This document shows, piece after piece, positions 1-64,000 of a stretch of DNA of 64,000 nucleotides. Position 1 is the stretch's first letter; each line of letters begins with the position of its first letter. The translations under genes were made by a program, and so were the position numbers. The notes below the pieces were generated by a model. The model saw nothing but the letters and a program-made list of their open reading frames with translations. It did not search any database and was not told the origin of the DNA. This DNA is from Leisingera sp. SS27 (lineage in GTDB: Bacteria > Pseudomonadota > Alphaproteobacteria > Rhodobacterales > Rhodobacteraceae), in contig NZ_JAQNCY010000007.1 of the NCBI RefSeq assembly GCF_028368855.1, forward strand, positions 62,001 through 126,000, written 5' to 3'.

Positions 1-916
1 CATACTCCGCCAGCATCTCGGCCCAGGCCCGGGCTGACTGAAACCGTTCGGCGGGCGGCACCGACATTGCCTGATCAACAGTGGCCAGAAGCGCAGGGTC
101 AGCCGCCCAGGGGCCGCCCAGCAGCGGCGGGCAGGGGTCCGGGTTGCCGGCCATCACCGCGTTCAGCCGCTGCTGGCTGCCCGGAGGCGGTGCGCCGGTG
201 ATCAGGTAATAGAAGGTGGCGCCAAGCGCGTAGATGTCGCAGGCCGGGCGCTGCGGCAGATCGGGCTTGTAAAGCTCATGCGCCGAGTAGCCGTCCTTGA
301 CCGCCAGCAGCATCGGCAGCGCCGTGTCGTCCTTGGGGGTGCTTCCGGCCGCCGCGCCGAAGTCGATCAGGGTCAAGGTGCCGTCCTGGCCGAGCAGCAG
401 GTTGTCGGGCGAGATGTCGCGGTGCAGGATGCCCAGCCCGTGCAGGCAGCCAAGCGCCTCCAGCGCCTGGGTCAGGATCTGCCGCAGCACCGGTGCGGTG
501 AGGCGCTCGGGCTGGTCCTCGCGCACGGTCAGCAGGTCCAGCCCGTCGATGAACTCCATCGCGATATAAGCGGTCTGGTTTTCCTTGAAGACCTGATGCA
601 CGCCGACGATGCCGGGGTGTTCGGCGCGGGCCAGCAGATGCGCCTCGCGCAGGAAGGCGCGCAGCACGTTGCGGCAGGACTTGGCGTGTTCCGCCGCCGC
701 CGGCTCCACCTCCGGGCCGTTGCGGCGGCAAATCCCTGCCGGAAAGCATTCCTTGATCACCACCCGCCGTTCCAGGCTGTCGCGAGCCAGATAGGTGATG
801 CCGAAACCGCCGCTGATCAGCGGACGCTCAATCTGGTACTGGCCCTGCAACAGCTTGAAACCGCAGGGCAGTTCGCAGGTTTGTGCCGGATCGGCGGAAG
901 TCGGGTCGTGCGGCAC
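1..916 (-). CDS. Ser/Thr protein kinase, N-terminal part (runs off left edge)
   Basis: About 305 residues of a Hanks-type Ser/Thr kinase are visible; the C-terminus lies outside the window. Kinase landmarks are all present: a Gly-rich loop SGGFGIT near residues 35-41, the ATP-binding Lys in VVIKE (about K55), HRD at about 165-167 in LHRDISPDN, and DFG at about 185-187. Later kinase subdomains follow (CDIYALGATFYYLITG). Start chosen at a GTG because AGGAGG sits 10 bases upstream; no ATG fits. It is divergent from the enuR regulator across 285 bases, so it is probably unrelated to ectoine genes. The substrate is unknown. The kinase resembles the GFGITYLA subgroup that often carries C-terminal sensor or membrane parts, which cannot be checked here. 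Confidence 0.88.
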   Translation of the reverse strand, partial: MPHDPTSADPAQTCELPCGFKLLQGQYQIERPLISGGFGITYLARDSLERRVVIKECFPAGICRRNGPEVEPAAAEHAKSCRNVLRAFLREAHLLARAEHPGIVGVHQVFKENQTAYIAMEFIDGLDLLTVREDQPERLTAPVLRQILTQALEALGCLHGLGILHRDISPDNLLLGQDGTLTLIDFGAAAGSTPKDDTALPMLLAVKDGYSAHELYKPDLPQRPACDIYALGATFYYLITGAPPPGSQQRLNAVMAGNPDPCPPLLGGPWAADPALLATVDQAMSVPPAERFQSARAWAEMLAEY

Positions 917-985
917 GGCGTCTGTTCCTCCTGGCTGCCTGGTCCCGGGCCGGAACGGCGCGGGCGGACCTTTAAGCTGCCGGCG

Positions 986-1012
986 GAATGGGGAATGTTC
1001 ACGGCCCCATTC
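986..1012. promoter_or_regulatory. Perfect 8-bp inverted repeat in the kinase/enuR divergent region
   Basis: GAATGGGG (986-993) and CCCCATTC (1005-1012) form a perfect inverted repeat with an 11-base spacer. It lies 70 bases upstream of the kinase GTG and about 190 bases upstream of enuR. It could be a regulator site or an RNA hairpin in the kinase leader; there is no T-run. No other feature was recognised in 917-1201. Confidence 0.3.
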
Positions 1013-1201
1013 GGGCAATTACGGCAAAACCGCCGCATTTCCGCCACAATCCTTGCCAAAGGGCAGCAAACATTGGGTTAAAGCCGCGCCGGCGAGTTGC
1101 CTTGAAGTTAGTTAAACTGGGCCGCTATCCCGCTTGAGGGGCCCCTGCCGCCGGGCGGAGAAGGGCTGGGCTTTTCCGGTGCGTCCCGGTAGGATTGACG
1201 C

Positions 1202-2596
1202 ATGACAATCTGGTATCCCGATCCCGAAACCCTCACACCGCCGCTGCATGCCAGCCTGGCGCAGGCCCTGGCCAAGGCGATCTCTGACGGCCGCCTGGCC
1301 ACGGGTGCGCAGCTGCCGACCCACCGGCGGATGGCGCAGGAGCTGGGCCTCAGCGTGCATACGGTCAGCAAAGCCTATGACAGCCTGCGGCGGCAGCGGC
1401 TGATTGACGGCCAGGTCGGGCGCGGCAGTTTCGTGACCGGGGCTGAAGCAGGCTGCAGCCCGCCCTACCGGCTGCAGCCGGAGACCGGCAGCGGCTATGA
1501 TCTGTCGATCTCAAGACCGCTGTTCGCACCGCTGCACGCAGAGAGGTTCCAGCAGGCGCTGCAGCAGCTGCCGGACGGGCTGGATCCCGCCTGCTACCTG
1601 TCGACCCGGCCCAATGCGGGACATCAGGCACACCGCGAAGCGGGCGCCGAATGGCTCAGGGTCTGCGGGCTGGAGGTGCCGGCGGAGCGCATTCTGATGA
1701 CCAACGGGGTCAGCCACGGGCTGTCGGCGGCACTGACCGCGCTGGCCCGCCCCGGAGACACGGTGGTGGCGGAGAAGATCACCCATCACCTGCTGATCCC
1801 CGCCTGTGCCAGCCTGGGCCTGACGCTGGCCGGGCTGGAGACGGACAGCGATGGCATGCTGCCGGATGCGCTGGAGGACTATTGCCGCAAGAGGAGTCCC
1901 AAGCTGCTGTTTCTGCTTCCATCTCTGGCCAACGCCACCGCCGGGATGATGCCCTTGGAACGCCGCCAGGCGCTGGTGGATGTGGCTCGGCGGCATAATC
2001 TGCTGATCATCGAGAATGACGCTTTGGGGCCGGTTGCCGCGGACCGCCCGGCCCCGGTTGCGGCGCTGGCGCCGGAGCGCACGGTCTATCTGACCAGTTT
2101 CACCAAATGTACCTTGCCGGGGCTGCGGGCGGGATATCTGGCAGCGCCGGAGCATCTGCTGCCCGCGCTCACCACGCGGATCGTAGTGTTCAGCTGGATG
2201 GCGACTCCGCTGATGGGGGAGCTGGCCAGCCGCTGGGTGCGGGACGGTACCGCGCTGGAACTCGCCCGCTGGCAGCGCCGCGCCCTCGCGGAGCGCCACG
2301 GGATCGCCGCAGAGGTGCTTCAGGGCTGCGGATGGCAGGGCCACCCGGCAGCGCTGCACCTGTGGCTGCCGCTGCAGAACGGCTGGACCAGCGAGGGCTT
2401 TGCCGCCTATGCACGGCGACTGCAGGTCTCGGTGGCGCCGGACACCCCGTTCCTGGCGCCGCGGGTGCCGCCGCAGAATGCGGTGCGGGTCTCGCTGGGC
2501 AGCGTGCAGGATCCGGCCCGCTTCCGGCAGGCGCTGGAACTGCTGGCTGGAATGCTGCGCCAGCCGCCGGAAGGGGCCGCTTCACTGGCCTTCTGA
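1202..2596 (+). CDS. enuR: MocR/GntR-type PLP-dependent regulator of ectoine catabolism (EnuR-like)
   Basis: 464-residue MocR-family regulator: an N-terminal GntR winged helix (about residues 12-80, with QLPTHRRMAQELGLSVHTVS) fused to an aminotransferase-fold domain. The PLP lysine sits in SFTKCTLPGLRAGY and counts to K302, the same position reported for the PLP lysine of Ruegeria pomeroyi EnuR. In that family the regulator represses ectoine uptake/degradation genes and responds to ectoine breakdown products such as alpha-ADABA and diaminobutyrate through the PLP cofactor. The gene directly precedes doeA and doeB on the same strand, which supports the assignment. AGGA lies 7 bases before the ATG. 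A related MocR regulator of another amine pathway is the main alternative. Confidence 0.82.
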   Translation: MTIWYPDPETLTPPLHASLAQALAKAISDGRLATGAQLPTHRRMAQELGLSVHTVSKAYDSLRRQRLIDGQVGRGSFVTGAEAGCSPPYRLQPETGSGYDLSISRPLFAPLHAERFQQALQQLPDGLDPACYLSTRPNAGHQAHREAGAEWLRVCGLEVPAERILMTNGVSHGLSAALTALARPGDTVVAEKITHHLLIPACASLGLTLAGLETDSDGMLPDALEDYCRKRSPKLLFLLPSLANATAGMMPLERRQALVDVARRHNLLIIENDALGPVAADRPAPVAALAPERTVYLTSFTKCTLPGLRAGYLAAPEHLLPALTTRIVVFSWMATPLMGELASRWVRDGTALELARWQRRALAERHGIAAEVLQGCGWQGHPAALHLWLPLQNGWTSEGFAAYARRLQVSVAPDTPFLAPRVPPQNAVRVSLGSVQDPARFRQALELLAGMLRQPPEGAASLAF

Positions 2597-2611
2597 TTGT
2601 CGCGCGACAAT
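2596..2611. promoter_or_regulatory. 16-bp perfect palindrome at the end of enuR, candidate operator of doeAB
   Basis: ATTGTCGC/GCGACAAT is an uninterrupted 16-bp palindrome whose first base is the last base of the enuR stop codon. A second, smaller inverted repeat (AGGAC-AA-GTCCT, 2628-2639) follows. Both lie in the 183-base gap before doeA. Candidate operator for the neighbouring regulator; no U-tract, so a terminator is less likely. Confidence 0.4.
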
Positions 2612-2779
2612 AAAATAATTGACTCGCAGGACAAGTCCTCACAAGGGTGGCCGAAAGACCCCGGGCCTGTGCCGGAACCGGTGAATCCGCTGCAGGCAGC
2701 CAGGGGAATCACGCCGGCCATGCTGCTGCAGCAGGAGCTGGTGCCTCTTTCACCAGCTGATCAATCAGGAACCACACAT

Positions 2780-3967
2780 ATGGCAGACCCTAAGCTGTAT
2801 TTCTCCCGCGCAGAATATCAGGCGCGCCTCGACAAGACCCGGGCCGAAATGTCCCGCCGCGGGCTTGATCTTCTGATCGTTACGGACCCCTCCAACATGA
2901 ACTGGCTGACCGGCTATGACGGCTGGTCCTTCTATGTGCATCAATGCGTTGTGCTGGGACTGGAAGGTGAACCCATATGGTACGGGCGCGGCCAGGATGC
3001 AAACGGCGCGCTGCGCACCTGCTTCATGGATCCCGCCAATATCATCGGTTACCCGGACCATTACGTGCAGTCGACCGAACGCCACCCGATGGATTACCTG
3101 TCGGCGCAGCTGAAGGATCGCGGGCTGGATGGCGGCGTGATCGGCGTTGAGATGGACAATTACTATTTCACAGCCGCCGCCTATGCGTCGCTGCAAAAGC
3201 ATCTGCCCAACGCGCGTTTCAGCGATGCCAATGCGCTGGTCAATTGGCAGCGGGCAGTGAAGTCGGCGACGGAGCTGGAATACATGCGCCAGGCGGGCCG
3301 GATCGTCGGGCGGATGCACCAGCGGATCTTTGAGCGTGTCGAGCCGGGGATGCGCAAATGCGATCTGGTGGCGGATATCTATGACGCGGGCCTGCGCTAT
3401 GATGCGGAACTTGGCTTCGGCGGCGACTACCCGGCGATTGTGCCGCTCTTGCCCTCCGGCTCTGATGCCGCTGCGCCGCATCTGACCTGGGATGACCTGC
3501 CGATGAAGTCCGGCGAGGGCACCTTCTTTGAAATCGCGGGCGTCGTGCACCGCTATCACTGCCCGCTTTCGCGCACCGTGTTTCTGGGCAAACCGACGCA
3601 GACCTTCCTGGACGCAGAGAAAGCAGTGCTCGAGGGCATGGAGGCGGGGCTGGAGATGGCCAGGGCAGGTAACACCTGCGAGGACATTGCCAAGGCCTTT
3701 TTCGAGGTGCTGAAAAAATACGGCATCGAAAAGGACAACCGCACCGGCTATCCGATCGGCGTCAGCTACCCGCCGGACTGGGGCGAGCGCACCATGTCCC
3801 TGCGCCCGGGCGACACTAGGGTTCTGGAAGAGAACATGACCTTCCACTTCATGACCGGCCTCTGGATGGAGGACTGGGGCTTTGAGATCACCGAAAGCAT
3901 CCGCATCGGTGCCGACGGCCCGGAATGCCTGTCCGATGTGCCGCGCAAGATGCTGGTGAAGGACTAA
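2780..3967 (+). CDS. doeA: Ectoine hydrolase (M24 peptidase-like)
   Basis: 395-residue protein of the M24 (creatinase/aminopeptidase P) pita-bread family, with the creatinase N-terminal domain (about 1-160) and the catalytic fold after it. The opening FSRAEYQARLDKTRAEMSRR, the SNMNWLTGYDGWSFYVHQ segment and the C-terminal GYPIGVSYPPDWGE segment are typical of DoeA/EutD, which opens the ectoine ring to N-acetyl-diaminobutyrate. The frame stays open 61 codons further upstream, but ATG 2780 has AGGA 9 bases before it and gives the family length. doeB begins 3 bases after its stop, so the two are translated as a unit. Confidence 0.9.
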   Translation: MADPKLYFSRAEYQARLDKTRAEMSRRGLDLLIVTDPSNMNWLTGYDGWSFYVHQCVVLGLEGEPIWYGRGQDANGALRTCFMDPANIIGYPDHYVQSTERHPMDYLSAQLKDRGLDGGVIGVEMDNYYFTAAAYASLQKHLPNARFSDANALVNWQRAVKSATELEYMRQAGRIVGRMHQRIFERVEPGMRKCDLVADIYDAGLRYDAELGFGGDYPAIVPLLPSGSDAAAPHLTWDDLPMKSGEGTFFEIAGVVHRYHCPLSRTVFLGKPTQTFLDAEKAVLEGMEAGLEMARAGNTCEDIAKAFFEVLKKYGIEKDNRTGYPIGVSYPPDWGERTMSLRPGDTRVLEENMTFHFMTGLWMEDWGFEITESIRIGADGPECLSDVPRKMLVKD

Positions 3968-3970
3968 GCC

Positions 3971-4963
3971 ATGAAGGCAAATCCCATTTCTCCCACCATC
4001 CCGCTGGACCGGGACGGGGTGCATCACGGCTTCCTGAAACTGCCCTACAGCCGGGATGACTCTGCCTGGGGCTCGGTGATGATCCCGCTGACTGTGATCA
4101 AAAACGGAGACGGGCCGACAGCCCTTCTGACCGGTGCCAACCACGGCGACGAATACGAAGGTCCGATTGCGCTCCATGAACTGGCGGTAACCACCAAGGC
4201 TGAGGATATCACCGGCAGGCTGATCATCGTGCCTGCCTTCAACTACCCGGCTTTCCGGGCCGGCACCCGCACCTCGCCCATCGACAAGGGCAATATGAAC
4301 CGGGCGTTCCCGGGCCGCCCCGACGGCACAGTGACCGAGAAGATCGCCGATTACTTCCAGCGCACTCTGCTGCCGATGGCGGATCTGGCGGTGGATTTCC
4401 ATTCCGGCGGCAAGACGCTGGACTTCGTGCCCTTTGCCGCCGCCCATATCCTGGAGGACAAGACCACGCAGGAGGCCTGTTTTGCCGCGATGAAGGCGTT
4501 CAACGCGCCTTATTCGGTGGAGCTGTTGGAGATCGACAGCGCAGGCATGTATGACACCGCGGTCGAGGAGATGGGCAAGGTTCTGGTCACCACCGAACTC
4601 GGCGGCGGCGGGTCTTCATCCGCGCGCAGCAATGCAATTGCCAAGAAGGGGCTGCGTAATGTGCTGATCCATGCAGGCATCCTGAAAGGCGAGATGCAGT
4701 TGGAGGAGACTGTCAGCCTGACCATGCCGGATGATGACTGCTTTCTATTCAGCGAGGGCGACGGGCTGTTTGAGATCATGGAAGACCTCGGCGAAGCAGT
4801 TGCCAAGGGGGACCTGCTGGCCCGCGTCTGGCCGCTGGACCGCACCGGCCAGCCGCCGGTGGAATACCGCGCCCGCCGGGGCGGGCTGCTGATCAGCCGC
4901 CACTTCCCCGGGCTGATCAAATCCGGCGACTGCGTCGCGGTGATTGGGGTCGCGGCGGAATAA
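3971..4963 (+). CDS. doeB: N-alpha-acetyl-L-2,4-diaminobutyrate deacetylase
   Basis: 330-residue zinc deacylase of the succinylglutamate desuccinylase/aspartoacylase family. Predicted zinc ligands are H58 and E61 in GANHGDEYEGP and H144 in DFHSGG. DoeB/EutE removes the acetyl group from the DoeA product, giving L-2,4-diaminobutyrate. It starts 3 bases after the doeA stop. The C-terminal part (about 260-330) has the beta-barrel character of the family (GDLLARVWPLDRTGQPPVEY). Cytoplasmic; no signal peptide. Confidence 0.9.
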   Translation: MKANPISPTIPLDRDGVHHGFLKLPYSRDDSAWGSVMIPLTVIKNGDGPTALLTGANHGDEYEGPIALHELAVTTKAEDITGRLIIVPAFNYPAFRAGTRTSPIDKGNMNRAFPGRPDGTVTEKIADYFQRTLLPMADLAVDFHSGGKTLDFVPFAAAHILEDKTTQEACFAAMKAFNAPYSVELLEIDSAGMYDTAVEEMGKVLVTTELGGGGSSSARSNAIAKKGLRNVLIHAGILKGEMQLEETVSLTMPDDDCFLFSEGDGLFEIMEDLGEAVAKGDLLARVWPLDRTGQPPVEYRARRGGLLISRHFPGLIKSGDCVAVIGVAAE

Positions 4964-4983
4964 ACAAACTCTGGAAATAACCG

Positions 4984-5004
4984 AACAGGCCGTATAGGCC
5001 TGTT
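4984..5004. promoter_or_regulatory. Stem-loop between doeB and the transaminase gene
   Basis: AACAGGCC and GGCCTGTT form a perfect 8-bp stem with a GTATA loop, 20 bases after the doeB stop. The following bases (GTACCC) are not a T-run, so it is a poor intrinsic terminator. It may be an operator, an attenuator or an mRNA 3' end stabiliser. The remaining gap to 5152 shows nothing else recognisable. Confidence 0.4.
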
Positions 5005-5151
5005 GTACCCTGGCAATAAAGGCATTGCGCGCTGCTGCTGAGGGTCGGGTGGAGATACCCGCCTATCCCGCGCAACAGCTGCGCAGGATCCGCGCAGCCT
5101 TCCTCCCGAAAATCAACCGGCGGCGCGCCGCCTTATTTGTGAGGATGACCA

Positions 5152-6525
5152 ATGCTGAAGAACGACCGACTGGACCAATGGGACCGCGAGAATTTCTTCC
5201 ACCCCTCGACCCACCTGGCCCAGCACGCCCGCGGAGACAGCCCGAACCGGGTCATTAAAACCGCCTCTGGTGTGTTTATCGAGGACCGCGACGGCAACCG
5301 GCTGCTGGATGCCTTTGCCGGGCTTTATTGCGTGAACGCGGGCTATGGCCGCCAGGAGATTGCCGAGGCCATCGCCGAACAGGCGCGGGAGCTGGCCTAT
5401 TACCATTCCTATGTCGGCCATGGCACCGAGGCCTCAATCACATTGGCGAAAATGATCCTGGACCGGGCGCCTGCGAACATGTCCAAGGTCTATTTCGGCC
5501 TTGGCGGTTCGGACGCCAATGAAACCAACGTCAAGCTGATCTGGTACTACAACAACATCCTGGGCCGCCCGGAGAAGAAAAAGATCATCTCCCGCTGGCG
5601 CGGCTATCACGGCTCCGGGCTGGTTACCGGCTCGCTGACGGGGCTGGAGCTGTTCCACAAGAAATTCGACCTGCCGGTGGAGCAGGTGATCCACACCGAG
5701 GCGCCTTATTACTACCGCCGCGCCGATCTGGACCAAAGCGAGGAACAGTTCGTGGCCCATTGCGCCGCCGAGCTGGAAGCGCTGATTGAGCACGAGGGCG
5801 CAGATACCATCGCCGCCTTCATCGGCGAACCGGTGCTGGGCACTGGCGGCATCGTGCCGCCGCCCGTTGGTTACTGGCAGGCAATTCAAGCGGTGCTAAA
5901 AAAGCACGATATCCTGCTGGTCGCCGATGAGGTGGTGACCGGTTTCGGGCGCCTTGGCACCATGTTCGGCTCTGACCACTACGGGATTGAGGCCGATATC
6001 ATCACCATCGCCAAGGGTCTCACCTCGGCCTATGCGCCGCTGTCCGGCTCCATCGTCTCCGGCAAGGTCTGGAAGGTGCTGGAACAGGGCGCCGACGAGA
6101 ACGGCCCGATCGGCCACGGCTGGACCTATTCGGCGCACCCGATCGGGGCGGCGGCGGGGGTGGCGAACCTCAAGCTGATCGACGCGCTGAACCTTGTCAG
6201 TAATGCAGGCGAGACCGGCGCCTATCTGAATGCCACCATGGCGGAGGCGTTGATGGGCCATGCCCATGTGGGCGAGGTGCGCGGCGAGGGGATGCTGTGT
6301 GCGGTGGAATTTGTGAAGGACAAAGATAGCCGCACCTTCTTTGACGCCGCGGAGAAGATCGGGCCGCAGATCTCAGCTAAGCTGCTGGAACAGGACAAGG
6401 TGATTGCCCGCGCCATGCCGCAGGGAGATATCCTGGGTTTTGCGCCGCCGTTCTGCCTGACCCGTGCCGAGGCGGACCAGGTGGTCGACGCCACCCTGCG
6501 GGCTGTTAAGGCCGTGCTGGGCTGA
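5152..6525 (+). CDS. doeD: Class III aminotransferase, probable diaminobutyrate transaminase of ectoine degradation
   Basis: 457-residue PLP fold-type I class III aminotransferase. The PLP lysine is K288 in IITIAKGLTSAYAPL; LVADEVVTGFGR (about 256-267) holds the Asp that contacts the cofactor ring nitrogen; GLGGSDANETNVKL is the usual omega-aminotransferase segment. In ectoine pathways a class III transaminase (DoeD, or Atf in roseobacters) converts diaminobutyrate to aspartate semialdehyde. Placement after doeAB supports this, but the family also includes taurine, putrescine and beta-alanine transaminases, so substrate is inferred. GAGG is 8 bases before the ATG. The partner dehydrogenase (doeC) is not in this window. 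Confidence 0.75.
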   Translation: MLKNDRLDQWDRENFFHPSTHLAQHARGDSPNRVIKTASGVFIEDRDGNRLLDAFAGLYCVNAGYGRQEIAEAIAEQARELAYYHSYVGHGTEASITLAKMILDRAPANMSKVYFGLGGSDANETNVKLIWYYNNILGRPEKKKIISRWRGYHGSGLVTGSLTGLELFHKKFDLPVEQVIHTEAPYYYRRADLDQSEEQFVAHCAAELEALIEHEGADTIAAFIGEPVLGTGGIVPPPVGYWQAIQAVLKKHDILLVADEVVTGFGRLGTMFGSDHYGIEADIITIAKGLTSAYAPLSGSIVSGKVWKVLEQGADENGPIGHGWTYSAHPIGAAAGVANLKLIDALNLVSNAGETGAYLNATMAEALMGHAHVGEVRGEGMLCAVEFVKDKDSRTFFDAAEKIGPQISAKLLEQDKVIARAMPQGDILGFAPPFCLTRAEADQVVDATLRAVKAVLG

Positions 6526-6535
6526 GGGCCGCCAT

Positions 6536-7978
6536 TCAGTTGCGGCAAATCTCGAGGACGGCGCGCAATCCCCGCTTGCCGTCCTCGAAAGAGAGCCGCC
6601 CGCCGTGCTGTTCCGCCACCGTGGCAACAATCGTCAGCCCCAGACCAAAGCCGTCGATGGCGCGGGTGTTATCGCCGCGGCGGAACGGGGCAATCACCTC
6701 GGTGATCTCCGCCGCCGTCATGCCGGAGCCTTCGTCCTCCACCGTGATGACCGCGTGATCGGCAGTGGAACTGAGGCTGATGGCGGCGCGGCGGCCGTAT
6801 TTCAGTGCATTGTCGATCAGGTTGGTGATGGCCCGCTGCAAGGAAACAGGCCGCGCCACAACCAGCATCACCTGCCCCTGCGGCACCGCGCTTTGGCCGG
6901 GGGCAGAGGTGAAAACGGACCGCCCGCCCGCCGCCACCTGCGGTTCCGGCGGCAGCAGCTCTACCGGTTTGCCCATGTCCTGATAATCAGCCGCCAGCGC
7001 CTCGACCAGCGAGCTGAGCGACAGGCGGCGCGGGGTTTCGGCGCTCATCTCGGCGCGGGTGTAGGTCAGCACGCTTTCGATCATGCCGGTCATGGCGTCC
7101 AGATCCGTCTCGAACTTCTGGCGCAATTCCGTGTCCTGGATCAGCGCCGCACGCAGCCGCAGCCGGGTCGCAGGGGTGCCCAGATCGTGACTGACGCCGG
7201 ACAGCACCGCCGCGCGGCTGGCAAGCTGTTCGCGCTCGGTCTCCAGATAGCTGTTCACCGCCGAGACAATCTCCTGCAGCTCCCCTGGGCCTTTCATCGC
7301 ATAGGCGTCCGGCCCGCCCAGCCGGCGGCGGTGGCGCAGGGCGCGGGCGAAGCGGTCGAAATGGGCCGAAGTGTCCATCACCAGCGTCGCCAGCACCGCC
7401 AGGGCTAGCAGCGACAGCAGAACCGCCGGCAGGCGCAAGTCGCGCGGCGTGGCGGAACAGCCCCAGACAGCAGTGCCGTCGACCCGCTGCCAGGGGCCAT
7501 AGCCCGCGCGCGCAAAGATCACCGGCTCGCTGCAATAAGTGGCCAGCAACCGGGTCAACGCCCCCAGCTTCTCCGCTGCTGTGGCGCCGCCTGCGGGCGG
7601 CAGTTCCGCCACCGGATAGCGCAGGGCAGGGGAGGCAATGACCAGCGCCAGAACCTCCCCCGACAGGGGATCGGAACCACTGTCGATGATCGAAACATTG
7701 GTGAAGAAGGCAGGCTTTGCGATCCCCTCCAGCCGCAGATAATCACCCGCAGACAGAAACGCGGCCTGTTCCGGCCCCACGGGCGTTACCGTCATTCCAG
7801 CAGGCGGTGGCGCGCCGCGGCGCAGGGTGCCGTCCAATGTAATACCGGAAATGGCAGCGCGGGTCAGATGCGCCTGCCAGCTGGCGCCGGAGTGGAACCA
7901 ACCCCAGGCGCCGCCCAGCCCGGCGGCAAAGGCCAGCGGCAGCAGGATCAGCCCCCGGGTTCTGAGCCGCAGCGCCAT
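6536..7978 (-). CDS. Sensor histidine kinase, GltS-like
   Basis: 480-residue EnvZ-type kinase. Membrane segments at about residues 9-27 and 181-201 enclose a periplasmic sensor of about 150 residues. HAMP-like region follows, then the dimerisation helix with H264 in SGVSHDLGTPATRLRL, then the ATPase domain with N-box NLIDNALKYG and a GFGLGL motif. The H-box has HDLGTP instead of the commoner HDLRTP. ATG at 7978 chosen over the TTG at 7987 because GGAG lies about 10 bases upstream. It follows the response regulator in one operon, and the pair is divergent from a sugar ABC operon with glucokinase, an arrangement like Pseudomonas gltR-gltS and gtsABCD. Glucose sensing is an inference. Confidence 0.88.
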   Translation of the reverse strand: MALRLRTRGLILLPLAFAAGLGGAWGWFHSGASWQAHLTRAAISGITLDGTLRRGAPPPAGMTVTPVGPEQAAFLSAGDYLRLEGIAKPAFFTNVSIIDSGSDPLSGEVLALVIASPALRYPVAELPPAGGATAAEKLGALTRLLATYCSEPVIFARAGYGPWQRVDGTAVWGCSATPRDLRLPAVLLSLLALAVLATLVMDTSAHFDRFARALRHRRRLGGPDAYAMKGPGELQEIVSAVNSYLETEREQLASRAAVLSGVSHDLGTPATRLRLRAALIQDTELRQKFETDLDAMTGMIESVLTYTRAEMSAETPRRLSLSSLVEALAADYQDMGKPVELLPPEPQVAAGGRSVFTSAPGQSAVPQGQVMLVVARPVSLQRAITNLIDNALKYGRRAAISLSSTADHAVITVEDEGSGMTAAEITEVIAPFRRGDNTRAIDGFGLGLTIVATVAEQHGGRLSFEDGKRGLRAVLEICRN

Positions 7979-7983
7979 GTGCC

Positions 7984-8718
7984 TCAATCTCCGCCAGTCT
8001 CGACATCCACCGCCAGGACATAGCCGGTGCCGCGCTCGGTGCGAAGCAACGTTGGCGCCCTGGGGGTGTCTTCGATCTTGGAGCGCAGCCGGCCCACCAG
8101 CACGTCGATGGCGCGGCCCGACCCCTCATCCGTTCCGCCGTCGCCGGTCACATCCAGCGCCGCCGCAATCTCCTCGCGCGTCAGCGGGATATGCGGGTTT
8201 GCAAGGAACACCTTCAGCAAGCCGGTTTCACGCCGCGACAGTGCCACCTGCACTCCCGCGGGGGAAATCACCTCATCCCGCTTGGCGTCATAGGTCCAGC
8301 CGGCAAAGCGGAAGGTGGCGACGCTGCGCCGGTAGATCAGTGACGACGACCGCCGCGCCCGCAGCAGCACGGCGCGGACACGGGCCAGCAGAAGATCGGG
8401 GTTGAACGGCTTGGCGATGTAATCATCCGCGCCGGATTCATACCCCGCCATCCGCTGGTGATCGGCGGACAGGGCCGAGACCAGGATAATCGGCACATCC
8501 TGCTGCTCGCGCAGGCGGGTGCAGATCTCCACCCCGTTCTCATCGCCCAGCATCACGTCGAGCAGAATGAGGTCAATCCGGCCCGCGCCGATCTGATCCC
8601 GGATCTCCGCTTCGCTGCCGCAGGGCAGGGCGATAAAGCCGTTCTGGCGCAGGTACTGGGTCAGCATCATGCGCGTCTCAGCATCGTCATCCACCACCAG
8701 AAGCCGCGGAATCGCCAT
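7984..8718 (-). CDS. OmpR-family response regulator, GltR-like
   Basis: 244 residues: receiver domain with acidic residues DDD at 10-12, phospho-acceptor D54 in LILLDVML and conserved K103 in AKPF, followed by an OmpR/PhoB winged helix (about 140-240, ending RTERGTGYVL). A strong GGAGG precedes the ATG. Its stop is 5 bases before the kinase ATG. Likely target is the divergent sugar transporter promoter, where GTAACA repeats sit on one DNA face at 8773, 8803 and 8813. Confidence 0.9.
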   Translation of the reverse strand: MAIPRLLVVDDDAETRMMLTQYLRQNGFIALPCGSEAEIRDQIGAGRIDLILLDVMLGDENGVEICTRLREQQDVPIILVSALSADHQRMAGYESGADDYIAKPFNPDLLLARVRAVLLRARRSSSLIYRRSVATFRFAGWTYDAKRDEVISPAGVQVALSRRETGLLKVFLANPHIPLTREEIAAALDVTGDGGTDEGSGRAIDVLVGRLRSKIEDTPRAPTLLRTERGTGYVLAVDVETGGD

Positions 8719-8772
8719 CTGTTGCTCTCCTCCCCGGAAACCGCCCCTTGCGGCTGTCCCCGCTGTTTGTTT

Positions 8773-8818
8773 GTAACATCATGCAACAAAATCAATTGCT
8801 GCGTAACAACAGGTAACA
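8773..8818. promoter_or_regulatory. Three GTAACA direct repeats, candidate response-regulator sites
   Basis: GTAACA occurs at 8773-8778, 8803-8808 and 8813-8818, i.e. spaced 30 and 10 bases (three and one helical turns). OmpR-family regulators typically bind direct repeats about one turn apart. The array lies between the regulator gene (55 bases from its ATG) and the sugar-binding protein gene. Confidence 0.45.
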
Positions 8819-8947
8819 GGCGGACGGTAAATCTGCCGTGGCAGGCGTCCGGGGTGCTGCCGGGCAATTGAAATGCAGCACCGGGACCGGGCAAGCTGAT
8901 TGGCGAAGGCTGCGGGGCGCAGCCGTCACATAAGGGAGGAATGAGCG

Positions 8948-10192
8948 ATGAAGTACACCGCTTTTGCGGCCGTATCGGCCGTGGCACTGGCCTGTGCTGC
9001 ACCGGCTGTAGCCGGGCCAGAGGCCGAAGTTCTGCACTGGTGGACATCCGGCGGCGAGGCCAAGTCCGCTGCGGTGCTGCAACAGGAATTTGCCGACAAC
9101 GGCGGCACCTGGACCGACATGCCGGTGGCTGGCGGCGGTGGCGATGCGGCAATGACCGCGCTGCGTGCCCGTGTCCTGTCCGGCAACGCGCCCACCGCAG
9201 TGCAGCTGAAAGGCCCGGCGATCCAGGAATGGTATGAGGAAGGCGTGCTGGCCGATATCTCCTCCGTGGCCGAAGCCGAGGGCTGGGGGGACGTGCTGCC
9301 CGGCTCCATCGCTGAGCACATGAAATGTGAGGGCAAATGGTGCGCAGCCCCTGTGAACGTGCACCGGGTCGACTGGATCTGGGCCAATGCCGCTCTGTTG
9401 GAGGCCAACGGCATCGAAATGCCCCAGACATGGGAAGACTTCAACGCCGCCGCGGACAAACTGATGGCCGCGGGCATCACCCCGCTGGCCCATGGCGGCC
9501 AGGCCTGGCAGGACGCTACCGTGTTCGAGGCCGTGGCGCTTGGCTTTCTGGGGCCGGAAGACTTCCGCAAGGCCTTTGTCGAACTGGACATGGACACCCT
9601 GAAATCGGAAAAAATGACCGCGGTCTTCGACCAGATGCGCAAGATGCGCGGCTATGTGGATGCCAACTTCCCGGGCCGCGACTGGAACCTTGCCACCTCG
9701 ATGGTGATGAACGGCGAGGCGGCGTTCCAGATCATGGGCGACTGGGCCAAGGGTGAGTTCCTGGCCGCAGGCAAGGAGCCAGGCAAGGATTTCCTCTGCG
9801 CCTCGGTTCCGGGCGACGGGTTCCTCTATAATGTCGACAGCTTTGCCATGTTCGAGGTGGACGGCGAGGATAAGCAGGCCGGGCAGGACCTTTTGGCCAA
9901 GCTGATCGTCGGGCCAAAGTTCCAGGAGGTGTTCAACCTCAACAAGGGATCGATCCCGGCACGCGTGGATGTGAAACTGGATGCGTTTGACACCTGCGCG
10001 CATCTGTCGGCCAAGGACATGGGTGAAAGCGCTGACAATGGCTCTCTGCTGCCCAGCTATGCCCATGGCATGGCCCTGCGCGGCGCGCAGGCTGGCGCCA
10101 TCACCGACGTGGTGACGGCGCATTTCAACTCCGAAATGTCCTCGGCTGAGGCCGTGCAGATGCTGGCTGACGCTGTCGCCAATTCGCTCTGA
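8948..10192 (+). CDS. Sugar ABC transporter periplasmic binding protein (glucose/mannose type)
   Basis: 414 residues with a Sec signal peptide of about 22 residues (cleavage after APAVA). The mature protein has the extracellular solute-binding family 1 fold; EVLHWWTSGGEAKSAAVL at its start is characteristic of glucose/mannose-type binding proteins such as GtsA. First gene of an operon with two permeases, an ATPase and glucokinase, which supports uptake of glucose or a related hexose. GGAGGA 7 bases before ATG 8948 decides this start over ATG 8941. Confidence 0.9.
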   Translation: MKYTAFAAVSAVALACAAPAVAGPEAEVLHWWTSGGEAKSAAVLQQEFADNGGTWTDMPVAGGGGDAAMTALRARVLSGNAPTAVQLKGPAIQEWYEEGVLADISSVAEAEGWGDVLPGSIAEHMKCEGKWCAAPVNVHRVDWIWANAALLEANGIEMPQTWEDFNAAADKLMAAGITPLAHGGQAWQDATVFEAVALGFLGPEDFRKAFVELDMDTLKSEKMTAVFDQMRKMRGYVDANFPGRDWNLATSMVMNGEAAFQIMGDWAKGEFLAAGKEPGKDFLCASVPGDGFLYNVDSFAMFEVDGEDKQAGQDLLAKLIVGPKFQEVFNLNKGSIPARVDVKLDAFDTCAHLSAKDMGESADNGSLLPSYAHGMALRGAQAGAITDVVTAHFNSEMSSAEAVQMLADAVANSL

Positions 10193-10250
10193 TCTCCCCC
10201 GGGCCTCGCGTCCTCCGGGATGCGGGGCCACCTATTCAAGGCCCGTTTCC

Positions 10251-11123
10251 ATGACTGAATGGCTTGAACGTCATATTCCGAAGATGGTGCTGGCACCGTC
10301 CTTCGCCGCGGTGCTGGTGTTTGTCTACGGCTTCATTGCCTGGACCGCTTGGGTGTCGCTGACCCGCTCGCGTCTGCTGCCGAAATACGAAATCGACGGG
10401 CTGATCCAGTACGAGCGCCTGTTCAACGCGCCGCGCTGGGACACCGCGATGTCGAACCTGTTTGTGTTCGGCACCCTGTTCATCCTGATCTCGATGGTCC
10501 TCGGCCTGATGCTGGCCATCCTGCTGGACCAGAAGATCCGCACCGAGGGTGTCTTGCGCACCATCTACCTGTATCCGATGGCGCTGTCGCTGATCGTGAC
10601 CGGCACCGCCTGGAAGTGGATCATGAACCCCGGCCTGGGGCTGGAGGCCATGGTGCGGGGCTGGGGGTTTGAGAGCTTCACCTTCGACTGGGTAATCAAC
10701 CCGGACAAGGCGATCTATGCGGTGGTCATCGCCGGTGTCTGGCAGGCGTCCGGCTTTGTCATGGCGCTGTTCCTGGCGGGCCTGCGCGGGGTCGATGGCG
10801 AGATCATCAAGGCCGCGCAGGTCGATGGCATCCCCGCCTGGCGGATCTATACCGCGATCATCATCCCTTCGATGGCGCCGATCTTCCTCTCTGCCTTCAT
10901 CGTGCTGGCGCATCTGGCGATCAAGAGCTTCGACCTAGTGATTGCCCTCACCGGCGGCGGCCCCGGCTATGCCACCGATCTGCCCGCCACCTACATGTAT
11001 ACGATGGCCTTTTCCCGCGGCGACATTGGCCAGGCAGCCAGTTCCGCCATGGTGATGATGGGCGTGGTGTTCGCAATCATCGTTCCGTATCTTTACTCTG
11101 AGCTGAGGGCCAAACATGACTGA
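10251..11123 (+). CDS. Sugar ABC transporter permease (MalF/GtsB type)
   Basis: 290-residue integral membrane protein with about six membrane segments and the inner-membrane-component EAA loop region (GEIIKAAQVDGIPAWRIYTAIIIPSMAP, about 182-209), which docks on the ATPase. It lies 58 bases after the binding protein gene and overlaps the next permease gene by 8 bases. Works as a heterodimer with that permease. Confidence 0.9.
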   Translation: MTEWLERHIPKMVLAPSFAAVLVFVYGFIAWTAWVSLTRSRLLPKYEIDGLIQYERLFNAPRWDTAMSNLFVFGTLFILISMVLGLMLAILLDQKIRTEGVLRTIYLYPMALSLIVTGTAWKWIMNPGLGLEAMVRGWGFESFTFDWVINPDKAIYAVVIAGVWQASGFVMALFLAGLRGVDGEIIKAAQVDGIPAWRIYTAIIIPSMAPIFLSAFIVLAHLAIKSFDLVIALTGGGPGYATDLPATYMYTMAFSRGDIGQAASSAMVMMGVVFAIIVPYLYSELRAKHD

Positions 11124-12015
11124 TGTGACGCTTGCCCCCGCCGCCGCAGCAAACAGCCGCAACTGGAGCCACTTTGCTCTGCGCTGGACACTGTTCACCC
11201 TCCTGGGCCTGTTTGCCCTGTTCTACCTGATGCCGCTCTTTGTGATGATCACCACCTCGCTGAAAAGCCTGGAGGAAATCCGCACCGGCAGCCTGATCGC
11301 CTTCCCGCGTGAGGTCACCTTCGACGCCTGGCGCACTGCCTGGTCCGAGGCCTGCACCGGCATTCAATGCGAGGGCTTGCGGCCGTATTTCTGGAACTCC
11401 GTGGTGATTGCGGTGCCGGCGGTGGCGATCTCCACCATGCTGGGCGCGGCCAATGGTTATGTGATTGCGCAATGGCGGTTCCGCGGCGCCAACCTGGTCT
11501 TCTCGCTGATGCTGTTCGGCTGCTTCATTCCGTTCCAGGTGGTTCTCTTGCCGATGGCGCGGATGCTGGGGCTGATGGGGCTGGCGGGCAGCATTCCGGG
11601 GCTGATCTTTGTGCATGTGACTTACGGCATCGGCTTCACCACGCTGTTTTTCCGCAACTTCTATGTCACCATTCCGCAAGACCTGGTGAAGGCAGCCAAG
11701 GTGGACGGCGCGGGCTTCTTTCGGATCTTCTGGTCGATTTTCCTGCCGCTGTCGCTGCCGATCATCGTGGTGACCGTCATCTGGCAGTTCACCCAGATCT
11801 GGAACGACTTCCTGTTCGGCGTGTCGTTCAGCCAGGCGGGTACCCAGCCGGTGACCGTGGCCCTGAACAACATCGTCAACTCGACCACCGGCGTAAAGGA
11901 ATACAACGTCGACATGGCCGCTGCGATCATCGCCGCGCTGCCGACGCTGCTTGTCTACGCCGTTGCCGGCAAATACTTCATCCGCGGCCTGACCGCTGGC
12001 TCTGTGAAAGGGTAA
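11116..12015 (+). CDS. Sugar ABC transporter permease (MalG/GtsC type)
   Basis: 299-residue integral membrane protein, six predicted membrane segments, EAA loop around LVKAAKVDGAGFFRIFWSIF (about 190-210) for coupling to the ATPase. Starts inside the 3' end of the first permease gene (8-base overlap), which indicates translational coupling. The ATPase gene begins 4 bases after its stop. Confidence 0.9.
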   Translation: MTDVTLAPAAAANSRNWSHFALRWTLFTLLGLFALFYLMPLFVMITTSLKSLEEIRTGSLIAFPREVTFDAWRTAWSEACTGIQCEGLRPYFWNSVVIAVPAVAISTMLGAANGYVIAQWRFRGANLVFSLMLFGCFIPFQVVLLPMARMLGLMGLAGSIPGLIFVHVTYGIGFTTLFFRNFYVTIPQDLVKAAKVDGAGFFRIFWSIFLPLSLPIIVVTVIWQFTQIWNDFLFGVSFSQAGTQPVTVALNNIVNSTTGVKEYNVDMAAAIIAALPTLLVYAVAGKYFIRGLTAGSVKG

Positions 12016-12019
12016 ACCC

Positions 12020-13117
12020 ATGGCTCCCATCCTGGACATCACCAACCTGCGCAAGAACTACGGGTCGACCGAGATCCTGAAGGACATCAACGTCAGCATT
12101 GAGCCGGGCGACTTTCTGGTGCTGGTCGGCCCTTCCGGCTGCGGCAAGTCCACGCTGCTCAACTGCATCGCCGGGCTGGAGCCGATCTCCGGCGGGCAGA
12201 TCGAGATTGGCGGCCGCGACATGACCCATGTCAGCCCCAAGGACCGCGACATCGCCATGGTGTTCCAGTCCTACGCGCTCTACCCGACGATGACGGTCGC
12301 CAAGAACATCACCTTCGGCATGAAGGTGCGCGGCGCCGATGCCGCGACGCAGGAGCGCAAGCTGAAAGAGGTCGCGGCACAGCTGCAGATCGAGGCGCTC
12401 CTGGACCGGCGCCCCGGTCAGCTGTCGGGCGGCCAGCGCCAGCGGGTGGCAATGGGCCGGGCACTGGTCCGCGATCCCAAGCTGTTCCTGTTTGATGAAC
12501 CGCTGTCGAACCTCGACGCCAAGCTGCGGGTCGAAATGCGCACCGAGATCAAGAAGCTGCACCACAACCTTGGCGCCACCATGGTCTATGTGACCCATGA
12601 CCAGATCGAGGCGATGACGCTGGCAACCAAGATCGTGGTGATGAAGGGCGGCGTGGTGCAGCAGATCGGCACGCCCGCTGAGATCTACAACAAGCCCGCC
12701 AACCTGTTTGTCGCCGATTTCATGGGCAGCCCGGCGATGAACCTGATCCCGGCGCGCGCCCAGCCGAACGGGCAGGGCACCCGGATCGAGATGGACTGCG
12801 GCGGCAGCGCGCCCATCGTGCTGAAGGACAGCCGCGCCACCGGCCTGCCGCAGGACGTGATCCTGGGCGTGCGGCCGGAAGACATTGCCGAGGCAGGCTT
12901 CCGCGCAGGCGAAGGCGTACAGGAGGCCGCCTGCATGATCGAGATGGTGGAGCCTGCCGGCGCCGACACCTATGTGGTTTCAGAGCTAGGCGGCAAACAG
13001 GTCACGGCGCGGCTGCACGCAGAAACCCGGGCGCAGCCAGGGCAGATGCTGGATCTGGCCTTTGATCTCTCCAAGGTCTCCTACTTCTCGCCCGCAACCG
13101 GCGAGCGGCTGAATTGA
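12020..13117 (+). CDS. Sugar ABC transporter ATP-binding protein (MalK/UgpC/GtsD type)
   Basis: 365 residues: nucleotide-binding domain with Walker A GPSGCGKST (about 38-46), Q-loop FQSYALYP, signature LSGGQRQR, Walker B LFLFDEPLSNLD and switch His in VTHDQ; then the OB-fold regulatory domain typical of MalK-type proteins (about 240-365). Energises the two permeases encoded upstream. Its last bases overlap the glucokinase start by 4 (TTGA). Confidence 0.93.
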   Translation: MAPILDITNLRKNYGSTEILKDINVSIEPGDFLVLVGPSGCGKSTLLNCIAGLEPISGGQIEIGGRDMTHVSPKDRDIAMVFQSYALYPTMTVAKNITFGMKVRGADAATQERKLKEVAAQLQIEALLDRRPGQLSGGQRQRVAMGRALVRDPKLFLFDEPLSNLDAKLRVEMRTEIKKLHHNLGATMVYVTHDQIEAMTLATKIVVMKGGVVQQIGTPAEIYNKPANLFVADFMGSPAMNLIPARAQPNGQGTRIEMDCGGSAPIVLKDSRATGLPQDVILGVRPEDIAEAGFRAGEGVQEAACMIEMVEPAGADTYVVSELGGKQVTARLHAETRAQPGQMLDLAFDLSKVSYFSPATGERLN

Positions 13118-14016
13118 CCGGGCTGCGGCTGGCCGCGGATGTGGGCGGCACCAACACAAGGCTGGGGCTGGCACGCGACGGCCTGCTACTGGCGGACACG
13201 GTGCAAAGCTTCCGCAACGAGGCTTTTGGCCGCTTTGCCGAAGTGATGGACCTCTACCTGCACACCGCCGCCCCCGGCGGTGTGGCAGAGGTTACCATTG
13301 CCATCGCCGGGCCTGTCACCGGCACCACCGCGCGGCTCACCAACAGGGACTGGCACTTCAACGTCGCGGCCCTGTCGCAGCATCTGAACGGCGCGCAGGT
13401 GCATCTGCTCAATGACCTTGCCGCACTGGGGCAGGCCTGCCCGTATTTGCAGACAGACTGCCTCGACACAGTGATTGCCCCTGCAAGCTATACGGGCGGA
13501 GACGGCCAGCGGCTGGTGGTGGGTATCGGCACGGGTTTCAACCTCTCGCCGGTGCTGGACGCCGACGGGCAGGTGCAATACCTCAACGTGGAATACGGCC
13601 ATGTCAGCCTGCCGCTGGATGTCGCGGAGCATCTGCGCAACCATGTGCCGGACGCCGCGAAGTTTGCAACGGTGGAACATCTCTTCTCCGGCCGCGGCCA
13701 CGCAGCGGTGCGCATGCATTTTCCCAAGGATGACACCGGCACGCGGGATTTCCAGGCCTTTTATGCGGATCTGCTGGCGCTGCTGGCCCGCAACCTGATG
13801 CTGGCCTTCCTGCCTACGCAAGGCATGTATTTCGCGGGCGCCGTCGCCCGCAGCATTCTTGTGTCCCCGGCGAGGGCGAATTTCATAGAGGGGTTTCGAC
13901 AGCCCTTCGAGCTCGACGCCCGCATCGCTGCCCCGGTGCATGTCATCCTGGATGACGCCGCCGCGCTGAAAGGCTGTGCGGCACTGCGCCTGCCTGGGCC
14001 GCACTGCTGGAAGTAG
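13114..14016 (+). CDS. glk: Glucokinase
   Basis: 300-residue glucokinase of the bacterial Glk family: N-terminal phosphate motif AADVGGTNTRLGL (7-19), catalytic Asp in LLNDLAALG (about 101), glucose-contact segment LTNRDWHF and VEYGHVSLP near residue 161-169. Converts imported glucose to glucose 6-phosphate. The start is a TTG that overlaps the ATPase stop codon; there is no nearby ATG and the VGGTN motif would be lost with later starts. As the last gene of the transporter operon it supports glucose as the substrate. Confidence 0.88.
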   Translation: MTGLRLAADVGGTNTRLGLARDGLLLADTVQSFRNEAFGRFAEVMDLYLHTAAPGGVAEVTIAIAGPVTGTTARLTNRDWHFNVAALSQHLNGAQVHLLNDLAALGQACPYLQTDCLDTVIAPASYTGGDGQRLVVGIGTGFNLSPVLDADGQVQYLNVEYGHVSLPLDVAEHLRNHVPDAAKFATVEHLFSGRGHAAVRMHFPKDDTGTRDFQAFYADLLALLARNLMLAFLPTQGMYFAGAVARSILVSPARANFIEGFRQPFELDARIAAPVHVILDDAAALKGCAALRLPGPHCWK

Positions 14017-14103
14017 CGGCCATGTTTGGATGCTTGCGGGTTGGCGTCAAAGCTACCGCGCCTATTCTGCAAAGAAACGACGAAAGGCACTACACTGAGG
14101 AGC

Positions 14104-14395
14104 ATGAGGCCGCCCCGGCAGGCGACTTGGACAAGCAGGATGAAGTGATCAAACGTCCTGTTCAAGGAAGCGCGAAAGCAACTCGGAAAGTATCGTCCCG
14201 GGACGCATCCGGCGATCCAAGCGGTTCTCGAACTCATTATATTAGCGCTGCAGGTGCTTGTGCGACATGCGTCAAGCGTCTTTATAGGTCAGATTAGGCT
14301 AGCACTGAAGCTATTTCCCGCTGACGCCTTGCGTGGACGTTGTGAACCGGAAGATAGCATAGAGCCTGAGTTTTTGCGGAGGATACGAATCGGCT
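14104..14395 (+). other. Possible frameshifted gene remnant
   Basis: One frame reads DLDKQDEVIKR up to about 14155, then the next frame continues from about 14160 as LFKEARKQLGKYRPGTHP and a long helical stretch to a stop near 14395. Read together they look like one natural, helix-rich protein broken by a one-base shift, but neither frame has a convincing start. The family was not recognised. The rest of 14017-14600 holds nothing else I could identify. Confidence 0.25.
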
Positions 14396-14599
14396 GAGCG
14401 CCTGAAACTGAAACGGCAGGCTGGAGTCAGCCTTCAGCCTGTCAGCAGGAAATGCGTTTTCCGTCCATAAATTTACCATAATTTCGCTTACGCGTTTCTT
14501 GTGCCCTGGGGGCGCATCCAGATGTTCAGTCCCGGCATCTGGTGGATCGCATTCGTGATGAACCGGTCTGGCTCTGATGTTCAGATTTGGAAGATGCAA

Positions 14600-15060
14600 G
14601 GGTTTGTTGCAGACTTCGACGCAGCGGATTCATGTAACGCTTCCAGCTGATCGCTGGAGGAATGAGCAGCTGGCCTCCACGAACTAGAGGATCACGAAAT
14701 GGTCTTCTGCGATGCCACGATCCAGGCCTGTTCAGGCATCAAGGCAGTGTTCGGGTTGCCGATGAGGCAAACGACCGGCTCTGTCGCGAGGTTCTTGCGC
14801 CCAATCGGGGTGGATTGGTCCGTTCCGGATTTCAGAAAGCTCTGCCCTCGGCAGAAGACGTTGAGTGTGAACCCCAGAACCGCAGTGCCGAGGCGAAGCT
14901 GATCCTCTTGATCGAAAGCACCGTTGTCAAAGCCGGAGGCGAAGGTGAGTGAAAGCAAGCAAGCGTGGAGTTTCCAAGCGCCGTTTTCGGCGCAAGATCC
15001 ATCTTGGGATCGACGAGGAAACGCTGCGAGTCCGGGCCGCCGGGATACCCAAAACCGCGG
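14600..15060 (+). pseudogene. IS5-family transposase remnant
   Basis: Three pieces of one IS5-family transposase are read in three frames. Piece 1 (about 14696-14880) has TIQACSGIKAVFGLPMRQTT and VDWSVPDFRKLCPRQKTLSV. Piece 2 (about 14887-14950) has LLIESTVVKAGGEGE, the region of a catalytic Asp that here reads Glu. Piece 3 (about 14960-15045) has KRRFRRKIHLGIDEETLRVRAA. At least two frameshifts separate them, and the C-terminal third is missing. GGGTTTGTTGCA at 14601-14612 resembles an IS5-type terminal inverted repeat, but only about 80 bases separate it from piece 1, so the 5' part is also deleted. No right end was found. Confidence 0.75.
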
Positions 15061-15256
15061 CCGTGGGATGTAATCGTCCGGAAAAGAGTAAGCCCGGCCA
15101 TTTGCCGGCTTCTGCAAAAAAGCTAGTTCAGAGAGAAAACACTTCAGTTTGTTGACGAACCCCAGGGGCACCAGCAGGCAAATGCTGGCGCATAAGCCTG
15201 TTCAGGACAGGTGCAGCCTCACCTATGAGGCGGGTTCGGTCCAATGGGTGGAAAAA

Positions 15257-15502
15257 TTAGCCGGTGAGGTTTAATCCTGCTACCTTGATCCAGTTGTCCA
15301 GCGCATCCCGCAGTGTGTCGCCCCGTGCCGAATACCCATGCAGATGAACAGACCAGCGGTTTTCGGGCGCGGCTGATTGTTCCCCGCATGCCAGCCTGAC
15401 TTCGCCTCCCATTTCAATGAATTGAGATGCCCTGCGTATGCCGCTAAGTCCGGACAGAATACGCCAGTCGGAAACACATTGCTGAGTGCTCATCCGTAAC
15501 AT
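15257..15502 (-). CDS. Small hypothetical protein downstream of luxI
   Basis: 81 residues, same strand as luxI and 77 bases after its stop, so it could be co-transcribed. No family recognised. The C-terminal half (ENRWSVHLHGYSARGDTL followed by an amphipathic helix) looks like a folded small domain rather than chance sequence. No clear ribosome binding site precedes the ATG at 15502 or the in-frame ATG at 15493, so translation is uncertain. Confidence 0.4.
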   Translation of the reverse strand: MLRMSTQQCVSDWRILSGLSGIRRASQFIEMGGEVRLACGEQSAAPENRWSVHLHGYSARGDTLRDALDNWIKVAGLNLTG

Positions 15503-15579
15503 TCGAATCTACTGGAACTGCTGCCTGGTACCAGGAGTGCCATCCCGGCCGCGCTGTTTGGCAAAGGAACGATTGCGTA

Positions 15580-16248
15580 TCATGTTTCCTGGACCCTTGG
15601 CTGGGGAACATTGGCCGAATAGACGCGGTATTTGCCGTTTTGATCACCTCTCAACGGGCCAAGCGGGATGACGTTTGTAAAGCCTGAAGACTTGGCAAGC
15701 CGTGCAACAACCGGCGGAGACAGAAAGACGAAACGCTCTCCTCCCTGTTCCAGCAGGAATGAACGGAGCCGCTGCAGCACCAGCTGCCCTGCTCCCGGAG
15801 TTCCATTTGAAGCAAACCTGGTGAGCTCCCAAACCGCGGGATCGCATGGCGGTTCGGCGTCACATAGGTCTGCGGGCAGTCCTGGCAGCAGGCCGCGGAC
15901 TGCATCCCGCACCATGTAGGTCATTTCGGAACTGCCAGGATAGCGGCCCCCGCGGTCTGTGCGCAGCAGCCTCGCCCCGGCCAGCGCTTCGTTCGTGGCA
16001 GGATCAAAGGCGACAATATAATAGGCGTCCAAGTGATCGTACTGGTCCAGATCGCTTTGGCAGGACAGCCACACGCGCCAGTTTTTACCTTCGGCGAACA
16101 CGCTCTTCCGCAACGACATAAAAGCGTCCAGCACGCCCTGATCGGAACTTCTCAGCGTTTTTGGCAACCGCACGGGCGCGAACTGGACAACCATGGTTTC
16201 AATCGCCATGTGGGGCGCCGCCATCATGGTGGCGTTATCGTTTTGCAT
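15580..16248 (-). CDS. luxI: Acyl-homoserine-lactone synthase (LuxI family)
   Basis: About 222 residues. All invariant LuxI residues are present with the right spacing: R, F and W in LRKSVFAEGKNW (R+4=F, F+6=W), the two Asp in DHLDAYYI, the Arg in GARLLRT, and E and R in WELTRF. These form the SAM pocket. The product should be an N-acyl-homoserine lactone; acyl chain cannot be told. ATG 16248 is chosen because GGAG lies 8 bases upstream; ATG 16269 and GTG 16284 are in-frame alternatives. Divergent from a luxR gene, so the two form a cognate pair. Base composition is visibly less GC-rich than the flanking operons. Confidence 0.93.
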   Translation of the reverse strand: MQNDNATMMAAPHMAIETMVVQFAPVRLPKTLRSSDQGVLDAFMSLRKSVFAEGKNWRVWLSCQSDLDQYDHLDAYYIVAFDPATNEALAGARLLRTDRGGRYPGSSEMTYMVRDAVRGLLPGLPADLCDAEPPCDPAVWELTRFASNGTPGAGQLVLQRLRSFLLEQGGERFVFLSPPVVARLAKSSGFTNVIPLGPLRGDQNGKYRVYSANVPQPRVQET

Positions 16249-16373
16249 CAGAGTATCTCCAGTACGCATTTTGACCGTCCCCACTCAGCAAATACATCTA
16301 ATGGTAGATTTTTGGTTGTCCAGAACTACCACATTGCGGCATACTATTAGCAACCCTGGTTACATCAGATGAG

Positions 16374-16426
16374 ACCTAAGTTGCGGGCAATGCAACCTCG
16401 GTCGCCGCTGTGGAAACCTAAGTTGC
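16374..16426. promoter_or_regulatory. Candidate LuxR operator: palindrome plus repeated half-site
   Basis: ACCTAAGTTGC occurs exactly twice, at 16374-16384 and 16416-16426, 42 bases (four helical turns) apart. The first copy is followed after a 7-base spacer by GCAACCTCGGT (16392-16402), an imperfect inverted copy (8 of 10 core positions match). The second copy is 25 bases before the luxR ATG. This is the only strong symmetric repeat seen in the luxI/luxR gap. Confidence 0.5.
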
Positions 16427-16451
16427 AAAACATGGGAGATGGTCGTCAGAG

Positions 16452-17132
16452 ATGCCAAAATCTGTAATTACAACGAATCTGCCCTCTGACGGTGCTAACA
16501 GCACCAGGATTGCGGCGGCATTTTCGGCCTGCAGATCCGAGATCAACGAAGTAAGCACTTCGGGTTTCACCCTCATGGTCAACTTTTCAATCATGGGTTA
16601 CGAACACTTTGAGTGCTCCTTCCATGACAAGTGGAAGGAGCAGTATGACCGGGAAAATTATTTCCTTCATGATCCTGTTTTCAATTGGGCACTGAAGAAC
16701 GAAGGAGCCATACGCTGGTCGGCTGTCGAGCTGCCTGATCCTTTGCAAATCCTCGAAAAATCTCAGCGGTACGGCTTGGTCTATGGTGCGGCGTTTGCAG
16801 CTCTGACGGGTTCAAAAAGATCTATGGTGTTTGTTTCCCGGCACGACAGGGAGCTTTCGGATGTCGAGATGCGCTCACTGAGCATGACGATCACGGAGTT
16901 TTTCGACGCGCTGCTTCCGCCCCCGTCCCTGTCCGAGAAAGAATTGGAGATGCTGCGGCTGCATATCCAGCAGGAGCTATCCTATGATGAGATCGCCGAG
17001 CAGTTTTCGCTTTCTTTGTCTGCAGTGAAGACCAGCTTCCTGAGGATGAGGCAAAAGTTTGGCTGCAAGTCCACTGCACGCCTCGCCTACCTGGCAAAGG
17101 AGCGCAATTTGTTTGGGGTGGAGCCGCGCTGA
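16452..17132 (+). CDS. luxR: LuxR-family quorum-sensing regulator
   Basis: 226 residues: N-terminal autoinducer-binding domain with the conserved W...Y....DP pattern (WKEQYDRENYFLHDPVFNW, about residues 57-75), followed by W at about 81, and a C-terminal HTH (about 160-220, LSEKELEMLRL ... SYDEIAEQFSLSLSAVKTS). The usual Gly between the first two HTH helices is missing (IQQELSYDEIA), so DNA-binding geometry may be slightly unusual. Divergent from luxI. A long perfect hairpin terminator follows at 17252. Confidence 0.9.
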   Translation: MPKSVITTNLPSDGANSTRIAAAFSACRSEINEVSTSGFTLMVNFSIMGYEHFECSFHDKWKEQYDRENYFLHDPVFNWALKNEGAIRWSAVELPDPLQILEKSQRYGLVYGAAFAALTGSKRSMVFVSRHDRELSDVEMRSLSMTITEFFDALLPPPSLSEKELEMLRLHIQQELSYDEIAEQFSLSLSAVKTSFLRMRQKFGCKSTARLAYLAKERNLFGVEPR

Positions 17133-17251
17133 GCCTGTTGGCTGGTCTTGACCGGAGCTCCAAACGAGCAGTTCGGAAAGCCGTGGAATTAGCTCATACC
17201 GCCGCGATGGAAAGCCGCGGAAGCAGGGGGGTGGCCCTGCAAACAGACCCT

Positions 17252-17294
17252 AACATGAGAAGCCCCGGCGCATTCCGCCGGGGCTTCTCATGTT
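17252..17294. terminator. Bidirectional terminator between luxR and the RND pump gene
   Basis: A 19-bp perfect inverted repeat (17252-17270 and 17276-17294) with a CATTC loop; the inner part is GAAGCCCCGGCG. The outer arms are A/T-rich (AACATG/CATGTT), giving a short U-tract in both directions. It separates the convergent luxR and efflux genes. The rest of 17133-17312 shows nothing else. Confidence 0.85.
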
Positions 17295-17312
17295 TAAGAG
17301 GCAAAGCGGATA

Positions 17313-20300
17313 TCAGGCGCCCGCCGTCTCGCGTTTTTCTACGCCGCGGAAGAAGATCAGGTAGAAAACCGGGGCCGCTACCAGCGTCAGGACCGTGGCA
17401 AAGGCCAGCCCGCCCATGATGGTGATTGCCATCGACACGAAGAAGGCATCGGTCAGCAAAGGCGCCATGCCGAGGATGGTTGTCACCGCCGCCAGCATCA
17501 CCGGGCGCAGACGCGAAACCGAGGCCTCTACTATTGCTTCGCGCAGCGGTTTGCCGGTCTCGCGTACGAGGTCGATCTCTTCGACCAGCACGATGCCGTT
17601 CTTGATCAGCATCCCCGAAAGGCTGAGGAGACCCAGCAGGGCGGTGAAAGTGAAGGGAAAGCCCGTACCCAGCAGCCCGATCACCACACCGTTAACAGAC
17701 ATCGGCACCAGCAGCCAGATAATGACCGGCTGGCGGATCGCGTTGAACAGCAGCACAGAAATCAGCACCATGATCAGAAGGGTCACCGGCAGCTGCTTGC
17801 CAAGGCTTTCATTGGCGTCGCCCGAGCTTTCATGCTCACCGCCCCATTCCATCAGGTAGCCGGGTGGTATTTCCATCGCTTCGATCGTGTCCCGTATCTC
17901 GGCAAACACGGTGGCGGCGGTCATGTCCGGCGGGATGTCCGCGCCGACAGTCAGCGTAGGCAGCCGGTCCCGGCGTTGCACCAGAGTATTCTCCACCTCG
18001 ACATCAATGCCGTCGATCATCTGCTCCAGCGGCAGAAATTTTCCGGCAGAGGAGGAGAACACTACTTGATCGTAAATATTGTAGGTTTCCTCTGGCGCGC
18101 GGCGCACAACAATGGGGATCAGCCGGTCGCGCTCGCGGAAGACGCCCATCTGCAGGCCATCGGTGGAGAACTGCAGCGCGTCGGCAATGTTTTCCCGGGT
18201 GACGCCCGCGGTCTGCGCCCGGTCGGTGGCATAGACGGGTTTCAGAACCGGCTCCTGCTCGCGCCAGTTATGGCGCGGCAGCAGGATGTTGGGAGAGGCC
18301 GCTTCCAGCCGCCGGATTGCGTCTTCGCCCAGGCTGCGCAGGACGCGGGGATCGGGGCCGGAAAATCGCACCTGGATCGGATCGCCGCCGCCGGGGCCGA
18401 ACACCAGCCGTTTGGTGCGGAATTCTCCCTCAGGGAACCTTGATTGGCCAAAGGCCTCCAGTTCAGCCTGCAAAGGCGGAATGGCGTCCAGGCTCGCGGT
18501 GCGGATAATCAAGTGCCCGTAGCTAGGGTTCGGCTTTTCGGCGGAATAGGTCAGCATGAAGCGGGTTGCGCCCTGACCGGTGAAGGACGCCACAGAAACT
18601 ACATCTTCGCGTGCGCCAAGCCAGTCTTCGAACACTTGCAGATGCTCGGACGTGGTCTGTATCGAGGTTCCCTGCGGCAGTTTGTAATGGACGAAGAACA
18701 GGGGGGTGTTGGAATCCGGGAAGAATTGCTGCCGCACTTGCCCGAAACCGATAAAGCAGACCACGGTGACGGTAATCAGCCCAGCGACGACCATCCAGCG
18801 CAGCTTCAGAGATGCCCGCAGAATTGCGCCGTAGGTGCGGAACAGGACACCATTATAGGCATCGCCATCCCCTTCCTTGCCCTGTTTGAAGAAATAATGA
18901 CCCAACAGCGGTGTGGCTGTCAGAGCCAGGAACCAGCTGAGCAGCAGCGAAATAGCAATCACCGCGAACAGAGAGAACAGGAACTCGCCAGTCGCATCCG
19001 GGCTGAGACCGATACCGGCAAAGGCCATGATGCCGATCACCGTGGCGCCAAGCAGAGGGATTTGTGTTTTCGAGGCTGCATCATGCGCCGCCTCGCGGGA
19101 AGTCTTGCCGCGCAGCATGGAGATTTGCATTCCCTCCGCCACGACAATGGCGTTGTCGACCAGCATCCCCATGGCAATGATCAGCGCACCAAGCGAGATC
19201 CGCTCCATCTCGATCGAGAACATGTTCATGAAGAACAGCGTGCCCACCACGGTCAGCAGGAGGGTGGTGCCCACCACAACAGCGGCGCGCCAGCCCATGA
19301 ACAGCGCCAGCACGACCACCACGATGGACACCGACATAGCCAGGTTCACCAGGAAGTCGTTGGAGGCCTGCTCGACGACAACATGCTGCTGGTAGATTGG
19401 TTTCAGCTCGACACCATAAGGAATCTGGCCGTCCAGAGCTGCCAGTTTGGCATCAACGTTCTTGCCTACTTCGACGATGTTTTCGGAGGCAAGGCCTGCA
19501 ATGCCAAGTGTAAAGGCCTCGACCCCGTCGAAACGGATGATGAGATCCGGGTTGTCGATGCGGCCGCGGTGCACATCGGCCATATCGATTACGTTGACCA
19601 CCTCACCCTGCCAGCCGATCGCCAGGCCTTGAATTTCAGAAACCGAGTCCGAGCCTTCAGGCGCTCGCATCAGGGTTTCGGCAGGCCCGGCATCAAGGCT
19701 GCCGGCAGAACGGACCGAATTGGACGCGGCCAGAGCGTTGCTGATTGCGTCAATCGGCACATTCTGATTGACCGAAACCGCCATTGTAGGTTCGACGAAG
19801 ATCGCCTCCTGCGGAAGCCCGGCGATTTCAACATCTGCCACCCCGTTCACCGTCAGCAACTCGCGCCGCAAGTAGGTTGCCAGGTCATGCTTTTCGGCAT
19901 CTGTGTAGCCTTCCGCCGTCACCGCATAGAACAGGCCGAACACATCGCCGAAGCCGTCGTTCACAACCGGCTGGCTGACATCCTCGGGCAGAGAGCGGGC
20001 GGCATCGCGGACTTCTGCACGCAGTTTGGTCCAGATGGCAGGCAGTTCGGTGCCGTCGTACGTATCCTGCATCTCCACTTCGATCAGGGAGAAGCCGGGC
20101 TGGTTGACAGAAGTGATCAGCTTGACCTCGCCCATTTTTTGGATTGCGGATTCCAGAGGCTCGGAGACTTCACGCGCAACCTGTTCGCTGTTGGCGCCGG
20201 GGTATTGTGTCGCAATGACCGCGGATTTGATGGTGAAGGCCGGATCTTCGAGCCGGCCCAAGTTCAGAAACCCCCAGATGCCGCCAAGCAACGCAGCCAG

Positions 20301-20354
20301 CATGATGATCCAGGTATAAAGCGGCCGGTTGATCGACCCGCGTGCAATGTCCAT
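17313..20354 (-). CDS. RND-family efflux transporter, inner membrane subunit
   Basis: 1013 residues from the ATG at 20354 (INRPLYTWIIMLAALLGGIW is the usual first membrane segment; the frame is open 17 codons further but overlaps the fusion-protein gene). Twelve membrane segments are expected, with two large periplasmic loops. The proton-relay helix reads GMLVDNAIVVAEG, with one Asp where AcrB has two; this is common in the more divergent AcrB/AcrD/AcrF-like pumps. Ten bases after the fusion-protein stop, so co-transcribed. No outer membrane factor gene is adjacent. Substrates unknown. Confidence 0.9.
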   Translation of the reverse strand: MDIARGSINRPLYTWIIMLAALLGGIWGFLNLGRLEDPAFTIKSAVIATQYPGANSEQVAREVSEPLESAIQKMGEVKLITSVNQPGFSLIEVEMQDTYDGTELPAIWTKLRAEVRDAARSLPEDVSQPVVNDGFGDVFGLFYAVTAEGYTDAEKHDLATYLRRELLTVNGVADVEIAGLPQEAIFVEPTMAVSVNQNVPIDAISNALAASNSVRSAGSLDAGPAETLMRAPEGSDSVSEIQGLAIGWQGEVVNVIDMADVHRGRIDNPDLIIRFDGVEAFTLGIAGLASENIVEVGKNVDAKLAALDGQIPYGVELKPIYQQHVVVEQASNDFLVNLAMSVSIVVVVLALFMGWRAAVVVGTTLLLTVVGTLFFMNMFSIEMERISLGALIIAMGMLVDNAIVVAEGMQISMLRGKTSREAAHDAASKTQIPLLGATVIGIMAFAGIGLSPDATGEFLFSLFAVIAISLLLSWFLALTATPLLGHYFFKQGKEGDGDAYNGVLFRTYGAILRASLKLRWMVVAGLITVTVVCFIGFGQVRQQFFPDSNTPLFFVHYKLPQGTSIQTTSEHLQVFEDWLGAREDVVSVASFTGQGATRFMLTYSAEKPNPSYGHLIIRTASLDAIPPLQAELEAFGQSRFPEGEFRTKRLVFGPGGGDPIQVRFSGPDPRVLRSLGEDAIRRLEAASPNILLPRHNWREQEPVLKPVYATDRAQTAGVTRENIADALQFSTDGLQMGVFRERDRLIPIVVRRAPEETYNIYDQVVFSSSAGKFLPLEQMIDGIDVEVENTLVQRRDRLPTLTVGADIPPDMTAATVFAEIRDTIEAMEIPPGYLMEWGGEHESSGDANESLGKQLPVTLLIMVLISVLLFNAIRQPVIIWLLVPMSVNGVVIGLLGTGFPFTFTALLGLLSLSGMLIKNGIVLVEEIDLVRETGKPLREAIVEASVSRLRPVMLAAVTTILGMAPLLTDAFFVSMAITIMGGLAFATVLTLVAAPVFYLIFFRGVEKRETAGA

Positions 20355-20364
20355 CTGCCAGCCC

Positions 20365-21417
20365 TCAGTTTCCGAAACCGGTAAAGCGTCTGACCCGCTG
20401 TCCATCCTTCAGCGCACCGCCTCCGGTCAACACAATCTCTTCGTTTCCAGCAAGGCCGTTTGCCACGCGGAAATCACCGTTCTGTGCGGCTTCAACCTTG
20501 ACTTTGGTCCATGCGACGGTGCCTTCTTCAGCGCCTGCAGGCGAAAAGACCATAACACCGGTGCTGCCATCGGTTGCAGTGACCAAGGCAGTGGACGGCA
20601 CCCTGATGCCTGCATCGCCGGTGTTCACCTGCACTTTTACAGTTGCAGATGCACCCGGCAGGATCTGGCGGTTTTCGGGCGGGGTCAGGCGGAATGTCAC
20701 CTGGTATGTCTGCCCGACGCTGCTCGCCTCTGCGTCATATTCAAGGATTTCCAACGGGTACTCGGTCTCTTGGCCGGGAAAGTTTGCAACAATCGTCCGC
20801 ACATCGCTTTCCTCAGCCCTTTGGAACAGCACTTCGGGCACATCAACCTTGATGTGCAGTTCAGACATGTCGTGCAGCCGCACAATGGGCGTACCTGAGC
20901 TGACGGTGGTGAACTGCTCCACCTCACGGCTGGACACCAGCGCATCAAAGGGCGCGTCCAGGGTGGCGTGTTCGAATTCATACTCTGCGTCGCGCAGCGC
21001 CACCCGTGCCAGCCCCGCCTCAGTCTCAGCGTCGTCGATCGAGACCTGGCTTACGGTGCCAGTCAGATTTTTCAGGCGTGCCACTGTACGGTCAGCCTGT
21101 TCCTTACGCAGTTGCGCCTGCTCCAGCTGCAATGCGAACGGCTCCAGGTCGAGTTCGGCAATCAGCCCGCCCTTCGCGACAGCACTGCCTTCGGCCACCG
21201 GGAATCTCAAGATTTGACCCGAAACCTGAAACGCAAGATCCACCGTCTGCTTGGCCGCAACCTGGCCGAAGAACTGCCGTTCCATAAGCAATGCTTCCGA
21301 GGAGGTTTGCAGCAGCTTGACCGGTTTCAGTCCTTCTTGGGCAGGGGCGGCTGGGGGCAAGGCCGCAAGCCCCGCAGCCAAGACTGCGGCAAATGCAAAC
21401 GAGTTAGGCAAGCGCAT
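20365..21417 (-). CDS. RND efflux membrane fusion protein
   Basis: 350 residues, Sec signal peptide of about 27 residues (LPPAAPA|QEG) without a lipobox Cys. Periplasmic adaptor architecture: beta-barrel/lipoyl half around GQVAAKQTVDLAFQVSGQI, coiled-coil hairpin (about 95-150), second lipoyl half and C-terminal barrel (TGDAGIRVPSTALVT). ATG 21417 has AGGAG 8 bases upstream; the GTG at 21426 is rejected. Links the RND pump encoded immediately downstream to an outer membrane channel encoded elsewhere. Confidence 0.9.
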   Translation of the reverse strand: MRLPNSFAFAAVLAAGLAALPPAAPAQEGLKPVKLLQTSSEALLMERQFFGQVAAKQTVDLAFQVSGQILRFPVAEGSAVAKGGLIAELDLEPFALQLEQAQLRKEQADRTVARLKNLTGTVSQVSIDDAETEAGLARVALRDAEYEFEHATLDAPFDALVSSREVEQFTTVSSGTPIVRLHDMSELHIKVDVPEVLFQRAEESDVRTIVANFPGQETEYPLEILEYDAEASSVGQTYQVTFRLTPPENRQILPGASATVKVQVNTGDAGIRVPSTALVTATDGSTGVMVFSPAGAEEGTVAWTKVKVEAAQNGDFRVANGLAGNEEIVLTGGGALKDGQRVRRFTGFGN

Positions 21418-21545
21418 GCGTATCACTCCTTATTGGGCAGTTTTCTTGCTGTTCCGCTGTGTATGGGAGTTTCAGGAGGCGCTGCCTCTAGTGCAAGACA
21501 ATATGCCGGGACCTGTGCGAATTAGCCGGTTTCCCGGTGTTTCCC

Positions 21546-21561
21546 TGTGAACAAGATCACA
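21546..21561. promoter_or_regulatory. Perfect CRP-type palindrome upstream of the efflux operon
   Basis: TGTGA-N6-TCACA (TGTGAACAAGATCACA) matches the CRP/FNR-superfamily consensus in both half-sites. It lies 129 bases upstream of the membrane fusion protein ATG and downstream of the ubiX stop, so it should control the efflux operon. The remaining intergenic DNA (21418-21712) shows no gene. Confidence 0.5.
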
Positions 21562-21712
21562 AATGGTAATAATTCTGCTACGTGCTTAGCCAAAGTGGAT
21601 ATGGGAACCTTCTGCAAGGCACCTTCCGCTCAGTCAGAACAGTGAGTACCCAACGCTTTGGAAAAAGCCGGTCAAGCGGAAGACAGCCCCACTCGTTGCC
21701 TCGGAATCGTAG

Positions 21713-22309
21713 TTAACAGTTTCCGGCCGGCTGATCCTCGGCCTCGGGCGACCAGTGTTGCGCGCAAGGAGGGGATACGGCCATCAGATCAACCGCGCGG
21801 GCGGCGATCTGTTCAGCGGCCTGTTCCAGGGTCCGGTGCCCCAAGTAGAATGCAGGAACCGGCGGCATGATGATGGCGCCCATCTCGGTTGCCGCTGTCA
21901 TGTTCCGAAGATGAGCCAAGGTCAGCGGTGCTTCGCGGGGCAGCAGAACCAGGCGCCTGCGCTCCTTGAGTTGTACCCCCGCTGCCCGTGTCAGAAGATT
22001 ATCGTCGAGACCATGCGCGATGGCGGCGAGGGAGCGCATCGAACAGGGAGCAATGATCATTCCTGAAACCGGAACCGAGCCTGACGCAATGGCGGCGCCA
22101 ATGTCGTCAATTGCATGGCTGCGGGTGACCATTGCTTCGAGCGCTCGCAAGGCCTCCGGGCCGCATTCCTCCGCGAGGGTGCGCCTGGCTGCGGCGCTGG
22201 CAACCAAGTCGGTCTCAACCCCAAGGGAGGCCAAATGCCGGGCCGCCGCCAAGCCGAGCATAGCGCCGGACGCGCCGGAAACCCCCAGCACCACCCGCCG
22301 GGCGCTCAT
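21713..22309 (-). CDS. ubiX: Flavin prenyltransferase UbiX
   Basis: 198 residues, flavoprotein fold of the UbiX/Pad1 family: VVLGVSGASGA (6-16) for the FMN phosphate, PVSGMIIAPCSMRSLAAIA for the active-site Ser/Cys region, RRRLVLLPREAPLTLAHL and PPVPAFYLGHRTLEQ near the C-terminus. It makes prenylated FMN, the cofactor of UbiD. Its ATG overlaps the ubiD stop by 4 bases, so the two are translationally coupled. Confidence 0.92.
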   Translation of the reverse strand: MSARRVVLGVSGASGAMLGLAAARHLASLGVETDLVASAAARRTLAEECGPEALRALEAMVTRSHAIDDIGAAIASGSVPVSGMIIAPCSMRSLAAIAHGLDDNLLTRAAGVQLKERRRLVLLPREAPLTLAHLRNMTAATEMGAIIMPPVPAFYLGHRTLEQAAEQIAARAVDLMAVSPPCAQHWSPEAEDQPAGNC

Positions 22310-23814
22310 GCCCCCAGCTCCGGCATGAGGCGGGCAACCAGGTCAGCGGCAAATGCCTGATCTTCTGCCGCCCCGTGCATGACCTGCCCCCATTCCCGGG
22401 CGGTTTCACTTCCAATCTTGGTTGTGGCGTCGATGCCTATCTTGCCGGCCAGGCCTGGCTGGGGCGACGCGAAGTCGAGGTAATCCATTGGCGTGTTCTC
22501 CAAAATCATCACATCGCGGGAAGGGTCCATGCGTGTCGCCAGCACCCAGGCGATGTCATCCCAGTTCCGCGGGTCAGCATCGGCATCAACGGCAATGATC
22601 ATCTTTGTGTAGCTGAATTGCGGCAGCATTCCCCAAAGCGCCATCATCACCCGGCGGGCCTGGCCAGGGTAGCGTTTGTCTATGCTGACAACGGCAATGC
22701 GGTAGGAGCAGGCGGCCGGAGGCAGCCACAGGTCGCGGATTTCGGGGATTTGCGCCTGCACCGTTGGCAGGGCCAGCCGGTTGAACACCTCACCGATGAT
22801 GGCGGGTTCATCCGGCGGCCGGCCGGTATAGGTGGACAGGTACAGCGGATTTTCGCGATGCGTCACTGCACTCACCTGCATAACGGGAAAGGGTTCGTCA
22901 GGATTGTAATAGCCTGTGTGGTCGCCAAAGGGGCCTTCAGGCGCGGTTTCGTCCGGTGATACCCAGCCCTCCAGAACAATCTCGGCATCGGCGGGCACCA
23001 TCAGGGGCACGCTCTTGCACGGGACCATGCGCGGCCGGGCTCCGCCAAGCGCCCCGGCAAAGGTTAGCTCGGACACGGTTTCCGGCAGCGGCAGCGCCGC
23101 CGACAGCAGCGTTGCCGGGTCCGCACCCAGTACCACCGCCACCGGCATTTTTTCGCCTCGTGAAACCCAGCTTCTATAGTGCGCGGCACCGCCCCGGTGG
23201 GGCAGCCAGCGCATGATCAGCCGGGAGCGGTCCAGCACCTGCGCCCGGTAGACGCCGGCATTGCAGCAACTTAGGTCCTGCGGGCCGCTGCCATGCGGCC
23301 GGGTGATCACGACCGGCCAGGTGATCAGCGGCCCCGCATCGCGAGGCCAATGGGTCTGCACCGGAAGCTTGGAGAGATTTGCATCCGCTCCTTCGCGCAC
23401 AACGGCCTGCACCGGTGCTGTTTTGACGATCCTTGACCGGGTGGCCAAGGCGGCCTTGAGCATGGGCCAGCGCGAAAGCGCATCCCGTAATCCCTCTGGC
23501 GGAGCGGGTGACCTGAGCGCCGCGAGAAAGGCACCCAGTTCATCAAGCTGGTCCAGTGAAACCCCCAGGCCGGCCGCCACCCGCTCAGCCGTGCCGAACA
23601 GGTTCACAACAACCGGAATTTCCGAAGCCAGCCCGCTGTCCAGAACCGGGTGGCTGAACTGCAGGACCGGACCGCCGGCCTCCAGCACAGCGCGATGCAC
23701 CGCCGTCATCTGATGCTGCACGGACACCGGATCCGGGATTTTCTGGAACTGCCCGGCTCCTTCGCACCAATCAAGGAAGTGGCGCAGGCTGGGGTATGGC
23801 GGAAGTGTACGAAT
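22306..23814 (-). CDS. ubiD: UbiD-family decarboxylase (probable ATT start)
   Basis: UbiD-type prenyl-FMN decarboxylase. Catalytic and cofactor regions are recognisable: ETAPEGPFGDHTGYY with the conserved Glu, and CKSVPLMVPADAEIVLEGW. In the ubiquinone pathway it decarboxylates the polyprenyl-hydroxybenzoate. The first conventional codon in frame is GTG 23727, but family-like sequence continues upstream (PYPSLRHFLDWCEGAGQFQ), in frame with no ATG, GTG or TTG. The best start is ATT at 23814-23812, preceded by GGAG with 7-base spacing; this gives 502 residues. If GTG 23727 is used the protein has 473 residues and lacks the N-terminal helix. Coupled to ubiX. Confidence 0.85.
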   Translation of the reverse strand: MRTLPPYPSLRHFLDWCEGAGQFQKIPDPVSVQHQMTAVHRAVLEAGGPVLQFSHPVLDSGLASEIPVVVNLFGTAERVAAGLGVSLDQLDELGAFLAALRSPAPPEGLRDALSRWPMLKAALATRSRIVKTAPVQAVVREGADANLSKLPVQTHWPRDAGPLITWPVVITRPHGSGPQDLSCCNAGVYRAQVLDRSRLIMRWLPHRGGAAHYRSWVSRGEKMPVAVVLGADPATLLSAALPLPETVSELTFAGALGGARPRMVPCKSVPLMVPADAEIVLEGWVSPDETAPEGPFGDHTGYYNPDEPFPVMQVSAVTHRENPLYLSTYTGRPPDEPAIIGEVFNRLALPTVQAQIPEIRDLWLPPAACSYRIAVVSIDKRYPGQARRVMMALWGMLPQFSYTKMIIAVDADADPRNWDDIAWVLATRMDPSRDVMILENTPMDYLDFASPQPGLAGKIGIDATTKIGSETAREWGQVMHGAAEDQAFAADLVARLMPELGA

Positions 23815-23870
23815 GGTACTGCTCCATTGCTGGCTTACGCGGATCCCTAGCAGAGATTTACCCCCTGAAT

Positions 23871-23884
23871 TTGTTCGCGCTCAA
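23871..23884. promoter_or_regulatory. FNR-like site between ubiD and ubiT
   Basis: TTGTTCGCGCTCAA fits TTG-N8-CAA, differing at one position from the FNR consensus TTGA-N6-TCAA. It lies 57 bases upstream of the proposed ubiD start and about 67 bases upstream of ubiT, so it could serve both divergent operons. Oxygen-dependent control fits the function of ubiTUV. Confidence 0.5.
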
Positions 23885-23950
23885 ACTCGGGAGGCCTGCT
23901 GCAGAATAGAACCGCTGTGATTGAAACCACCGGCGGGAAAGGAAAATTAT

Positions 23951-24487
23951 TTGCCACAGCCCCAAGTTCCCCAATGCCCGGCTGCTCTGGCGCGCATTCT
24001 GCGGGTGGCGCCGCTTGTGCCGTTATCCCTTTCGCTGACCGCCTTCTGCCGCCACATAGGCAAGCGTCACCCGGGATTGTTCCGCCGCCTGGGCGAGCAC
24101 AGCCGCGCGCGCTTCGTCCTAAACCCGGTCGACCTACCCATCATGCTCTGCCTGGCTCCCAACGGCGGTGCCCCTACCCTGCGCGCACTGCGCGGAGATT
24201 GTGAGGGAGAGGCGCGCATATCCGGCCCGTTTGCTGCGTTGCTGGGGCTTGTCCACGGGGCCTATGACGGGGATGCGCTGTTTTTCTCCCGCGATTTGGT
24301 GATTGAGGGTGACACCGGCGCCGTCCTGGCCCTGCGCAATGCGGTGGATGATGCCGAACTGGACCTGTCACAGGAAATCGCCGCCCTTTCCGGACCGTTT
24401 TCCCGCATTATCCTTCAGACCGCCGCCTTTGCCGAACGGCGTACTGGCGTCAGCCTGGCCCGGCCGGAAGAGGACTGGGCATGGTGA
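23951..24487 (+). CDS. ubiT: SCP2-domain accessory protein UbiT
   Basis: About 178 residues with a C-terminal SCP2 sterol-binding-like domain (NPVDLPIMLCLAPNGGAPTL ... HGAYDGDALFFSRDLVIEGDT ... ALRNAVDDAELDL), the YhbT/UbiT signature. In E. coli UbiT binds lipid intermediates and is required with UbiU and UbiV for O2-independent ubiquinone synthesis. Start taken at TTG 23951 because GAAAGGA is about 7 bases upstream; TTG 23921 is an in-frame alternative. The stop overlaps the ubiU ATG by one base. Confidence 0.85.
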   Translation: MPQPQVPQCPAALARILRVAPLVPLSLSLTAFCRHIGKRHPGLFRRLGEHSRARFVLNPVDLPIMLCLAPNGGAPTLRALRGDCEGEARISGPFAALLGLVHGAYDGDALFFSRDLVIEGDTGAVLALRNAVDDAELDLSQEIAALSGPFSRIILQTAAFAERRTGVSLARPEEDWAW

Positions 24488-25464
24488 TGGAAATTGTCTG
24501 TCCCGCCGGCACGCCTGCCGCGCTGCGTGCCGCGGTCAGGGCCGGGGCGCATACCGTATATTGCGGCTTCAACGATGAGACCAACGCCCGCAACTTTCCC
24601 GGCCTGAACTTTGACCGCAGCGAAATGCGCGAGGGTGTGGATTTTGCCCATGCCCATGGCGCCAGGGTTCTGGTGGCGATCAACACCTTCCCCCGTGCAG
24701 GCAATCAATCAATCTGGCACCGTGCCATTGACGACGCAGAACTCTCGGGCGCGGATGCTGTGATCCTTGCAGATGCCGGACTGCTGGACTTCGCCGCACG
24801 CGCCCATCCGGGTTTGCGTCTGCATCTCTCAGTTCAGGCCGCCGCCGCCAATGCCGATATCATCAATTTCTACGCCGGCACCTTTGGTGTGAAACGCGTG
24901 GTTCTGCCGCGTGTGCTGTCGGTGCCGGAAATCGCTGCCATCAATGCCGAAACGGATGTGGAAACCGAAGTCTTTGTGTTTGGCGGCTTGTGCGTCATGG
25001 CCGAGGGGCGCTGCTCGCTGTCGTCTTATGCAACTGGTCTTTCGCCCAATATGAACGGTGTCTGCTCGCCTGCAAGCCATGTGAAATACCACGACAACAA
25101 CGGAGAGCTGGATGCCAGGCTGGGCGGGTTCACGATCCACAGGGCAGCAAAGGATGAGCCCGCCCCCTATCCGACCCTGTGCAAGGGCTGCTTTTCGGCG
25201 GGCGGCCAGACCGGGCATCTGTTCGAAGATCCTGTCAGCCTCAATGCCGAACAGCTGATCCCTCAGCTGCAACAGGCCGGCGTCAGGGCCTTGAAGATCG
25301 AAGGGCGCCAGCGCTCCAAATCCTACGTCGCGCAAGTGGTGCGCAATTTCCGCGCCGCGGTTGATGCGCTCGAGGCAGGCAGGCCCTTGCCCGAGGGGAT
25401 GCTCGCACGGCTGTCGGAAGGCCAGGCCATGACCACCGGCGCCTACAAGAAAACCTGGAGGTAA
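24487..25464 (+). CDS. ubiU: O2-independent ubiquinone hydroxylase subunit UbiU (U32 family)
   Basis: 325 residues, U32-peptidase-like [4Fe-4S] protein. Using the ATG at 24487 (MEIVCPAG, as in E. coli MELLCPAG) the four cluster cysteines fall at C169, C176, C193 and C232, identical to the E. coli UbiU ligands. With UbiV it hydroxylates the ubiquinone ring without O2, taking oxygen from prephenate in the known system. The stop of ubiT overlaps its start (TGATG), and ubiV begins 4 bases after its stop. Confidence 0.94.
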   Translation: MEIVCPAGTPAALRAAVRAGAHTVYCGFNDETNARNFPGLNFDRSEMREGVDFAHAHGARVLVAINTFPRAGNQSIWHRAIDDAELSGADAVILADAGLLDFAARAHPGLRLHLSVQAAAANADIINFYAGTFGVKRVVLPRVLSVPEIAAINAETDVETEVFVFGGLCVMAEGRCSLSSYATGLSPNMNGVCSPASHVKYHDNNGELDARLGGFTIHRAAKDEPAPYPTLCKGCFSAGGQTGHLFEDPVSLNAEQLIPQLQQAGVRALKIEGRQRSKSYVAQVVRNFRAAVDALEAGRPLPEGMLARLSEGQAMTTGAYKKTWR

Positions 25465-25468
25465 CAGT

Positions 25469-26374
25469 ATGGAACTGACTGTCGGGCCAAACCAGTTCTT
25501 CTGGCCGGCCGAAACCTGGAGCGCATTTTACGAAGGCCTGGCTGATGCCCCCGTTGACCGCGTCGTTCTGGGCGAGCTTGTCTGCTCCAAACGCCTGCCA
25601 TTCTACCAGGACCGCATTCCTGAAGCACTCACTGCTCTTGCCGAAGCCGGCAAGGAGGCGGTTCTGACCAGCCTGGCGCTTGTCACTCTCAAGCGTGAAC
25701 GCAAACTGACAGCGGAACTTTCGGACATGGGGGTGACGGTGGAGATAAACGACCTGACCGCCCTGGCGCATTTGCCCAAAGGCCTGGGCTTTCACGTCGG
25801 GCCGCTGGTCAATGTCTATAACGAGGGGACCTTGGCCTGGCTGGCATCGCTGGGCGCCAGACGGATCTGCCTGCCGCCTGAATTGCCTGTTGCGTCGGTT
25901 GAATCACTGGCCCGCGCCGGTGCCAGCCTTGGCGTGGACATCGAGGTTTGGGGACATGGCCGGCTGCCGCTGGCCATATCCGGGCGCTGCTATCACGCGC
26001 GGCTGCACAAGCGGACCAAGGACAATTGCCAGTTTGCCTGCGAACAAGACCCGGACGGGCTGGAGGTCCGGACGCTTGAGGACCGGCCGTTTATGGCGAT
26101 GAACGGGGTGCAGACACTGTCGGATAGCTATGCCTGCGCCGACTATCAGATCGAGGCTCTTGCCGCAGCAGGTGTCTCCGCCTTGCGGCTGTCACCGCAA
26201 TCCTGCGGCTTTAACCGGATTTGCGAATTTTACCGTGAGCGGCTGGAAGGCACACTGCCCGCCGGTGCAATTGCCGGCGAAATCCAGCGCACAACACCGG
26301 AAATTCGCCTAAGTGATGGTTTCCTGAATGGGCCCAGCGGCGTATCCTGGTCTGCCAAGCCTGACTTGCGATGA
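25469..26374 (+). CDS. ubiV: O2-independent ubiquinone hydroxylase subunit UbiV (U32 family)
   Basis: 301 residues, second U32-like [4Fe-4S] protein. Cysteines C39, C174, C187 and C191 reproduce the E. coli UbiV ligand pattern (C39, then 13- and 4-residue spacings). Forms a complex with UbiU. GGAG lies about 8 bases before the ATG. Its stop overlaps the nnrS-like ATG by 4 bases, so the four plus-strand genes form one operon. Confidence 0.94.
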   Translation: MELTVGPNQFFWPAETWSAFYEGLADAPVDRVVLGELVCSKRLPFYQDRIPEALTALAEAGKEAVLTSLALVTLKRERKLTAELSDMGVTVEINDLTALAHLPKGLGFHVGPLVNVYNEGTLAWLASLGARRICLPPELPVASVESLARAGASLGVDIEVWGHGRLPLAISGRCYHARLHKRTKDNCQFACEQDPDGLEVRTLEDRPFMAMNGVQTLSDSYACADYQIEALAAAGVSALRLSPQSCGFNRICEFYRERLEGTLPAGAIAGEIQRTTPEIRLSDGFLNGPSGVSWSAKPDLR

Positions 26375-27579
26375 CTTTGGGGCGTGATTTCAGCACGTTT
26401 TGGGATGCGCCTTACCGCCCGCTCTTTCTTGCTGCATTCCTCGGCGCGCTGCTGTCCGTGGCCTGGTGGCCATTGGGCGTTGGGTTTGGCCTGCCCGGCC
26501 CTGACTTTGCGCCTGCTGTCTTGTGGCATGTCCATGAATTGTTCTTCGGCTTTGCCGCTGCGGCCATCGCAGGCTACCTGCTGACAGCTCTGCCTGGCTG
26601 GGCGGCATGCCCTCCCCTAAAAGGGGCTGGTCTGAAAGCACTGGTTCTTGTTTGGGTCCTGGCGCGGGCCGCCATTGCCAAGTTCGATGCGTTGCCCTTG
26701 GTAATACCTCTGGCCCTGAATACGGGTTTCCTGGCCGGGCTCGCAGGCTTTCTCTGCCATCAGCTGGCCGCTGCCAGGGCCTTTCACAAGCTTGGGTATC
26801 CGGCTGCAATTATGGGCCTTTCCCTCTGCGAAACCGTGTTCCTGATCGAGGCAGTCGGCGGCAATATCAGGACCTGCCTTGACCTGGCACATATTGCCCT
26901 CGCTGGCATACTGCTGCTGCTGTTCTCTGTCGGCGCCCGGACAGTCCCTGCCTTTACCCGCAATTGGCTGGCCCAGCAGGACGATGCAGGCCCGCCGGTG
27001 CGGAACGCAACGCAGTTGCGCTCTCTGCTGCTGGGCCTGCTGTTTCTGGCACTGGCACTGAAGCCCGCCGGGTTTGCAGCTGCGGCCTCCGCTATATGGG
27101 CCGCGGCAGGTGCACTGATGCTATGGTTCATGCGGGGCTGGAGAACCGGGAAAGCGCTCTTTAACCCGCTGCTGGCAGCGCAGCACCTTGCCTTTGTCTG
27201 GCTGGCCTTCGGCACACTGGCTTTCGGTGCTGCCGGGCTTGGCATCATCGCTTTTCCGGTTCCTGACGCGCTTCACGCCATTACCATCGGCGCCATGACC
27301 GGATTCATAATGGCCATTTCGGGCCGGGCGGGCAGCCATCGTCCGAACGGGGAAATGCGTGCAGGCGCCGGGTTCACGGCCGGATGCACGCTGGTGTGGC
27401 TTGCCGCCTGCACCCGTCTGGCTCCGCCTCTTCTTCCGGCCTTTTCCCAGAGCCTGACAACAACCGCCGCCGTGCTTTGGTGTGCCGGCTGGCTTGCCTT
27501 CATTACCGCTTTTCTGCCTGCGCTCTCTGGCCCGGTCCAGCGGCCAGTCCTCAGCGGTCGCAGTTCCGGGCGGCAGTAA
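26371..27579 (+). CDS. nnrS: NnrS-family haem/copper membrane protein
   Basis: 402 residues with about 12 hydrophobic segments. The N-terminal DAPYRPLFLAAFLGALL and WHVHELFFGFAAAAIAGYL with paired His are the NnrS hallmark, and ALHAITIGAMTGFIMAISGRAG near residue 300 contains another conserved His. NnrS proteins are linked to nitric oxide tolerance and denitrification. Coupled to ubiV by a 4-base overlap, which ties O2-independent quinone synthesis to nitrogen-oxide respiration in this strain. Confidence 0.85.
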   Translation: MTLGRDFSTFWDAPYRPLFLAAFLGALLSVAWWPLGVGFGLPGPDFAPAVLWHVHELFFGFAAAAIAGYLLTALPGWAACPPLKGAGLKALVLVWVLARAAIAKFDALPLVIPLALNTGFLAGLAGFLCHQLAAARAFHKLGYPAAIMGLSLCETVFLIEAVGGNIRTCLDLAHIALAGILLLLFSVGARTVPAFTRNWLAQQDDAGPPVRNATQLRSLLLGLLFLALALKPAGFAAAASAIWAAAGALMLWFMRGWRTGKALFNPLLAAQHLAFVWLAFGTLAFGAAGLGIIAFPVPDALHAITIGAMTGFIMAISGRAGSHRPNGEMRAGAGFTAGCTLVWLAACTRLAPPLLPAFSQSLTTTAAVLWCAGWLAFITAFLPALSGPVQRPVLSGRSSGRQ

Positions 27580-27676
27580 CAGTGTTTCAACACTAGGGAG
27601 AACTGAATGAAAGCGCCTTAGAGGTTAGGCGAGGGCTCCGGTTCCTGCCCGTTTCCCCAGGTGCCCACCCTCTGGG

Positions 27677-29755
27677 TCAGTGATCAAGAACGCCAGTGTC
27701 AGCAACAGGAGCCGACAGCAAAACATAGGAAAGAGCGGCGCTGGCTTGGCCGTCGTTCGACTGGATCTCCGCCAGCACCTGCGGCAGCAAGTCTGCCGCG
27801 TCTTTGCCGTCCGCAGCGGTGGCGGCGCGTACCAAGGGGGTGTCGCTTGCCACGGCCAGAACAAGTTGCGGTGCAGCTTTTGCTTCTGGCGCCAAGGCCA
27901 TGGCGAATTCCAAGTGCCGGTTTGCACCATTGCTATGGGTCAGCCGATTGGTGAGATTGTAGATATTGCCCTGTGCGCTGATCAGAACCACCCAGACCGA
28001 TTGGGCCGCGGGTACATGGACTTCAGCTTGCAACGTTTCGCCGCTGACGGCCTGATCCCCTGAAAGCGTCAATTGCACAGGGTCCGGTTGACGGCCCTGG
28101 AGGGCGCGGGCCAAATCAGCTGCCGCGCATTGTTCCGGAGTAAGAGCGCGATGCTGCAGCGCGGGACGGGTGCCAAAGCGCTCCTCATAAGCTGCGGGCA
28201 AGGCTTCGAACGCGCTTCCATCCACCGAATAGGTTTCGACCACCCCCGCGTTGGGGCCGGCGGCAAGCCGGGTGGCAAAGCTGCAGCCGCCGGCACCGAA
28301 CCCTGCAAGAAATCCTTCGCGGGTGCCGGGTGAAGGCGGCGGAATGGCCGGAGCGGGCGGCTGTGCCGCGAGTTGCCCGTCACCGAAGGCTGGAGCGGCC
28401 AGCCCAGTCTGCAGCAAGCCAGTTTGCCAGGCATGCCAGCCGGCTGCACCCGCAAGGGTAAACAGCAAGATTGAGACGAACACTGCAGCCTTGCGAGAGG
28501 TGCCGAATGTCTTCGGATGTTTGGGTTCTGCCCCCCCAAGCCCTGCGTGAGTGAGCGGTGGAGGCCGGCTGGAGGCTGCGGCGGATGCAGGGAACTGCAA
28601 ATCCGGGATAGTTGCCTGCGGCGGCAGAGCCAACCCGGCCGCGGATACCTGAACTCCTGATGCTGGCAGCGGCCGGCGGTTTGCGGACCGGTCAGACAGT
28701 GCTGGTTTTGCATCCAGGCCCTCAAGCAAGTGCAACACATCCTGCATCGTTGCGGGCCGCTTGGCCGGGTTCGGCTCCAGCATCCGCGCCAGCAGCGGCT
28801 GAATTTCCTCCGGCAGCAAAGACAAATCCGGCACCACGCGACGGGCAGCGGCTGCTTCAGAAATCGAGCTGCCCATTTCCAGCGGCTTGCCAAGCAGAGC
28901 CGCTGCGGTCAGAAGCGCCAGTCCGTAGATGTCGGTTGCCGGGCTGGTCGCGCCGCCGAAGTGGCCCAGCTGCTCCGGAGCAACGTATTTGAACTTGCCT
29001 GCAAATTTCCCTGCGGATGCCCCCTCCGGAATGGTCTGCGCCCTGGCGATGCCAAAGTCGATCAGGCGTGCCTCGCTCACGATGCCATCAGGCAGCATCA
29101 CGTTGTCCGGCGACAGGTCCCGATGCACAACGCCCTTACTATGCGCCTTGGCCAGCCCCCTGGCCAGGCGTTGCAGCAGGACCTTGGCAGTTTCGCCGGG
29201 CAGAGGCCCGAACTGGCGCAGGTGGTCCGACAACGGAATGCCACCAATGAATTCCATTACCAGAAAATAACGGTCCAGATCACGGTCATGGACGTAATTA
29301 TAGTAGCGGACGATGGCATCGTCGGTCAGCAGCCGCAGAGTGCGGGCCTCGCGCCGGAACATGTCGCCAGCCTGCACATCGCTGATCAGCTCCGGCCGGA
29401 TTGCCTTGATCGCCACCGGATCTTCAGTACCGATCTCTATGCCCCGGTACACTTCGCCCATGCCTCCGGATTTCAGCGCCGCCTGAATGCGGTAGTTGTT
29501 GTTGATCACGGTGCCCGGACTCAACCCGGAAACAGCCGCCGCGGCGGCTGTTTCCGGGCGGGCCAGTGGAATGGATCCGGCACCTGCGGGGATAAGCGCT
29601 TCGCCTGCAGTTTCGGTCTGTGGGCGCTTCTGAGACGCAGTGGGCTGGCGCGGCATGCTCAGCGCCTGCGCCTCGCTGATAATCTGCGTCCGGTCATCCG
29701 CCTCTGCATCGGCGAATGGCTGAGCCTTAGGATCTTTGGGCGCTGCCCCGGTCAT
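27677..29755 (-). CDS. ppkA: T6SS Ser/Thr kinase PpkA
   Basis: 692 residues: kinase domain about 88-345 with Gly-rich loop KSGGMGEVY, K117, HRD 210-212 and DFG 232-234; a single membrane segment at about 422-440; and a periplasmic C-terminal domain with a DUF4384-like segment (ISAQGNIYNLTN). PpkA phosphorylates T6SS targets so that FHA proteins bind and assembly starts. The N-terminal DDRTQII (T23) is a possible autophosphorylation site. It is the last gene of the minus-strand T6SS operon and overlaps pppA by 4 bases. Confidence 0.92.
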   Translation of the reverse strand: MTGAAPKDPKAQPFADAEADDRTQIISEAQALSMPRQPTASQKRPQTETAGEALIPAGAGSIPLARPETAAAAAVSGLSPGTVINNNYRIQAALKSGGMGEVYRGIEIGTEDPVAIKAIRPELISDVQAGDMFRREARTLRLLTDDAIVRYYNYVHDRDLDRYFLVMEFIGGIPLSDHLRQFGPLPGETAKVLLQRLARGLAKAHSKGVVHRDLSPDNVMLPDGIVSEARLIDFGIARAQTIPEGASAGKFAGKFKYVAPEQLGHFGGATSPATDIYGLALLTAAALLGKPLEMGSSISEAAAARRVVPDLSLLPEEIQPLLARMLEPNPAKRPATMQDVLHLLEGLDAKPALSDRSANRRPLPASGVQVSAAGLALPPQATIPDLQFPASAAASSRPPPLTHAGLGGAEPKHPKTFGTSRKAAVFVSILLFTLAGAAGWHAWQTGLLQTGLAAPAFGDGQLAAQPPAPAIPPPSPGTREGFLAGFGAGGCSFATRLAAGPNAGVVETYSVDGSAFEALPAAYEERFGTRPALQHRALTPEQCAAADLARALQGRQPDPVQLTLSGDQAVSGETLQAEVHVPAAQSVWVVLISAQGNIYNLTNRLTHSNGANRHLEFAMALAPEAKAAPQLVLAVASDTPLVRAATAADGKDAADLLPQVLAEIQSNDGQASAALSYVLLSAPVADTGVLDH

Positions 29756-30537
29756 GCCAAATCGTCCAGGACGTCGTCGGCCGGCCAGTTGCCGCTGTCA
29801 ACGGTGGCAGCGCAGCGGACGGCCAAGACTGTTACATTGTCCCTGGCACCGCGGTTCAGGGTTTCGCGGATCAGCGCTTCACACGCCTGCTGCGGTGGCA
29901 GAGACGCCAGGCAGGCAGCGATTTCGTGGTCCTCAATGTGTTCGGTCAGCCCATCCGAGCAAAGACAAAAAATATCACCTGGCTCAAGATTGCCGCTGAC
30001 CCGGTCGCACTGCGGTTCATTGCTGGTTCCGATGGCACGGGTGATGACGTTCTTGCGGGGCCAGTTTTCGGCCTCTTCCGGTGTTATTGTTCCTGCGGCA
30101 AGCAAGGCGTTTGCCTCGGTGTGGTCACGGCTTTGCTGAACCAGCTGGCCATTGCGCAGAAGGTAGGCGCGGCTGTCCCCTGACCAGATGCACGCATAAC
30201 TGCAGCCATGCACAAGCAGAGTGACCACCGTGGAGCCGACCGTGCTGCCGCCCAGTTCCGCCGCGCGCGCCCGGATCAGCCGGTTGGCCTGGAACAGCCG
30301 ATCCATGAACCGCGACGTCAGATCTTCGTCAGATGCGGCGTGGCCGATGGTGTCCAGCTGCTGGACAATTGCGGAGCTGGCAAAGTCGCCTGCCTCATGG
30401 CCGCCCATGCCGTCAGCCACTGCCCAAAGGCCCGAGTCGGGGCGTGCCAGCAGAGCGTCTTCGTTCACATTGCGGCGGCACCCCACATCAGTGGCCGATC
30501 CGGTTTCAAACTCAAGGCAGAACTCAGCTGTCAACAT
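29752..30537 (-). CDS. pppA: T6SS PP2C-type phosphatase PppA
   Basis: 261 residues, PPM/PP2C phosphatase with metal-binding Asp residues in VADGMGGH, SDGL near residue 205-208 and DNVTV near 240. It reverses PpkA phosphorylation. Second ATG (30537) preferred because AGAGG lies 6 bases before it; the first ATG (30543) directly abuts AGAGG. Start lies inside the tagF 3' end, so the two are coupled. Confidence 0.92.
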   Translation of the reverse strand: MLTAEFCLEFETGSATDVGCRRNVNEDALLARPDSGLWAVADGMGGHEAGDFASSAIVQQLDTIGHAASDEDLTSRFMDRLFQANRLIRARAAELGGSTVGSTVVTLLVHGCSYACIWSGDSRAYLLRNGQLVQQSRDHTEANALLAAGTITPEEAENWPRKNVITRAIGTSNEPQCDRVSGNLEPGDIFCLCSDGLTEHIEDHEIAACLASLPPQQACEALIRETLNRGARDNVTVLAVRCAATVDSGNWPADDVLDDLA

Positions 30538-31198
30538 CTGCATCCTCTGTACCGCGGAAGGTGCCGGCCAGCAGCCAATGAAGGGCCGGCGCCGCTGGCA
30601 TGCCGCTGCATCCGAGCCAGATGGCGGCCTTGGCGCCGCTGGCAGGTGCCCACCAGTAGCTGCGGGTCAGCAGCGCGCGTTCAGCATCGGCTGCGCTGGC
30701 CGCTTGGAGCAGCTTGGACAGATCCCCGTTTGGCTGATGCGCCCACAGCGTGCCGCCCGTCTGCGTGGCAGCGTCATCTTCGGCAGGCAGCTGCAGATGC
30801 AGACCATCCAGTAATGCCGCCCCGCCCTGGCCCGGTTGCATAACCGAGAAATGCGCGGCCAGCGCCTCATAGGCGGATTGGTCCGTGTCTTGCAGCGGTG
30901 CAGGCACCGCGGCCCCCTGTGCGATCAGAAACAAAGGATAGCGCCGTCCGGCCCGGTCGCGCGAGCAGCGCAGAACCCCTATCAGGCTGCGCCCGAGAAC
31001 AGCGCGTCCGATCCAGAAACGCAGATCCTGCGCCTGTTCCCAGAACGCAGGCCAGTTCTGCCCTTGCTGGTCACGGATCTCCGGCAAGCAGCTGTCGAGC
31101 CAGGCCTCCAGCTGCTCTGCCGTGTGGTGCTCCACATTGGCACGGAGAAAATCGCCGTACCCGGGGTGTTTGCCTAATAGGCCGATGTCCGCGTCCAT
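30524..31198 (-). CDS. tagF: T6SS accessory protein TagF
   Basis: 224 residues, TagF/ImpM family (begins GLLGKHPGYGDFLRANV, the family N-terminal signature). TagF represses T6SS activity post-translationally in systems with the PpkA/PppA/Fha pathway. It lies 4 bases after tssM and overlaps pppA. Confidence 0.92.
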   Translation of the reverse strand: MDADIGLLGKHPGYGDFLRANVEHHTAEQLEAWLDSCLPEIRDQQGQNWPAFWEQAQDLRFWIGRAVLGRSLIGVLRCSRDRAGRRYPLFLIAQGAAVPAPLQDTDQSAYEALAAHFSVMQPGQGGAALLDGLHLQLPAEDDAATQTGGTLWAHQPNGDLSKLLQAASAADAERALLTRSYWWAPASGAKAAIWLGCSGMPAAPALHWLLAGTFRGTEDADVDS

Positions 31199-31202
31199 TC
31201 CG

Positions 31203-34200
31203 CTACTCCAACGTGACAGGGCAGGAGAAATCCGCCAGTTCCGGCATCAGGAAAGGCACTGTGGTGCTGTCGAACTCGATCCGGTAGCTGATCGAGCGGC
31301 CGCCAATCTCATGGCGCACGTCCACCACATTGCCAGTGACTTTGGAGCGGCCCTGGCGCAGGAAGGTGACGATATCCCAGCGCCCGTCGGTAAAGCTGAG
31401 CGCTGACTGCCGCTGCCTCTTCTGGGGGAACAGTTCCACCGACACACCAGAAGACTGCCCCGGCCAGGACAGTGCCGCGGGTGTGCTGCCGGGCTGGGTG
31501 CGTACGGAGGTGCCGTTGACCGACAAAACAGCCAACTCGACCGAGGGAGAGGAATCCGCATGCACAATGGACATGCCCACCTCCGGTTCTGGCGCACCCG
31601 AGGCAAAGAACGCCAGCTGGATGGCCTGCGCATTGCCGAACTGGCGCAGAATCTCTGGCGACAGCCGCTGCCCGGTTGCGCTGCCCGGTGCGGGCTTCAG
31701 CCCATCCGGCGAGCGGACCACATGCGGCTGCAGATAGGACGTGTAAAACCTGTCCATCCGGCCGCCGGGGCCGAAAAATTGGCCGAACACCGCAGGCGAG
31801 ACATGCCTGCCGCCGCCAAAGGGGTAGAGCGGTGCAATGAAGTCCCGGCAGAACTGAGTCACCTCGTCGTTGAGCGCCCGGTTCAGCTGTGACATCGCCG
31901 CGTCCTGGGCCTCGGCCCGGAATTCGCTTTCAGCCTCGTTCAGCAATTGCGCCAGAGGGGCCGGCAAAGCCGTATTGTTCATGGTCAGCGCCGACAGCGT
32001 TTGGCTCAGCATCGCTTCGTCCGCCGGGGTCGGTGCAACGGCCGCCTGGCGCCGGTTCTCGCGCAGGTCGCCAAGCGCCGCGAGCACGAGGTCAATCGGG
32101 CGCTGCCCCGGCTTCCCGTTCAGCAGACTGTGCCACTGCGCAAAGTCATCGGAGATACGCTCCACCTGCCGGCGCTGCAAGTCCTCGCCATGGGCCTGGC
32201 CGGCCGCGCCCGCCTGGGTCTGCACCTTGGCGCGCGCCTTGAAGCTGTCCAGTGCCACTTTCTGGAAGACGCCGGATTTGCTGTAGATGCGTTTGAACAC
32301 CGCATCGCCCATGTTGGCGCCCAGATCGCCGCCAGAGGCCGCGACCGCCGCCGGATCCAGCCTGTCGAGCTGATCATAGAAGCGGGACAGACGGGTTTCT
32401 TCCTCGACCGCCTCCACCAGTTCCAGCAGCGGTGAGGCGACCTGCGACGACGCCGCGGCCAGGGCTGCGTACTGCGGTGCATCCGCCGACATCCTCGCCA
32501 GTCCGATCTGTGCGAACATCGCCTTCCAGGCGGCGCTGAATTCGAGCCTGTAAACCCGGTGCAGCTCAGCCTCGAGCCCGGCCAGCTGGGTTTCATAGCC
32601 GACGCGCCCGGCTGCCTCGCCCAGAACCCATTGGTCTTCGCGCAGTCGGGTGCGGGCCGTGGTCAGCTCTTCCAGGAAATAGCCCCAGTACCCTTCAAAG
32701 GTGTAGAGCGCCGGGACGCCAACCGACTGGAGCGGCGAGCCATCCGTGGTTTCCAGAACCTGGGCCACCTGGCCGGACAGCCGCTCAGCCAGGCCAAAGT
32801 CGCGGATGCCGGAAGTTGCCGCACGCTCCTTGATCAGGGCATAGGCCTGTTCAGCCAGCGGCAGGTTGACGATTGCCTCACGTGCCTGCCGCACGATTTC
32901 CGGGTCGATGCCGATCACCGGTTTGCGGTCTCCGTCCAGATCCAGCAGCGCCTCCAGATGCGCCAGCAGCTGCTGACGCTCATCAATCTGGCCCGGCGCG
33001 TTGAACTGGCGCCGCCACAGCTGCTCGAAATAGCTGGTAACAGCGGCGTCGTTGTCAGCGGCATTGCCCTGCCCCGCCCCGCCCAGCAGCAGGTAAACCT
33101 TGAGCGCACGGTAGACTTCGGCGGTGTCTTCATCGGCGATCAGCTGCGGGATGGCGTTTTCCAGATGCAGCACCAGACGCGGCCGCAGCATGCGTTCCAA
33201 ACCGTCAGAATAGGCCCGGTGAGTCGCCCCAGACAGTTCCGCATGGCGCGACAGGCCAAGTCCCTGCCAGAACCCCGGCCGCTCCGGATCGCCGTACCCC
33301 GTAGTCATGTCGCGCAGGTCCTGCAGATGCGGCATCACCGGCGAGGGGTCGGTGCCGTCAATCACGGTGCGGGACAGCTCGTTTCGGGCCGCATCGAAAA
33401 ACGCCACCGCGTCATGTTCCGCATTGCGGGTCAGCGTTGCGTTCTGCCAGTAGCTGTAGCCGAAAGCACCCATTGAGCCTGCCGTGCCCAGCAGAATGGC
33501 GGCAAAGGCCGTGCTGCGGAGAAGCGCCGTGCGGCGCATGGCGGCACGGTCGAAGCCGACCCAGCCGCGTTCCTCGAAGATCACCTTCTTCATCAGATCA
33601 TGCAGGAAATACGACTTGCCCTTGCCCGACATGAAGGCAGGCTGAAACAGGCCCGCATCGCCGCTGTTGCGGGACATCTCACCCAGCACCTGATCAACCG
33701 GTGTGCCCTCCTGGGTGCCCGAGGTGAAGTAGAAGCCGCGCAACAGCGCGCTGGTCTTGTAGCGGGTGGGTTCAAAGACGACTCGCAGGAATTCACAGAT
33801 GTTCCCGCGCAGCATCGCCATCTGCCCAGGCAGGCCGAATATCGCGATGCGGCTGGCTCCGTCGGGTTCCTCGTTCATCCGGTCGATCACCTCGTCCGAC
33901 AGACGGCTGATCAGCTGGTCAAACTCCGCACCCGCCTGTTTATAGGTTTCCACGCCGCGGTCCTTGGTCTGGAAGGTCACCCCCCAGACGGATTTGCGGC
34001 GGCTTTGGCTGAAGCTGGCAAAGTATTCGCGGAAGCCCGAAATCAGGTCTGCCTTGGTGAATAGCACGTAAACCGGGAAGTCGATCCTGAGGGTTTCGTG
34101 GATCTCTCCCAGCCGCGCCCGCACCGTCGCGGCATTTTCAGCAATCGAGGCGGGGGAGGCAGACATCATGTCCTCGACCGAAAAGGCCAGAATGACGCCG

Positions 34201-34835
34201 TTCACCGGCTGGTCGGGGCGCCCCTTCTTGAGCAGGCCCAGGAAGGCATCCCAGCTGGCTTTGTCCGCCGCCGCATCACTGTCGTGCATGGTGTAGCGGC
34301 CGGCGGTGTCGATCAGCACCGCGCCCTCGGCGAACCAGAAATCGCAGTTGCGGGTGCCGCCGAACCCCTGCGCCTTGTCCGGCAGAATGTCCTGGCCCGG
34401 GAATTCGATCCCGGCATTGGACAAGGCTGTGGTCTTGCCCGCCGCGGGCGGACCGATAATCACATACCAGGGCAGATCATACAGGTAGTTCCTGCCGCCC
34501 GCCTTCTTCAGTTTCGCCATCGCCTCCTGCAGGCGTTCGCTCAGAACCGTGGCATCGCCCACAGGTTCCTGCAGCAAGCTGTCCTCCAGATCCTGCGCGC
34601 GTTTCCGGCGCCGCCGCCAGCGAAGCCCGTAGTACAGCGCCAGCGCAAACAGAATTGCACCAATCACCGCGGCGCGGAACCAGACCGCAGCAAGCAGGGT
34701 CAGGCCGGTCATCGGGAACCCGAACCAGATGGCAGCAAACAAGGCAAGGATGCCGGTCAAGATCAGCGGAATGCGCATCCAGGGCTTGCGCAGCAGCTGG
34801 ACTGGCAGGCTGAGAAAGGAAAGGAGCCGGAACAT
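31203..34835 (-). CDS. tssM: T6SS membrane core protein TssM (IcmF)
   Basis: 1210 residues: two N-terminal membrane segments (about 22-40 and 43-70), cytoplasmic NTPase with an intact Walker A GPPAAGKT (128-135), a third membrane segment at about 440-460, then the long periplasmic domain. Forms the T6SS membrane complex with TssL. Starts one base after the tssL stop. No tssJ lipoprotein gene, its normal outer-membrane partner, is present in the window. Confidence 0.96.
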   Translation of the reverse strand: MFRLLSFLSLPVQLLRKPWMRIPLILTGILALFAAIWFGFPMTGLTLLAAVWFRAAVIGAILFALALYYGLRWRRRRKRAQDLEDSLLQEPVGDATVLSERLQEAMAKLKKAGGRNYLYDLPWYVIIGPPAAGKTTALSNAGIEFPGQDILPDKAQGFGGTRNCDFWFAEGAVLIDTAGRYTMHDSDAAADKASWDAFLGLLKKGRPDQPVNGVILAFSVEDMMSASPASIAENAATVRARLGEIHETLRIDFPVYVLFTKADLISGFREYFASFSQSRRKSVWGVTFQTKDRGVETYKQAGAEFDQLISRLSDEVIDRMNEEPDGASRIAIFGLPGQMAMLRGNICEFLRVVFEPTRYKTSALLRGFYFTSGTQEGTPVDQVLGEMSRNSGDAGLFQPAFMSGKGKSYFLHDLMKKVIFEERGWVGFDRAAMRRTALLRSTAFAAILLGTAGSMGAFGYSYWQNATLTRNAEHDAVAFFDAARNELSRTVIDGTDPSPVMPHLQDLRDMTTGYGDPERPGFWQGLGLSRHAELSGATHRAYSDGLERMLRPRLVLHLENAIPQLIADEDTAEVYRALKVYLLLGGAGQGNAADNDAAVTSYFEQLWRRQFNAPGQIDERQQLLAHLEALLDLDGDRKPVIGIDPEIVRQAREAIVNLPLAEQAYALIKERAATSGIRDFGLAERLSGQVAQVLETTDGSPLQSVGVPALYTFEGYWGYFLEELTTARTRLREDQWVLGEAAGRVGYETQLAGLEAELHRVYRLEFSAAWKAMFAQIGLARMSADAPQYAALAAASSQVASPLLELVEAVEEETRLSRFYDQLDRLDPAAVAASGGDLGANMGDAVFKRIYSKSGVFQKVALDSFKARAKVQTQAGAAGQAHGEDLQRRQVERISDDFAQWHSLLNGKPGQRPIDLVLAALGDLRENRRQAAVAPTPADEAMLSQTLSALTMNNTALPAPLAQLLNEAESEFRAEAQDAAMSQLNRALNDEVTQFCRDFIAPLYPFGGGRHVSPAVFGQFFGPGGRMDRFYTSYLQPHVVRSPDGLKPAPGSATGQRLSPEILRQFGNAQAIQLAFFASGAPEPEVGMSIVHADSSPSVELAVLSVNGTSVRTQPGSTPAALSWPGQSSGVSVELFPQKRQRQSALSFTDGRWDIVTFLRQGRSKVTGNVVDVRHEIGGRSISYRIEFDSTTVPFLMPELADFSCPVTLE

Positions 34836-34836
34836 T

Positions 34837-36393
34837 CTAGTTTTCTCTCGGAATCATGATTTCGACGCGGCGGTTGCGTGCCCTGCCGTCACGGCTGCTG
34901 TTGTCAGCAATCGGGTCGACTGCGCCCTTGCCCTCGGCCGAAATCCGGCTGGCGTCGGCCAGTGCCGCGCCCAGAACAGTTGCGACAGTTTCCGCCCGGG
35001 CCAGTGAAAGCTGCTCATTGGTCTTGTAGCGCCCGCGCCCCGACGGCGGCACGCTGTCGGTATGGCCCACCACCCGCACCGGGCCGGTTTCCCCGTCCAA
35101 GGCCGCGGCGGCGGCGCCGATCAGCATGCTGATATCGCTGCTCAGATCCGCGGAGCCTGAGGTGAAGCGCAGCGCCCGGCCGACACGGATGAGCACCCAG
35201 TCATTGGTTTGGTCGAGTTCGATCTGGCCGGTTTCCAGCTCGCCCTCCAGCGCGCCAGTCAACCGCTGCATTTGCGTGCTGGGGGGTGGCTCGTACGGGC
35301 GGACAACCGGCTGCGTGCGTTCGATGACGATGCCGGGCTGGCCCTGGTGCAGCGCCAGGATACCGTCACGCACTTCGGCGCTTTGCCGGGTGAGCAGCGT
35401 CGAAAGTGTTGCAAACAGCGCCATCACCATCACAGCGGACACGCTGAGCGCCACCCACAGCGGCAGCTTGCCCTGATTGCGGCGGGTGCCAAGCGGCACC
35501 GCGCTCCAGCGAGGCGAGATATCGTCATCCGGGCGCGGCTGCACCCGGCGCAGGGTTTCGTAGATGGCTGTGCGGATGCGGGCGCTTTCCACCGTGCCGC
35601 TGGGCATGGTGCGGTACTGGCCCTCAAAGCCCAGCGACAGGCAGGTCAGCATCAGCTCCAGCAAGTGAAAGCGCTGGCCGGGCGCCCGCATTGCCTCGTC
35701 CACTTTCTGAAAGAAACCCACCCCGGAGGAGCGGTCGCCGAAGAACCGCGCCGCCATGGAATATTCCTGCCATATGCCGCGGTCGGTGCCGGGCAGGTTC
35801 TGGACGATGTCGTCCGCTGTGGCGGACAGCACGTATTTGGCATCGAGAACGTCCTGCGGCGCAGCATTTGCAGCATGCGCCGTTTTCTCGAAGGCGTCGA
35901 TTTCCCGGACCACATGGTCGATCAGCGGGGCGGCCTGCATGTCCACCAGCCCGGTGCGCAGCCGGCCAAGCAGCACCAGAAGGTCTGCCGCAGCCGCAAT
36001 CAGCGGATTGGAGGATTGCGCAGCGCCGCTGCCTTGCGCCTTCAGCGCATCAGCCAGCGCGATCCGCGGTTGCGCCTGTGGCCGGACCGCCTGGCCCGGC
36101 TGCACGATATCGGGGAAAATCCCTGCGCCGGCAGGCTGCTGGCCCGTTGCGGGCCGGTACTGCGGCTGCATTTGCGGTGGAGCAGGCTGCGGCGGCAGCG
36201 CTCCGCCAAGCCAGGTGTCCTCTGCCGGGGACTGCACCGGAGCAATACGGCCCGGCCCGCCGCCGGCAGGCGGCAGCGGCTGTCCAAACACCGTATTTCC
36301 TGCCGGCGGAGCTGCTGGCGGGCGCGCCGGCGCCGGGCCGGGCACCGGCGGGATCGGCTGTCCGAAAACGGTTTTGTCGTCATCCTCCGCCAT
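34837..36393 (-). CDS. tssL: T6SS protein TssL with C-terminal OmpA domain
   Basis: 518 residues from the ATG overlapping the tssK stop (ATGA). Order: Pro-rich N-terminal tail (1-120) with Thr motifs DDKTVFGQP (T8), GNTVFGQP (T34) and EDTWLGG (T60); cytoplasmic DotU domain (about 130-300); one membrane segment (about 309-330); OmpA-type peptidoglycan-binding domain (about 400-518, VVGHTDSVPPSGRGRYKTN, GRARNRRVEIMI). The OmpA part can anchor the complex to the cell wall. The N-terminal Thr motifs are candidate PpkA sites read by TagH, as reported for TssL in Agrobacterium; this is inference for the present protein. Confidence 0.94.
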   Translation of the reverse strand: MAEDDDKTVFGQPIPPVPGPAPARPPAAPPAGNTVFGQPLPPAGGGPGRIAPVQSPAEDTWLGGALPPQPAPPQMQPQYRPATGQQPAGAGIFPDIVQPGQAVRPQAQPRIALADALKAQGSGAAQSSNPLIAAAADLLVLLGRLRTGLVDMQAAPLIDHVVREIDAFEKTAHAANAAPQDVLDAKYVLSATADDIVQNLPGTDRGIWQEYSMAARFFGDRSSGVGFFQKVDEAMRAPGQRFHLLELMLTCLSLGFEGQYRTMPSGTVESARIRTAIYETLRRVQPRPDDDISPRWSAVPLGTRRNQGKLPLWVALSVSAVMVMALFATLSTLLTRQSAEVRDGILALHQGQPGIVIERTQPVVRPYEPPPSTQMQRLTGALEGELETGQIELDQTNDWVLIRVGRALRFTSGSADLSSDISMLIGAAAAALDGETGPVRVVGHTDSVPPSGRGRYKTNEQLSLARAETVATVLGAALADASRISAEGKGAVDPIADNSSRDGRARNRRVEIMIPREN

Positions 36394-37727
36394 CAGCCGC
36401 CCTCCGGCACCGCCCAAAGCTCAAGCTTCAGGTCCGGCCAGTTGCCCGCAAAGTGCAGCCCCACCGCCGGGGCGGTCGAGAACTCCCGCCACAGGTCCGA
36501 GGACTTGTCGAGCAGGAAATAGACATTGGTCGACACCACCCGGATCTGCCGCGGCGGGTTGGGCAGATGCACCAGGCCGATGCCGGGCAGGTTGTTGCTG
36601 ACAATCTGCTTCATGCTGGTGGAGGGCCCGGCCTTGCACAACTGCGGGAACTGCTGCTGCACCTGGGTCAGGGGCAGGCTGGAGGACACCTCGATAACAA
36701 AGGTTGCCTGGGCAAACAGGTTCCGGTCATTGACCAGCGCCGCATAGGAATTGGCGCGGACCTCGTTCAGCGGCAGGCGCACCGCCCGGCCCACGTCCCG
36801 GGCCAGCAGCTGCTGGATGTCCTGCACCAGGGCGGTGAAACTGTCCTTGCTGTCCTGGTGGCTGTAGCGTTCGTAAGTGCGGGTCCGGCGCGCGCCCTGG
36901 TCGAAGGTTGACAGCTCGCCTGCCAGCGCCAGCAGTTTTTCATAGAGCCTCTCGGGATGCAGATTGGCGAGACCCTGCATGTGCTGCAGAACCGGCAGCT
37001 CGCGGTTCAGCACCATCAGCATGAGGTAATCCGTGGCCTGCATCCCCCCGCCCGAGGACGGGTCGGAAGCATAGCGCGCCAACGTTTCCAGCTTGGCCTC
37101 AATCCAGCCGATGACGCGGCTCAGATAGCCCTCATAGGCGGGATGCACCCGCATCACCAGCGCCACCGGCGGCACGCTGTCGTCCAGGGTCACGATGCCG
37201 TCGCGCATATCGATAATGCGCGCCAGCCGGATGTTCTGGTATCCGGGGCGCGGGGTCTTGCGAAGCACCAGTTCCAGCCGCGGCTGGGCGATTTCGACGA
37301 TATGCTCCGAGCGGCCGGCCGACGCGTTGTTCACCACGGTTTCGGCATTCAGGACGAAACGTGTTGCCGCATTGGCGGCCGCTGGCGACACATCCTGCCC
37401 GCTGACGCTGGCATCCGGCAATGTCAGCCAGACATCCAGCCCCTGGGCCTCATCCTCCGGCACCTCCACGGGCACCGGCAGCGGCGCCGATCCCGGCGCA
37501 TCAAAGGCCATGCCGTCGGGCATAATGCCTGCCACCGCCCGCAGGCCGATCTTGCCTTGCTGCGCCAGATCCCGGTCGAACCGCAGCTCGCTCACGCCCC
37601 AGGGGTAAGGAGTGATGTTGGCAGTGCGTTCACGCAGCTGGTATTCTTGGTAGCGGTCGGCCTGCTGCAGATGGTGCGGTTGAAGAAACAGGCCTTCTTT
37701 CCAGGCCACTTTGCTGAAATTCGACAT
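36393..37727 (-). CDS. tssK: T6SS baseplate protein TssK
   Basis: 444 residues, TssK/ImpJ family (KVAWKEGLFLQPHHLQQADRY at the N-terminus is the family signature). It links the baseplate to the TssL/TssM membrane complex. First clear T6SS gene of the minus-strand operon tssK-tssL-tssM-tagF-pppA-ppkA, all overlapping or separated by at most 4 bases. The autotransporter gene ends 105 bases upstream on the same strand; a GC hairpin at 37755-37767 lies in the gap but its U-tract is weak. Confidence 0.95.
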   Translation of the reverse strand: MSNFSKVAWKEGLFLQPHHLQQADRYQEYQLRERTANITPYPWGVSELRFDRDLAQQGKIGLRAVAGIMPDGMAFDAPGSAPLPVPVEVPEDEAQGLDVWLTLPDASVSGQDVSPAAANAATRFVLNAETVVNNASAGRSEHIVEIAQPRLELVLRKTPRPGYQNIRLARIIDMRDGIVTLDDSVPPVALVMRVHPAYEGYLSRVIGWIEAKLETLARYASDPSSGGGMQATDYLMLMVLNRELPVLQHMQGLANLHPERLYEKLLALAGELSTFDQGARRTRTYERYSHQDSKDSFTALVQDIQQLLARDVGRAVRLPLNEVRANSYAALVNDRNLFAQATFVIEVSSSLPLTQVQQQFPQLCKAGPSTSMKQIVSNNLPGIGLVHLPNPPRQIRVVSTNVYFLLDKSSDLWREFSTAPAVGLHFAGNWPDLKLELWAVPEGG

Positions 37728-37832
37728 GTGTATTCAATCGTTTCCATATCAAACGGGCCGGTGGCCCCCGGTAAGAATGACGCAACTTTTAAGGCCTGCG
37801 GACGGATCGTCAACACGGTCCGGTAGTGCGCC

Positions 37833-40800
37833 CTAAAACTGCAAGCGGATCTGCGCAGTCACCCCCCAGCTGTCAAGCCTGTCACTGAACCTTGTGTCGG
37901 CGCGGAACGATGCGTCCAGCTGACGCCCCGGCAGCGCGCTGCCGGGCTGCAGAATCTTGGTGTAATTCAGGCCAAGGCTGAGTTCGCCATAGGTGCCAAG
38001 ATTGCTGCTCGTGCTGCTCAGCGCGGTTCCCGCACGTTCGCCGGTATCCGGGTCATAGAGGAAAAACTGCGACTCCACGTCGGATCCGAAGTCGTGGTAA
38101 ACCGTTGCCGTGGCAAAATAGTTGAGCGCGGACGTGCCGGTCAGGCCGATCTTGCTCTTGGACAGGGTCAGGCCCGCAAAGCCCACCCGGCTCTCGATGT
38201 CTTCGATCTCCAGCTCGCCATTGTCAAAATACAGCGTGTCGGTCTCGATATTGGAAAATGAGAACCCCAGCGAGGGCACAAGGCGCAGGTCCTTGGCTTC
38301 GTTCAAGGGAATCGAAAGCCCGGCTGAGGCGCCGATGGTCAGGCCGCGGCTGTCGTAGGATTGATCCTGAACACCAAAGCTCAGATCCTCTGCCGTAAGG
38401 GTCGCGTCCCCGGACAGTGTCCGCACCGTATCCAAAGCTGCCGCATTCACCGTATTTTCAAGATCGAACGCGGTTTTATCCGCCCTGATCTGCACATCTG
38501 CAAACAGCACCCGGCCGCTGTCGCCCAAACTGCGGGAAGCCGCCATATAAGCGCTGCCGTACCGCTGGGAGAAACTGCTGCGGTTTGTGCTGGTGCGTAC
38601 ATTCGGGTTCAGCAGTCCGGTATTGGCATCGAAATAGTAGACCGGCTGCGTCGTGGTGCCGCCGTTATAGCCCGCGATACCGCCAAAGCTCAGGTCCCAC
38701 CCGTTGAAATAGCCGTTGAAACAGGAATAATCCGCGCCGATCTGAAACCCGTAGTAATCCGCCGACAGCTCGCTGCTATAGCTGCCAAGTGCGGTTTCTG
38801 ATGTCCCGGTGGCGGTAGCCTGACCGCCTGTGGCCCGGCTCCAGGTACCCAGCCCGCAAACGTCGTCTCCCGGGACGGCAAGGCCTGTCACAAAGGGGCT
38901 CGTCGGGCGGTTGACCACACTGCCCATCAGCGACTGTGTCAGCGCAAGGCCGGTTGCAAGCCCGCCGACCGCAGGGTTGGCCGCGCCCTGCAGCTGATAG
39001 GCGCCTGCACTGCTATTGTCGACAAGGGCATATACTGCTGCCCCGGTATTAGGCAAACCGTTGACCGTGACGCCTTGCAGCGCGCCGCTGCCGTACCTCA
39101 GGACATCGACGCTGCCGGTCAAACGGTTGGTCAGATCCTCTGTGTTACTAAAATTGAAGGTAGCCTGGCCGGAAAGGTTGCCGGACACTTCGACGACATC
39201 GCTTTGAATCACACCGTCTGCGAACACCGCATCCATTTCGAACGTGCCGTTCAGCACGGCATCTCCCGAGACTCTGAACACATCGTCCCCCGCCCCGTCA
39301 GCAAGGTCGATGACCGCCCCCGTCTGATGGGTCAACTGGCCGGCGCCAGTGACGGTGCCTTCCGCGATGATCGTCCCGCTGTTCACCACCGCTGCATGGA
39401 CCGTGGCGCCGTCTGACAGGCCCAGCGAGGAGGTGTTGGTCAGTGTGCCGGACGCCAGTACACCGCTGCCGGACACCTGCAGCGAAGCGCCGCTGACATT
39501 CATCCTGGCATTCGTGGCGGTGGCCTGTGCCGTGCTGCTGCCGCTGATTGCGAGCGCACCAAATGACAAGCTGCCCTCGATGATCATGCGCCCGCTGCTG
39601 GACAGCGTTCCAGTGACTTCCGACGTGCCATCCACGGTCAGGGTTCCACTGTTGTTCAAGGACCCCGTGACATCGCCTGCCAGCGTCGCGGTACCGTTAT
39701 TGGTGACATCACCGGTGACAGTTCCGTCCAGATCAAGCGTTGCACCAGAACTGTTGACCACATCTCCGGTCACATTGCCGCCTGCCGCTATTTCGGCAGT
39801 GCCAGCATTTTCCAGTCCCATTTCCAGCCTTGCACTGTTGCCAACCGTCAAACTGCCGTTTGAAGAGTTCTCAAAAACCGTTCCCCCTGACCCGGTGAGC
39901 GTGGCTCCGAAAATCTCTGCCCGGCCGTCATTTGCCACCGTCCCGCCGCCATCCAAAGTGGTGGTTCCGCCAGTAATGGCCAGGGTGCCGCTGCCGGAAT
40001 TGGAAAAGCTCTCCAGACCCGTCAGGTCACCGGAGACTGTGACAACCGCACTGTCCTGAACGATCAGGCTGCCGTCCAGCGTGCCAGACAGATCGGCTGT
40101 TGCACTGCCGCTGTTTGTCAGGTCTCCTGAAATCATCCCTGTGGATACCAAAGTTCCGGCATTGGAGACGCCGCCGTTGATGGTGCTATTGTTCGTCAGC
40201 ATGCCGCCGGAAATGGCCACGCTGTCCCCGATAGTGCCGTCATTGGTGACCGTGCCACCCGAGACCGCCGCAGTGCCGCTGACTGTCCCGCTGTTGGTGA
40301 AGCTGCCGTCTGTCTGGTCCAGCGTGCCCAAGGTGCCTGCGTTCGAGGCGGTGCCCGCGTTGCTCAATGCTGCCACCGAGCCGCCGCTGGAGACGGTCAG
40401 ACCGCCGCCGGAGCTGTTCTGCAGGTCCGTCACAGTGCCGCCGCTCACCGTGGTGCTGCCGCTGTTTGTCAGGCGAGATACGCTGCCGCCGGTGACGCTC
40501 ACCGTGCCGCCATTGTCCACCGTCCCGGCACTGCCGCTGGTGGTCAGATCCGCACCCGCCGCAACCGTCACATCGCCGCTCAGCGTTCCGGAGCTGTCCA
40601 GCGAACCGCCCGACAGGGTCACAGCCCCGTCCATCGACCCGCTGTTGGTCACACTGCCGCCCGAGATCGACGCCGCGCCGCTCACCGTGCCGGTGTTGGT
40701 GAAGCTGCCGCCTGTCTGGTCCAAGGTTCCCACGGTGCCAGCATTCGACACCGTGCCAGCGGTGCTCAGCGCTGTAACCGTGCCGCCGCTGCCAACCGTC

Positions 40801-43800
40801 AGGCTGCCAAAGGCGGAATTCTCAAGGTCCGCCACCGTGCCGCCGGTAACCGAAGCCGTATTGGTGTTGGTCAGGTTTGAAACTGTACCGCCAGTGACGT
40901 CCACAACACCTGAATTTTGAACCTGCCCGGCGGTACCGCTGGTAGTCAGCGACGCAGCCCCGCCGATAAGAACATTACCAGACATCACACCAGTATTGGT
41001 CAGAGTGCCTCCCGACGATGTGAGCGGACCGCTGATGGTGCCCGAGTTGTCCAGAGTTCCGCCTGTTGCGATGACTGTACCGGCTACCGTGCCGCTGTTG
41101 CCGATGCTCCCGCCGGACTGAGTCAGCGTATCAACCGTGCCGCTATTCGTAATGCCTCCCCCAGATTGAATCAGAGTGCCAATGGCGCCTGCATTACTTA
41201 CAGTGCTGGTTCCAGAGTTGTTTACCTCCGTCACAGCAGCACCGCTTGCCACTGTCAGGCTGCTGCTCCCGGTATTTCTGATCTCCGCAACCGTGCCGCC
41301 AGTCACAGCCACGGTCCCATTGTTTTGAACCGCCTCCGCCGTACCGCTGGTGGTGAGCGCAGCGCTCCCGGACACAGACACCTGGCCTGACAGCGTCCCG
41401 CTGTTGTCCATGGAACTGTTGGACAAGTCCACAGCCCCGCTGACCGTGCCGCTGTTGGTGAAGCTGCCACCGGTCTGGTCCAGCGTTCCCACGGTTCCCG
41501 CGTTCGAGGCAGTGCCCGCGTTGCTCAATGCTGTCACCGAGCCGCCGCTGGCAATCGTCAGATCGCCGGTGGCGCTGTTCTCAAGGTCTGCAACCGCCCC
41601 GCCGCTCACCGTCGCACTGCCGCTGTTGGTCAGCTCTGCTACGCTGCCGCCGGTGACGCTGACCGTGCCGCCATTATCCACCGTCCCGGCACTGCCGCTG
41701 GTAGTCAGATCCGCACCCGCCGCAACCGTCACATCGCCGCTCAGCGTGCCGGAGCTGTCCAGCGAACCACCCGACAGGGTCACAGCCCCGTCCATCGACC
41801 CGCTGTTGGTCACGGTGCCGCCTGAGATCGACGCTGCGCCGCTGACCGTACCGGTATTGGTGAAGCTGCCGCCGGTCTGGTCCAGCGTGCCCACGGTGCC
41901 CGCGTTCGACGCGATTCCCGCGTTGCTCAGTGATGTCACCGAGCCGCCGCTGGCAATCGTCAGATCGCCGGTGGCGCTGTTTTCCAGGTCCGCCACCGTA
42001 CCGCCCGTGACCGTGGCATTGCCGCTGTTGGTCAGTTCGGCGACGCTGCCGCCGGTGACAGCCACGGTGCCGCCATTATCCACCGTCCCGGCTATGCCGC
42101 TGGTGGTCAGTTCCGCGCCCGCCGCAACCGTCACATCGCCGCTCAGCGTACCCGAGCTGCTGGCCGTTCCCGCCAGAACAGAGGTTGTGCCGCTGACGAT
42201 ACCGGCATTGGTAAAGCTGCCCGATGTCTCCACATTGTCGGAAATCGTGCCGCTGGCGGTGTTCTCCAGCACCCCGTCCGCCGCATTGCTGATCGTGCCG
42301 TGGCTGGTGCTGATGGTGCCCGCGTTGGTGATTTCCCCGTAGGCACCGTTGTCCAGCTGCGCCACCGACAGGCTCGCGCCATCCCCCACCGTGAGGGTGG
42401 CCGCCGCCCCCGCCGAGCCGCTGTTGGTCAGAACCGTGCCGCTGCCCTCCAGCTGGTCGCCCGCGCCGATGCTGAGGCTGCCGCCTGCGGTATTGGTGAA
42501 GCTGTCGCCGCTGCCGTCGCCCAGGGTCAGCGTGTCGCTGCCGCCGTCCTGGGTCGAGATCGCGCCTGCGTTGGTCAGCCCCTCGCCGCTGTTGTCGCTG
42601 TCGGCGTTCAGCACGCCGGAGCCGGTGAACGTGATGCTGCCGCTGGCGGTGTTGCTGATTGCGCCGGCGTCTTCCACGCTGCCGCCATCGCCGACGGTGA
42701 TGCTGCCGCTGTTGGTCAGCGTGTTGCCGGTGCCCGTAAGCGACGCCCCTGCCCCCAGGGTCAGAGACGCCCCGCTTGCGTTGCTGATCGTCTCCGCCTC
42801 CAGCGACCCACCGTCCCCGACAGAAACTACGCTGCTGTTGCTCAACGCGCCGACATTCTCCAGCGCCACACCATTTGCCACCTGCAGGCTGCCGCCATTG
42901 ACCGATACAGAATGGCCGCCAGCGTTTACATTGCCAGAGATCTGCGCAACTGATCCGCTCTCCGCACGCAAATCGCCAGTCAGATCGGTATTGAGGGAAA
43001 GATCGCCATGGTTGGTCACATTTCCTGTCAGCGTCACACCGTCCGTCACTACTGAACTGCTGCTCAGCACGATCTCATCCGCATCGATTTGCAGGTCCGC
43101 TGTGCTACCGTCCAGAGTGCCGGTATTGGTGAAGCTGCTGCCGCCCGCAACACTCAAGGTCACAGTATCGCTGCCGCTGGAGGCAATTGTGCCGTTGTTC
43201 ACGACATTCCCGTTCACCAAAGTGTCCGCAGCGATTTCGAAGGTGGCGCTGTTGCCGCTTTCGACCGTCACATCGCCGCCAAATCCGCCTCCATCGGCAA
43301 CCAGAGTTCCCCCCGAGACGGTCACCGCTCCGTCCATCGACCCGCTGTTGGTCACGGTGCCGCCTGAGATTGACGCTGCGCCGCTGACCGTGCCGGTGTT
43401 GGTGAAGCTGCCGCCGGTCTGGTCCAGCGTGCCCACGGTGCCCGCGTTCGACGCGATTCCCGCGTTGCTCAATGCTGTCACCGAGCCGCCGCTGGCAATT
43501 GTCAGATCGCCGGTGGCGCTGTTTTCCAGGTCCGCCACCGTACCGCCCGTGACCGTGGCAGTACCGCTGTTGGTCAGTTCGGCGACGCTGCCGCCGGTGA
43601 CAGCCACGGTGCCGCCATTATCCACCGTCCCGGCTATGCCGCTGGTGGTCAGTTCCGCGCCCGCCGCAACCGTCACATCGCCGCTCAGCGTACCCGAGCT
43701 GCTGGCCGTTCCCGCCAGAACAGAGGTTGTGCCGCTTACGATACCGGCATTGGTAAAGCTGCCCGATGTCTCCACATTGTCGGAAATCGTGCCGCTGGCG

Positions 43801-45488
43801 GTGTTCTCCAGCACCCCGTCCGCCGCATTGCTGATCGTGCCGTGGCTGGTGCTGATGGTGCCCGCGTTGGTGATTTCCCCGTAGGCGCCATTGTCCAGCT
43901 GCGCCACCGACAGGCTCGCGCCATCCCCCACCGTGAGGGTGGCCGCCGCCCCCGCCGTGCCGCTGTTGGTCAGCACCGTGCCGCTGCCCTCCAGCTGGTC
44001 GCCCGCGCCGATGCTGAGGCTGCCGCCTGCGGTATTGGTGAAGCTGTCGCCGCTGCCGTCGCCCAGGGTCAGCGTGTCGCTGCCGCCGTCCTGGGTCGAG
44101 ATCGCGCCTGCGTTGGTCAACCCCTCGCCGCTGTTGTCGCTGTCGGCGTTCAGCACCCCGGAGCCGGTGAACGTGATGCTGCCGCTGGCGGTGTTGCTGA
44201 TCGCGCCGGCGTCTTCCACGCTGCCGCCATCGCCGACGATGATGCTGCCGCTGTTGGTCAGCGTGTTGCCGGTGCCTGTAAGCGATGCCCCCGCCCCCAG
44301 GGTCAGAGACGCCCCGCTTGCGTTGCTGATCGTCTCCGCTTCCAGCGACCCACCGTCCCCGACAGAAACTACGCCGCTGTTGCTGAATCTGCCGGTGCCG
44401 CCGGCGGAACTGGACACCGTCACCGCGGATCCGGCTTCCAGAACCAAGCCGCCGTTACCGGACGCATTGGTCAGCCCGCCGACAGTGGACCCGTCTGTGC
44501 TGTCAAACGTCAACAACGCATCCGGTGAGACCGATACGGACTGCGAGGCCAGGCCGCCGGTGACTGTCAGACTGCCAGACTGGACCTCCGTTGCACCGGT
44601 ATAGGAGTTTTCCGCCGCCAAACTGACGTCCCCCCCTGCGACGGTCAGCCCGCCAGTGCCGGAGATTTCGCCATCAACCGAGGAGGTTCCGGCGGTCAGC
44701 GTCAGGCTGCCGGGGCTGAGCGCCACCGTGCCTGACCCATTCAGGCGGGCAATGCTCTCATCACCGCCCAGTGAAACAGCGCCCTCGTTGCTAAGTTCAG
44801 TTCCTGGCGCCAGCGCGCCGCCATCGGTGGCGAGGCTTGCTCCGGACGCCACGCTCACTGTTTCCGATGCCAGACTGCCGGTCACAGTCAGGCTGCCGGA
44901 TTGCACCGTGGTGCTGCCGGTGTAGGTATTGCTGCCTGAAAGCGTAACATCCCCGTCGCCAACGGCGTCCACCGACAGGGCCCCGCTGCCGTCCTCAATG
45001 ACGCCCGAGAAACCCGCTTCGGCGCCGCTTGCCGCGTTAATGGAAAGGGCCGCGGTACTGGTGCTGGTGATGCCGGCCGCTGCGGAGAAATCCGCATCCA
45101 GTGTCAGCTCCGCACTGCCGTCCAGTTGCAGCACCATATCATCAGCCAGCACATCGCCGGCAAAACTGCCGCCGTAGGTCAGGCCGGCACCCGGTCCGTC
45201 CAGCACCAGGGTACCACCGGACAGCTGGGTCTCGGACTGGATGTCTACCGTGTTGGCCGTGTAGCTGGTGATGGAGCCGTCGCTGTTCCTGAGCAAGATG
45301 GCTTCCGGCCCGCTACCGCCGGAAATTTCAGCCGCCGCAGAGCTGGAATCGGGCACTGTGCCTGTGTCCCAGTTGCCGTCTTCCCCCCAATTTGCAGTTC
45401 CATTGCCATTGGTCCAAGACTGCGACGCAGCAGGGCAAGCCATCATCCCTGCATAGATTGCAGTGGTTCCAAGCAGTAGAATGCGCAT
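37833..45488 (-). CDS. Giant autotransporter (type V secretion), repeat-rich passenger
   Basis: 2551 residues. A signal peptide (about 1-23, ending PAASQ) is followed by an autotransporter-associated repeat region with N-x-Y-T-G motifs (SNTYTGSTTVQSG, ENSYTGATEVQSG), then about 1900 residues of short Gly/Ser/Thr/Asn repeats (TNSGTV-like, beta-helix) and a C-terminal 12-strand barrel of about 290 residues ending in RLQF with a terminal Phe. Predicted surface adhesin or self-associating protein. It sits between the two halves of the T6SS locus, upstream of tssK on the same strand. The passenger contains a near-identical internal duplication (see repeats). Cargo or ligand cannot be inferred; no protease or lipase motif seen. 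Confidence 0.9.
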   Translation of the reverse strand: MRILLLGTTAIYAGMMACPAASQSWTNGNGTANWGEDGNWDTGTVPDSSSAAAEISGGSGPEAILLRNSDGSITSYTANTVDIQSETQLSGGTLVLDGPGAGLTYGGSFAGDVLADDMVLQLDGSAELTLDADFSAAAGITSTSTAALSINAASGAEAGFSGVIEDGSGALSVDAVGDGDVTLSGSNTYTGSTTVQSGSLTVTGSLASETVSVASGASLATDGGALAPGTELSNEGAVSLGGDESIARLNGSGTVALSPGSLTLTAGTSSVDGEISGTGGLTVAGGDVSLAAENSYTGATEVQSGSLTVTGGLASQSVSVSPDALLTFDSTDGSTVGGLTNASGNGGLVLEAGSAVTVSSSAGGTGRFSNSGVVSVGDGGSLEAETISNASGASLTLGAGASLTGTGNTLTNSGSIIVGDGGSVEDAGAISNTASGSITFTGSGVLNADSDNSGEGLTNAGAISTQDGGSDTLTLGDGSGDSFTNTAGGSLSIGAGDQLEGSGTVLTNSGTAGAAATLTVGDGASLSVAQLDNGAYGEITNAGTISTSHGTISNAADGVLENTASGTISDNVETSGSFTNAGIVSGTTSVLAGTASSSGTLSGDVTVAAGAELTTSGIAGTVDNGGTVAVTGGSVAELTNSGTATVTGGTVADLENSATGDLTIASGGSVTALSNAGIASNAGTVGTLDQTGGSFTNTGTVSGAASISGGTVTNSGSMDGAVTVSGGTLVADGGGFGGDVTVESGNSATFEIAADTLVNGNVVNNGTIASSGSDTVTLSVAGGSSFTNTGTLDGSTADLQIDADEIVLSSSSVVTDGVTLTGNVTNHGDLSLNTDLTGDLRAESGSVAQISGNVNAGGHSVSVNGGSLQVANGVALENVGALSNSSVVSVGDGGSLEAETISNASGASLTLGAGASLTGTGNTLTNSGSITVGDGGSVEDAGAISNTASGSITFTGSGVLNADSDNSGEGLTNAGAISTQDGGSDTLTLGDGSGDSFTNTAGGSLSIGAGDQLEGSGTVLTNSGSAGAAATLTVGDGASLSVAQLDNGAYGEITNAGTISTSHGTISNAADGVLENTASGTISDNVETSGSFTNAGIVSGTTSVLAGTASSSGTLSGDVTVAAGAELTTSGIAGTVDNGGTVAVTGGSVAELTNSGNATVTGGTVADLENSATGDLTIASGGSVTSLSNAGIASNAGTVGTLDQTGGSFTNTGTVSGAASISGGTVTNSGSMDGAVTLSGGSLDSSGTLSGDVTVAAGADLTTSGSAGTVDNGGTVSVTGGSVAELTNSGSATVSGGAVADLENSATGDLTIASGGSVTALSNAGTASNAGTVGTLDQTGGSFTNSGTVSGAVDLSNSSMDNSGTLSGQVSVSGSAALTTSGTAEAVQNNGTVAVTGGTVAEIRNTGSSSLTVASGAAVTEVNNSGTSTVSNAGAIGTLIQSGGGITNSGTVDTLTQSGGSIGNSGTVAGTVIATGGTLDNSGTISGPLTSSGGTLTNTGVMSGNVLIGGAASLTTSGTAGQVQNSGVVDVTGGTVSNLTNTNTASVTGGTVADLENSAFGSLTVGSGGTVTALSTAGTVSNAGTVGTLDQTGGSFTNTGTVSGAASISGGSVTNSGSMDGAVTLSGGSLDSSGTLSGDVTVAAGADLTTSGSAGTVDNGGTVSVTGGSVSRLTNSGSTTVSGGTVTDLQNSSGGGLTVSSGGSVAALSNAGTASNAGTLGTLDQTDGSFTNSGTVSGTAAVSGGTVTNDGTIGDSVAISGGMLTNNSTINGGVSNAGTLVSTGMISGDLTNSGSATADLSGTLDGSLIVQDSAVVTVSGDLTGLESFSNSGSGTLAITGGTTTLDGGGTVANDGRAEIFGATLTGSGGTVFENSSNGSLTVGNSARLEMGLENAGTAEIAAGGNVTGDVVNSSGATLDLDGTVTGDVTNNGTATLAGDVTGSLNNSGTLTVDGTSEVTGTLSSSGRMIIEGSLSFGALAISGSSTAQATATNARMNVSGASLQVSGSGVLASGTLTNTSSLGLSDGATVHAAVVNSGTIIAEGTVTGAGQLTHQTGAVIDLADGAGDDVFRVSGDAVLNGTFEMDAVFADGVIQSDVVEVSGNLSGQATFNFSNTEDLTNRLTGSVDVLRYGSGALQGVTVNGLPNTGAAVYALVDNSSAGAYQLQGAANPAVGGLATGLALTQSLMGSVVNRPTSPFVTGLAVPGDDVCGLGTWSRATGGQATATGTSETALGSYSSELSADYYGFQIGADYSCFNGYFNGWDLSFGGIAGYNGGTTTQPVYYFDANTGLLNPNVRTSTNRSSFSQRYGSAYMAASRSLGDSGRVLFADVQIRADKTAFDLENTVNAAALDTVRTLSGDATLTAEDLSFGVQDQSYDSRGLTIGASAGLSIPLNEAKDLRLVPSLGFSFSNIETDTLYFDNGELEIEDIESRVGFAGLTLSKSKIGLTGTSALNYFATATVYHDFGSDVESQFFLYDPDTGERAGTALSSTSSNLGTYGELSLGLNYTKILQPGSALPGRQLDASFRADTRFSDRLDSWGVTAQIRLQF
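41779..42844 (-). repeat. Intragenic direct repeat, copy 2 (C-terminal side)
   Basis: About 1.07 kb nearly identical to 43321-44386 at a constant offset of 1542 bases, with no indel seen between the aligned ends. Encodes about residues 882-1236 of the autotransporter. Differences are scattered single substitutions, e.g. one Thr/Asn and one Ala/Ser change. Confidence 0.85.
43321..44386 (-). repeat. Intragenic direct repeat, copy 1 (N-terminal side)
   Basis: Partner of 41779-42844, encoding about residues 368-722 of the autotransporter. Both copies run from the VVSVGDGGSLEAETISNASG block to the TNSGSMDGAVT block. About 476 bases of unlike repeat sequence separate the copies. Confidence 0.85.
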
Positions 45489-46017
45489 GTTTGAATACCG
45501 TTTTAGGATAAAATTTCAATCAAAGGTGGCAAGCGGAAAGCTTCAGCAAATGCGCGCAAAATGCAATTTAAACATGAGAAGTCAACTGGACACGGCGGGG
45601 AGATTTACAAAATATTCACCCTTCCACACGCTGAAGCTGATCGATATGGTTGCCGCAGAATCTGCACAACCATCTGTGATAAAACATCTATTTTAAAGCC
45701 ATCTCAAAGAACAGATCTGCCAGAGAGGACGCGTCTTGACGAAAAGGGCTTGGCAGAGCGCAATCTAAAGGCGTTCATGAAATCCCAGAACCGGTCAGGA
45801 TCAACCCGAAAATCAACAGGAGAAAGCAGCGCCAACGGCGGCCCGCAAGGGTGACATCGGATCAGGATACGGCTGCCATTTTCCGCCTTCCCCGGCCACA
45901 GGCCGCCCGAAAGATGTGCGCTTCGGCGGCTGACGCCGCTGCCTCAGCCACGCCGCGGCATGTTCCTGCAGACGCAAGCGCCGCCGGAAGGCCGAAACAT
46001 TTGGATGACCAGACACA
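45489..46017. other. Divergent intergenic region between autotransporter and DUF6931 gene
   Basis: 529 bases with no credible gene. It is less GC-rich than the flanking DNA in its first 300 bases, as expected for a region holding two divergent promoters (autotransporter/tssK side and tagH/tssA side). I found no convincing operator or terminator. Short open frames on both strands lack ribosome binding sites. Confidence 0.5.
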
Positions 46018-46647
46018 ATGACCTTGAACAGCAATGAAACAACGCTCCCGGCAGAGCTGCCATTCAACGGCGGCGATGACGGGGAAAAGACGCAGCCGCC
46101 AATATCCGCACTGCGGTTCGACACTCCTTGCGCCCTATACCAAGGTATGCCTCAACTCAGCCGGCTGATCCAGAACCGGCCTCAGGAACATGAGGACGGG
46201 CTCACCTTTCTGATGCGGCTGCGGGCCTCAACCACACCTGAGGATGCGGTGACTTTCACGGCATTTGCCGCGCAGCCGAAAATGGCGGTTTGGTGGGGCT
46301 ATGAATGCATGCGGCTGGCGGCGGACCTCATCAGCGAGGACGACCGGCGCATGATGGAGCTGGTAGCAACCTGGACAACATACCCGGATGATGAGAACCG
46401 GTACCGGGCCGCCAGAATGGCGCTGTACGCTCCGGTGCGCAGCCCCGCGGTGTTCCTGGGGCTTGCGGTTGCCTGGTCCGGCGGCGCCATTGCCCCGAAC
46501 GATCCCGCTACGGTTCCGGAACACCGCGCGCCGCGGGCAGTGAATTCCGCGGTGCTGTCCTGCCTGAGCAAGGCCGCCCTGTCGGACCGGCCAGTGCGGC
46601 TGGCACGTTTCATCGATTTGGCCGCGCCTCTGTTCCGCACCTACTAA
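46018..46647 (+). CDS. DUF6931-like T6SS-linked protein
   Basis: 209 residues. The central part (FLMRLRASTTPEDAVTFTAF, AVWWGYECMRLAADLISEDD, FLGLAVAWSGGAIAPNDP) matches my memory of the DUF6931 family, a family of unknown function found near FHA genes of T6SS loci. No signal peptide or membrane segment; soluble alpha-helical protein expected. First gene of the plus-strand T6SS operon, 48 bases before tagH. No strong ribosome binding site. Confidence 0.75.
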   Translation: MTLNSNETTLPAELPFNGGDDGEKTQPPISALRFDTPCALYQGMPQLSRLIQNRPQEHEDGLTFLMRLRASTTPEDAVTFTAFAAQPKMAVWWGYECMRLAADLISEDDRRMMELVATWTTYPDDENRYRAARMALYAPVRSPAVFLGLAVAWSGGAIAPNDPATVPEHRAPRAVNSAVLSCLSKAALSDRPVRLARFIDLAAPLFRTY

Positions 46648-46695
46648 ACCCGCCGGAAGCCCGGCAAGCGCTCCCGAAATCAACCGACCCGAACC

Positions 46696-47949
46696 ATGGC
46701 CATGATGCTGACATTGAGACTGGAAAACTTCGACCTGCTGGAAAATGGCGGTCCGGTCCGGATCACCCTGGACGGCCATGGCGCCAGTGCCGGCCGCAAC
46801 AGGTCGATGGATTGGGTGCTGCCCGACGCAACCCGGCATGTCTCCGGCCATCATTTTGACATCAGTTACCGCGATGGCGGCTATTGGCTGACGGACGTGT
46901 CGACCAACGGCACATTTCTTCAAGGCCAGCCTCACCGCCTGCAAGGCCCTGTGCAATTGCGCGGCGGCGAGCGGCTGATCGCCGGCCATTATGTCATTGC
47001 CGTGGAAGCCGGCGCCACATCCGCCGCTGCGCAGCCGCAGGCAGGCGAAGAGGCCGACCCCTGGGATTTGGGGGTACTGGCAGGCGCCCCGGTGAATCCG
47101 CTGCCGCACCGGACAGCCGGCTCCAGAGCCTTTGACGATGCAGCGCAACAGTTCCTGCAGTTTGCGCCGCCGGCGCCCGGCCCGGCTCATGCGCCGCAGG
47201 CCGCCGGGCAGCCGGCAGCCGTTCCGGACGGCTATTCTCCGGTCGCGCCGGTCCCCATGCCATCCCCGGGGGCGCCGGCGCCCGCACCGCCGCTTGCCGC
47301 GCCCGCACCGCTGCCACAGCCCGTTCCCACGGGCGCCCCCGCCGCCGCGCCCGCCGCGGCACCCGGCCCGGACATTCTGCGCGCCTTTTGCGAGGGGGCC
47401 GGACTGGATCCCGGCCTCGCGCAGAACGCCGGCCCGGAACACCTGGCCCGCTCATTGGGGCAGGCGCTGCGCGGTTCAGCCGAAGAAATCATGCGGATGC
47501 TTCAGGACCGGGCCAGCGTCAAACAGTTCACCAAGGGCGGCGAGCGCACCATGCGCAATGCCCACGGCAACAATCCCCTGAAGTTTCTTCCGGATACAAA
47601 CGAGGCGCTGGATGCAATGTTCCTGAACCCGCGCGAAGGCTTCATGGAAGGCCCGGAGAGCTTTGCGGCTGCCCTTGCGGATCTCCGCAGCCACCAGCAG
47701 GCTGTGTTTGCAGCCCTGCAGCCAGCGCTTGCTGCCGTTTTGCAGGGCCTCTCGCCAGAAGAGATCGAAGCTGCCGCCGGCGGCTCCCATCTGCTGGGCG
47801 GCAGCCGCCGCGGCAAGCTGTGGGAGAGCTATGTGGACCGCTGGGACGAGAAGGCCGCGGAGGCCGAACACGGGATGCTGGACGTCTTTCTGAAAGCCTT
47901 TGCGCAGGCCTATCACGATGCTGTCCAGCAAAATGGGAAATTCGACTGA
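46696..47949 (+). CDS. tagH: T6SS FHA-domain protein TagH (Fha)
   Basis: 417 residues. N-terminal FHA domain (about 1-105) with the phosphothreonine-binding residues in SAGRNRSMDWVLPD, HVSGHHFD and STNGTFL; an Ala/Pro-rich linker (about 110-225); and the C-terminal TagH domain (about 230-417, ending KAFAQAYHDAVQQNGKFD). FHA binds phosphorylated T6SS partners made by PpkA, here most likely TssL. The kinase and phosphatase are in the divergent operon. Confidence 0.92.
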   Translation: MAMMLTLRLENFDLLENGGPVRITLDGHGASAGRNRSMDWVLPDATRHVSGHHFDISYRDGGYWLTDVSTNGTFLQGQPHRLQGPVQLRGGERLIAGHYVIAVEAGATSAAAQPQAGEEADPWDLGVLAGAPVNPLPHRTAGSRAFDDAAQQFLQFAPPAPGPAHAPQAAGQPAAVPDGYSPVAPVPMPSPGAPAPAPPLAAPAPLPQPVPTGAPAAAPAAAPGPDILRAFCEGAGLDPGLAQNAGPEHLARSLGQALRGSAEEIMRMLQDRASVKQFTKGGERTMRNAHGNNPLKFLPDTNEALDAMFLNPREGFMEGPESFAAALADLRSHQQAVFAALQPALAAVLQGLSPEEIEAAAGGSHLLGGSRRGKLWESYVDRWDEKAAEAEHGMLDVFLKAFAQAYHDAVQQNGKFD

Positions 47950-48043
47950 ACTGTCACCCTTGACGACATGTTAAAGTTGATTAAGTTCAGCGCAGATTTG
48001 AACAAGAAAATAACTTCAGGTTGATTTTGGACAGGATTGATTG

Positions 48044-49396
48044 ATGCACAGCAGCGCAATTGCCGCGCCCCTGTCCGATAGCGCCCCCTGCGGGCCGGAC
48101 CTGAACGCCAGCTTTGACCCGGAGTACGAGGAATACTATTTCGGCGCGGTCGGGCGCCTGCCCGGCTTCTACATGCAGCCCGGTGTCGAGCGCCCGGACG
48201 GCAGCCGTTCCCCGGACCGGATTTTCGACCCCAAGGATGTTGACCACCGCGCGGAGAAGCGGGCGCTGGACGCGCTTTTGGCGCGAAGCCGGGATCTGCG
48301 GCTGCTGGTGCTGCAAGCGCAATGGGATGCGCTGGCCGGGCGCCGCAGCGCGCTGGCCGGCACGATCGAAACCATCGCCACCCTGCTGGAGCAGTACCCT
48401 GCGGAGGCGCATCCGGCACTGGATGACGGCGGCTCGGAACGCCGGGATGCGATCAATGATCTGAACCAGCCCGTGACAATGGTGCAGCCGCTGATGTTCA
48501 TGGGGCTGGCAGGCACCACCGAAGTCACCCTGCGCAAAATCCGCGCCTCCAGCGGCAGCGCCGCACCGCTGCAGCATGAAATCGATCTGGAGCTCAAACC
48601 GCTTCTGGACACCCTGGCCGCGCCCGCCAATGCCAGCAAGGTCAGCGCCTGCCACCAGGATTTCACTCGCCTTTCCAACGCGCTGACCCGGATTGAATTT
48701 TCCTGCAAAAACAATGAAGAAAGGCCGTTCACTCCCAGCTTCGACCAGTTGCGCGCGGTGATCTCCGAGATTCTGCAAACACTCGCCGAGGCCCGCCCGG
48801 AACTGAAGGCCGCGGAGGCTGACCCCCCTCCGCCAACAGAGACCGCAGCGGAAGAGCCGGCCAAGCCCGCCCTGCAGCCGCCGCCCGTGCTGGCGGCACC
48901 TGAGCAAGCGCCGCCGCCAAGCGCAATCGTCAGCCATCTCCACGCAAGGCGCACACTTGAGGCCTGTGAACTCTACTACCGCAAGGCCGAGCCCTCTTCC
49001 GCAGCCTTGCTGCTGGTCACTCAAGCGCGCCTGCTGATCGGCAAGCCGCTGGTGGAGGCGCTGCGTGCTTTGCTGCCGGCCCAGGCCGACACCGCCGTTG
49101 TGGATTTCGGTGCGCCGAGCGGGTTTCTGCTGGGTGCCGGACGGCTCGAGGAGCTGAGCAACGCTCTGCCCGAAGGCGCCGGCACGGTGCCGGAGCTGCC
49201 CCAGGACCCCGGTCCGGAAACCAGAATCTCAACCGCGGCCCAGGCGGCCCAGGCAATCCGATCTGTCGAGGAGTTTTTCCGCCGCAAGGAACGGTCCAGC
49301 CCGGTGCCGGTCCTGCTGCAGCGGGCGCAAAGTTACTTGGACAAGGACTTTCAATCACTGATTGAAGAACTTATACCGCAAGCAAAAACATCTTGA
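48044..49396 (+). CDS. tssA: T6SS protein TssA (ImpA family)
   Basis: 450 residues with the ImpA N-terminal domain (APCGPDLNASFDPEYEEYYF ... about residues 10-110), a variable middle with a Pro-rich segment (about 255-290) and a C-terminal part ending in FFRRKERSSPVPVLLQRAQ, the usual short TssA C-terminal motif. Coordinates sheath-tube polymerisation. ATG 48044 preferred over the in-frame TTG just before it. Confidence 0.9.
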   Translation: MHSSAIAAPLSDSAPCGPDLNASFDPEYEEYYFGAVGRLPGFYMQPGVERPDGSRSPDRIFDPKDVDHRAEKRALDALLARSRDLRLLVLQAQWDALAGRRSALAGTIETIATLLEQYPAEAHPALDDGGSERRDAINDLNQPVTMVQPLMFMGLAGTTEVTLRKIRASSGSAAPLQHEIDLELKPLLDTLAAPANASKVSACHQDFTRLSNALTRIEFSCKNNEERPFTPSFDQLRAVISEILQTLAEARPELKAAEADPPPPTETAAEEPAKPALQPPPVLAAPEQAPPPSAIVSHLHARRTLEACELYYRKAEPSSAALLLVTQARLLIGKPLVEALRALLPAQADTAVVDFGAPSGFLLGAGRLEELSNALPEGAGTVPELPQDPGPETRISTAAQAAQAIRSVEEFFRRKERSSPVPVLLQRAQSYLDKDFQSLIEELIPQAKTS

Positions 49397-49420
49397 AGTA
49401 GTAAAATAGACATTTGATCC

Positions 49421-49484
49421 GATCGAAGGCCCCGCCCCGTTATTGGCATTCCAGCGTCAGCTGAAAGCGCGGGCCCCTTCGATC
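49421..49484. other. Long stem-loop between tssA and tssB
   Basis: GATCGAAGG (49421-49429) pairs with CCTTCGATC (49476-49484); after a small internal loop CCCGC pairs with GCGGG, closing a loop of about 30 bases. No T-run follows. It lies 24 bases before the tssB ATG and could attenuate, process or stabilise mRNA ahead of the highly expressed sheath genes. Confidence 0.5.
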
Positions 49485-49507
49485 AGCACGTAACGGGAGT
49501 AGCACTC

Positions 49508-50029
49508 ATGGCCTCAGATTCAGGCTCCAGCTTTATCAAACGCAACCGCCCTCCGCGCGTCCAGATCCAGTACGAAGACCCGTTCGACAGCGAGCAGATG
49601 ATTGAACTGCCCTTTGTCATGGGGGTGATGTCGGATCTGTCGGGCAACAATCCGGGGGTCGAGAAGGACGCGGTCGAGGAGCGCGCCTTTGCCGATGTGA
49701 CCAAGGACACCATGGATGACTACATGGCGTCGATCCAGCCCGGCATGACCTTCATGGCGGAAAACCGGCTGGGCGGCGGCGGCAACGACAAGATCGGCAT
49801 CGAGCTCAAGTTCGAAAACATGGGTGACCTGGAACCGGCGGCCATCGCCCGCCAGGTGCCTGCGTTGAAAAAGTTGCTGGAGGCCCGCGAACAGCTGGCA
49901 AACCTGCAGCGCTACATGGCCTCCAAGCCCAAGGCGCAGGACCACCTCAGGAAGCTGCTCGAGGATCCTGAGCTGATGGCAGCGCTGGCGGAACGCGCAG
50001 CACAAGACGAAACCGGCGAAGACGCCTGA
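49508..50029 (+). CDS. tssB: T6SS contractile sheath small subunit TssB
   Basis: 173 residues, VipA/ImpB family (SFIKRNRPPRVQIQYE near the N-terminus, then ELPFVMGVMSDLSG). Co-assembles with TssC into the contractile sheath that ClpV recycles. tssC follows after 36 bases. Confidence 0.96.
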   Translation: MASDSGSSFIKRNRPPRVQIQYEDPFDSEQMIELPFVMGVMSDLSGNNPGVEKDAVEERAFADVTKDTMDDYMASIQPGMTFMAENRLGGGGNDKIGIELKFENMGDLEPAAIARQVPALKKLLEAREQLANLQRYMASKPKAQDHLRKLLEDPELMAALAERAAQDETGEDA

Positions 50030-50065
50030 ACGCCGCTTGGGCGATAGACGGGAACGGTGATTACC

Positions 50066-51559
50066 ATGGATAACGAAGCACAGGTACTGGCAGGCGAGGC
50101 CCCTGCGGAACTGGATGAGCTGTCGGAGTTTTCCGACATCCTGAAACAGACCATCAAGCCGCGCAGCGACATCGCCGCCCGCGAGGTCGACAACGCGGTG
50201 GTCGCACTGGTGCGCGAAGCGCTGGACGATCAGTCGGTTGTCGCCGATGACGTGATCGACACGGTTGACGCGATGCTGGCCAAGCTGGACAAGAAACTGT
50301 CCGACCAGATGAACGCGATCCTCCACAACGAGGAATTCCAGCAGTTTGAATCCAGCTGGCGCGGCCTTGCCTACACGCTGAACAACGCCGAAACCGACGC
50401 CTCGCTGCGGGTGAAGGTGCTGAACGTCTCCAAGAAAGAGCTGCAGGCGATGATGCGCCGCTTCCCCGGTGCCAAATGGGACAAGTCCCCGCTGTTCAAC
50501 ATCGTCTACGAACAGAACCTCGGCACCCTCGGCGGCAAACCCTTCGGTTGCCTGATCGGCGACTACCACTTCGACCACTCCTCGGCCGACGTGAACCTGC
50601 TGAACTCGATCGGCAAGATCTCCGAAGCCTCGCTCGCGCCCTTCATCTCCGGCGCCTCCCCCAACCTGCTGGGGCTGGACGAATGGAATGAAATCGCAGC
50701 GCCGCCGGATCTGTCGGAAATCTTCGAGACCCCGGAATACGCCCAGTGGAACAGCCTGCGCGACAGCGAGAACTCGCGCTTTGTCGCCCTGACCCTGCCC
50801 CGCGTGCTGTCGCGCGAGCCTTACAGCCAGAACTCAAACTCGGTGGTTGAGGAATTCAATTTCGAAGAGGAAACCGACGGCCACGCAGGCAACCAGTACG
50901 CCTGGATGAACTCCGCCCATGCGATGGCGGCAAACATCAACCGCGCCTTCAAGGAGCACGGCTGGACCGTCCGCATCCGCGGCGTCACCTCCGGCGGCGA
51001 AGTGGCCAACCTGCCGACCCATGTGTTCGACACCGGCGACGGCGCCAAGGATCTGAAGTGCCCGACCGAAGTGTCGATCACCGACCGCCGCGAAGGCGAG
51101 CTGAGCAAAGCAGGCCTGATCGGGCTGATCCACCGCCAGCACACCGACAAGGCCGTGTTCATCGGTGCCCAGAGCCTGTACCGGCCGAAAACCTATGTGG
51201 ATGACCAGGCCACCGCCTCCGACAACATGTCGTCGCGCATCCCCTATATCTTCGCGGTTTCACGCTTCAGCCATTACCTCAAGGCGATGGTGCGCGACAA
51301 AATCGGCCAGAGCCCCGATGTCTCCCAGCTGCAGCGCGACCTGCAGGCCTGGGTGAACAAATACGTGGCCGGCAACCCCGAAAGCGCCAGCGAAATGGAA
51401 AAGGCCAAGAAGCCGTTGGCTGGCGCCAAAGTTGAAGTTGTCGAGGACGAGCTGAACCCGGGCTACTACCAGGGCAAGTTCTTCCTCAAACCCCATTTCC
51501 AGCTGGAAGGCATGGATATCGGCATGAGCCTGGTCTCCAAACTGCCCTCCGGGAAGTAA
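50066..51559 (+). CDS. tssC: T6SS contractile sheath large subunit TssC
   Basis: 497 residues, VipB/ImpC family: FQQFESSWRGLAYTLNNAE and the PRVLSREPY segment are typical, and the C-terminal GMDIGMSLVSKLP closes the family domain. ATG 50066 chosen; the in-frame GTG 50057 has a poorly spaced ribosome site. A 7-bp weak hairpin (51562-51582) follows the stop, before hcp. Confidence 0.96.
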   Translation: MDNEAQVLAGEAPAELDELSEFSDILKQTIKPRSDIAAREVDNAVVALVREALDDQSVVADDVIDTVDAMLAKLDKKLSDQMNAILHNEEFQQFESSWRGLAYTLNNAETDASLRVKVLNVSKKELQAMMRRFPGAKWDKSPLFNIVYEQNLGTLGGKPFGCLIGDYHFDHSSADVNLLNSIGKISEASLAPFISGASPNLLGLDEWNEIAAPPDLSEIFETPEYAQWNSLRDSENSRFVALTLPRVLSREPYSQNSNSVVEEFNFEEETDGHAGNQYAWMNSAHAMAANINRAFKEHGWTVRIRGVTSGGEVANLPTHVFDTGDGAKDLKCPTEVSITDRREGELSKAGLIGLIHRQHTDKAVFIGAQSLYRPKTYVDDQATASDNMSSRIPYIFAVSRFSHYLKAMVRDKIGQSPDVSQLQRDLQAWVNKYVAGNPESASEMEKAKKPLAGAKVEVVEDELNPGYYQGKFFLKPHFQLEGMDIGMSLVSKLPSGK

Positions 51560-51608
51560 TTCGTTTCCGCTATTTGGAAGCGATGTTTAACGCCTCAAGG
51601 AGTTATTC

Positions 51609-52106
51609 ATGGCGATTGATTGTTTTTTGAAACTTGATAACGGCATCGTCGGCGAGTGCCAGGACGATAAACATAAGGACTGGATCGACATCCTGTCCTG
51701 GGGCTGGTCGATGTCCCAGTCCGGCACCACCCACATGGGTGGCGGCGGCGGCGGCGGCAAGGTCGACGTCCAGGACATCCAGGTCACCAAATACGTCGAC
51801 AAGGCGACCCACGATCTGATCAAGCGCTGCTGCTCGGGCGAGCACATCAAGTCCGGCCAGCTGGTGGTGCGCAAATCCGGCGGCACCGCGCCGGTGGATT
51901 ACCTCAAGATTGATTTCGAGGATGTCCTGATCAGCAACTACCAGACCGGTGGCAGCAAGGACGGCCTGGACCGGGTGCAGGAAACCCTGACCCTGAACTT
52001 CCGCCGCTTCCAGGTGACCTACACCTTCCAGGAGCAGACCGGCGCCGCAGGCCCGGAAAGCCAGGCGGGCTGGGAAATCGCGGAAAACCGCGAGTGGGCC
52101 AAGTAA
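51609..52106 (+). CDS. hcp: T6SS inner tube protein Hcp (TssD)
   Basis: 165 residues, Hcp family (FLKLDNGIVGECQDDKHKDWI ... TLNFRRFQVTYTFQEQTG). Hexamer rings form the expelled tube and can carry small effectors. A Gly-rich loop (GGGGGGGK at about 44-51) is longer than usual. AAGGAG 7 bases before the ATG is the best ribosome site in the operon, fitting its high demand. A GC hairpin follows at 52139. Confidence 0.96.
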   Translation: MAIDCFLKLDNGIVGECQDDKHKDWIDILSWGWSMSQSGTTHMGGGGGGGKVDVQDIQVTKYVDKATHDLIKRCCSGEHIKSGQLVVRKSGGTAPVDYLKIDFEDVLISNYQTGGSKDGLDRVQETLTLNFRRFQVTYTFQEQTGAAGPESQAGWEIAENREWAK

Positions 52107-52138
52107 GCCCGGACCAGACCGGTCCCAAACAAAGGATC

Positions 52139-52160
52139 CCCGGGCACAGGCTTGCCCGGG
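52139..52160 (+). other. GC-rich hairpin after hcp
   Basis: CCCGGGCA and TGCCCGGG form a perfect 8-bp stem with a 6-base loop, 33 bases after the hcp stop and 73 bases before tssE. There is no T-run. It may protect the hcp 3' end or partly terminate transcription, which would set hcp above the downstream baseplate genes. A shorter GGACC/GGTCC repeat lies just before it (52111-52125). Confidence 0.5.
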
Positions 52161-52232
52161 AATTCAGCTGGCGGCCTGCCTCCCCTTGCGGCCGCCGGCG
52201 TCTTGCAATGTTTCCAGATTTCAGGTGCAGCC

Positions 52233-52823
52233 ATGCCGCGGGGTGACGCCGACAATTCCGATACCGCCCGGCGCCCCTGGCAATCCGGCAGAAAGGCCAA
52301 GACCTCGCTGCTGCAGGTCTTCCGCGCCGCCCACCTGGAACATGATGCCCGCAGCAACCGCGGCAAGGCCGGCGACGGCACCGCGCAGCTGACCAAGGCC
52401 CGCAAGCAGCGCCGCTTCGGCGTATCCGAAAGCGAGCTGCGCGCCCACCTCGAGGCCGATCTGGCGGCGCTTTTGAACACAACCCACCTGGAATCCGCTG
52501 TTCCGCTGGATGACGTGCCGCATGTGGCCGGTTCCATCGTGAACTACGGCTTCCGCGATCTCAGCAGCCTGGGCGCGCGTGAGCTGAACACCCCCGCCGT
52601 GGTCGAGACCCTGCGCCAGTCGCTGCTGCGGTTCGAACCCCGACTCATCCCCGCCAGCCTGGATGTGCAGATCCGCGACGGTGACGGCCGCAAGCACCAC
52701 CTAGCTGTGGTGGTGTCAGCCGAACTGATGGGCGATCCCGTCGACGTGCCGCTCGACTTCGATGCCGAGGTGGATCTTGGCGCGGGCAAGATGACGCTTT
52801 CCAAACTGCGGATGACTGCATGA
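52233..52823 (+). CDS. tssE: T6SS baseplate protein TssE
   Basis: 196 residues, gp25-like baseplate protein (VAGSIVNYGFRDLSSL, IRQ-type segment LRQSLLRFEPRLIPASLDV). It has an N-terminal extension of about 50 residues rich in charged residues compared with the usual 140-170 residue family members. ATG 52233 follows CAGG with suitable spacing; the frame is open further upstream. Overlaps tssF by 4 bases (ATGA). Confidence 0.9.
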   Translation: MPRGDADNSDTARRPWQSGRKAKTSLLQVFRAAHLEHDARSNRGKAGDGTAQLTKARKQRRFGVSESELRAHLEADLAALLNTTHLESAVPLDDVPHVAGSIVNYGFRDLSSLGARELNTPAVVETLRQSLLRFEPRLIPASLDVQIRDGDGRKHHLAVVVSAELMGDPVDVPLDFDAEVDLGAGKMTLSKLRMTA

Positions 52824-54742
52824 AACGGGCCCTGCGCGACGCCTACAACCAGGAACTCGGACTGCTCAAGGAACGCGCGGCGGAGTTCGCCGCGGAATAT
52901 CCCGGCCTTGCTGACCGGCTGGGCGGGCTGCTGGAGGAAAACCTCGATCCTGCGGTGGCGGGCCTTCTGGAAGGCAGCGCCTTCCTGTCTGCCCGCGTCC
53001 AGGTCCGGATGGACGAGGAATACCAGACCTTCACCCGCGAACTGCTGGAGCAGATCTTTCCCGATGCGCTGGCCCCCACGCCCAGCGTCATGCTGGCCCA
53101 GGCACATGTCCCCGTGGACAGCCCCGACATCGAAAACGGCCTGCATTTCCAGCCCGGCAGCTACATGGACGCGCGTTTCCTCGATGCCCAGCAGCGGGTT
53201 TCCTGCCGGTTCGCCATGGCCGCGCCCCTTTCGGTCTGGCCGGTCGCGGTTACCCAGGCCGCCTATCACGCCAGCGCCGGGCCTATTGGCGCGCTTGGCC
53301 AGGAGATCGCCAGCGGCACCAAGGCCGGGCTGGTTGCGGAACTCACCCGGCTGGGCGGGGACGACGCCGGCGCCGCCAGCTTCCGCACTCTGGCAATGGA
53401 CAGCCTGACCTTGCATTTCACCGCCCCGATGGACCAGGCCGCGGCGCTTTATGAGCAGGTCTTCTGCAACTGCACCCGCATTTCGCTGCGCTGGCTCAAT
53501 GCGCAAGGCGATCCGGTCTTTGCCCGCCTGTCCCTAAGCCAGCTGCACAAAATCGGATTCGACCCTGACGAGCGGCTGTTTTCCCATCAGAAACGCCTCT
53601 TCAGCGGTTTTGCCCGCCTGCGCGAATTCTTTGTTTTCCCGCGGAAATTCCTGGGCCTGCGCCTCAGCGGCCTGCAGGATGTGCTGCCCCATGTCCGCGG
53701 CAGCACGCTGCAGATCATTTTTGAGTTCAGCACCGCCCGCCAGCGGCTTGCAACCGCGATGGAACCGCATCATCTGGCGGTGAACGCCGCTCCGGCGGTC
53801 AATCTGTTCGAGGAAATGTCCAGCCAGCTGCATCTCGACCGCAAGCGGCATGAATATGCGGTTGTGCCGAATTCCAGCCCTGTCACCCACTACGAGGTGC
53901 ATCACGTCAGCCAGGCCTGGGCCCATTACAGCGACCGCAAGGGCAAGACCGAGGTGCATCCGCTCTATGCGCTGCCGCCCGACGGCAAGGACCCGCGCCA
54001 GACACTCTATTACACTACCCGCCGCAAACCGCGCCGCCAGACACTGAGCGAGCAGCGCAACGGCGCGCCGCGCAACAGCTACCGCGGCACCGAGACCTTC
54101 CTCAGCTTCTATCAGCCCGAAGGCCACGACACCCTGAACCGGCTGCAGGTCAAACTGCTCTGCTCCAACCGGCATCTGACCGAATACCTGCCGATCGCAG
54201 GCAGCACCGATGCCTTCCAGCTGAGCGACGACCTGTCGGTGTCGCTGGCCTGCCTGGCCGGACCCACACCGCCGCTCGACAGTCTCGCGGACAGGGAAAC
54301 CGCAGCCAGCCACCGGGCCGGCGCGGGCGACACCTACTGGCGGCTGATTTCCTACCTGTCGCTTGGCACCCACGGGCTGCAAAGCCCTGACGGCGACGGC
54401 TCCGCCGCGGCGCTGCGCGAGATGCTGTCTCTGTTTGCCGACCTGTCGGACACCGTCAGCGAAGCCCAGATCAGCGGCATCCGGCGGCTCGACTGCACCC
54501 CGGTCACCCGCACGGTCGCCGCGCCGGACGGCTATTACACCGCCCGCGGCATCGAGGTGCGCGTCACCTTTGACGAAACCGAGTTCGAAAGCACCGGCAT
54601 CGTGCCGCTCGGCGCGGTGCTGGACCGTTTCTTCGCGGAATACACTGCCGTCAACAGCTTCACCCAAACCGTGATCGTCAGCCAGCAGCGCGGCGAGATT
54701 GCCCGCTTTGCCCCCTGCTCCGGTACCGGAGCGCTGCTATGA
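52820..54742 (+). CDS. tssF: T6SS baseplate protein TssF
   Basis: 640 residues, TssF/ImpG family (YNQELGLLKERAAEFAAEYP at the N-terminus is the signature, with PSVMLAQAHVP and FEFSTARQRL further on). Forms the baseplate wedge with TssG, TssE and TssK. Coupled by 4-base overlaps on both sides. Confidence 0.95.
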   Translation: MKRALRDAYNQELGLLKERAAEFAAEYPGLADRLGGLLEENLDPAVAGLLEGSAFLSARVQVRMDEEYQTFTRELLEQIFPDALAPTPSVMLAQAHVPVDSPDIENGLHFQPGSYMDARFLDAQQRVSCRFAMAAPLSVWPVAVTQAAYHASAGPIGALGQEIASGTKAGLVAELTRLGGDDAGAASFRTLAMDSLTLHFTAPMDQAAALYEQVFCNCTRISLRWLNAQGDPVFARLSLSQLHKIGFDPDERLFSHQKRLFSGFARLREFFVFPRKFLGLRLSGLQDVLPHVRGSTLQIIFEFSTARQRLATAMEPHHLAVNAAPAVNLFEEMSSQLHLDRKRHEYAVVPNSSPVTHYEVHHVSQAWAHYSDRKGKTEVHPLYALPPDGKDPRQTLYYTTRRKPRRQTLSEQRNGAPRNSYRGTETFLSFYQPEGHDTLNRLQVKLLCSNRHLTEYLPIAGSTDAFQLSDDLSVSLACLAGPTPPLDSLADRETAASHRAGAGDTYWRLISYLSLGTHGLQSPDGDGSAAALREMLSLFADLSDTVSEAQISGIRRLDCTPVTRTVAAPDGYYTARGIEVRVTFDETEFESTGIVPLGAVLDRFFAEYTAVNSFTQTVIVSQQRGEIARFAPCSGTGALL

Positions 54743-55830
54743 ACGAAATCCAGCCCGTTTCCCAGGCGGCTGAAACCCTGACCCGGCGGGAACGGCAGCA
54801 ACAGGCGGCCTCAGGCACTGGCCTTTTTGCCCTGCTGCGCGAGCTGGAGCGCCGCGCCGGCGTATCCGGCAAGCCCCGTATCGGCAAAAACAGCAGGCTG
54901 CGCGATGCCATTGTGCATCTGGGGCAGGACCCGGCGCTGGCCTTTCCGTCGCGCGATCTGGCGCGGGTGGACCTGACCAGCAGCACGCCGCGGCTGCGCG
55001 CCCAGTTCATGGGCCTGTTCGGCGCTTTCGGCGCGCTGCCGCTGAACTGGACAGAGGAGGTGGAATCCTGGTTCGCCGCCGGTGATGAAAGTTTTGTCGC
55101 CTTCTGCGACATCTTCACCGCCCGCTTTCAGGAGCTGTTCTTCCGCGCCTGGTCTGATGCCAAGGCCATCACCCAATTCGACCATCAGGACGGCGACCGG
55201 TTCCAGGCCTATATCCTGTCGCTGCTTGGCTGCGGCACCCCGGCCCTGCGCGGCACCACGGGCCTCAGCGACATGGCGAAACTGCAGCTGGCACCGCTGG
55301 CTGCAGGCCGCGTCAAAAGCCCGGTGCGCCTGCGCCAGATGCTGGAGCTGCATTTTGCAGACCGCGCCGCCTTCCGCATCGAGGAACACGTGCCCTGCTG
55401 GCTGGACCTGGAGCCCGACGCGCTGTGCCTTCTGGGCGAACAGGGCTGCACCCTGGGCGAAAACACCTTCCTCGGCGGCCATGTGCAATCCCTCAGCGCC
55501 AAGATCCGCATCCACGTGACCGTCAGCGGACCGGCCTCCTACCAGCGTTTCCTGCCCGGCGGCCCGGATCACGCCAGCCTGCGCGGCATTGTGTTCTGGT
55601 ACCTCGGCCAGTCGGTTGATGTGGAAACCGCGCTCTGGATGCCGGAACCGGACATCCGCACCGCTGTTCTGGGCCAAAGCACCCAGGTCGGCTGGCTGGC
55701 CTGCGTCGGCCCCGCAGAAGAAGCCGCTGCCGCAGGCATCCCGCGGCGGGACGGCCACCTGCAGGTCAGCCGCTACCCGCTGTTCCCCGCCCCCTCTTCA
55801 GAAACCGCATTTGAAAGCCAGGCCGCATAA
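54739..55830 (+). CDS. tssG: T6SS baseplate protein TssG
   Basis: 363 residues, TssG/ImpH family (FALLRELERRAGVSGKPRIG, RFQELFFRAWSDAKAI, ENTFLGGHVQSLSAKIRI). Partner of TssF in the wedge. Starts within the tssF stop (ATGA) and is followed by tssH after 32 bases. Confidence 0.95.
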   Translation: MNEIQPVSQAAETLTRRERQQQAASGTGLFALLRELERRAGVSGKPRIGKNSRLRDAIVHLGQDPALAFPSRDLARVDLTSSTPRLRAQFMGLFGAFGALPLNWTEEVESWFAAGDESFVAFCDIFTARFQELFFRAWSDAKAITQFDHQDGDRFQAYILSLLGCGTPALRGTTGLSDMAKLQLAPLAAGRVKSPVRLRQMLELHFADRAAFRIEEHVPCWLDLEPDALCLLGEQGCTLGENTFLGGHVQSLSAKIRIHVTVSGPASYQRFLPGGPDHASLRGIVFWYLGQSVDVETALWMPEPDIRTAVLGQSTQVGWLACVGPAEEAAAAGIPRRDGHLQVSRYPLFPAPSSETAFESQAA

Positions 55831-55862
55831 TCTGCAGCCGCCCGTATTTGAGGCAGACCGAG

Positions 55863-58508
55863 ATGACAGAAATCACCATAGAGAAATACGCGGGCAAGAT
55901 GAACCGCGCAGGCTATGACGCCTTCCTGCAGGGCATGCGCCAGGCCCGCAGCGCCCGCAACCGCTATGTCGATCTCAGCCACTGGCTGTTCCATTCCGTC
56001 TCCAACCAGAACGCCGACATCTCTGTCACCCTGCGCCAGCTGGATCTGGACCGCACCCGCATGCTCAAGGATCTGTCAGCCGCGATGGACCGGCTCGACA
56101 AGAACGTGACCGAGACGCCCGGCATCAGCGATCACCTGTCGGACGCGCTGAACCACGCCTGGACCTATGCCACGCTGTTTTTCGGCGAGGCGCAGATCCG
56201 CACCGGCCATGTGCTGACCGCGCTCCTGAACGACCCCGCCCTGCGCCGCCAGCTGCTACGCTATTCGCCTGTGTTCGAAAGCATCTCTGCCGAACAGCTT
56301 GGCCAGGACAGCCGCACGCTCTGGGCCGGCAGCGAAGAGGAAACCATGCGCCCGATGGACGGCGCCAACCTCTCGACAGCTGAGGACACCGCTGGCGGCA
56401 GCCCCGCCAAGGGCGGCAGCACCGCCCTGGACCGCTTTGCCAAGGACATGACCGCTGCCGCTGCAGATATGGACCCGGTCAAGGGCCGCGACGAGGATAT
56501 CCGCCAGCTGACCGACGTGCTGCTGCGCCGCCGCCAGAACAACCCGATCCTTACCGGCGAGGCCGGGGTGGGCAAAACCGCCGTGGTCGAGGGCTTTGCC
56601 CAGTTGCTGGCCGCGGGCGAGGTTCCGCCCAAACTGCAGGGCACCCGCCTCTATGAACTCGACATCCAGTCGATGCAGGCCGGCGCCTCGATCAAGGGCG
56701 AGTTTGAACAGCGCCTGAAATCGGTGATCGACGAGGTACAATCCAGCCCCGAGCCGATCATCCTGTTCATCGACGAGGCCCACACGCTGATCGGCGCAGG
56801 CGGCCAGGCCGGCACCGGCGACGCCGCCAACCTGCTGAAACCGGCGCTTGCGCGCGGCACCCTGCGCACCATCGCCGCCACCACCTGGAGCGAATACCGC
56901 CAGCACATCGAAAAAGACCCGGCCCTGACCCGCCGCTTCCAGCCGGTCAACGTGGATGAACCCTCGGTCGAGGTCTGCTGCGACATGCTGCGCGGCATTC
57001 TGGAGCCGATGCAAAAGCACCATAATGTGCGGATCTCGGACGAGGCTATCGTCAGCGCCGTCACCCTGTCGCACCGCTACATCCCGGCGCGGCAACTGCC
57101 GGACAAGGCGGTCTCGCTCTTGGACACCGCCTGTGCCCGCGTCGCCATCAGCCAATCCGCCGTCCCCGCCCGCATCATGGACACCAAGGCGCGCATCAGC
57201 GCGCTGGAAGCAGAACTCGCGGGCAAGACCGCCGCCCGCGACCTGGGCGAAACGGACGCGGAGCGCGAGGACGGCATCCGCGCAGAGATCGAGACGCTTA
57301 ACAGCAGCCTTGAAGACCTGCAGTCCGGCTACGCCCGCGAAAAAGAGATCGTGGATCAGGTGCTTGCCCTGCGCACCGCGATGCAAACAGCAGACCCGGA
57401 CAGCAGAGAAACAGCCTCCCCCGACGCACTGCGCAGCGAGATGCACACCCATATGGCCGAACTCGACGCCGCCAGCCCTGACGACCGCATGGTCTATGCC
57501 CATGTGGACGCGCAGGCGGTGGCCTCCGTGATCTCCGACTGGACCGGCATACCCGCAGGCCGCATGGTCCAGGATGAGCTGGCGGCGGTGCTGACCCTGT
57601 CGGACACGCTGCGCGAACGGGTGATCGGTCAGGACCACGGCCTGCGCACCATCGCCAAACGGATCGAGATCAGCCGCGCAGGCCTTGCCAACCCCAACAA
57701 GCCGATCGGTGTCTTCATGCTCTGCGGCCCCTCCGGCACCGGCAAGACGGAAACCGCGCTGGCGCTGGCCGAACAGCTTTACGGCGGCGAGCAGAATGTC
57801 ATCACCATCAACATGAGCGAATTTCAGGAGGCCCATACCGTCTCCCTGCTGAAAGGCGCGCCTCCCGGCTATGTCGGCTATGGCGAGGGCGGCCGCCTGA
57901 CTGAGGCCGTGCGCCGCAAACCCTATTCCGTGGTGCTGCTGGACGAGATCGAAAAAGCCCACCCCGACGTGCATGAGCTGTTCTTTCAGGTCTTCGACAA
58001 GGGCGTGATGGAGGACGGCAACGGCCGCCTGATCAACTTCAAGAACACCCTGATTCTGCTCACCTCCAACGTGGGCACGGACGTGATCATGGAGATGGCC
58101 GGGAACGCGGACAACCAGCCCGACCCTGAACAGCTGGGCCTCGCCCTGAAACCCAGCCTGCTGGAGGTCTTCCCTCCCGCCCTTCTAGGCCGGATGGTCA
58201 CAATCCCTTATTTCCCGCTCAGCCGCGAGGTTTTGGGTGGAATTACCCGCCTGAAACTCGCCGCCGTTGCAGACCGTCTGAAAGGCGCCCATGGCACAGA
58301 TCTGGTTTACAGCCAGGATGTGCTCGACCACATCACCGCCCAATGCAACGACCCCGACAGCGGCGGGCGGATGATCGACAACGTCATCACCAATTCCATC
58401 CTGCCAGACCTCAGCCGCAAACTGCTGCAGGCGCTCAGTTCCGGCCAGGAAATCGCCCGCGTCAGCGTTTCAGCCGGCCCGGACGGCTTTGAATACGCAT
58501 TATCCTGA
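55863..58508 (+). CDS. tssH: T6SS sheath-recycling ATPase ClpV (TssH)
   Basis: 881 residues, Hsp100/ClpB-type: N-terminal Clp-N domain (about 1-160), first AAA+ domain with Walker [10 protein letters not shown] (about 232) and Walker [11 protein letters not shown], a middle coiled-coil region, second AAA+ domain with Walker [10 protein letters not shown] (about 621) and Walker [15 protein letters not shown]. Disassembles contracted TssB/TssC sheaths. ATG 55863 has GAGG 9 bases upstream; the upstream TTG is rejected. Last structural T6SS gene of the plus-strand operon. Confidence 0.96.
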
Positions 58509-58543
58509 TATTGAACCGCAATCCCTTTGTTGAGAGAGTACCC

Positions 58544-59302
58544 ATGGCAGAAACCCTGGCCACCGGCCGCTGCACCGTCACCACAGACAGCCGTGAAATC
58601 ACTATTGAGGAAACCCTGCTCTACGTTGCCGAGATCAACGACGAACTGGCCCAGGCCACCGGCGTCGATCTGGTCAGCGCCGCCACTGCGGGCATCGACA
58701 GCGCCGGTGCCGTCAGCATCGTGCGCCGCCTCGGGCTGACCGGCCGGGCCTATATCAAACATGTGAACGGCAAGGACTACATCATCATCAAGGGCTACCC
58801 CGGCCAGCGCGCCACCCTGCAGGGCACCCGCTACCTCGCCAGCAATCCCAAGGTCGCCAAACTGGTGCTCAGCGGCAAGGATCTGGCCAGGGGCGCCGCC
58901 AAAATGACCGGCATCGCCATTGTCGCCTTCACCGCGCTGCGGGTGGTGGAACATGTGTTTGCGGACAATGATCCGCGGCTCACCCAGCTGATCGGCACCG
59001 TGGCCTCCGATGTGACCAAATTCGCCATCGCGGCGGGCGCCGGCTATCTGGCAGGTGTGGCCGTGGGCACCCTCACCACCATCGCCGCCGGCCCGGTCAT
59101 CGCGGCAATCGCCGTCGGCATCGGCATGTCGATCCTGCTGGACCGGGTGGACCGCAAATTCGGCCTGACGGAAACCCTGGTCCGCGCCATCGAGGACACG
59201 GTGGATTCCTTTGAAAACCCGCTGCGCAAGCTGGCCCGCCAGATCAACGCCTGGGAGCGGCACCTGGTCAATCAGGCCCTGCGCAACGCGCTGCCGCACT
59301 GA
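58544..59302 (+). CDS. Glycine-rich membrane protein at T6SS locus, candidate pore-forming effector
   Basis: 252 residues, no signal peptide. Soluble N-terminal part (1-115, including RAYIKHVNGKDYIIIKGYPG and RYLASNPKVAKL), then hydrophobic segments at about 119-139 and 156-200 rich in small residues and G-x-x-x-G spacing, and a charged amphipathic C-terminus. I associate this type of protein with genes near T6SS components, but cannot name a characterised family. Position 35 bases after tssH, the glycine-zipper helices and an overlapping small membrane protein gene suggest a membrane-targeting T6SS effector; a scaffold or accessory membrane role is equally open. ATG 58544 has GAGAG upstream. 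Confidence 0.7.
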   Translation: MAETLATGRCTVTTDSREITIEETLLYVAEINDELAQATGVDLVSAATAGIDSAGAVSIVRRLGLTGRAYIKHVNGKDYIIIKGYPGQRATLQGTRYLASNPKVAKLVLSGKDLARGAAKMTGIAIVAFTALRVVEHVFADNDPRLTQLIGTVASDVTKFAIAAGAGYLAGVAVGTLTTIAAGPVIAAIAVGIGMSILLDRVDRKFGLTETLVRAIEDTVDSFENPLRKLARQINAWERHLVNQALRNALPH

Positions 59303-59682
59303 TGTCCAGGGCCGCAGCCATCGCCATTCTGGGCGGGTTTTCCCTGCTCGGCCTGCTGGCGGCAGGCTGGGGGCTGTCGGATATCTCCGCAGCCCTAGCC
59401 GCCATGCGGGGCTGCGCCGCCGAAGCGGTGATAGACAACAGCGCCTTCTGGTTCCTCGGACTCGCCGTGCTGCCCCTGTTCCTGCTGCTCGCCCCCCTGC
59501 CCCACCGCTGGCACGCCCGTCTGCTGGGGGCCATCACCGCGCTGTTCCTGCTGCTTCCTGCCGGGGGCTTTGTGCTTTTCCAGCACAAGGCATCAGCAGC
59601 GGGCTATGTCTTCACGCCGGATCTCAGCCTGTTCGGCCTGCGCGACTTCTCCGCCCCCCGCCCGCAGCCCTGCGGCGGCTGA
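59302..59682 (+). CDS. Small polytopic membrane protein, candidate immunity partner
   Basis: 126 residues with hydrophobic segments at about 6-25, 48-66 and 74-94 and two Cys in or near periplasmic loops. No family recognised. The ATG shares one base with the stop of the preceding gene (TGATG), so the two are translationally coupled. That arrangement and the membrane location fit an immunity protein for a pore-forming effector, by inference only. The stop is 5 bases from the convergent gene's stop. Confidence 0.65.
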   Translation: MSRAAAIAILGGFSLLGLLAAGWGLSDISAALAAMRGCAAEAVIDNSAFWFLGLAVLPLFLLLAPLPHRWHARLLGAITALFLLLPAGGFVLFQHKASAAGYVFTPDLSLFGLRDFSAPRPQPCGG

Positions 59683-59687
59683 GGCCC

Positions 59688-61469
59688 TTACAGCCCGCTC
59701 AGCACCCCATCAATCTGCGCCTTGTACGCCAGCACGTCGGCGGGCACCGCAGCCGTCTTGCCCCGCCCCTGCATCTTGCGGTCGGCCCAGGCCAGCAGAT
59801 CCGCGATCCGCTTACCCTCCAGGAACGGATTGGCAGCCACCACTGCCGCACCCATGACGTCGCCGACACCCAAGGAGGGATCACTGGACAGGGCCCGGTG
59901 CGCCCCCTCCGCCCCCAGGAAATGCGCCAGATACAGGCGTCCGGCGGTGGTCTGATGCCCCCGCGCCTGCAGGTATTCCTCGTTTTCCCGAGCCAGATTC
60001 CGCACCATTTCCCGACTGAGATCCGGGTCCAGCCGCAGCGCCAGCAGCTCTGCCCGCGCCAGGCTCTGGGCCAGGTCCGGATAGTAACTGCGCATCATCC
60101 GCAGCCAGGTGCCCTCAATGAACTGGCCCAGCCCGGTGGCCGTGGACAGCGGGTTTTTGGCATCGGCCCGCCCGGCGCTTTCCACCTGCACGATCCGGCC
60201 AACCAGCGCATCCACCGCCTCTATGCCCGCGGCGGCGCCGCCTGCGGCAAAGCTGAAACAGCCAAAACCGCTGTCCGGCCCGGTACGTGCGGTCACATAA
60301 CAGCGCATCTGCCCCGACGGGCCGCCGAGACCGGCAAACAGAACCTGGCCGCCCCCCTGCCCGTCCGGGCCGGGGTTGGCGGCAAGCACCAGCGTCAGCC
60401 GGTCCTCACCGGAAACCGGGCGCTCCAAATCAAAACGCCTGGACAGCATCACGATCAGCTCGCCCGCCAGATCGGTGGCCAGCCCGTTGCGCAGGGCCGT
60501 GGAGTAAAGCGCATCCAGCAGCCGCGGCTGCTGGCCCGACCCCGTCTGCAAAGGCTTACGGCCCGACACCTGAAGCAAATCCTCCCCGGCCCAGGGATCT
60601 GCCGCGGCCTGAAACCGGCCCGGGCCGGTTTGCGCCATGCTGGCCAGATAGCGCTGCGGCCCGTACAGGGACAGTTGCAGCAGCTCCCGTCCCGCTTGCC
60701 CGAACGGCCTTGGCCGCCAGCGCAGCGCCACCAGGCTGCCCGGCGCCAGCGCGCCATCAAACTTCAGCAGCCGCTGCGCCGCCGCGCCGATCTCCTCTGC
60801 CTCCTGCCGGGTGAAGCCGTGATCCTCCAAGAGACCGCTCAGGGTCTGGGACGCGGACAGATGCAGCACCGTTTCCCTGAACAGGTACACGCGCGCCTGC
60901 GCCGCGCTGACTGTGGCGGCGCTGGTAGCCTCCCGAGACCCCGCCAGGGTATCTGCGCCCTGCCGGGCCGCCCCCGGGTCTTCCGCCGCAGGCAGCGCCC
61001 GCCGCCGATGGGCCTGGAACAGGGCAAAGTCATCGCGCTCAGACGGCAAATGCACCATCAGCTGCTGCCCGGCGGCAAACAGCTCATCCTGAACAACCGA
61101 CAACCGGGCCGGGCCGGGCGGACCTGCACGCTCTGGCAGAAAACCCGGCGGCCCCGGCAGCGTCCGGCGGCTGCCGCCCTGGCCTTCCTCCTTAAGCCGC
61201 AGCAGCATCGGTGCGCGGCGCAGGTTCAGCATCGCCCGATTTTGCGCCTGCTGCCGGACCGGTTCTGCAGCGGCTGCTTCGCTCTGCGGCATCATGGTCA
61301 GGCGGGCGTCTTCCTCTATCCCGCGGTTCAGCGCCCAGAACAAAGCCGCCGCGGCCACAGCCGCCAGCCCCGCGCCGCCCGCACCGAGCCGGACCGCCAG
61401 CCGCCGCCGCCGTCTGGCCACCGCCTTGGCTTTGGCCCTGTGAAAGACCGGATCAACCGGGATACCCAT
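59688..61469 (-). CDS. Membrane-anchored lytic-transglycosylase-like protein
   Basis: 593 residues: Arg-rich cytoplasmic start (AVARRRRRLAVR), one membrane segment (about 28-47), a low-complexity linker, an OapA/M23-N-terminal-like domain (about 200-395, SASQTLSGLLEDHGF ... ALYSTALRNGL ... SGEDRLTLVL), and a C-terminal lysozyme-like SLT domain (about 418-570) with candidate catalytic E430 in IVQVESAGR and NPLSTATGLGQFIEGTW. The OapA-like part usually precedes an M23 endopeptidase; here it precedes a glycan-cleaving fold. Third gene of an operon with the DUF1036 and caspase-fold genes. It may remodel peptidoglycan for T6SS passage, or act on it as an effector. Confidence 0.8.
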   Translation of the reverse strand: MGIPVDPVFHRAKAKAVARRRRRLAVRLGAGGAGLAAVAAAALFWALNRGIEEDARLTMMPQSEAAAAEPVRQQAQNRAMLNLRRAPMLLRLKEEGQGGSRRTLPGPPGFLPERAGPPGPARLSVVQDELFAAGQQLMVHLPSERDDFALFQAHRRRALPAAEDPGAARQGADTLAGSREATSAATVSAAQARVYLFRETVLHLSASQTLSGLLEDHGFTRQEAEEIGAAAQRLLKFDGALAPGSLVALRWRPRPFGQAGRELLQLSLYGPQRYLASMAQTGPGRFQAAADPWAGEDLLQVSGRKPLQTGSGQQPRLLDALYSTALRNGLATDLAGELIVMLSRRFDLERPVSGEDRLTLVLAANPGPDGQGGGQVLFAGLGGPSGQMRCYVTARTGPDSGFGCFSFAAGGAAAGIEAVDALVGRIVQVESAGRADAKNPLSTATGLGQFIEGTWLRMMRSYYPDLAQSLARAELLALRLDPDLSREMVRNLARENEEYLQARGHQTTAGRLYLAHFLGAEGAHRALSSDPSLGVGDVMGAAVVAANPFLEGKRIADLLAWADRKMQGRGKTAAVPADVLAYKAQIDGVLSGL

Positions 61470-61483
61470 CGCTGCCCCGCTGC

Positions 61484-62914
61484 CTAGCGGAACACGCCGC
61501 CCAGGGCAGACCCGGGCGTGATGGTCTGGGCCGGCTGGCTTGACGGCGCCTGCTCGGGCGCAGCCCGCCGGGCTTGGGTCTGCCGGCTGCCGCCGCTGTT
61601 TGCGTTTGTGCGCGGGGCTGCGGCCACCGGGCGGGCGCAGACTACGTCATCCCGGCTGATAATCAGGCGGAACAGCTCTGCCGTCGCCTCCAGACTGGCG
61701 GGGCTGCCGCCGCCAGCAGCCGCGAAATACCGGCGCGCCGCAGCCTGCGAGCCGCGTCCCCAATCGCCGTCAATACGGCTGGTATAACACCCCATGCGGG
61801 CCAGTTCGCTCTGCAGCGCCTGCGGCAGCAGCGGCGCCGGCGGATCGAACGCCCCGGCCGCAACCAGACTGGCGAACAAATCCGGATCGCCGCTGCGCAG
61901 ACGCTGCCGCGCAGCCAGGTTGTCATAGGCAATTTCACTGCCCTGCAGATCCGCCGGGTCCTGCGCCGCCGCGAAATCCGCACCGCCCGCCCCCCCGATC
62001 ACCCCGACGATGACTGAGGGCTGCGGCAATCCTTCGGCCCGCGGCCGGGCGGCAAACTGCGGCGCCGGAGATGTTAGGGCTGCGCCGGTCCCCAGCAGAC
62101 CGTTTGCCAGCACAGAAACAGGCTGGACCGCGGCCACCGGACGGGCCGGCACCGGCGCCCGGGCGGGCATCAGCCGGACCGTATCCGCCGCCGGAACCTG
62201 CGCGCGCTGTGCCGGGACCGCCTTCGCGCTGCCCAGGCCCGCAAGCACCTCCCCGGAACCGTTTCGCACAAAGGCCTGCAAAACATCTGCGGCGGCAGCG
62301 CCCTGCGCCTTGGCTGCCGTCTTCATCGCATCACTCAACCGCCCGCCAGCGGCCGCCGCGGGGCAGGCCTCGCCCGCCCCGGCACTGGCGGCCAGCGTCA
62401 GCGTGACCCCCGCCTTTGCAGCTTCGACAGACAGATCCGGCAGCGCCGCAGCCTCCCCTGCGGTGCCTGCGCAATTCTCGACCAGCAGCAGCAGATGCGA
62501 CAGCCCCGCGGCCGCCAGCGGCTCAAGCCGGTCGGCCAGCGCCAGACCGCGCCCGTCCGCAAGCAGGCCGCCATCCAGCTGCACCGGACCCGCATAGTAC
62601 AGCACCAGCCACCCGGCTCCCTGCAGCCCGTCCAGCGCCTCCGCCGCATCCTTGTGCGCTGCATTGCGCAGCAGAACCGGCGCCGCGCCGCTCCAGCTCC
62701 GGATCGCCTCGGCTGCATAATACGCATCGGCAAAGGCCCGTGCCGCACCACCGCCGGTGTCTCCGATCGCCAGCCCGCGCCAGTCCTGCGCCGCGGCTGC
62801 ACCGCAACCAAGACCAGCAGCCGCAATCAGGGCCAGTGCGGCCCGGCGGGCCAGGGAATAAGGAACAGGCTGCAATACTTTCAACCTAAACGCGGAGATC
62901 AATACCGGCTTCAT
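61484..62914 (-). CDS. Secreted caspase-fold protein with peptidoglycan-binding-like C-terminus
   Basis: 476 residues with an N-terminal signal peptide (about 1-42, GCGAAAAQ). Residues about 45-210 follow the caspase p20 pattern (GLAIGDTGG ... WLVLYYAGPV ... LLLLVENCAG). The usual YYAGHG is YYAGPV here, so the catalytic His is absent, while C148 in VENC aligns with the catalytic Cys. An Ala/Pro-rich middle is followed by a PG_binding_1-like segment (about 366-405, LQSELARMGCYTSRIDGDWGRG) and a disordered tail. Most likely a non-catalytic caspase-like, cell-wall-binding protein. The gene ends 14 bases before the transglycosylase gene. No good ribosome site precedes the ATG. Confidence 0.7.
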   Translation of the reverse strand: MKPVLISAFRLKVLQPVPYSLARRAALALIAAAGLGCGAAAAQDWRGLAIGDTGGGAARAFADAYYAAEAIRSWSGAAPVLLRNAAHKDAAEALDGLQGAGWLVLYYAGPVQLDGGLLADGRGLALADRLEPLAAAGLSHLLLLVENCAGTAGEAAALPDLSVEAAKAGVTLTLAASAGAGEACPAAAAGGRLSDAMKTAAKAQGAAAADVLQAFVRNGSGEVLAGLGSAKAVPAQRAQVPAADTVRLMPARAPVPARPVAAVQPVSVLANGLLGTGAALTSPAPQFAARPRAEGLPQPSVIVGVIGGAGGADFAAAQDPADLQGSEIAYDNLAARQRLRSGDPDLFASLVAAGAFDPPAPLLPQALQSELARMGCYTSRIDGDWGRGSQAAARRYFAAAGGGSPASLEATAELFRLIISRDDVVCARPVAAAPRTNANSGGSRQTQARRAAPEQAPSSQPAQTITPGSALGGVFR

Positions 62915-62951
62915 ACCCTAAAGGGAGAGCGCTTTGGAGCAGAATATCCGC

Positions 62952-63362
62952 CTATTGCGCCCCTGAGCGAAGGAAAAATGTCCAGCTGTCCGCCTGCTGC
63001 GTGTCCACTTCATGAAACCGCGCGCCGGTGTAGCCCCGGACCAGGCAATCCGACTCGCCGCGGATCTGGAACCGGCCGACATCCACGCACATCGGCGCCG
63101 CGCCCTCCAGCAGCACCCGCCCGAATACGTCTTTCGCAAAGATATAGACATACCGCGACCGCAACTTATGGCTGATAAGATCTGCGCATTGGCTTGGCCC
63201 GACAACCCACCAGCCCAGGGTTTCAAAAACATCCCCCTCAGAGACGCCAAGCGCCAGATTGGCAACATCCAAGGTCTGGTTGCAGACAGTGAACGCTGCC
63301 CTGGCCGGGCGCACGGCGATCAGGCTGACGGCAAGACAGGTAAGCAGGATAAGGCGCATCAT
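62952..63362 (-). CDS. DUF1036 family secreted protein
   Basis: 136 residues with a signal peptide (about 1-22, RPARA|AF). The mature part has the DUF1036 pattern (FTVCNQTLDVANLALGV ... GWWVVGPSQCADLI ... YVYIFAKD) with paired Cys suited to disulfides. Function unknown. First gene of the minus-strand operon with the caspase-fold and transglycosylase genes (37-base gap). Confidence 0.85.
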   Translation of the reverse strand: MMRLILLTCLAVSLIAVRPARAAFTVCNQTLDVANLALGVSEGDVFETLGWWVVGPSQCADLISHKLRSRYVYIFAKDVFGRVLLEGAAPMCVDVGRFQIRGESDCLVRGYTGARFHEVDTQQADSWTFFLRSGAQ

Positions 63363-63514
63363 TATAGGATTGCTGGAAATTTTCCGTTTCCCCTACAGTA
63401 ATCCCATCCGCGTGGCAGCGAAAGTGAGATAAACGCAACATTTTTTGGCCCGGACCGGAGGCCAGCGGCAGAATCCGCTGGCGCTGCGCGGCAGCATGCC
63501 TAAAAGTGGCCGCC

Positions 63515-64000
63515 ATGGTACGGTATTTCGCGATAGGCGCAGGCCTTGTTTGTCTTTCAGTTGCCGCAGGGGTTGCATTGGTTCTCAGCCACGATGCCGC
63601 CTCCGGACAGCGGCGCCTGGCCTCTCTGGCGCCAGCGGTGCAGCCTGAACCAGCTGTGCGGCGTCACGCCAAGGCCGCGGCCGCTCTGCCCGGCACCCTG
63701 GCCGAACCGGTTTCCGTGCAGGCGGTGCAGCCCGCCGCCAGCGAACCGGCAGCGCCGTCCAGCTGCTGCGCTGCACCTCTGGAGCGGCAGGCCCCCGGCA
63801 CAGTCCCGCAGCGCCGTCACACGGCGGCACCCGCTCTCCGTCCTGCCGTTCAGGACCCGCAGCTTGTGCACAAGCAATCGCAGGCTGCAAAGCCCGGCAC
63901 CATCACCGTGGCCGGGGCTCAGCCGGCAGCGGTTTCCTTGCCGCCGCAGCTCCAGCGCCGGGACGCGCAGTCCGCACTCCCCGGGTTCTTCATAGGGGTC
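63515..64000 (+). CDS. Ala/Pro-rich anchored or secreted protein, N-terminal part (runs off right edge)
   Basis: 162 codons are open to the window end with no stop. The protein starts MVRYFAIGAGLVCLSVAAGVALVLS, a signal anchor or signal peptide (about 4-24), and continues as Ala/Pro/Gln-rich low-complexity sequence. No family is recognisable in this part. Divergent from the DUF1036 operon across 152 bases. The frame has the high third-position GC expected of a real gene. Confidence 0.55.
   Translation, partial: MVRYFAIGAGLVCLSVAAGVALVLSHDAASGQRRLASLAPAVQPEPAVRRHAKAAAALPGTLAEPVSVQAVQPAASEPAAPSSCCAAPLERQAPGTVPQRRHTAAPALRPAVQDPQLVHKQSQAAKPGTITVAGAQPAAVSLPPQLQRRDAQSALPGFFIGV

Follow-up and report, generated by a model that had tools for sequence, protein, structure and literature searches.

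The window, the 64,000-nucleotide stretch of Leisingera sp. SS27 DNA analysed here, lies in a 4.8-Mb genome and carries a type VI secretion system (T6SS) locus in two divergent halves that flank the gene of a giant autotransporter (AT; 37833-45488, minus strand). This flanking arrangement had been proposed in the original prediction and is confirmed by family matches, with some of the genes named by order. On the minus strand the AT gene is followed, after a gap of 105 bp (37728-37832), by tssK (36393-37727; PF05936, E 6e-132), tssL with a C-terminal OmpA domain (34837-36417; PF09850, PF00691), tssM (31203-34835; PF14331, PF06761 and a weak PF06744), tagF (30524-31198; PF09867), the PP2C phosphatase gene pppA (29752-30543; PF00481/PF13672) and the Ser/Thr kinase gene ppkA (27677-29755; PF00069). 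The hydropathy profile of PpkA contains a hydrophobic segment at residues 423-441, with a C-terminal domain beyond it. The plus-strand half begins across a divergent intergenic region (45489-46017) with the DUF6931 gene (46018-46647; PF22011) and fha, encoding the T6SS FHA protein (46696-47949; PF20232, PF00498), and continues with a block comprising tssA, tssB, tssC, hcp, tssE, tssF, tssG and clpV (48041-58508). Within this block tssA, hcp and tssE match PF06812, PF05638 and PF04965, respectively, and tssC matches PF05943 at 50267-51178; tssB, tssF, tssG and clpV were named from sequence and order alone. A second TssK encoded elsewhere in the genome is of a different type, being 33% identical to the window TssK.

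Architecture of the autotransporter

The AT reading frame runs uninterrupted for 2551 codons from an ATG, and the encoded protein begins with MRILLLGTTAIYAGMMACPAASQSW and ends with RLQF. The first 60 residues contain a single hydrophobic segment, at residues 3-21, from which a signal sequence of about residues 1-20 (45429-45488) was read by eye on the basis of hydropathy. The passenger (residues about 21-2171; 38976-45428) is rich in Gly, Ser and Thr (18.8%, 15.2% and 14.3%, respectively, over residues about 23-2171) and is built from repeats: a 300-nt repeat is present in five copies, and of the four spacings between them two measure 402 nt, giving a period of 134 codons. No binding domain or known function was recognised in the passenger in Pfam or NCBIfam, the only Pfam match being a sub-threshold one to bactofilin.

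The C-terminal part of the protein (residues 2034-2551) was modelled with AlphaFold2 from 66 sequences (mean pLDDT 90.5, pTM 0.84). In the model the end of a solenoid is followed by a helix at residues 2172-2192 and then by strands from residue 2211 to 2550. This suggests that the passenger is probably a β-solenoid, the model covering its last part only. The β-barrel (residues 2211-2551; 37836-38858) has 14 strand elements of at least eight residues, which we take for 12 strands of the barrel proper and one outer hairpin. A C-terminal 12-strand barrel with a pore helix and a terminal aromatic residue (F) is characteristic of classical, type Va autotransporters. In a Foldseek comparison of the model with the PDB the top folds are autotransporters, namely EspP (1.5e-27), EstA, AIDA-I, Hbp and BrkA, with NalP lower. 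Searches of the 2551-residue protein against Pfam and NCBIfam detected no autotransporter domain; among 28 aligned barrels, ten are matched by the autotransporter β-domain PF03797 (best 3.4e-17), and the window barrel is not one of them. The sequence, the model and the fold matches, together with the conserved neighbourhood described below, thus uphold the identification of a 2551-residue autotransporter with a repeat passenger and a C-terminal barrel.

Apart from one cysteine in the signal sequence, the protein contains only Cys2211 and Cys2256, both of which are invariant in the 66 rows of the alignment and likely form a disulfide in the barrel. The loop that leads from the pore helix to the first barrel strand, NRPTSPFV (residues 2193-2200; 38889-38912), is also strongly conserved: its N, R and P, the S of the second S/T position and the V are invariant in 66/66 rows, and its pLDDT is low. 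From autotransporter topology we take this loop to lie at the periplasmic mouth of the barrel. A search of genome contigs for the NRP[ST]SPFV-type pattern found 115 stretches, of which 103 belong to AT relatives, which suggests that the pattern is nearly private to this family. The window protein therefore resembles the type Va proteins AIDA-I, EspP, Hbp, EstA and BrkA in having a signal-like N-terminus, a solenoid, a pore helix and a barrel, but is only 13-15% identical to them in structural alignments and differs in its two invariant barrel cysteines, its NRP[ST]SPFV loop and the wiring of its gene into a T6SS operon.

In a sister species (G019, also L026) the AT gene is 134 codons longer and the alignment is otherwise gap-free; this difference equals the number of codons in the 402-nt repeat period. 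Between the two species TssK is identical (444/444), TssL is 97.7% identical and the barrel end of the AT 97-99%, whereas passenger stretches fall to 79%. The passenger thus varies while the machine does not, as a partner-binding surface would be expected to do. The passenger was also examined for positive selection, of which no sign was seen, dN/dS for the whole AT gene being 0.14 (tssL 0.07, fha 0.11, DUF6931 0.08).

Conservation of the neighbourhood

Five of the 21 genus genomes encode window-type TssK, and in each of the five (the window genome and four others) the AT gene adjoins tssK. A family sample of 394 genomes, drawn from 393 genera and so holding nearly one genome per genus, contained the AT barrel in 32 genomes, window-type TssK in 30 and any TssK in 101, the window type being separated from the rest by identity (48-100% versus 36% or less). 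Twenty-three genomes have both the barrel and window-type TssK (Fisher p 5e-24, ignoring kinship). Moreover, 30 of the 32 barrel genomes contain a TssK of some type (Fisher p 2e-17, ignoring kinship), and the barrel is found in 2 of the 293 genomes without TssK. In 22 of the 32 barrel genomes the AT gene lies upstream of tssK on the same strand, within about 330 bp in 21 and at about 1.1 kb in G207, and in one more (G101) it lies beside tssK but points away. Five have the AT before pppA-ppkA (G046, G151, G195, G410, and G283 with DUF6931 between), G259 has it beside fha, DUF6931 and tssA, and in G076, G253 and G311 the stretch fetched around the AT holds no T6SS-type neighbour.

A set of 80 named loci was also compiled, from Leisingera, Tritonibacter, Sulfitobacter, Roseivivax, Paracoccus, Tabrizicola, Celeribacter, Tateyamaria, Jannaschia and other genera. 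These are the best 80 of 103 confirmed barrel relatives, all chosen by one motif, so that the most divergent relatives are under-sampled; some also belong to the family sample. Over a downstream stretch of up to 6 kb (shorter at several loci), the first T6SS-type gene 3' of the barrel at these best 80 of 103 is tssK at 62, pppA at 8, an FHA gene at 5, DUF6931 at 2, clpV at 1 and none at 2 (L119 and L124); that is, a T6SS gene comes first at 70 and pppA-ppkA at 8 more. The median AT-tssK gap over the 62 tssK loci is 118 bp, and 59 of the gaps are of 250 bp or less; at L134, L146 and L172 tssK lies 1.4-3.9 kb away with other genes between. The operon order AT-tssK-tssL-tssM-tagF-pppA-ppkA is kept in all 18 of the AT-tssK loci fetched (L206-L223) and, with the window included, in 19 of the 22 AT-tssK genomes, the downstream parts of G186, G367 and G387 not being in the count.

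Synteny in related genomes, suggested as a check in the original prediction, therefore speaks for a kept AT-tssK pairing (22/32 barrel genomes; 62 of the best 80 of 103 loci). The alternative of a chance insertion is ruled out by the linkage within the genus (5/5), at the named loci and in the family sample. In addition, the premise that autotransporters and T6SSs are normally encoded apart is false for this family, in which a T6SS-type gene follows the barrel at 78 of the best 80 of 103 loci.

The association has exceptions. Window-type T6SSs without the AT are found in G266 and G048, where other genes lie upstream, and in G179, where a gene read by eye as vgrG does, so the AT is not essential; three further AT-less window-type loci (G292, G395 and G167) lie at contig ends and were counted as uninformative. 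Conversely, the AT of L119 (the same genome as G311) lacks a T6SS neighbour in a genome where neither TssK nor TssC was matched, and in L124 the AT is located away from its T6SS. A search of 337 genomes of the class, for which the number belonging to the window's own family is not listed in full, gave two matches at E <= 1e-10, both inside that family.

The link of the AT to pppA-ppkA and the slot of tssJ, considered next, are both absent from the original prediction. At 8 of the 80 named loci (best 80 of 103) the AT is followed by pppA-ppkA with no tss genes between; two records are common to these eight and the five such genomes of the family sample. Four of the eight genomes, those of Roseivivax marinus and R. 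sediminis and the metagenome-derived L174 and L175, gave no TssK or TssC match, which makes the kinase and phosphatase the most persistent partners of the AT. A TssK is present in the other four: that of L139 belongs to the window type, and the remaining three genomes have the main type. In all five module genomes of the family sample the AT-linked PppA is 50-58% identical to the window PppA, versus 36-41% for the PppA of the resident T6SS. In a tree of PppA the module sequences are interspersed with those from T6SS operons; the best topology requires five changes of label, of which two are forced by strong branches. The Roseivivax module rows group with G183, G298, G349 and G281 (92/93), the Paracoccus and metagenome-assembled set with G404 (84/81), G195, G046 and Pseudorhodobacter with G266, G292, G401 and G141 (91/79), and G283 with G259 (94/96); row L181, which is long and of odd composition, was not used. 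In the PpkA proteins a hydrophobic segment is followed by a further domain; as judged from hydropathy, four of the five tested have a single segment and L174 has a second. Most simply, these sequence relationships would mean that the intervening tss genes disappeared or relocated on more than one occasion, with the AT, phosphatase and kinase staying together.

TssJ (PF12790) gave no match in the window genome or in any of the 21 genus genomes, and in the main T6SS of the window genome fha directly precedes tssK and tssJ is lacking. Published Roseobacter T6SS clusters include some that lack tssJ (PMC9515649). In the family sample TssJ is present in 18 of the 394 genomes and the AT in 32, and no genome has both, an exclusion with p 0.0012 among the 101 TssK genomes (ignoring kinship); 53 of these 101 have neither, so the AT is not found wherever TssJ is absent, contrary to what a replacement would lead one to expect. 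G024 has a TssJ gene immediately in front of a window-type tssK. The G024 TssK is sister to the whole AT clade (support 100/99) in a midpoint-rooted tree that omits most of the 101 TssK genomes and for which the program warns of long branches; it comprised 29 of the 30 window-type sequences (the fragment G167 was left out), 17 other TssJ-bearing genomes and three main-type rows from the genus. From the gene order in G024 and its sister position, the slot before tssK probably changed from tssJ to the AT on the way to the AT clade. The three AT-less members G266, G048 and G179 gave no TssJ match.

The gap between the autotransporter gene and tssK

As originally described, the AT gene and tssK share a strand, with the AT upstream, and the 105-bp gap between them contains a weak hairpin (37767-37755). 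This is a five-pair stem listed as terminator-like by the scan. Nowhere in the gap are there four T in a row, and in the surrounding region eight terminator-like sites were found versus 6.5 expected, which is no excess. Among relatives, a crude scan found a hairpin before a T run in 17 of 59 gaps, and hairpins of -22 kcal/mol or stronger are present in four (L135, L161, L179 and L180).

The window gap also contains the word TTGAC (37813-37809, minus strand), as do 40 of 60 AT-tssK gaps, compared with a mean of 5.5 and a maximum of 15 in 200 shuffles; this control is a mononucleotide shuffle and the set of gaps includes near-copies. In 36 of the 40 TTGAC-bearing gaps one copy lies 67-105 bp before the tssK start. 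The word also occurs in 27 of 59 stretches taken from inside tssK, which is conserved coding DNA. TTGAC accompanied by an A/T-rich word at the expected distance was found in 8 of 60 gaps, compared with 0.3 on average after shuffling, and in none of the 59 stretches inside tssK. A sigma-70 scan of the window's gap on the strand of the gene flagged no promoter, the TTGAC box included. This result and the small number of gaps with the A/T-rich word count against a promoter. Upstream of the AT gene itself TTGAC is present 97 bp away (45585-45581, minus strand) and is kept in the sister species; the promoter scan names a different minus-strand site there (45532-45505). On balance the conserved word inclines us towards a promoter of its own for tssK, with partial read-through from the AT gene a possibility. 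In view of the conserved word and of the hairpins in the gaps of relatives, plain co-transcription of the AT gene and tssK, and with it the shared expression by read-through that had been envisaged, is doubtful.

Possible roles of the autotransporter

The anatomy of the AT (from sequence and model), its near-exclusive linkage, the operon order and its retention with pppA-ppkA in genomes without a detected T6SS are established. The furthest these data go is to make the AT a partner dedicated to T6SS loci and to the PppA/PpkA pair. Since it stands beside T6SS genes or the kinase in nearly every relative, it is probably a contact or sensing arm and not a stray gene. The reading we favour, at a probability of roughly 0.55, is that the AT is a dedicated part of this T6SS lineage, a contact protein tied to the PppA/PpkA/FHA phospho-switch. 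The barrel would sit in the outer membrane and display the very long, repeat-built passenger on the cell surface. The most likely job of the passenger would be to touch or hold neighbouring cells, into which the T6SS would then fire, and production or activity of the AT would probably be tied to the phospho-switch of the same locus; the window locus has the same three kinds of gene as the PpkA/PppA/Fha threonine phosphorylation pathway.

Adhesion or contact as the most likely role is suggested by the architecture and by the precedent of TasL of Vibrio fischeri, reported to be a giant surface protein that is encoded in a T6SS locus and gives cell contact for T6SS killing (PMC9040878). Like TasL, the AT is a giant and probably surface-displayed protein encoded in T6SS loci. 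TasL is, however, a predicted lipoprotein; the analogy is one of function, and no homology is claimed. With this functional precedent, a coupling of adhesion to killing may reasonably be supposed (PMC9040878). Counting against a contact role are the absence of a recognised binding domain, the dN/dS of 0.14, the AT-less window-type T6SSs, and the genomes L119 and L124.

The AT might instead act as the outer-membrane sensor of the PpkA/PppA pathway, switching the T6SS or, where this is missing, some other target; contact or damage at the passenger or barrel would be passed through the NRPTSPFV loop to the C-terminal domain of PpkA across the periplasm. We regard this as a tentative possibility, to which the AT-pppA-ppkA arrangement (8 of the best 80 of 103 named loci, 5 of 32 barrel genomes) lends some weight, as do the four module genomes without TssK or TssC matches, the difference between AT-linked and resident PppA, the several positions of module rows in the PppA tree, the segment and outer domain of the PpkA proteins and the invariant periplasm-side loop. 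However, that loop may serve only folding or packing, the kinase could control AT output instead of listening to the AT, and the module does not always have FHA and DUF6931 as neighbours; furthermore, draft genomes may miss T6SS genes and the other four module genomes do carry TssK. It is doubtful that the AT combines with PppA and PpkA into a separate transmembrane signalling unit, one that serves as the trigger of Rhodobacterales T6SSs, sometimes outlives the T6SS and has replaced TssJ in the AT clade, with the surface solenoid sensing contact and driving the Ser/Thr kinase and phosphatase through the periplasm.

A structural stand-in for TssJ, in which the AT barrel would take over from the lost lipoprotein as the outer-membrane anchor of the TssL/TssM membrane complex, had to be considered in view of the slot occupied by tssJ in G024, the mutual exclusion of the two genes and the lack of TssJ matches in the genus. 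The Acinetobacter protein TsmK, said to stabilise the membrane complex, is reported to compensate for a missing TssJ (PMC10564176); it resembles the AT as a lineage-specific envelope protein of a TssJ-less T6SS and differs from it in fold. The AT shares with TssJ the gene slot that tssJ has in G024 and a place in the outer membrane, but is of unrelated fold and size, being in the model a barrel protein and not a SciN-family lipoprotein (PF12790). Replacement of TssJ was lowered as the main reading, and is now highly unlikely, because so many T6SSs here lack both genes (53 of 101 TssK genomes), including the three AT-less clade members. The main T6SS of the window genome likewise manages with fha before tssK and no tssJ, and the AT also adjoins pppA-ppkA where TssK and TssC were not matched. 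Finally, the AT could be an independent adhesin whose linkage reflects inheritance in a block without joint function, in keeping with the separate promoters that the AT gene and tssK may have, given the TTGAC kept in the sister species upstream of the AT and the one conserved in the AT-tssK gap. This is unlikely, as the linkage persists in many genera, whose barrels can be as little as 37% identical to that of the window, and occurs at several different T6SS gene borders, and as the barrel is almost absent where there is no TssK.

To our knowledge, little is settled about the way in which T6SS-bearing bacteria locate, hold on to and recognise a target before they fire. BimA, encoded near the Burkholderia T6SS-5, is a trimeric, actin-polymerising autotransporter of a pathogen; it is like the AT in being an autotransporter near a T6SS locus and unlike it in its trimeric form and actin polymerisation. 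TasL provides one tested case of target contact (PMC9040878), and a giant AT that is a constant member of the T6SS operon in a large bacterial group would, if the favoured reading is true, be a second and unrelated solution and allow a direct test. If the kinase link is real, the AT would be an outer-membrane input of a T6SS phospho-switch. An AT as a fixed partner of a T6SS or of PpkA/PppA/Fha was not found described in the portions of the open-access literature searched, subscription papers and preprints being outside the scope.

The favoured reading also touches on a published locus. Cluster 2 of Leisingera ANG-M7 and JC1 is described as smaller, possibly degenerate and without membrane-complex genes (PMC9515649). 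The ANG-M7 contig NZ_JWLI01000025.1 contains the AT barrel together with tssK, tssL and tssM, and the AT alignment reaches base 11,248 of 11,250, at the contig end, so that the assembly breaks inside the AT gene. In JC1 the AT and tssK lie on a contig of 4,883 bases (NZ_LYUZ01000157.1). The window presents the same locus in unbroken form. On the basis of these tssK-side contigs, the apparent degeneration is best explained by assembly breaks in the repetitive AT gene.

Genes downstream of clpV

Two plus-strand genes, at 58511-59302 and 59302-59682, follow clpV in the window, and both encode products with hydrophobic segments. The product of the first had no match in Pfam and only sub-threshold matches in NCBIfam. 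Together the two genes are placed like a pair encoding an effector and its immunity protein. They are followed on the minus strand by two genes, 59688-61469 and 61484-62914, whose products gave no match in the Pfam search. Among the best 80 of 103 confirmed relatives of the autotransporter barrel, eight loci (L143, L157, L158, L164, L166, L170, L171 and L177), all labelled Paracoccus, carry a homologue of the 59688-61469 gene upstream of the autotransporter gene. Because of this placement, the two minus-strand genes may be part of the T6SS locus.

Arrangement of related loci

One published account describes T6SS cluster 2 of Leisingera ANG-M7 and JC1 as possibly degenerate (PMC9515649). In both strains (L107 and L109, respectively) the contig end falls within the autotransporter gene of this cluster, and tssK, tssL and tssM were all found in the ANG-M7 cluster.

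The DUF6931 protein gene of the window (46018-46647, plus strand) adjoins fha, as it does in many of the autotransporter/T6SS loci; in the relative G283 it lies between the autotransporter gene and pppA. In G179 a vgrG-like gene, identified by eye (L102:1829-3928), sits between tssK and the DUF6931 gene, the position held by the autotransporter gene in other loci. A single contig of G259 (C26) carries the autotransporter gene, a tssA-clpV half and a main-type tssK cluster, together with a separate tssL-tssM-tagF-pppA-ppkA block. In the main T6SS of the window's genome (L001, contig C7) fha immediately precedes tssK, and the interval between them contains no tssJ gene.

Barrel cysteines of the autotransporter

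The aligned barrels share two invariant cysteines, at autotransporter residues 2211 (window 38858-38856, minus strand) and 2256 (38723-38721, minus strand), which are the protein's only cysteines outside the signal. In the predicted barrel structure Cys 2211 is found where strand 1 starts, and Cys 2256 lies towards the end of strand 2.
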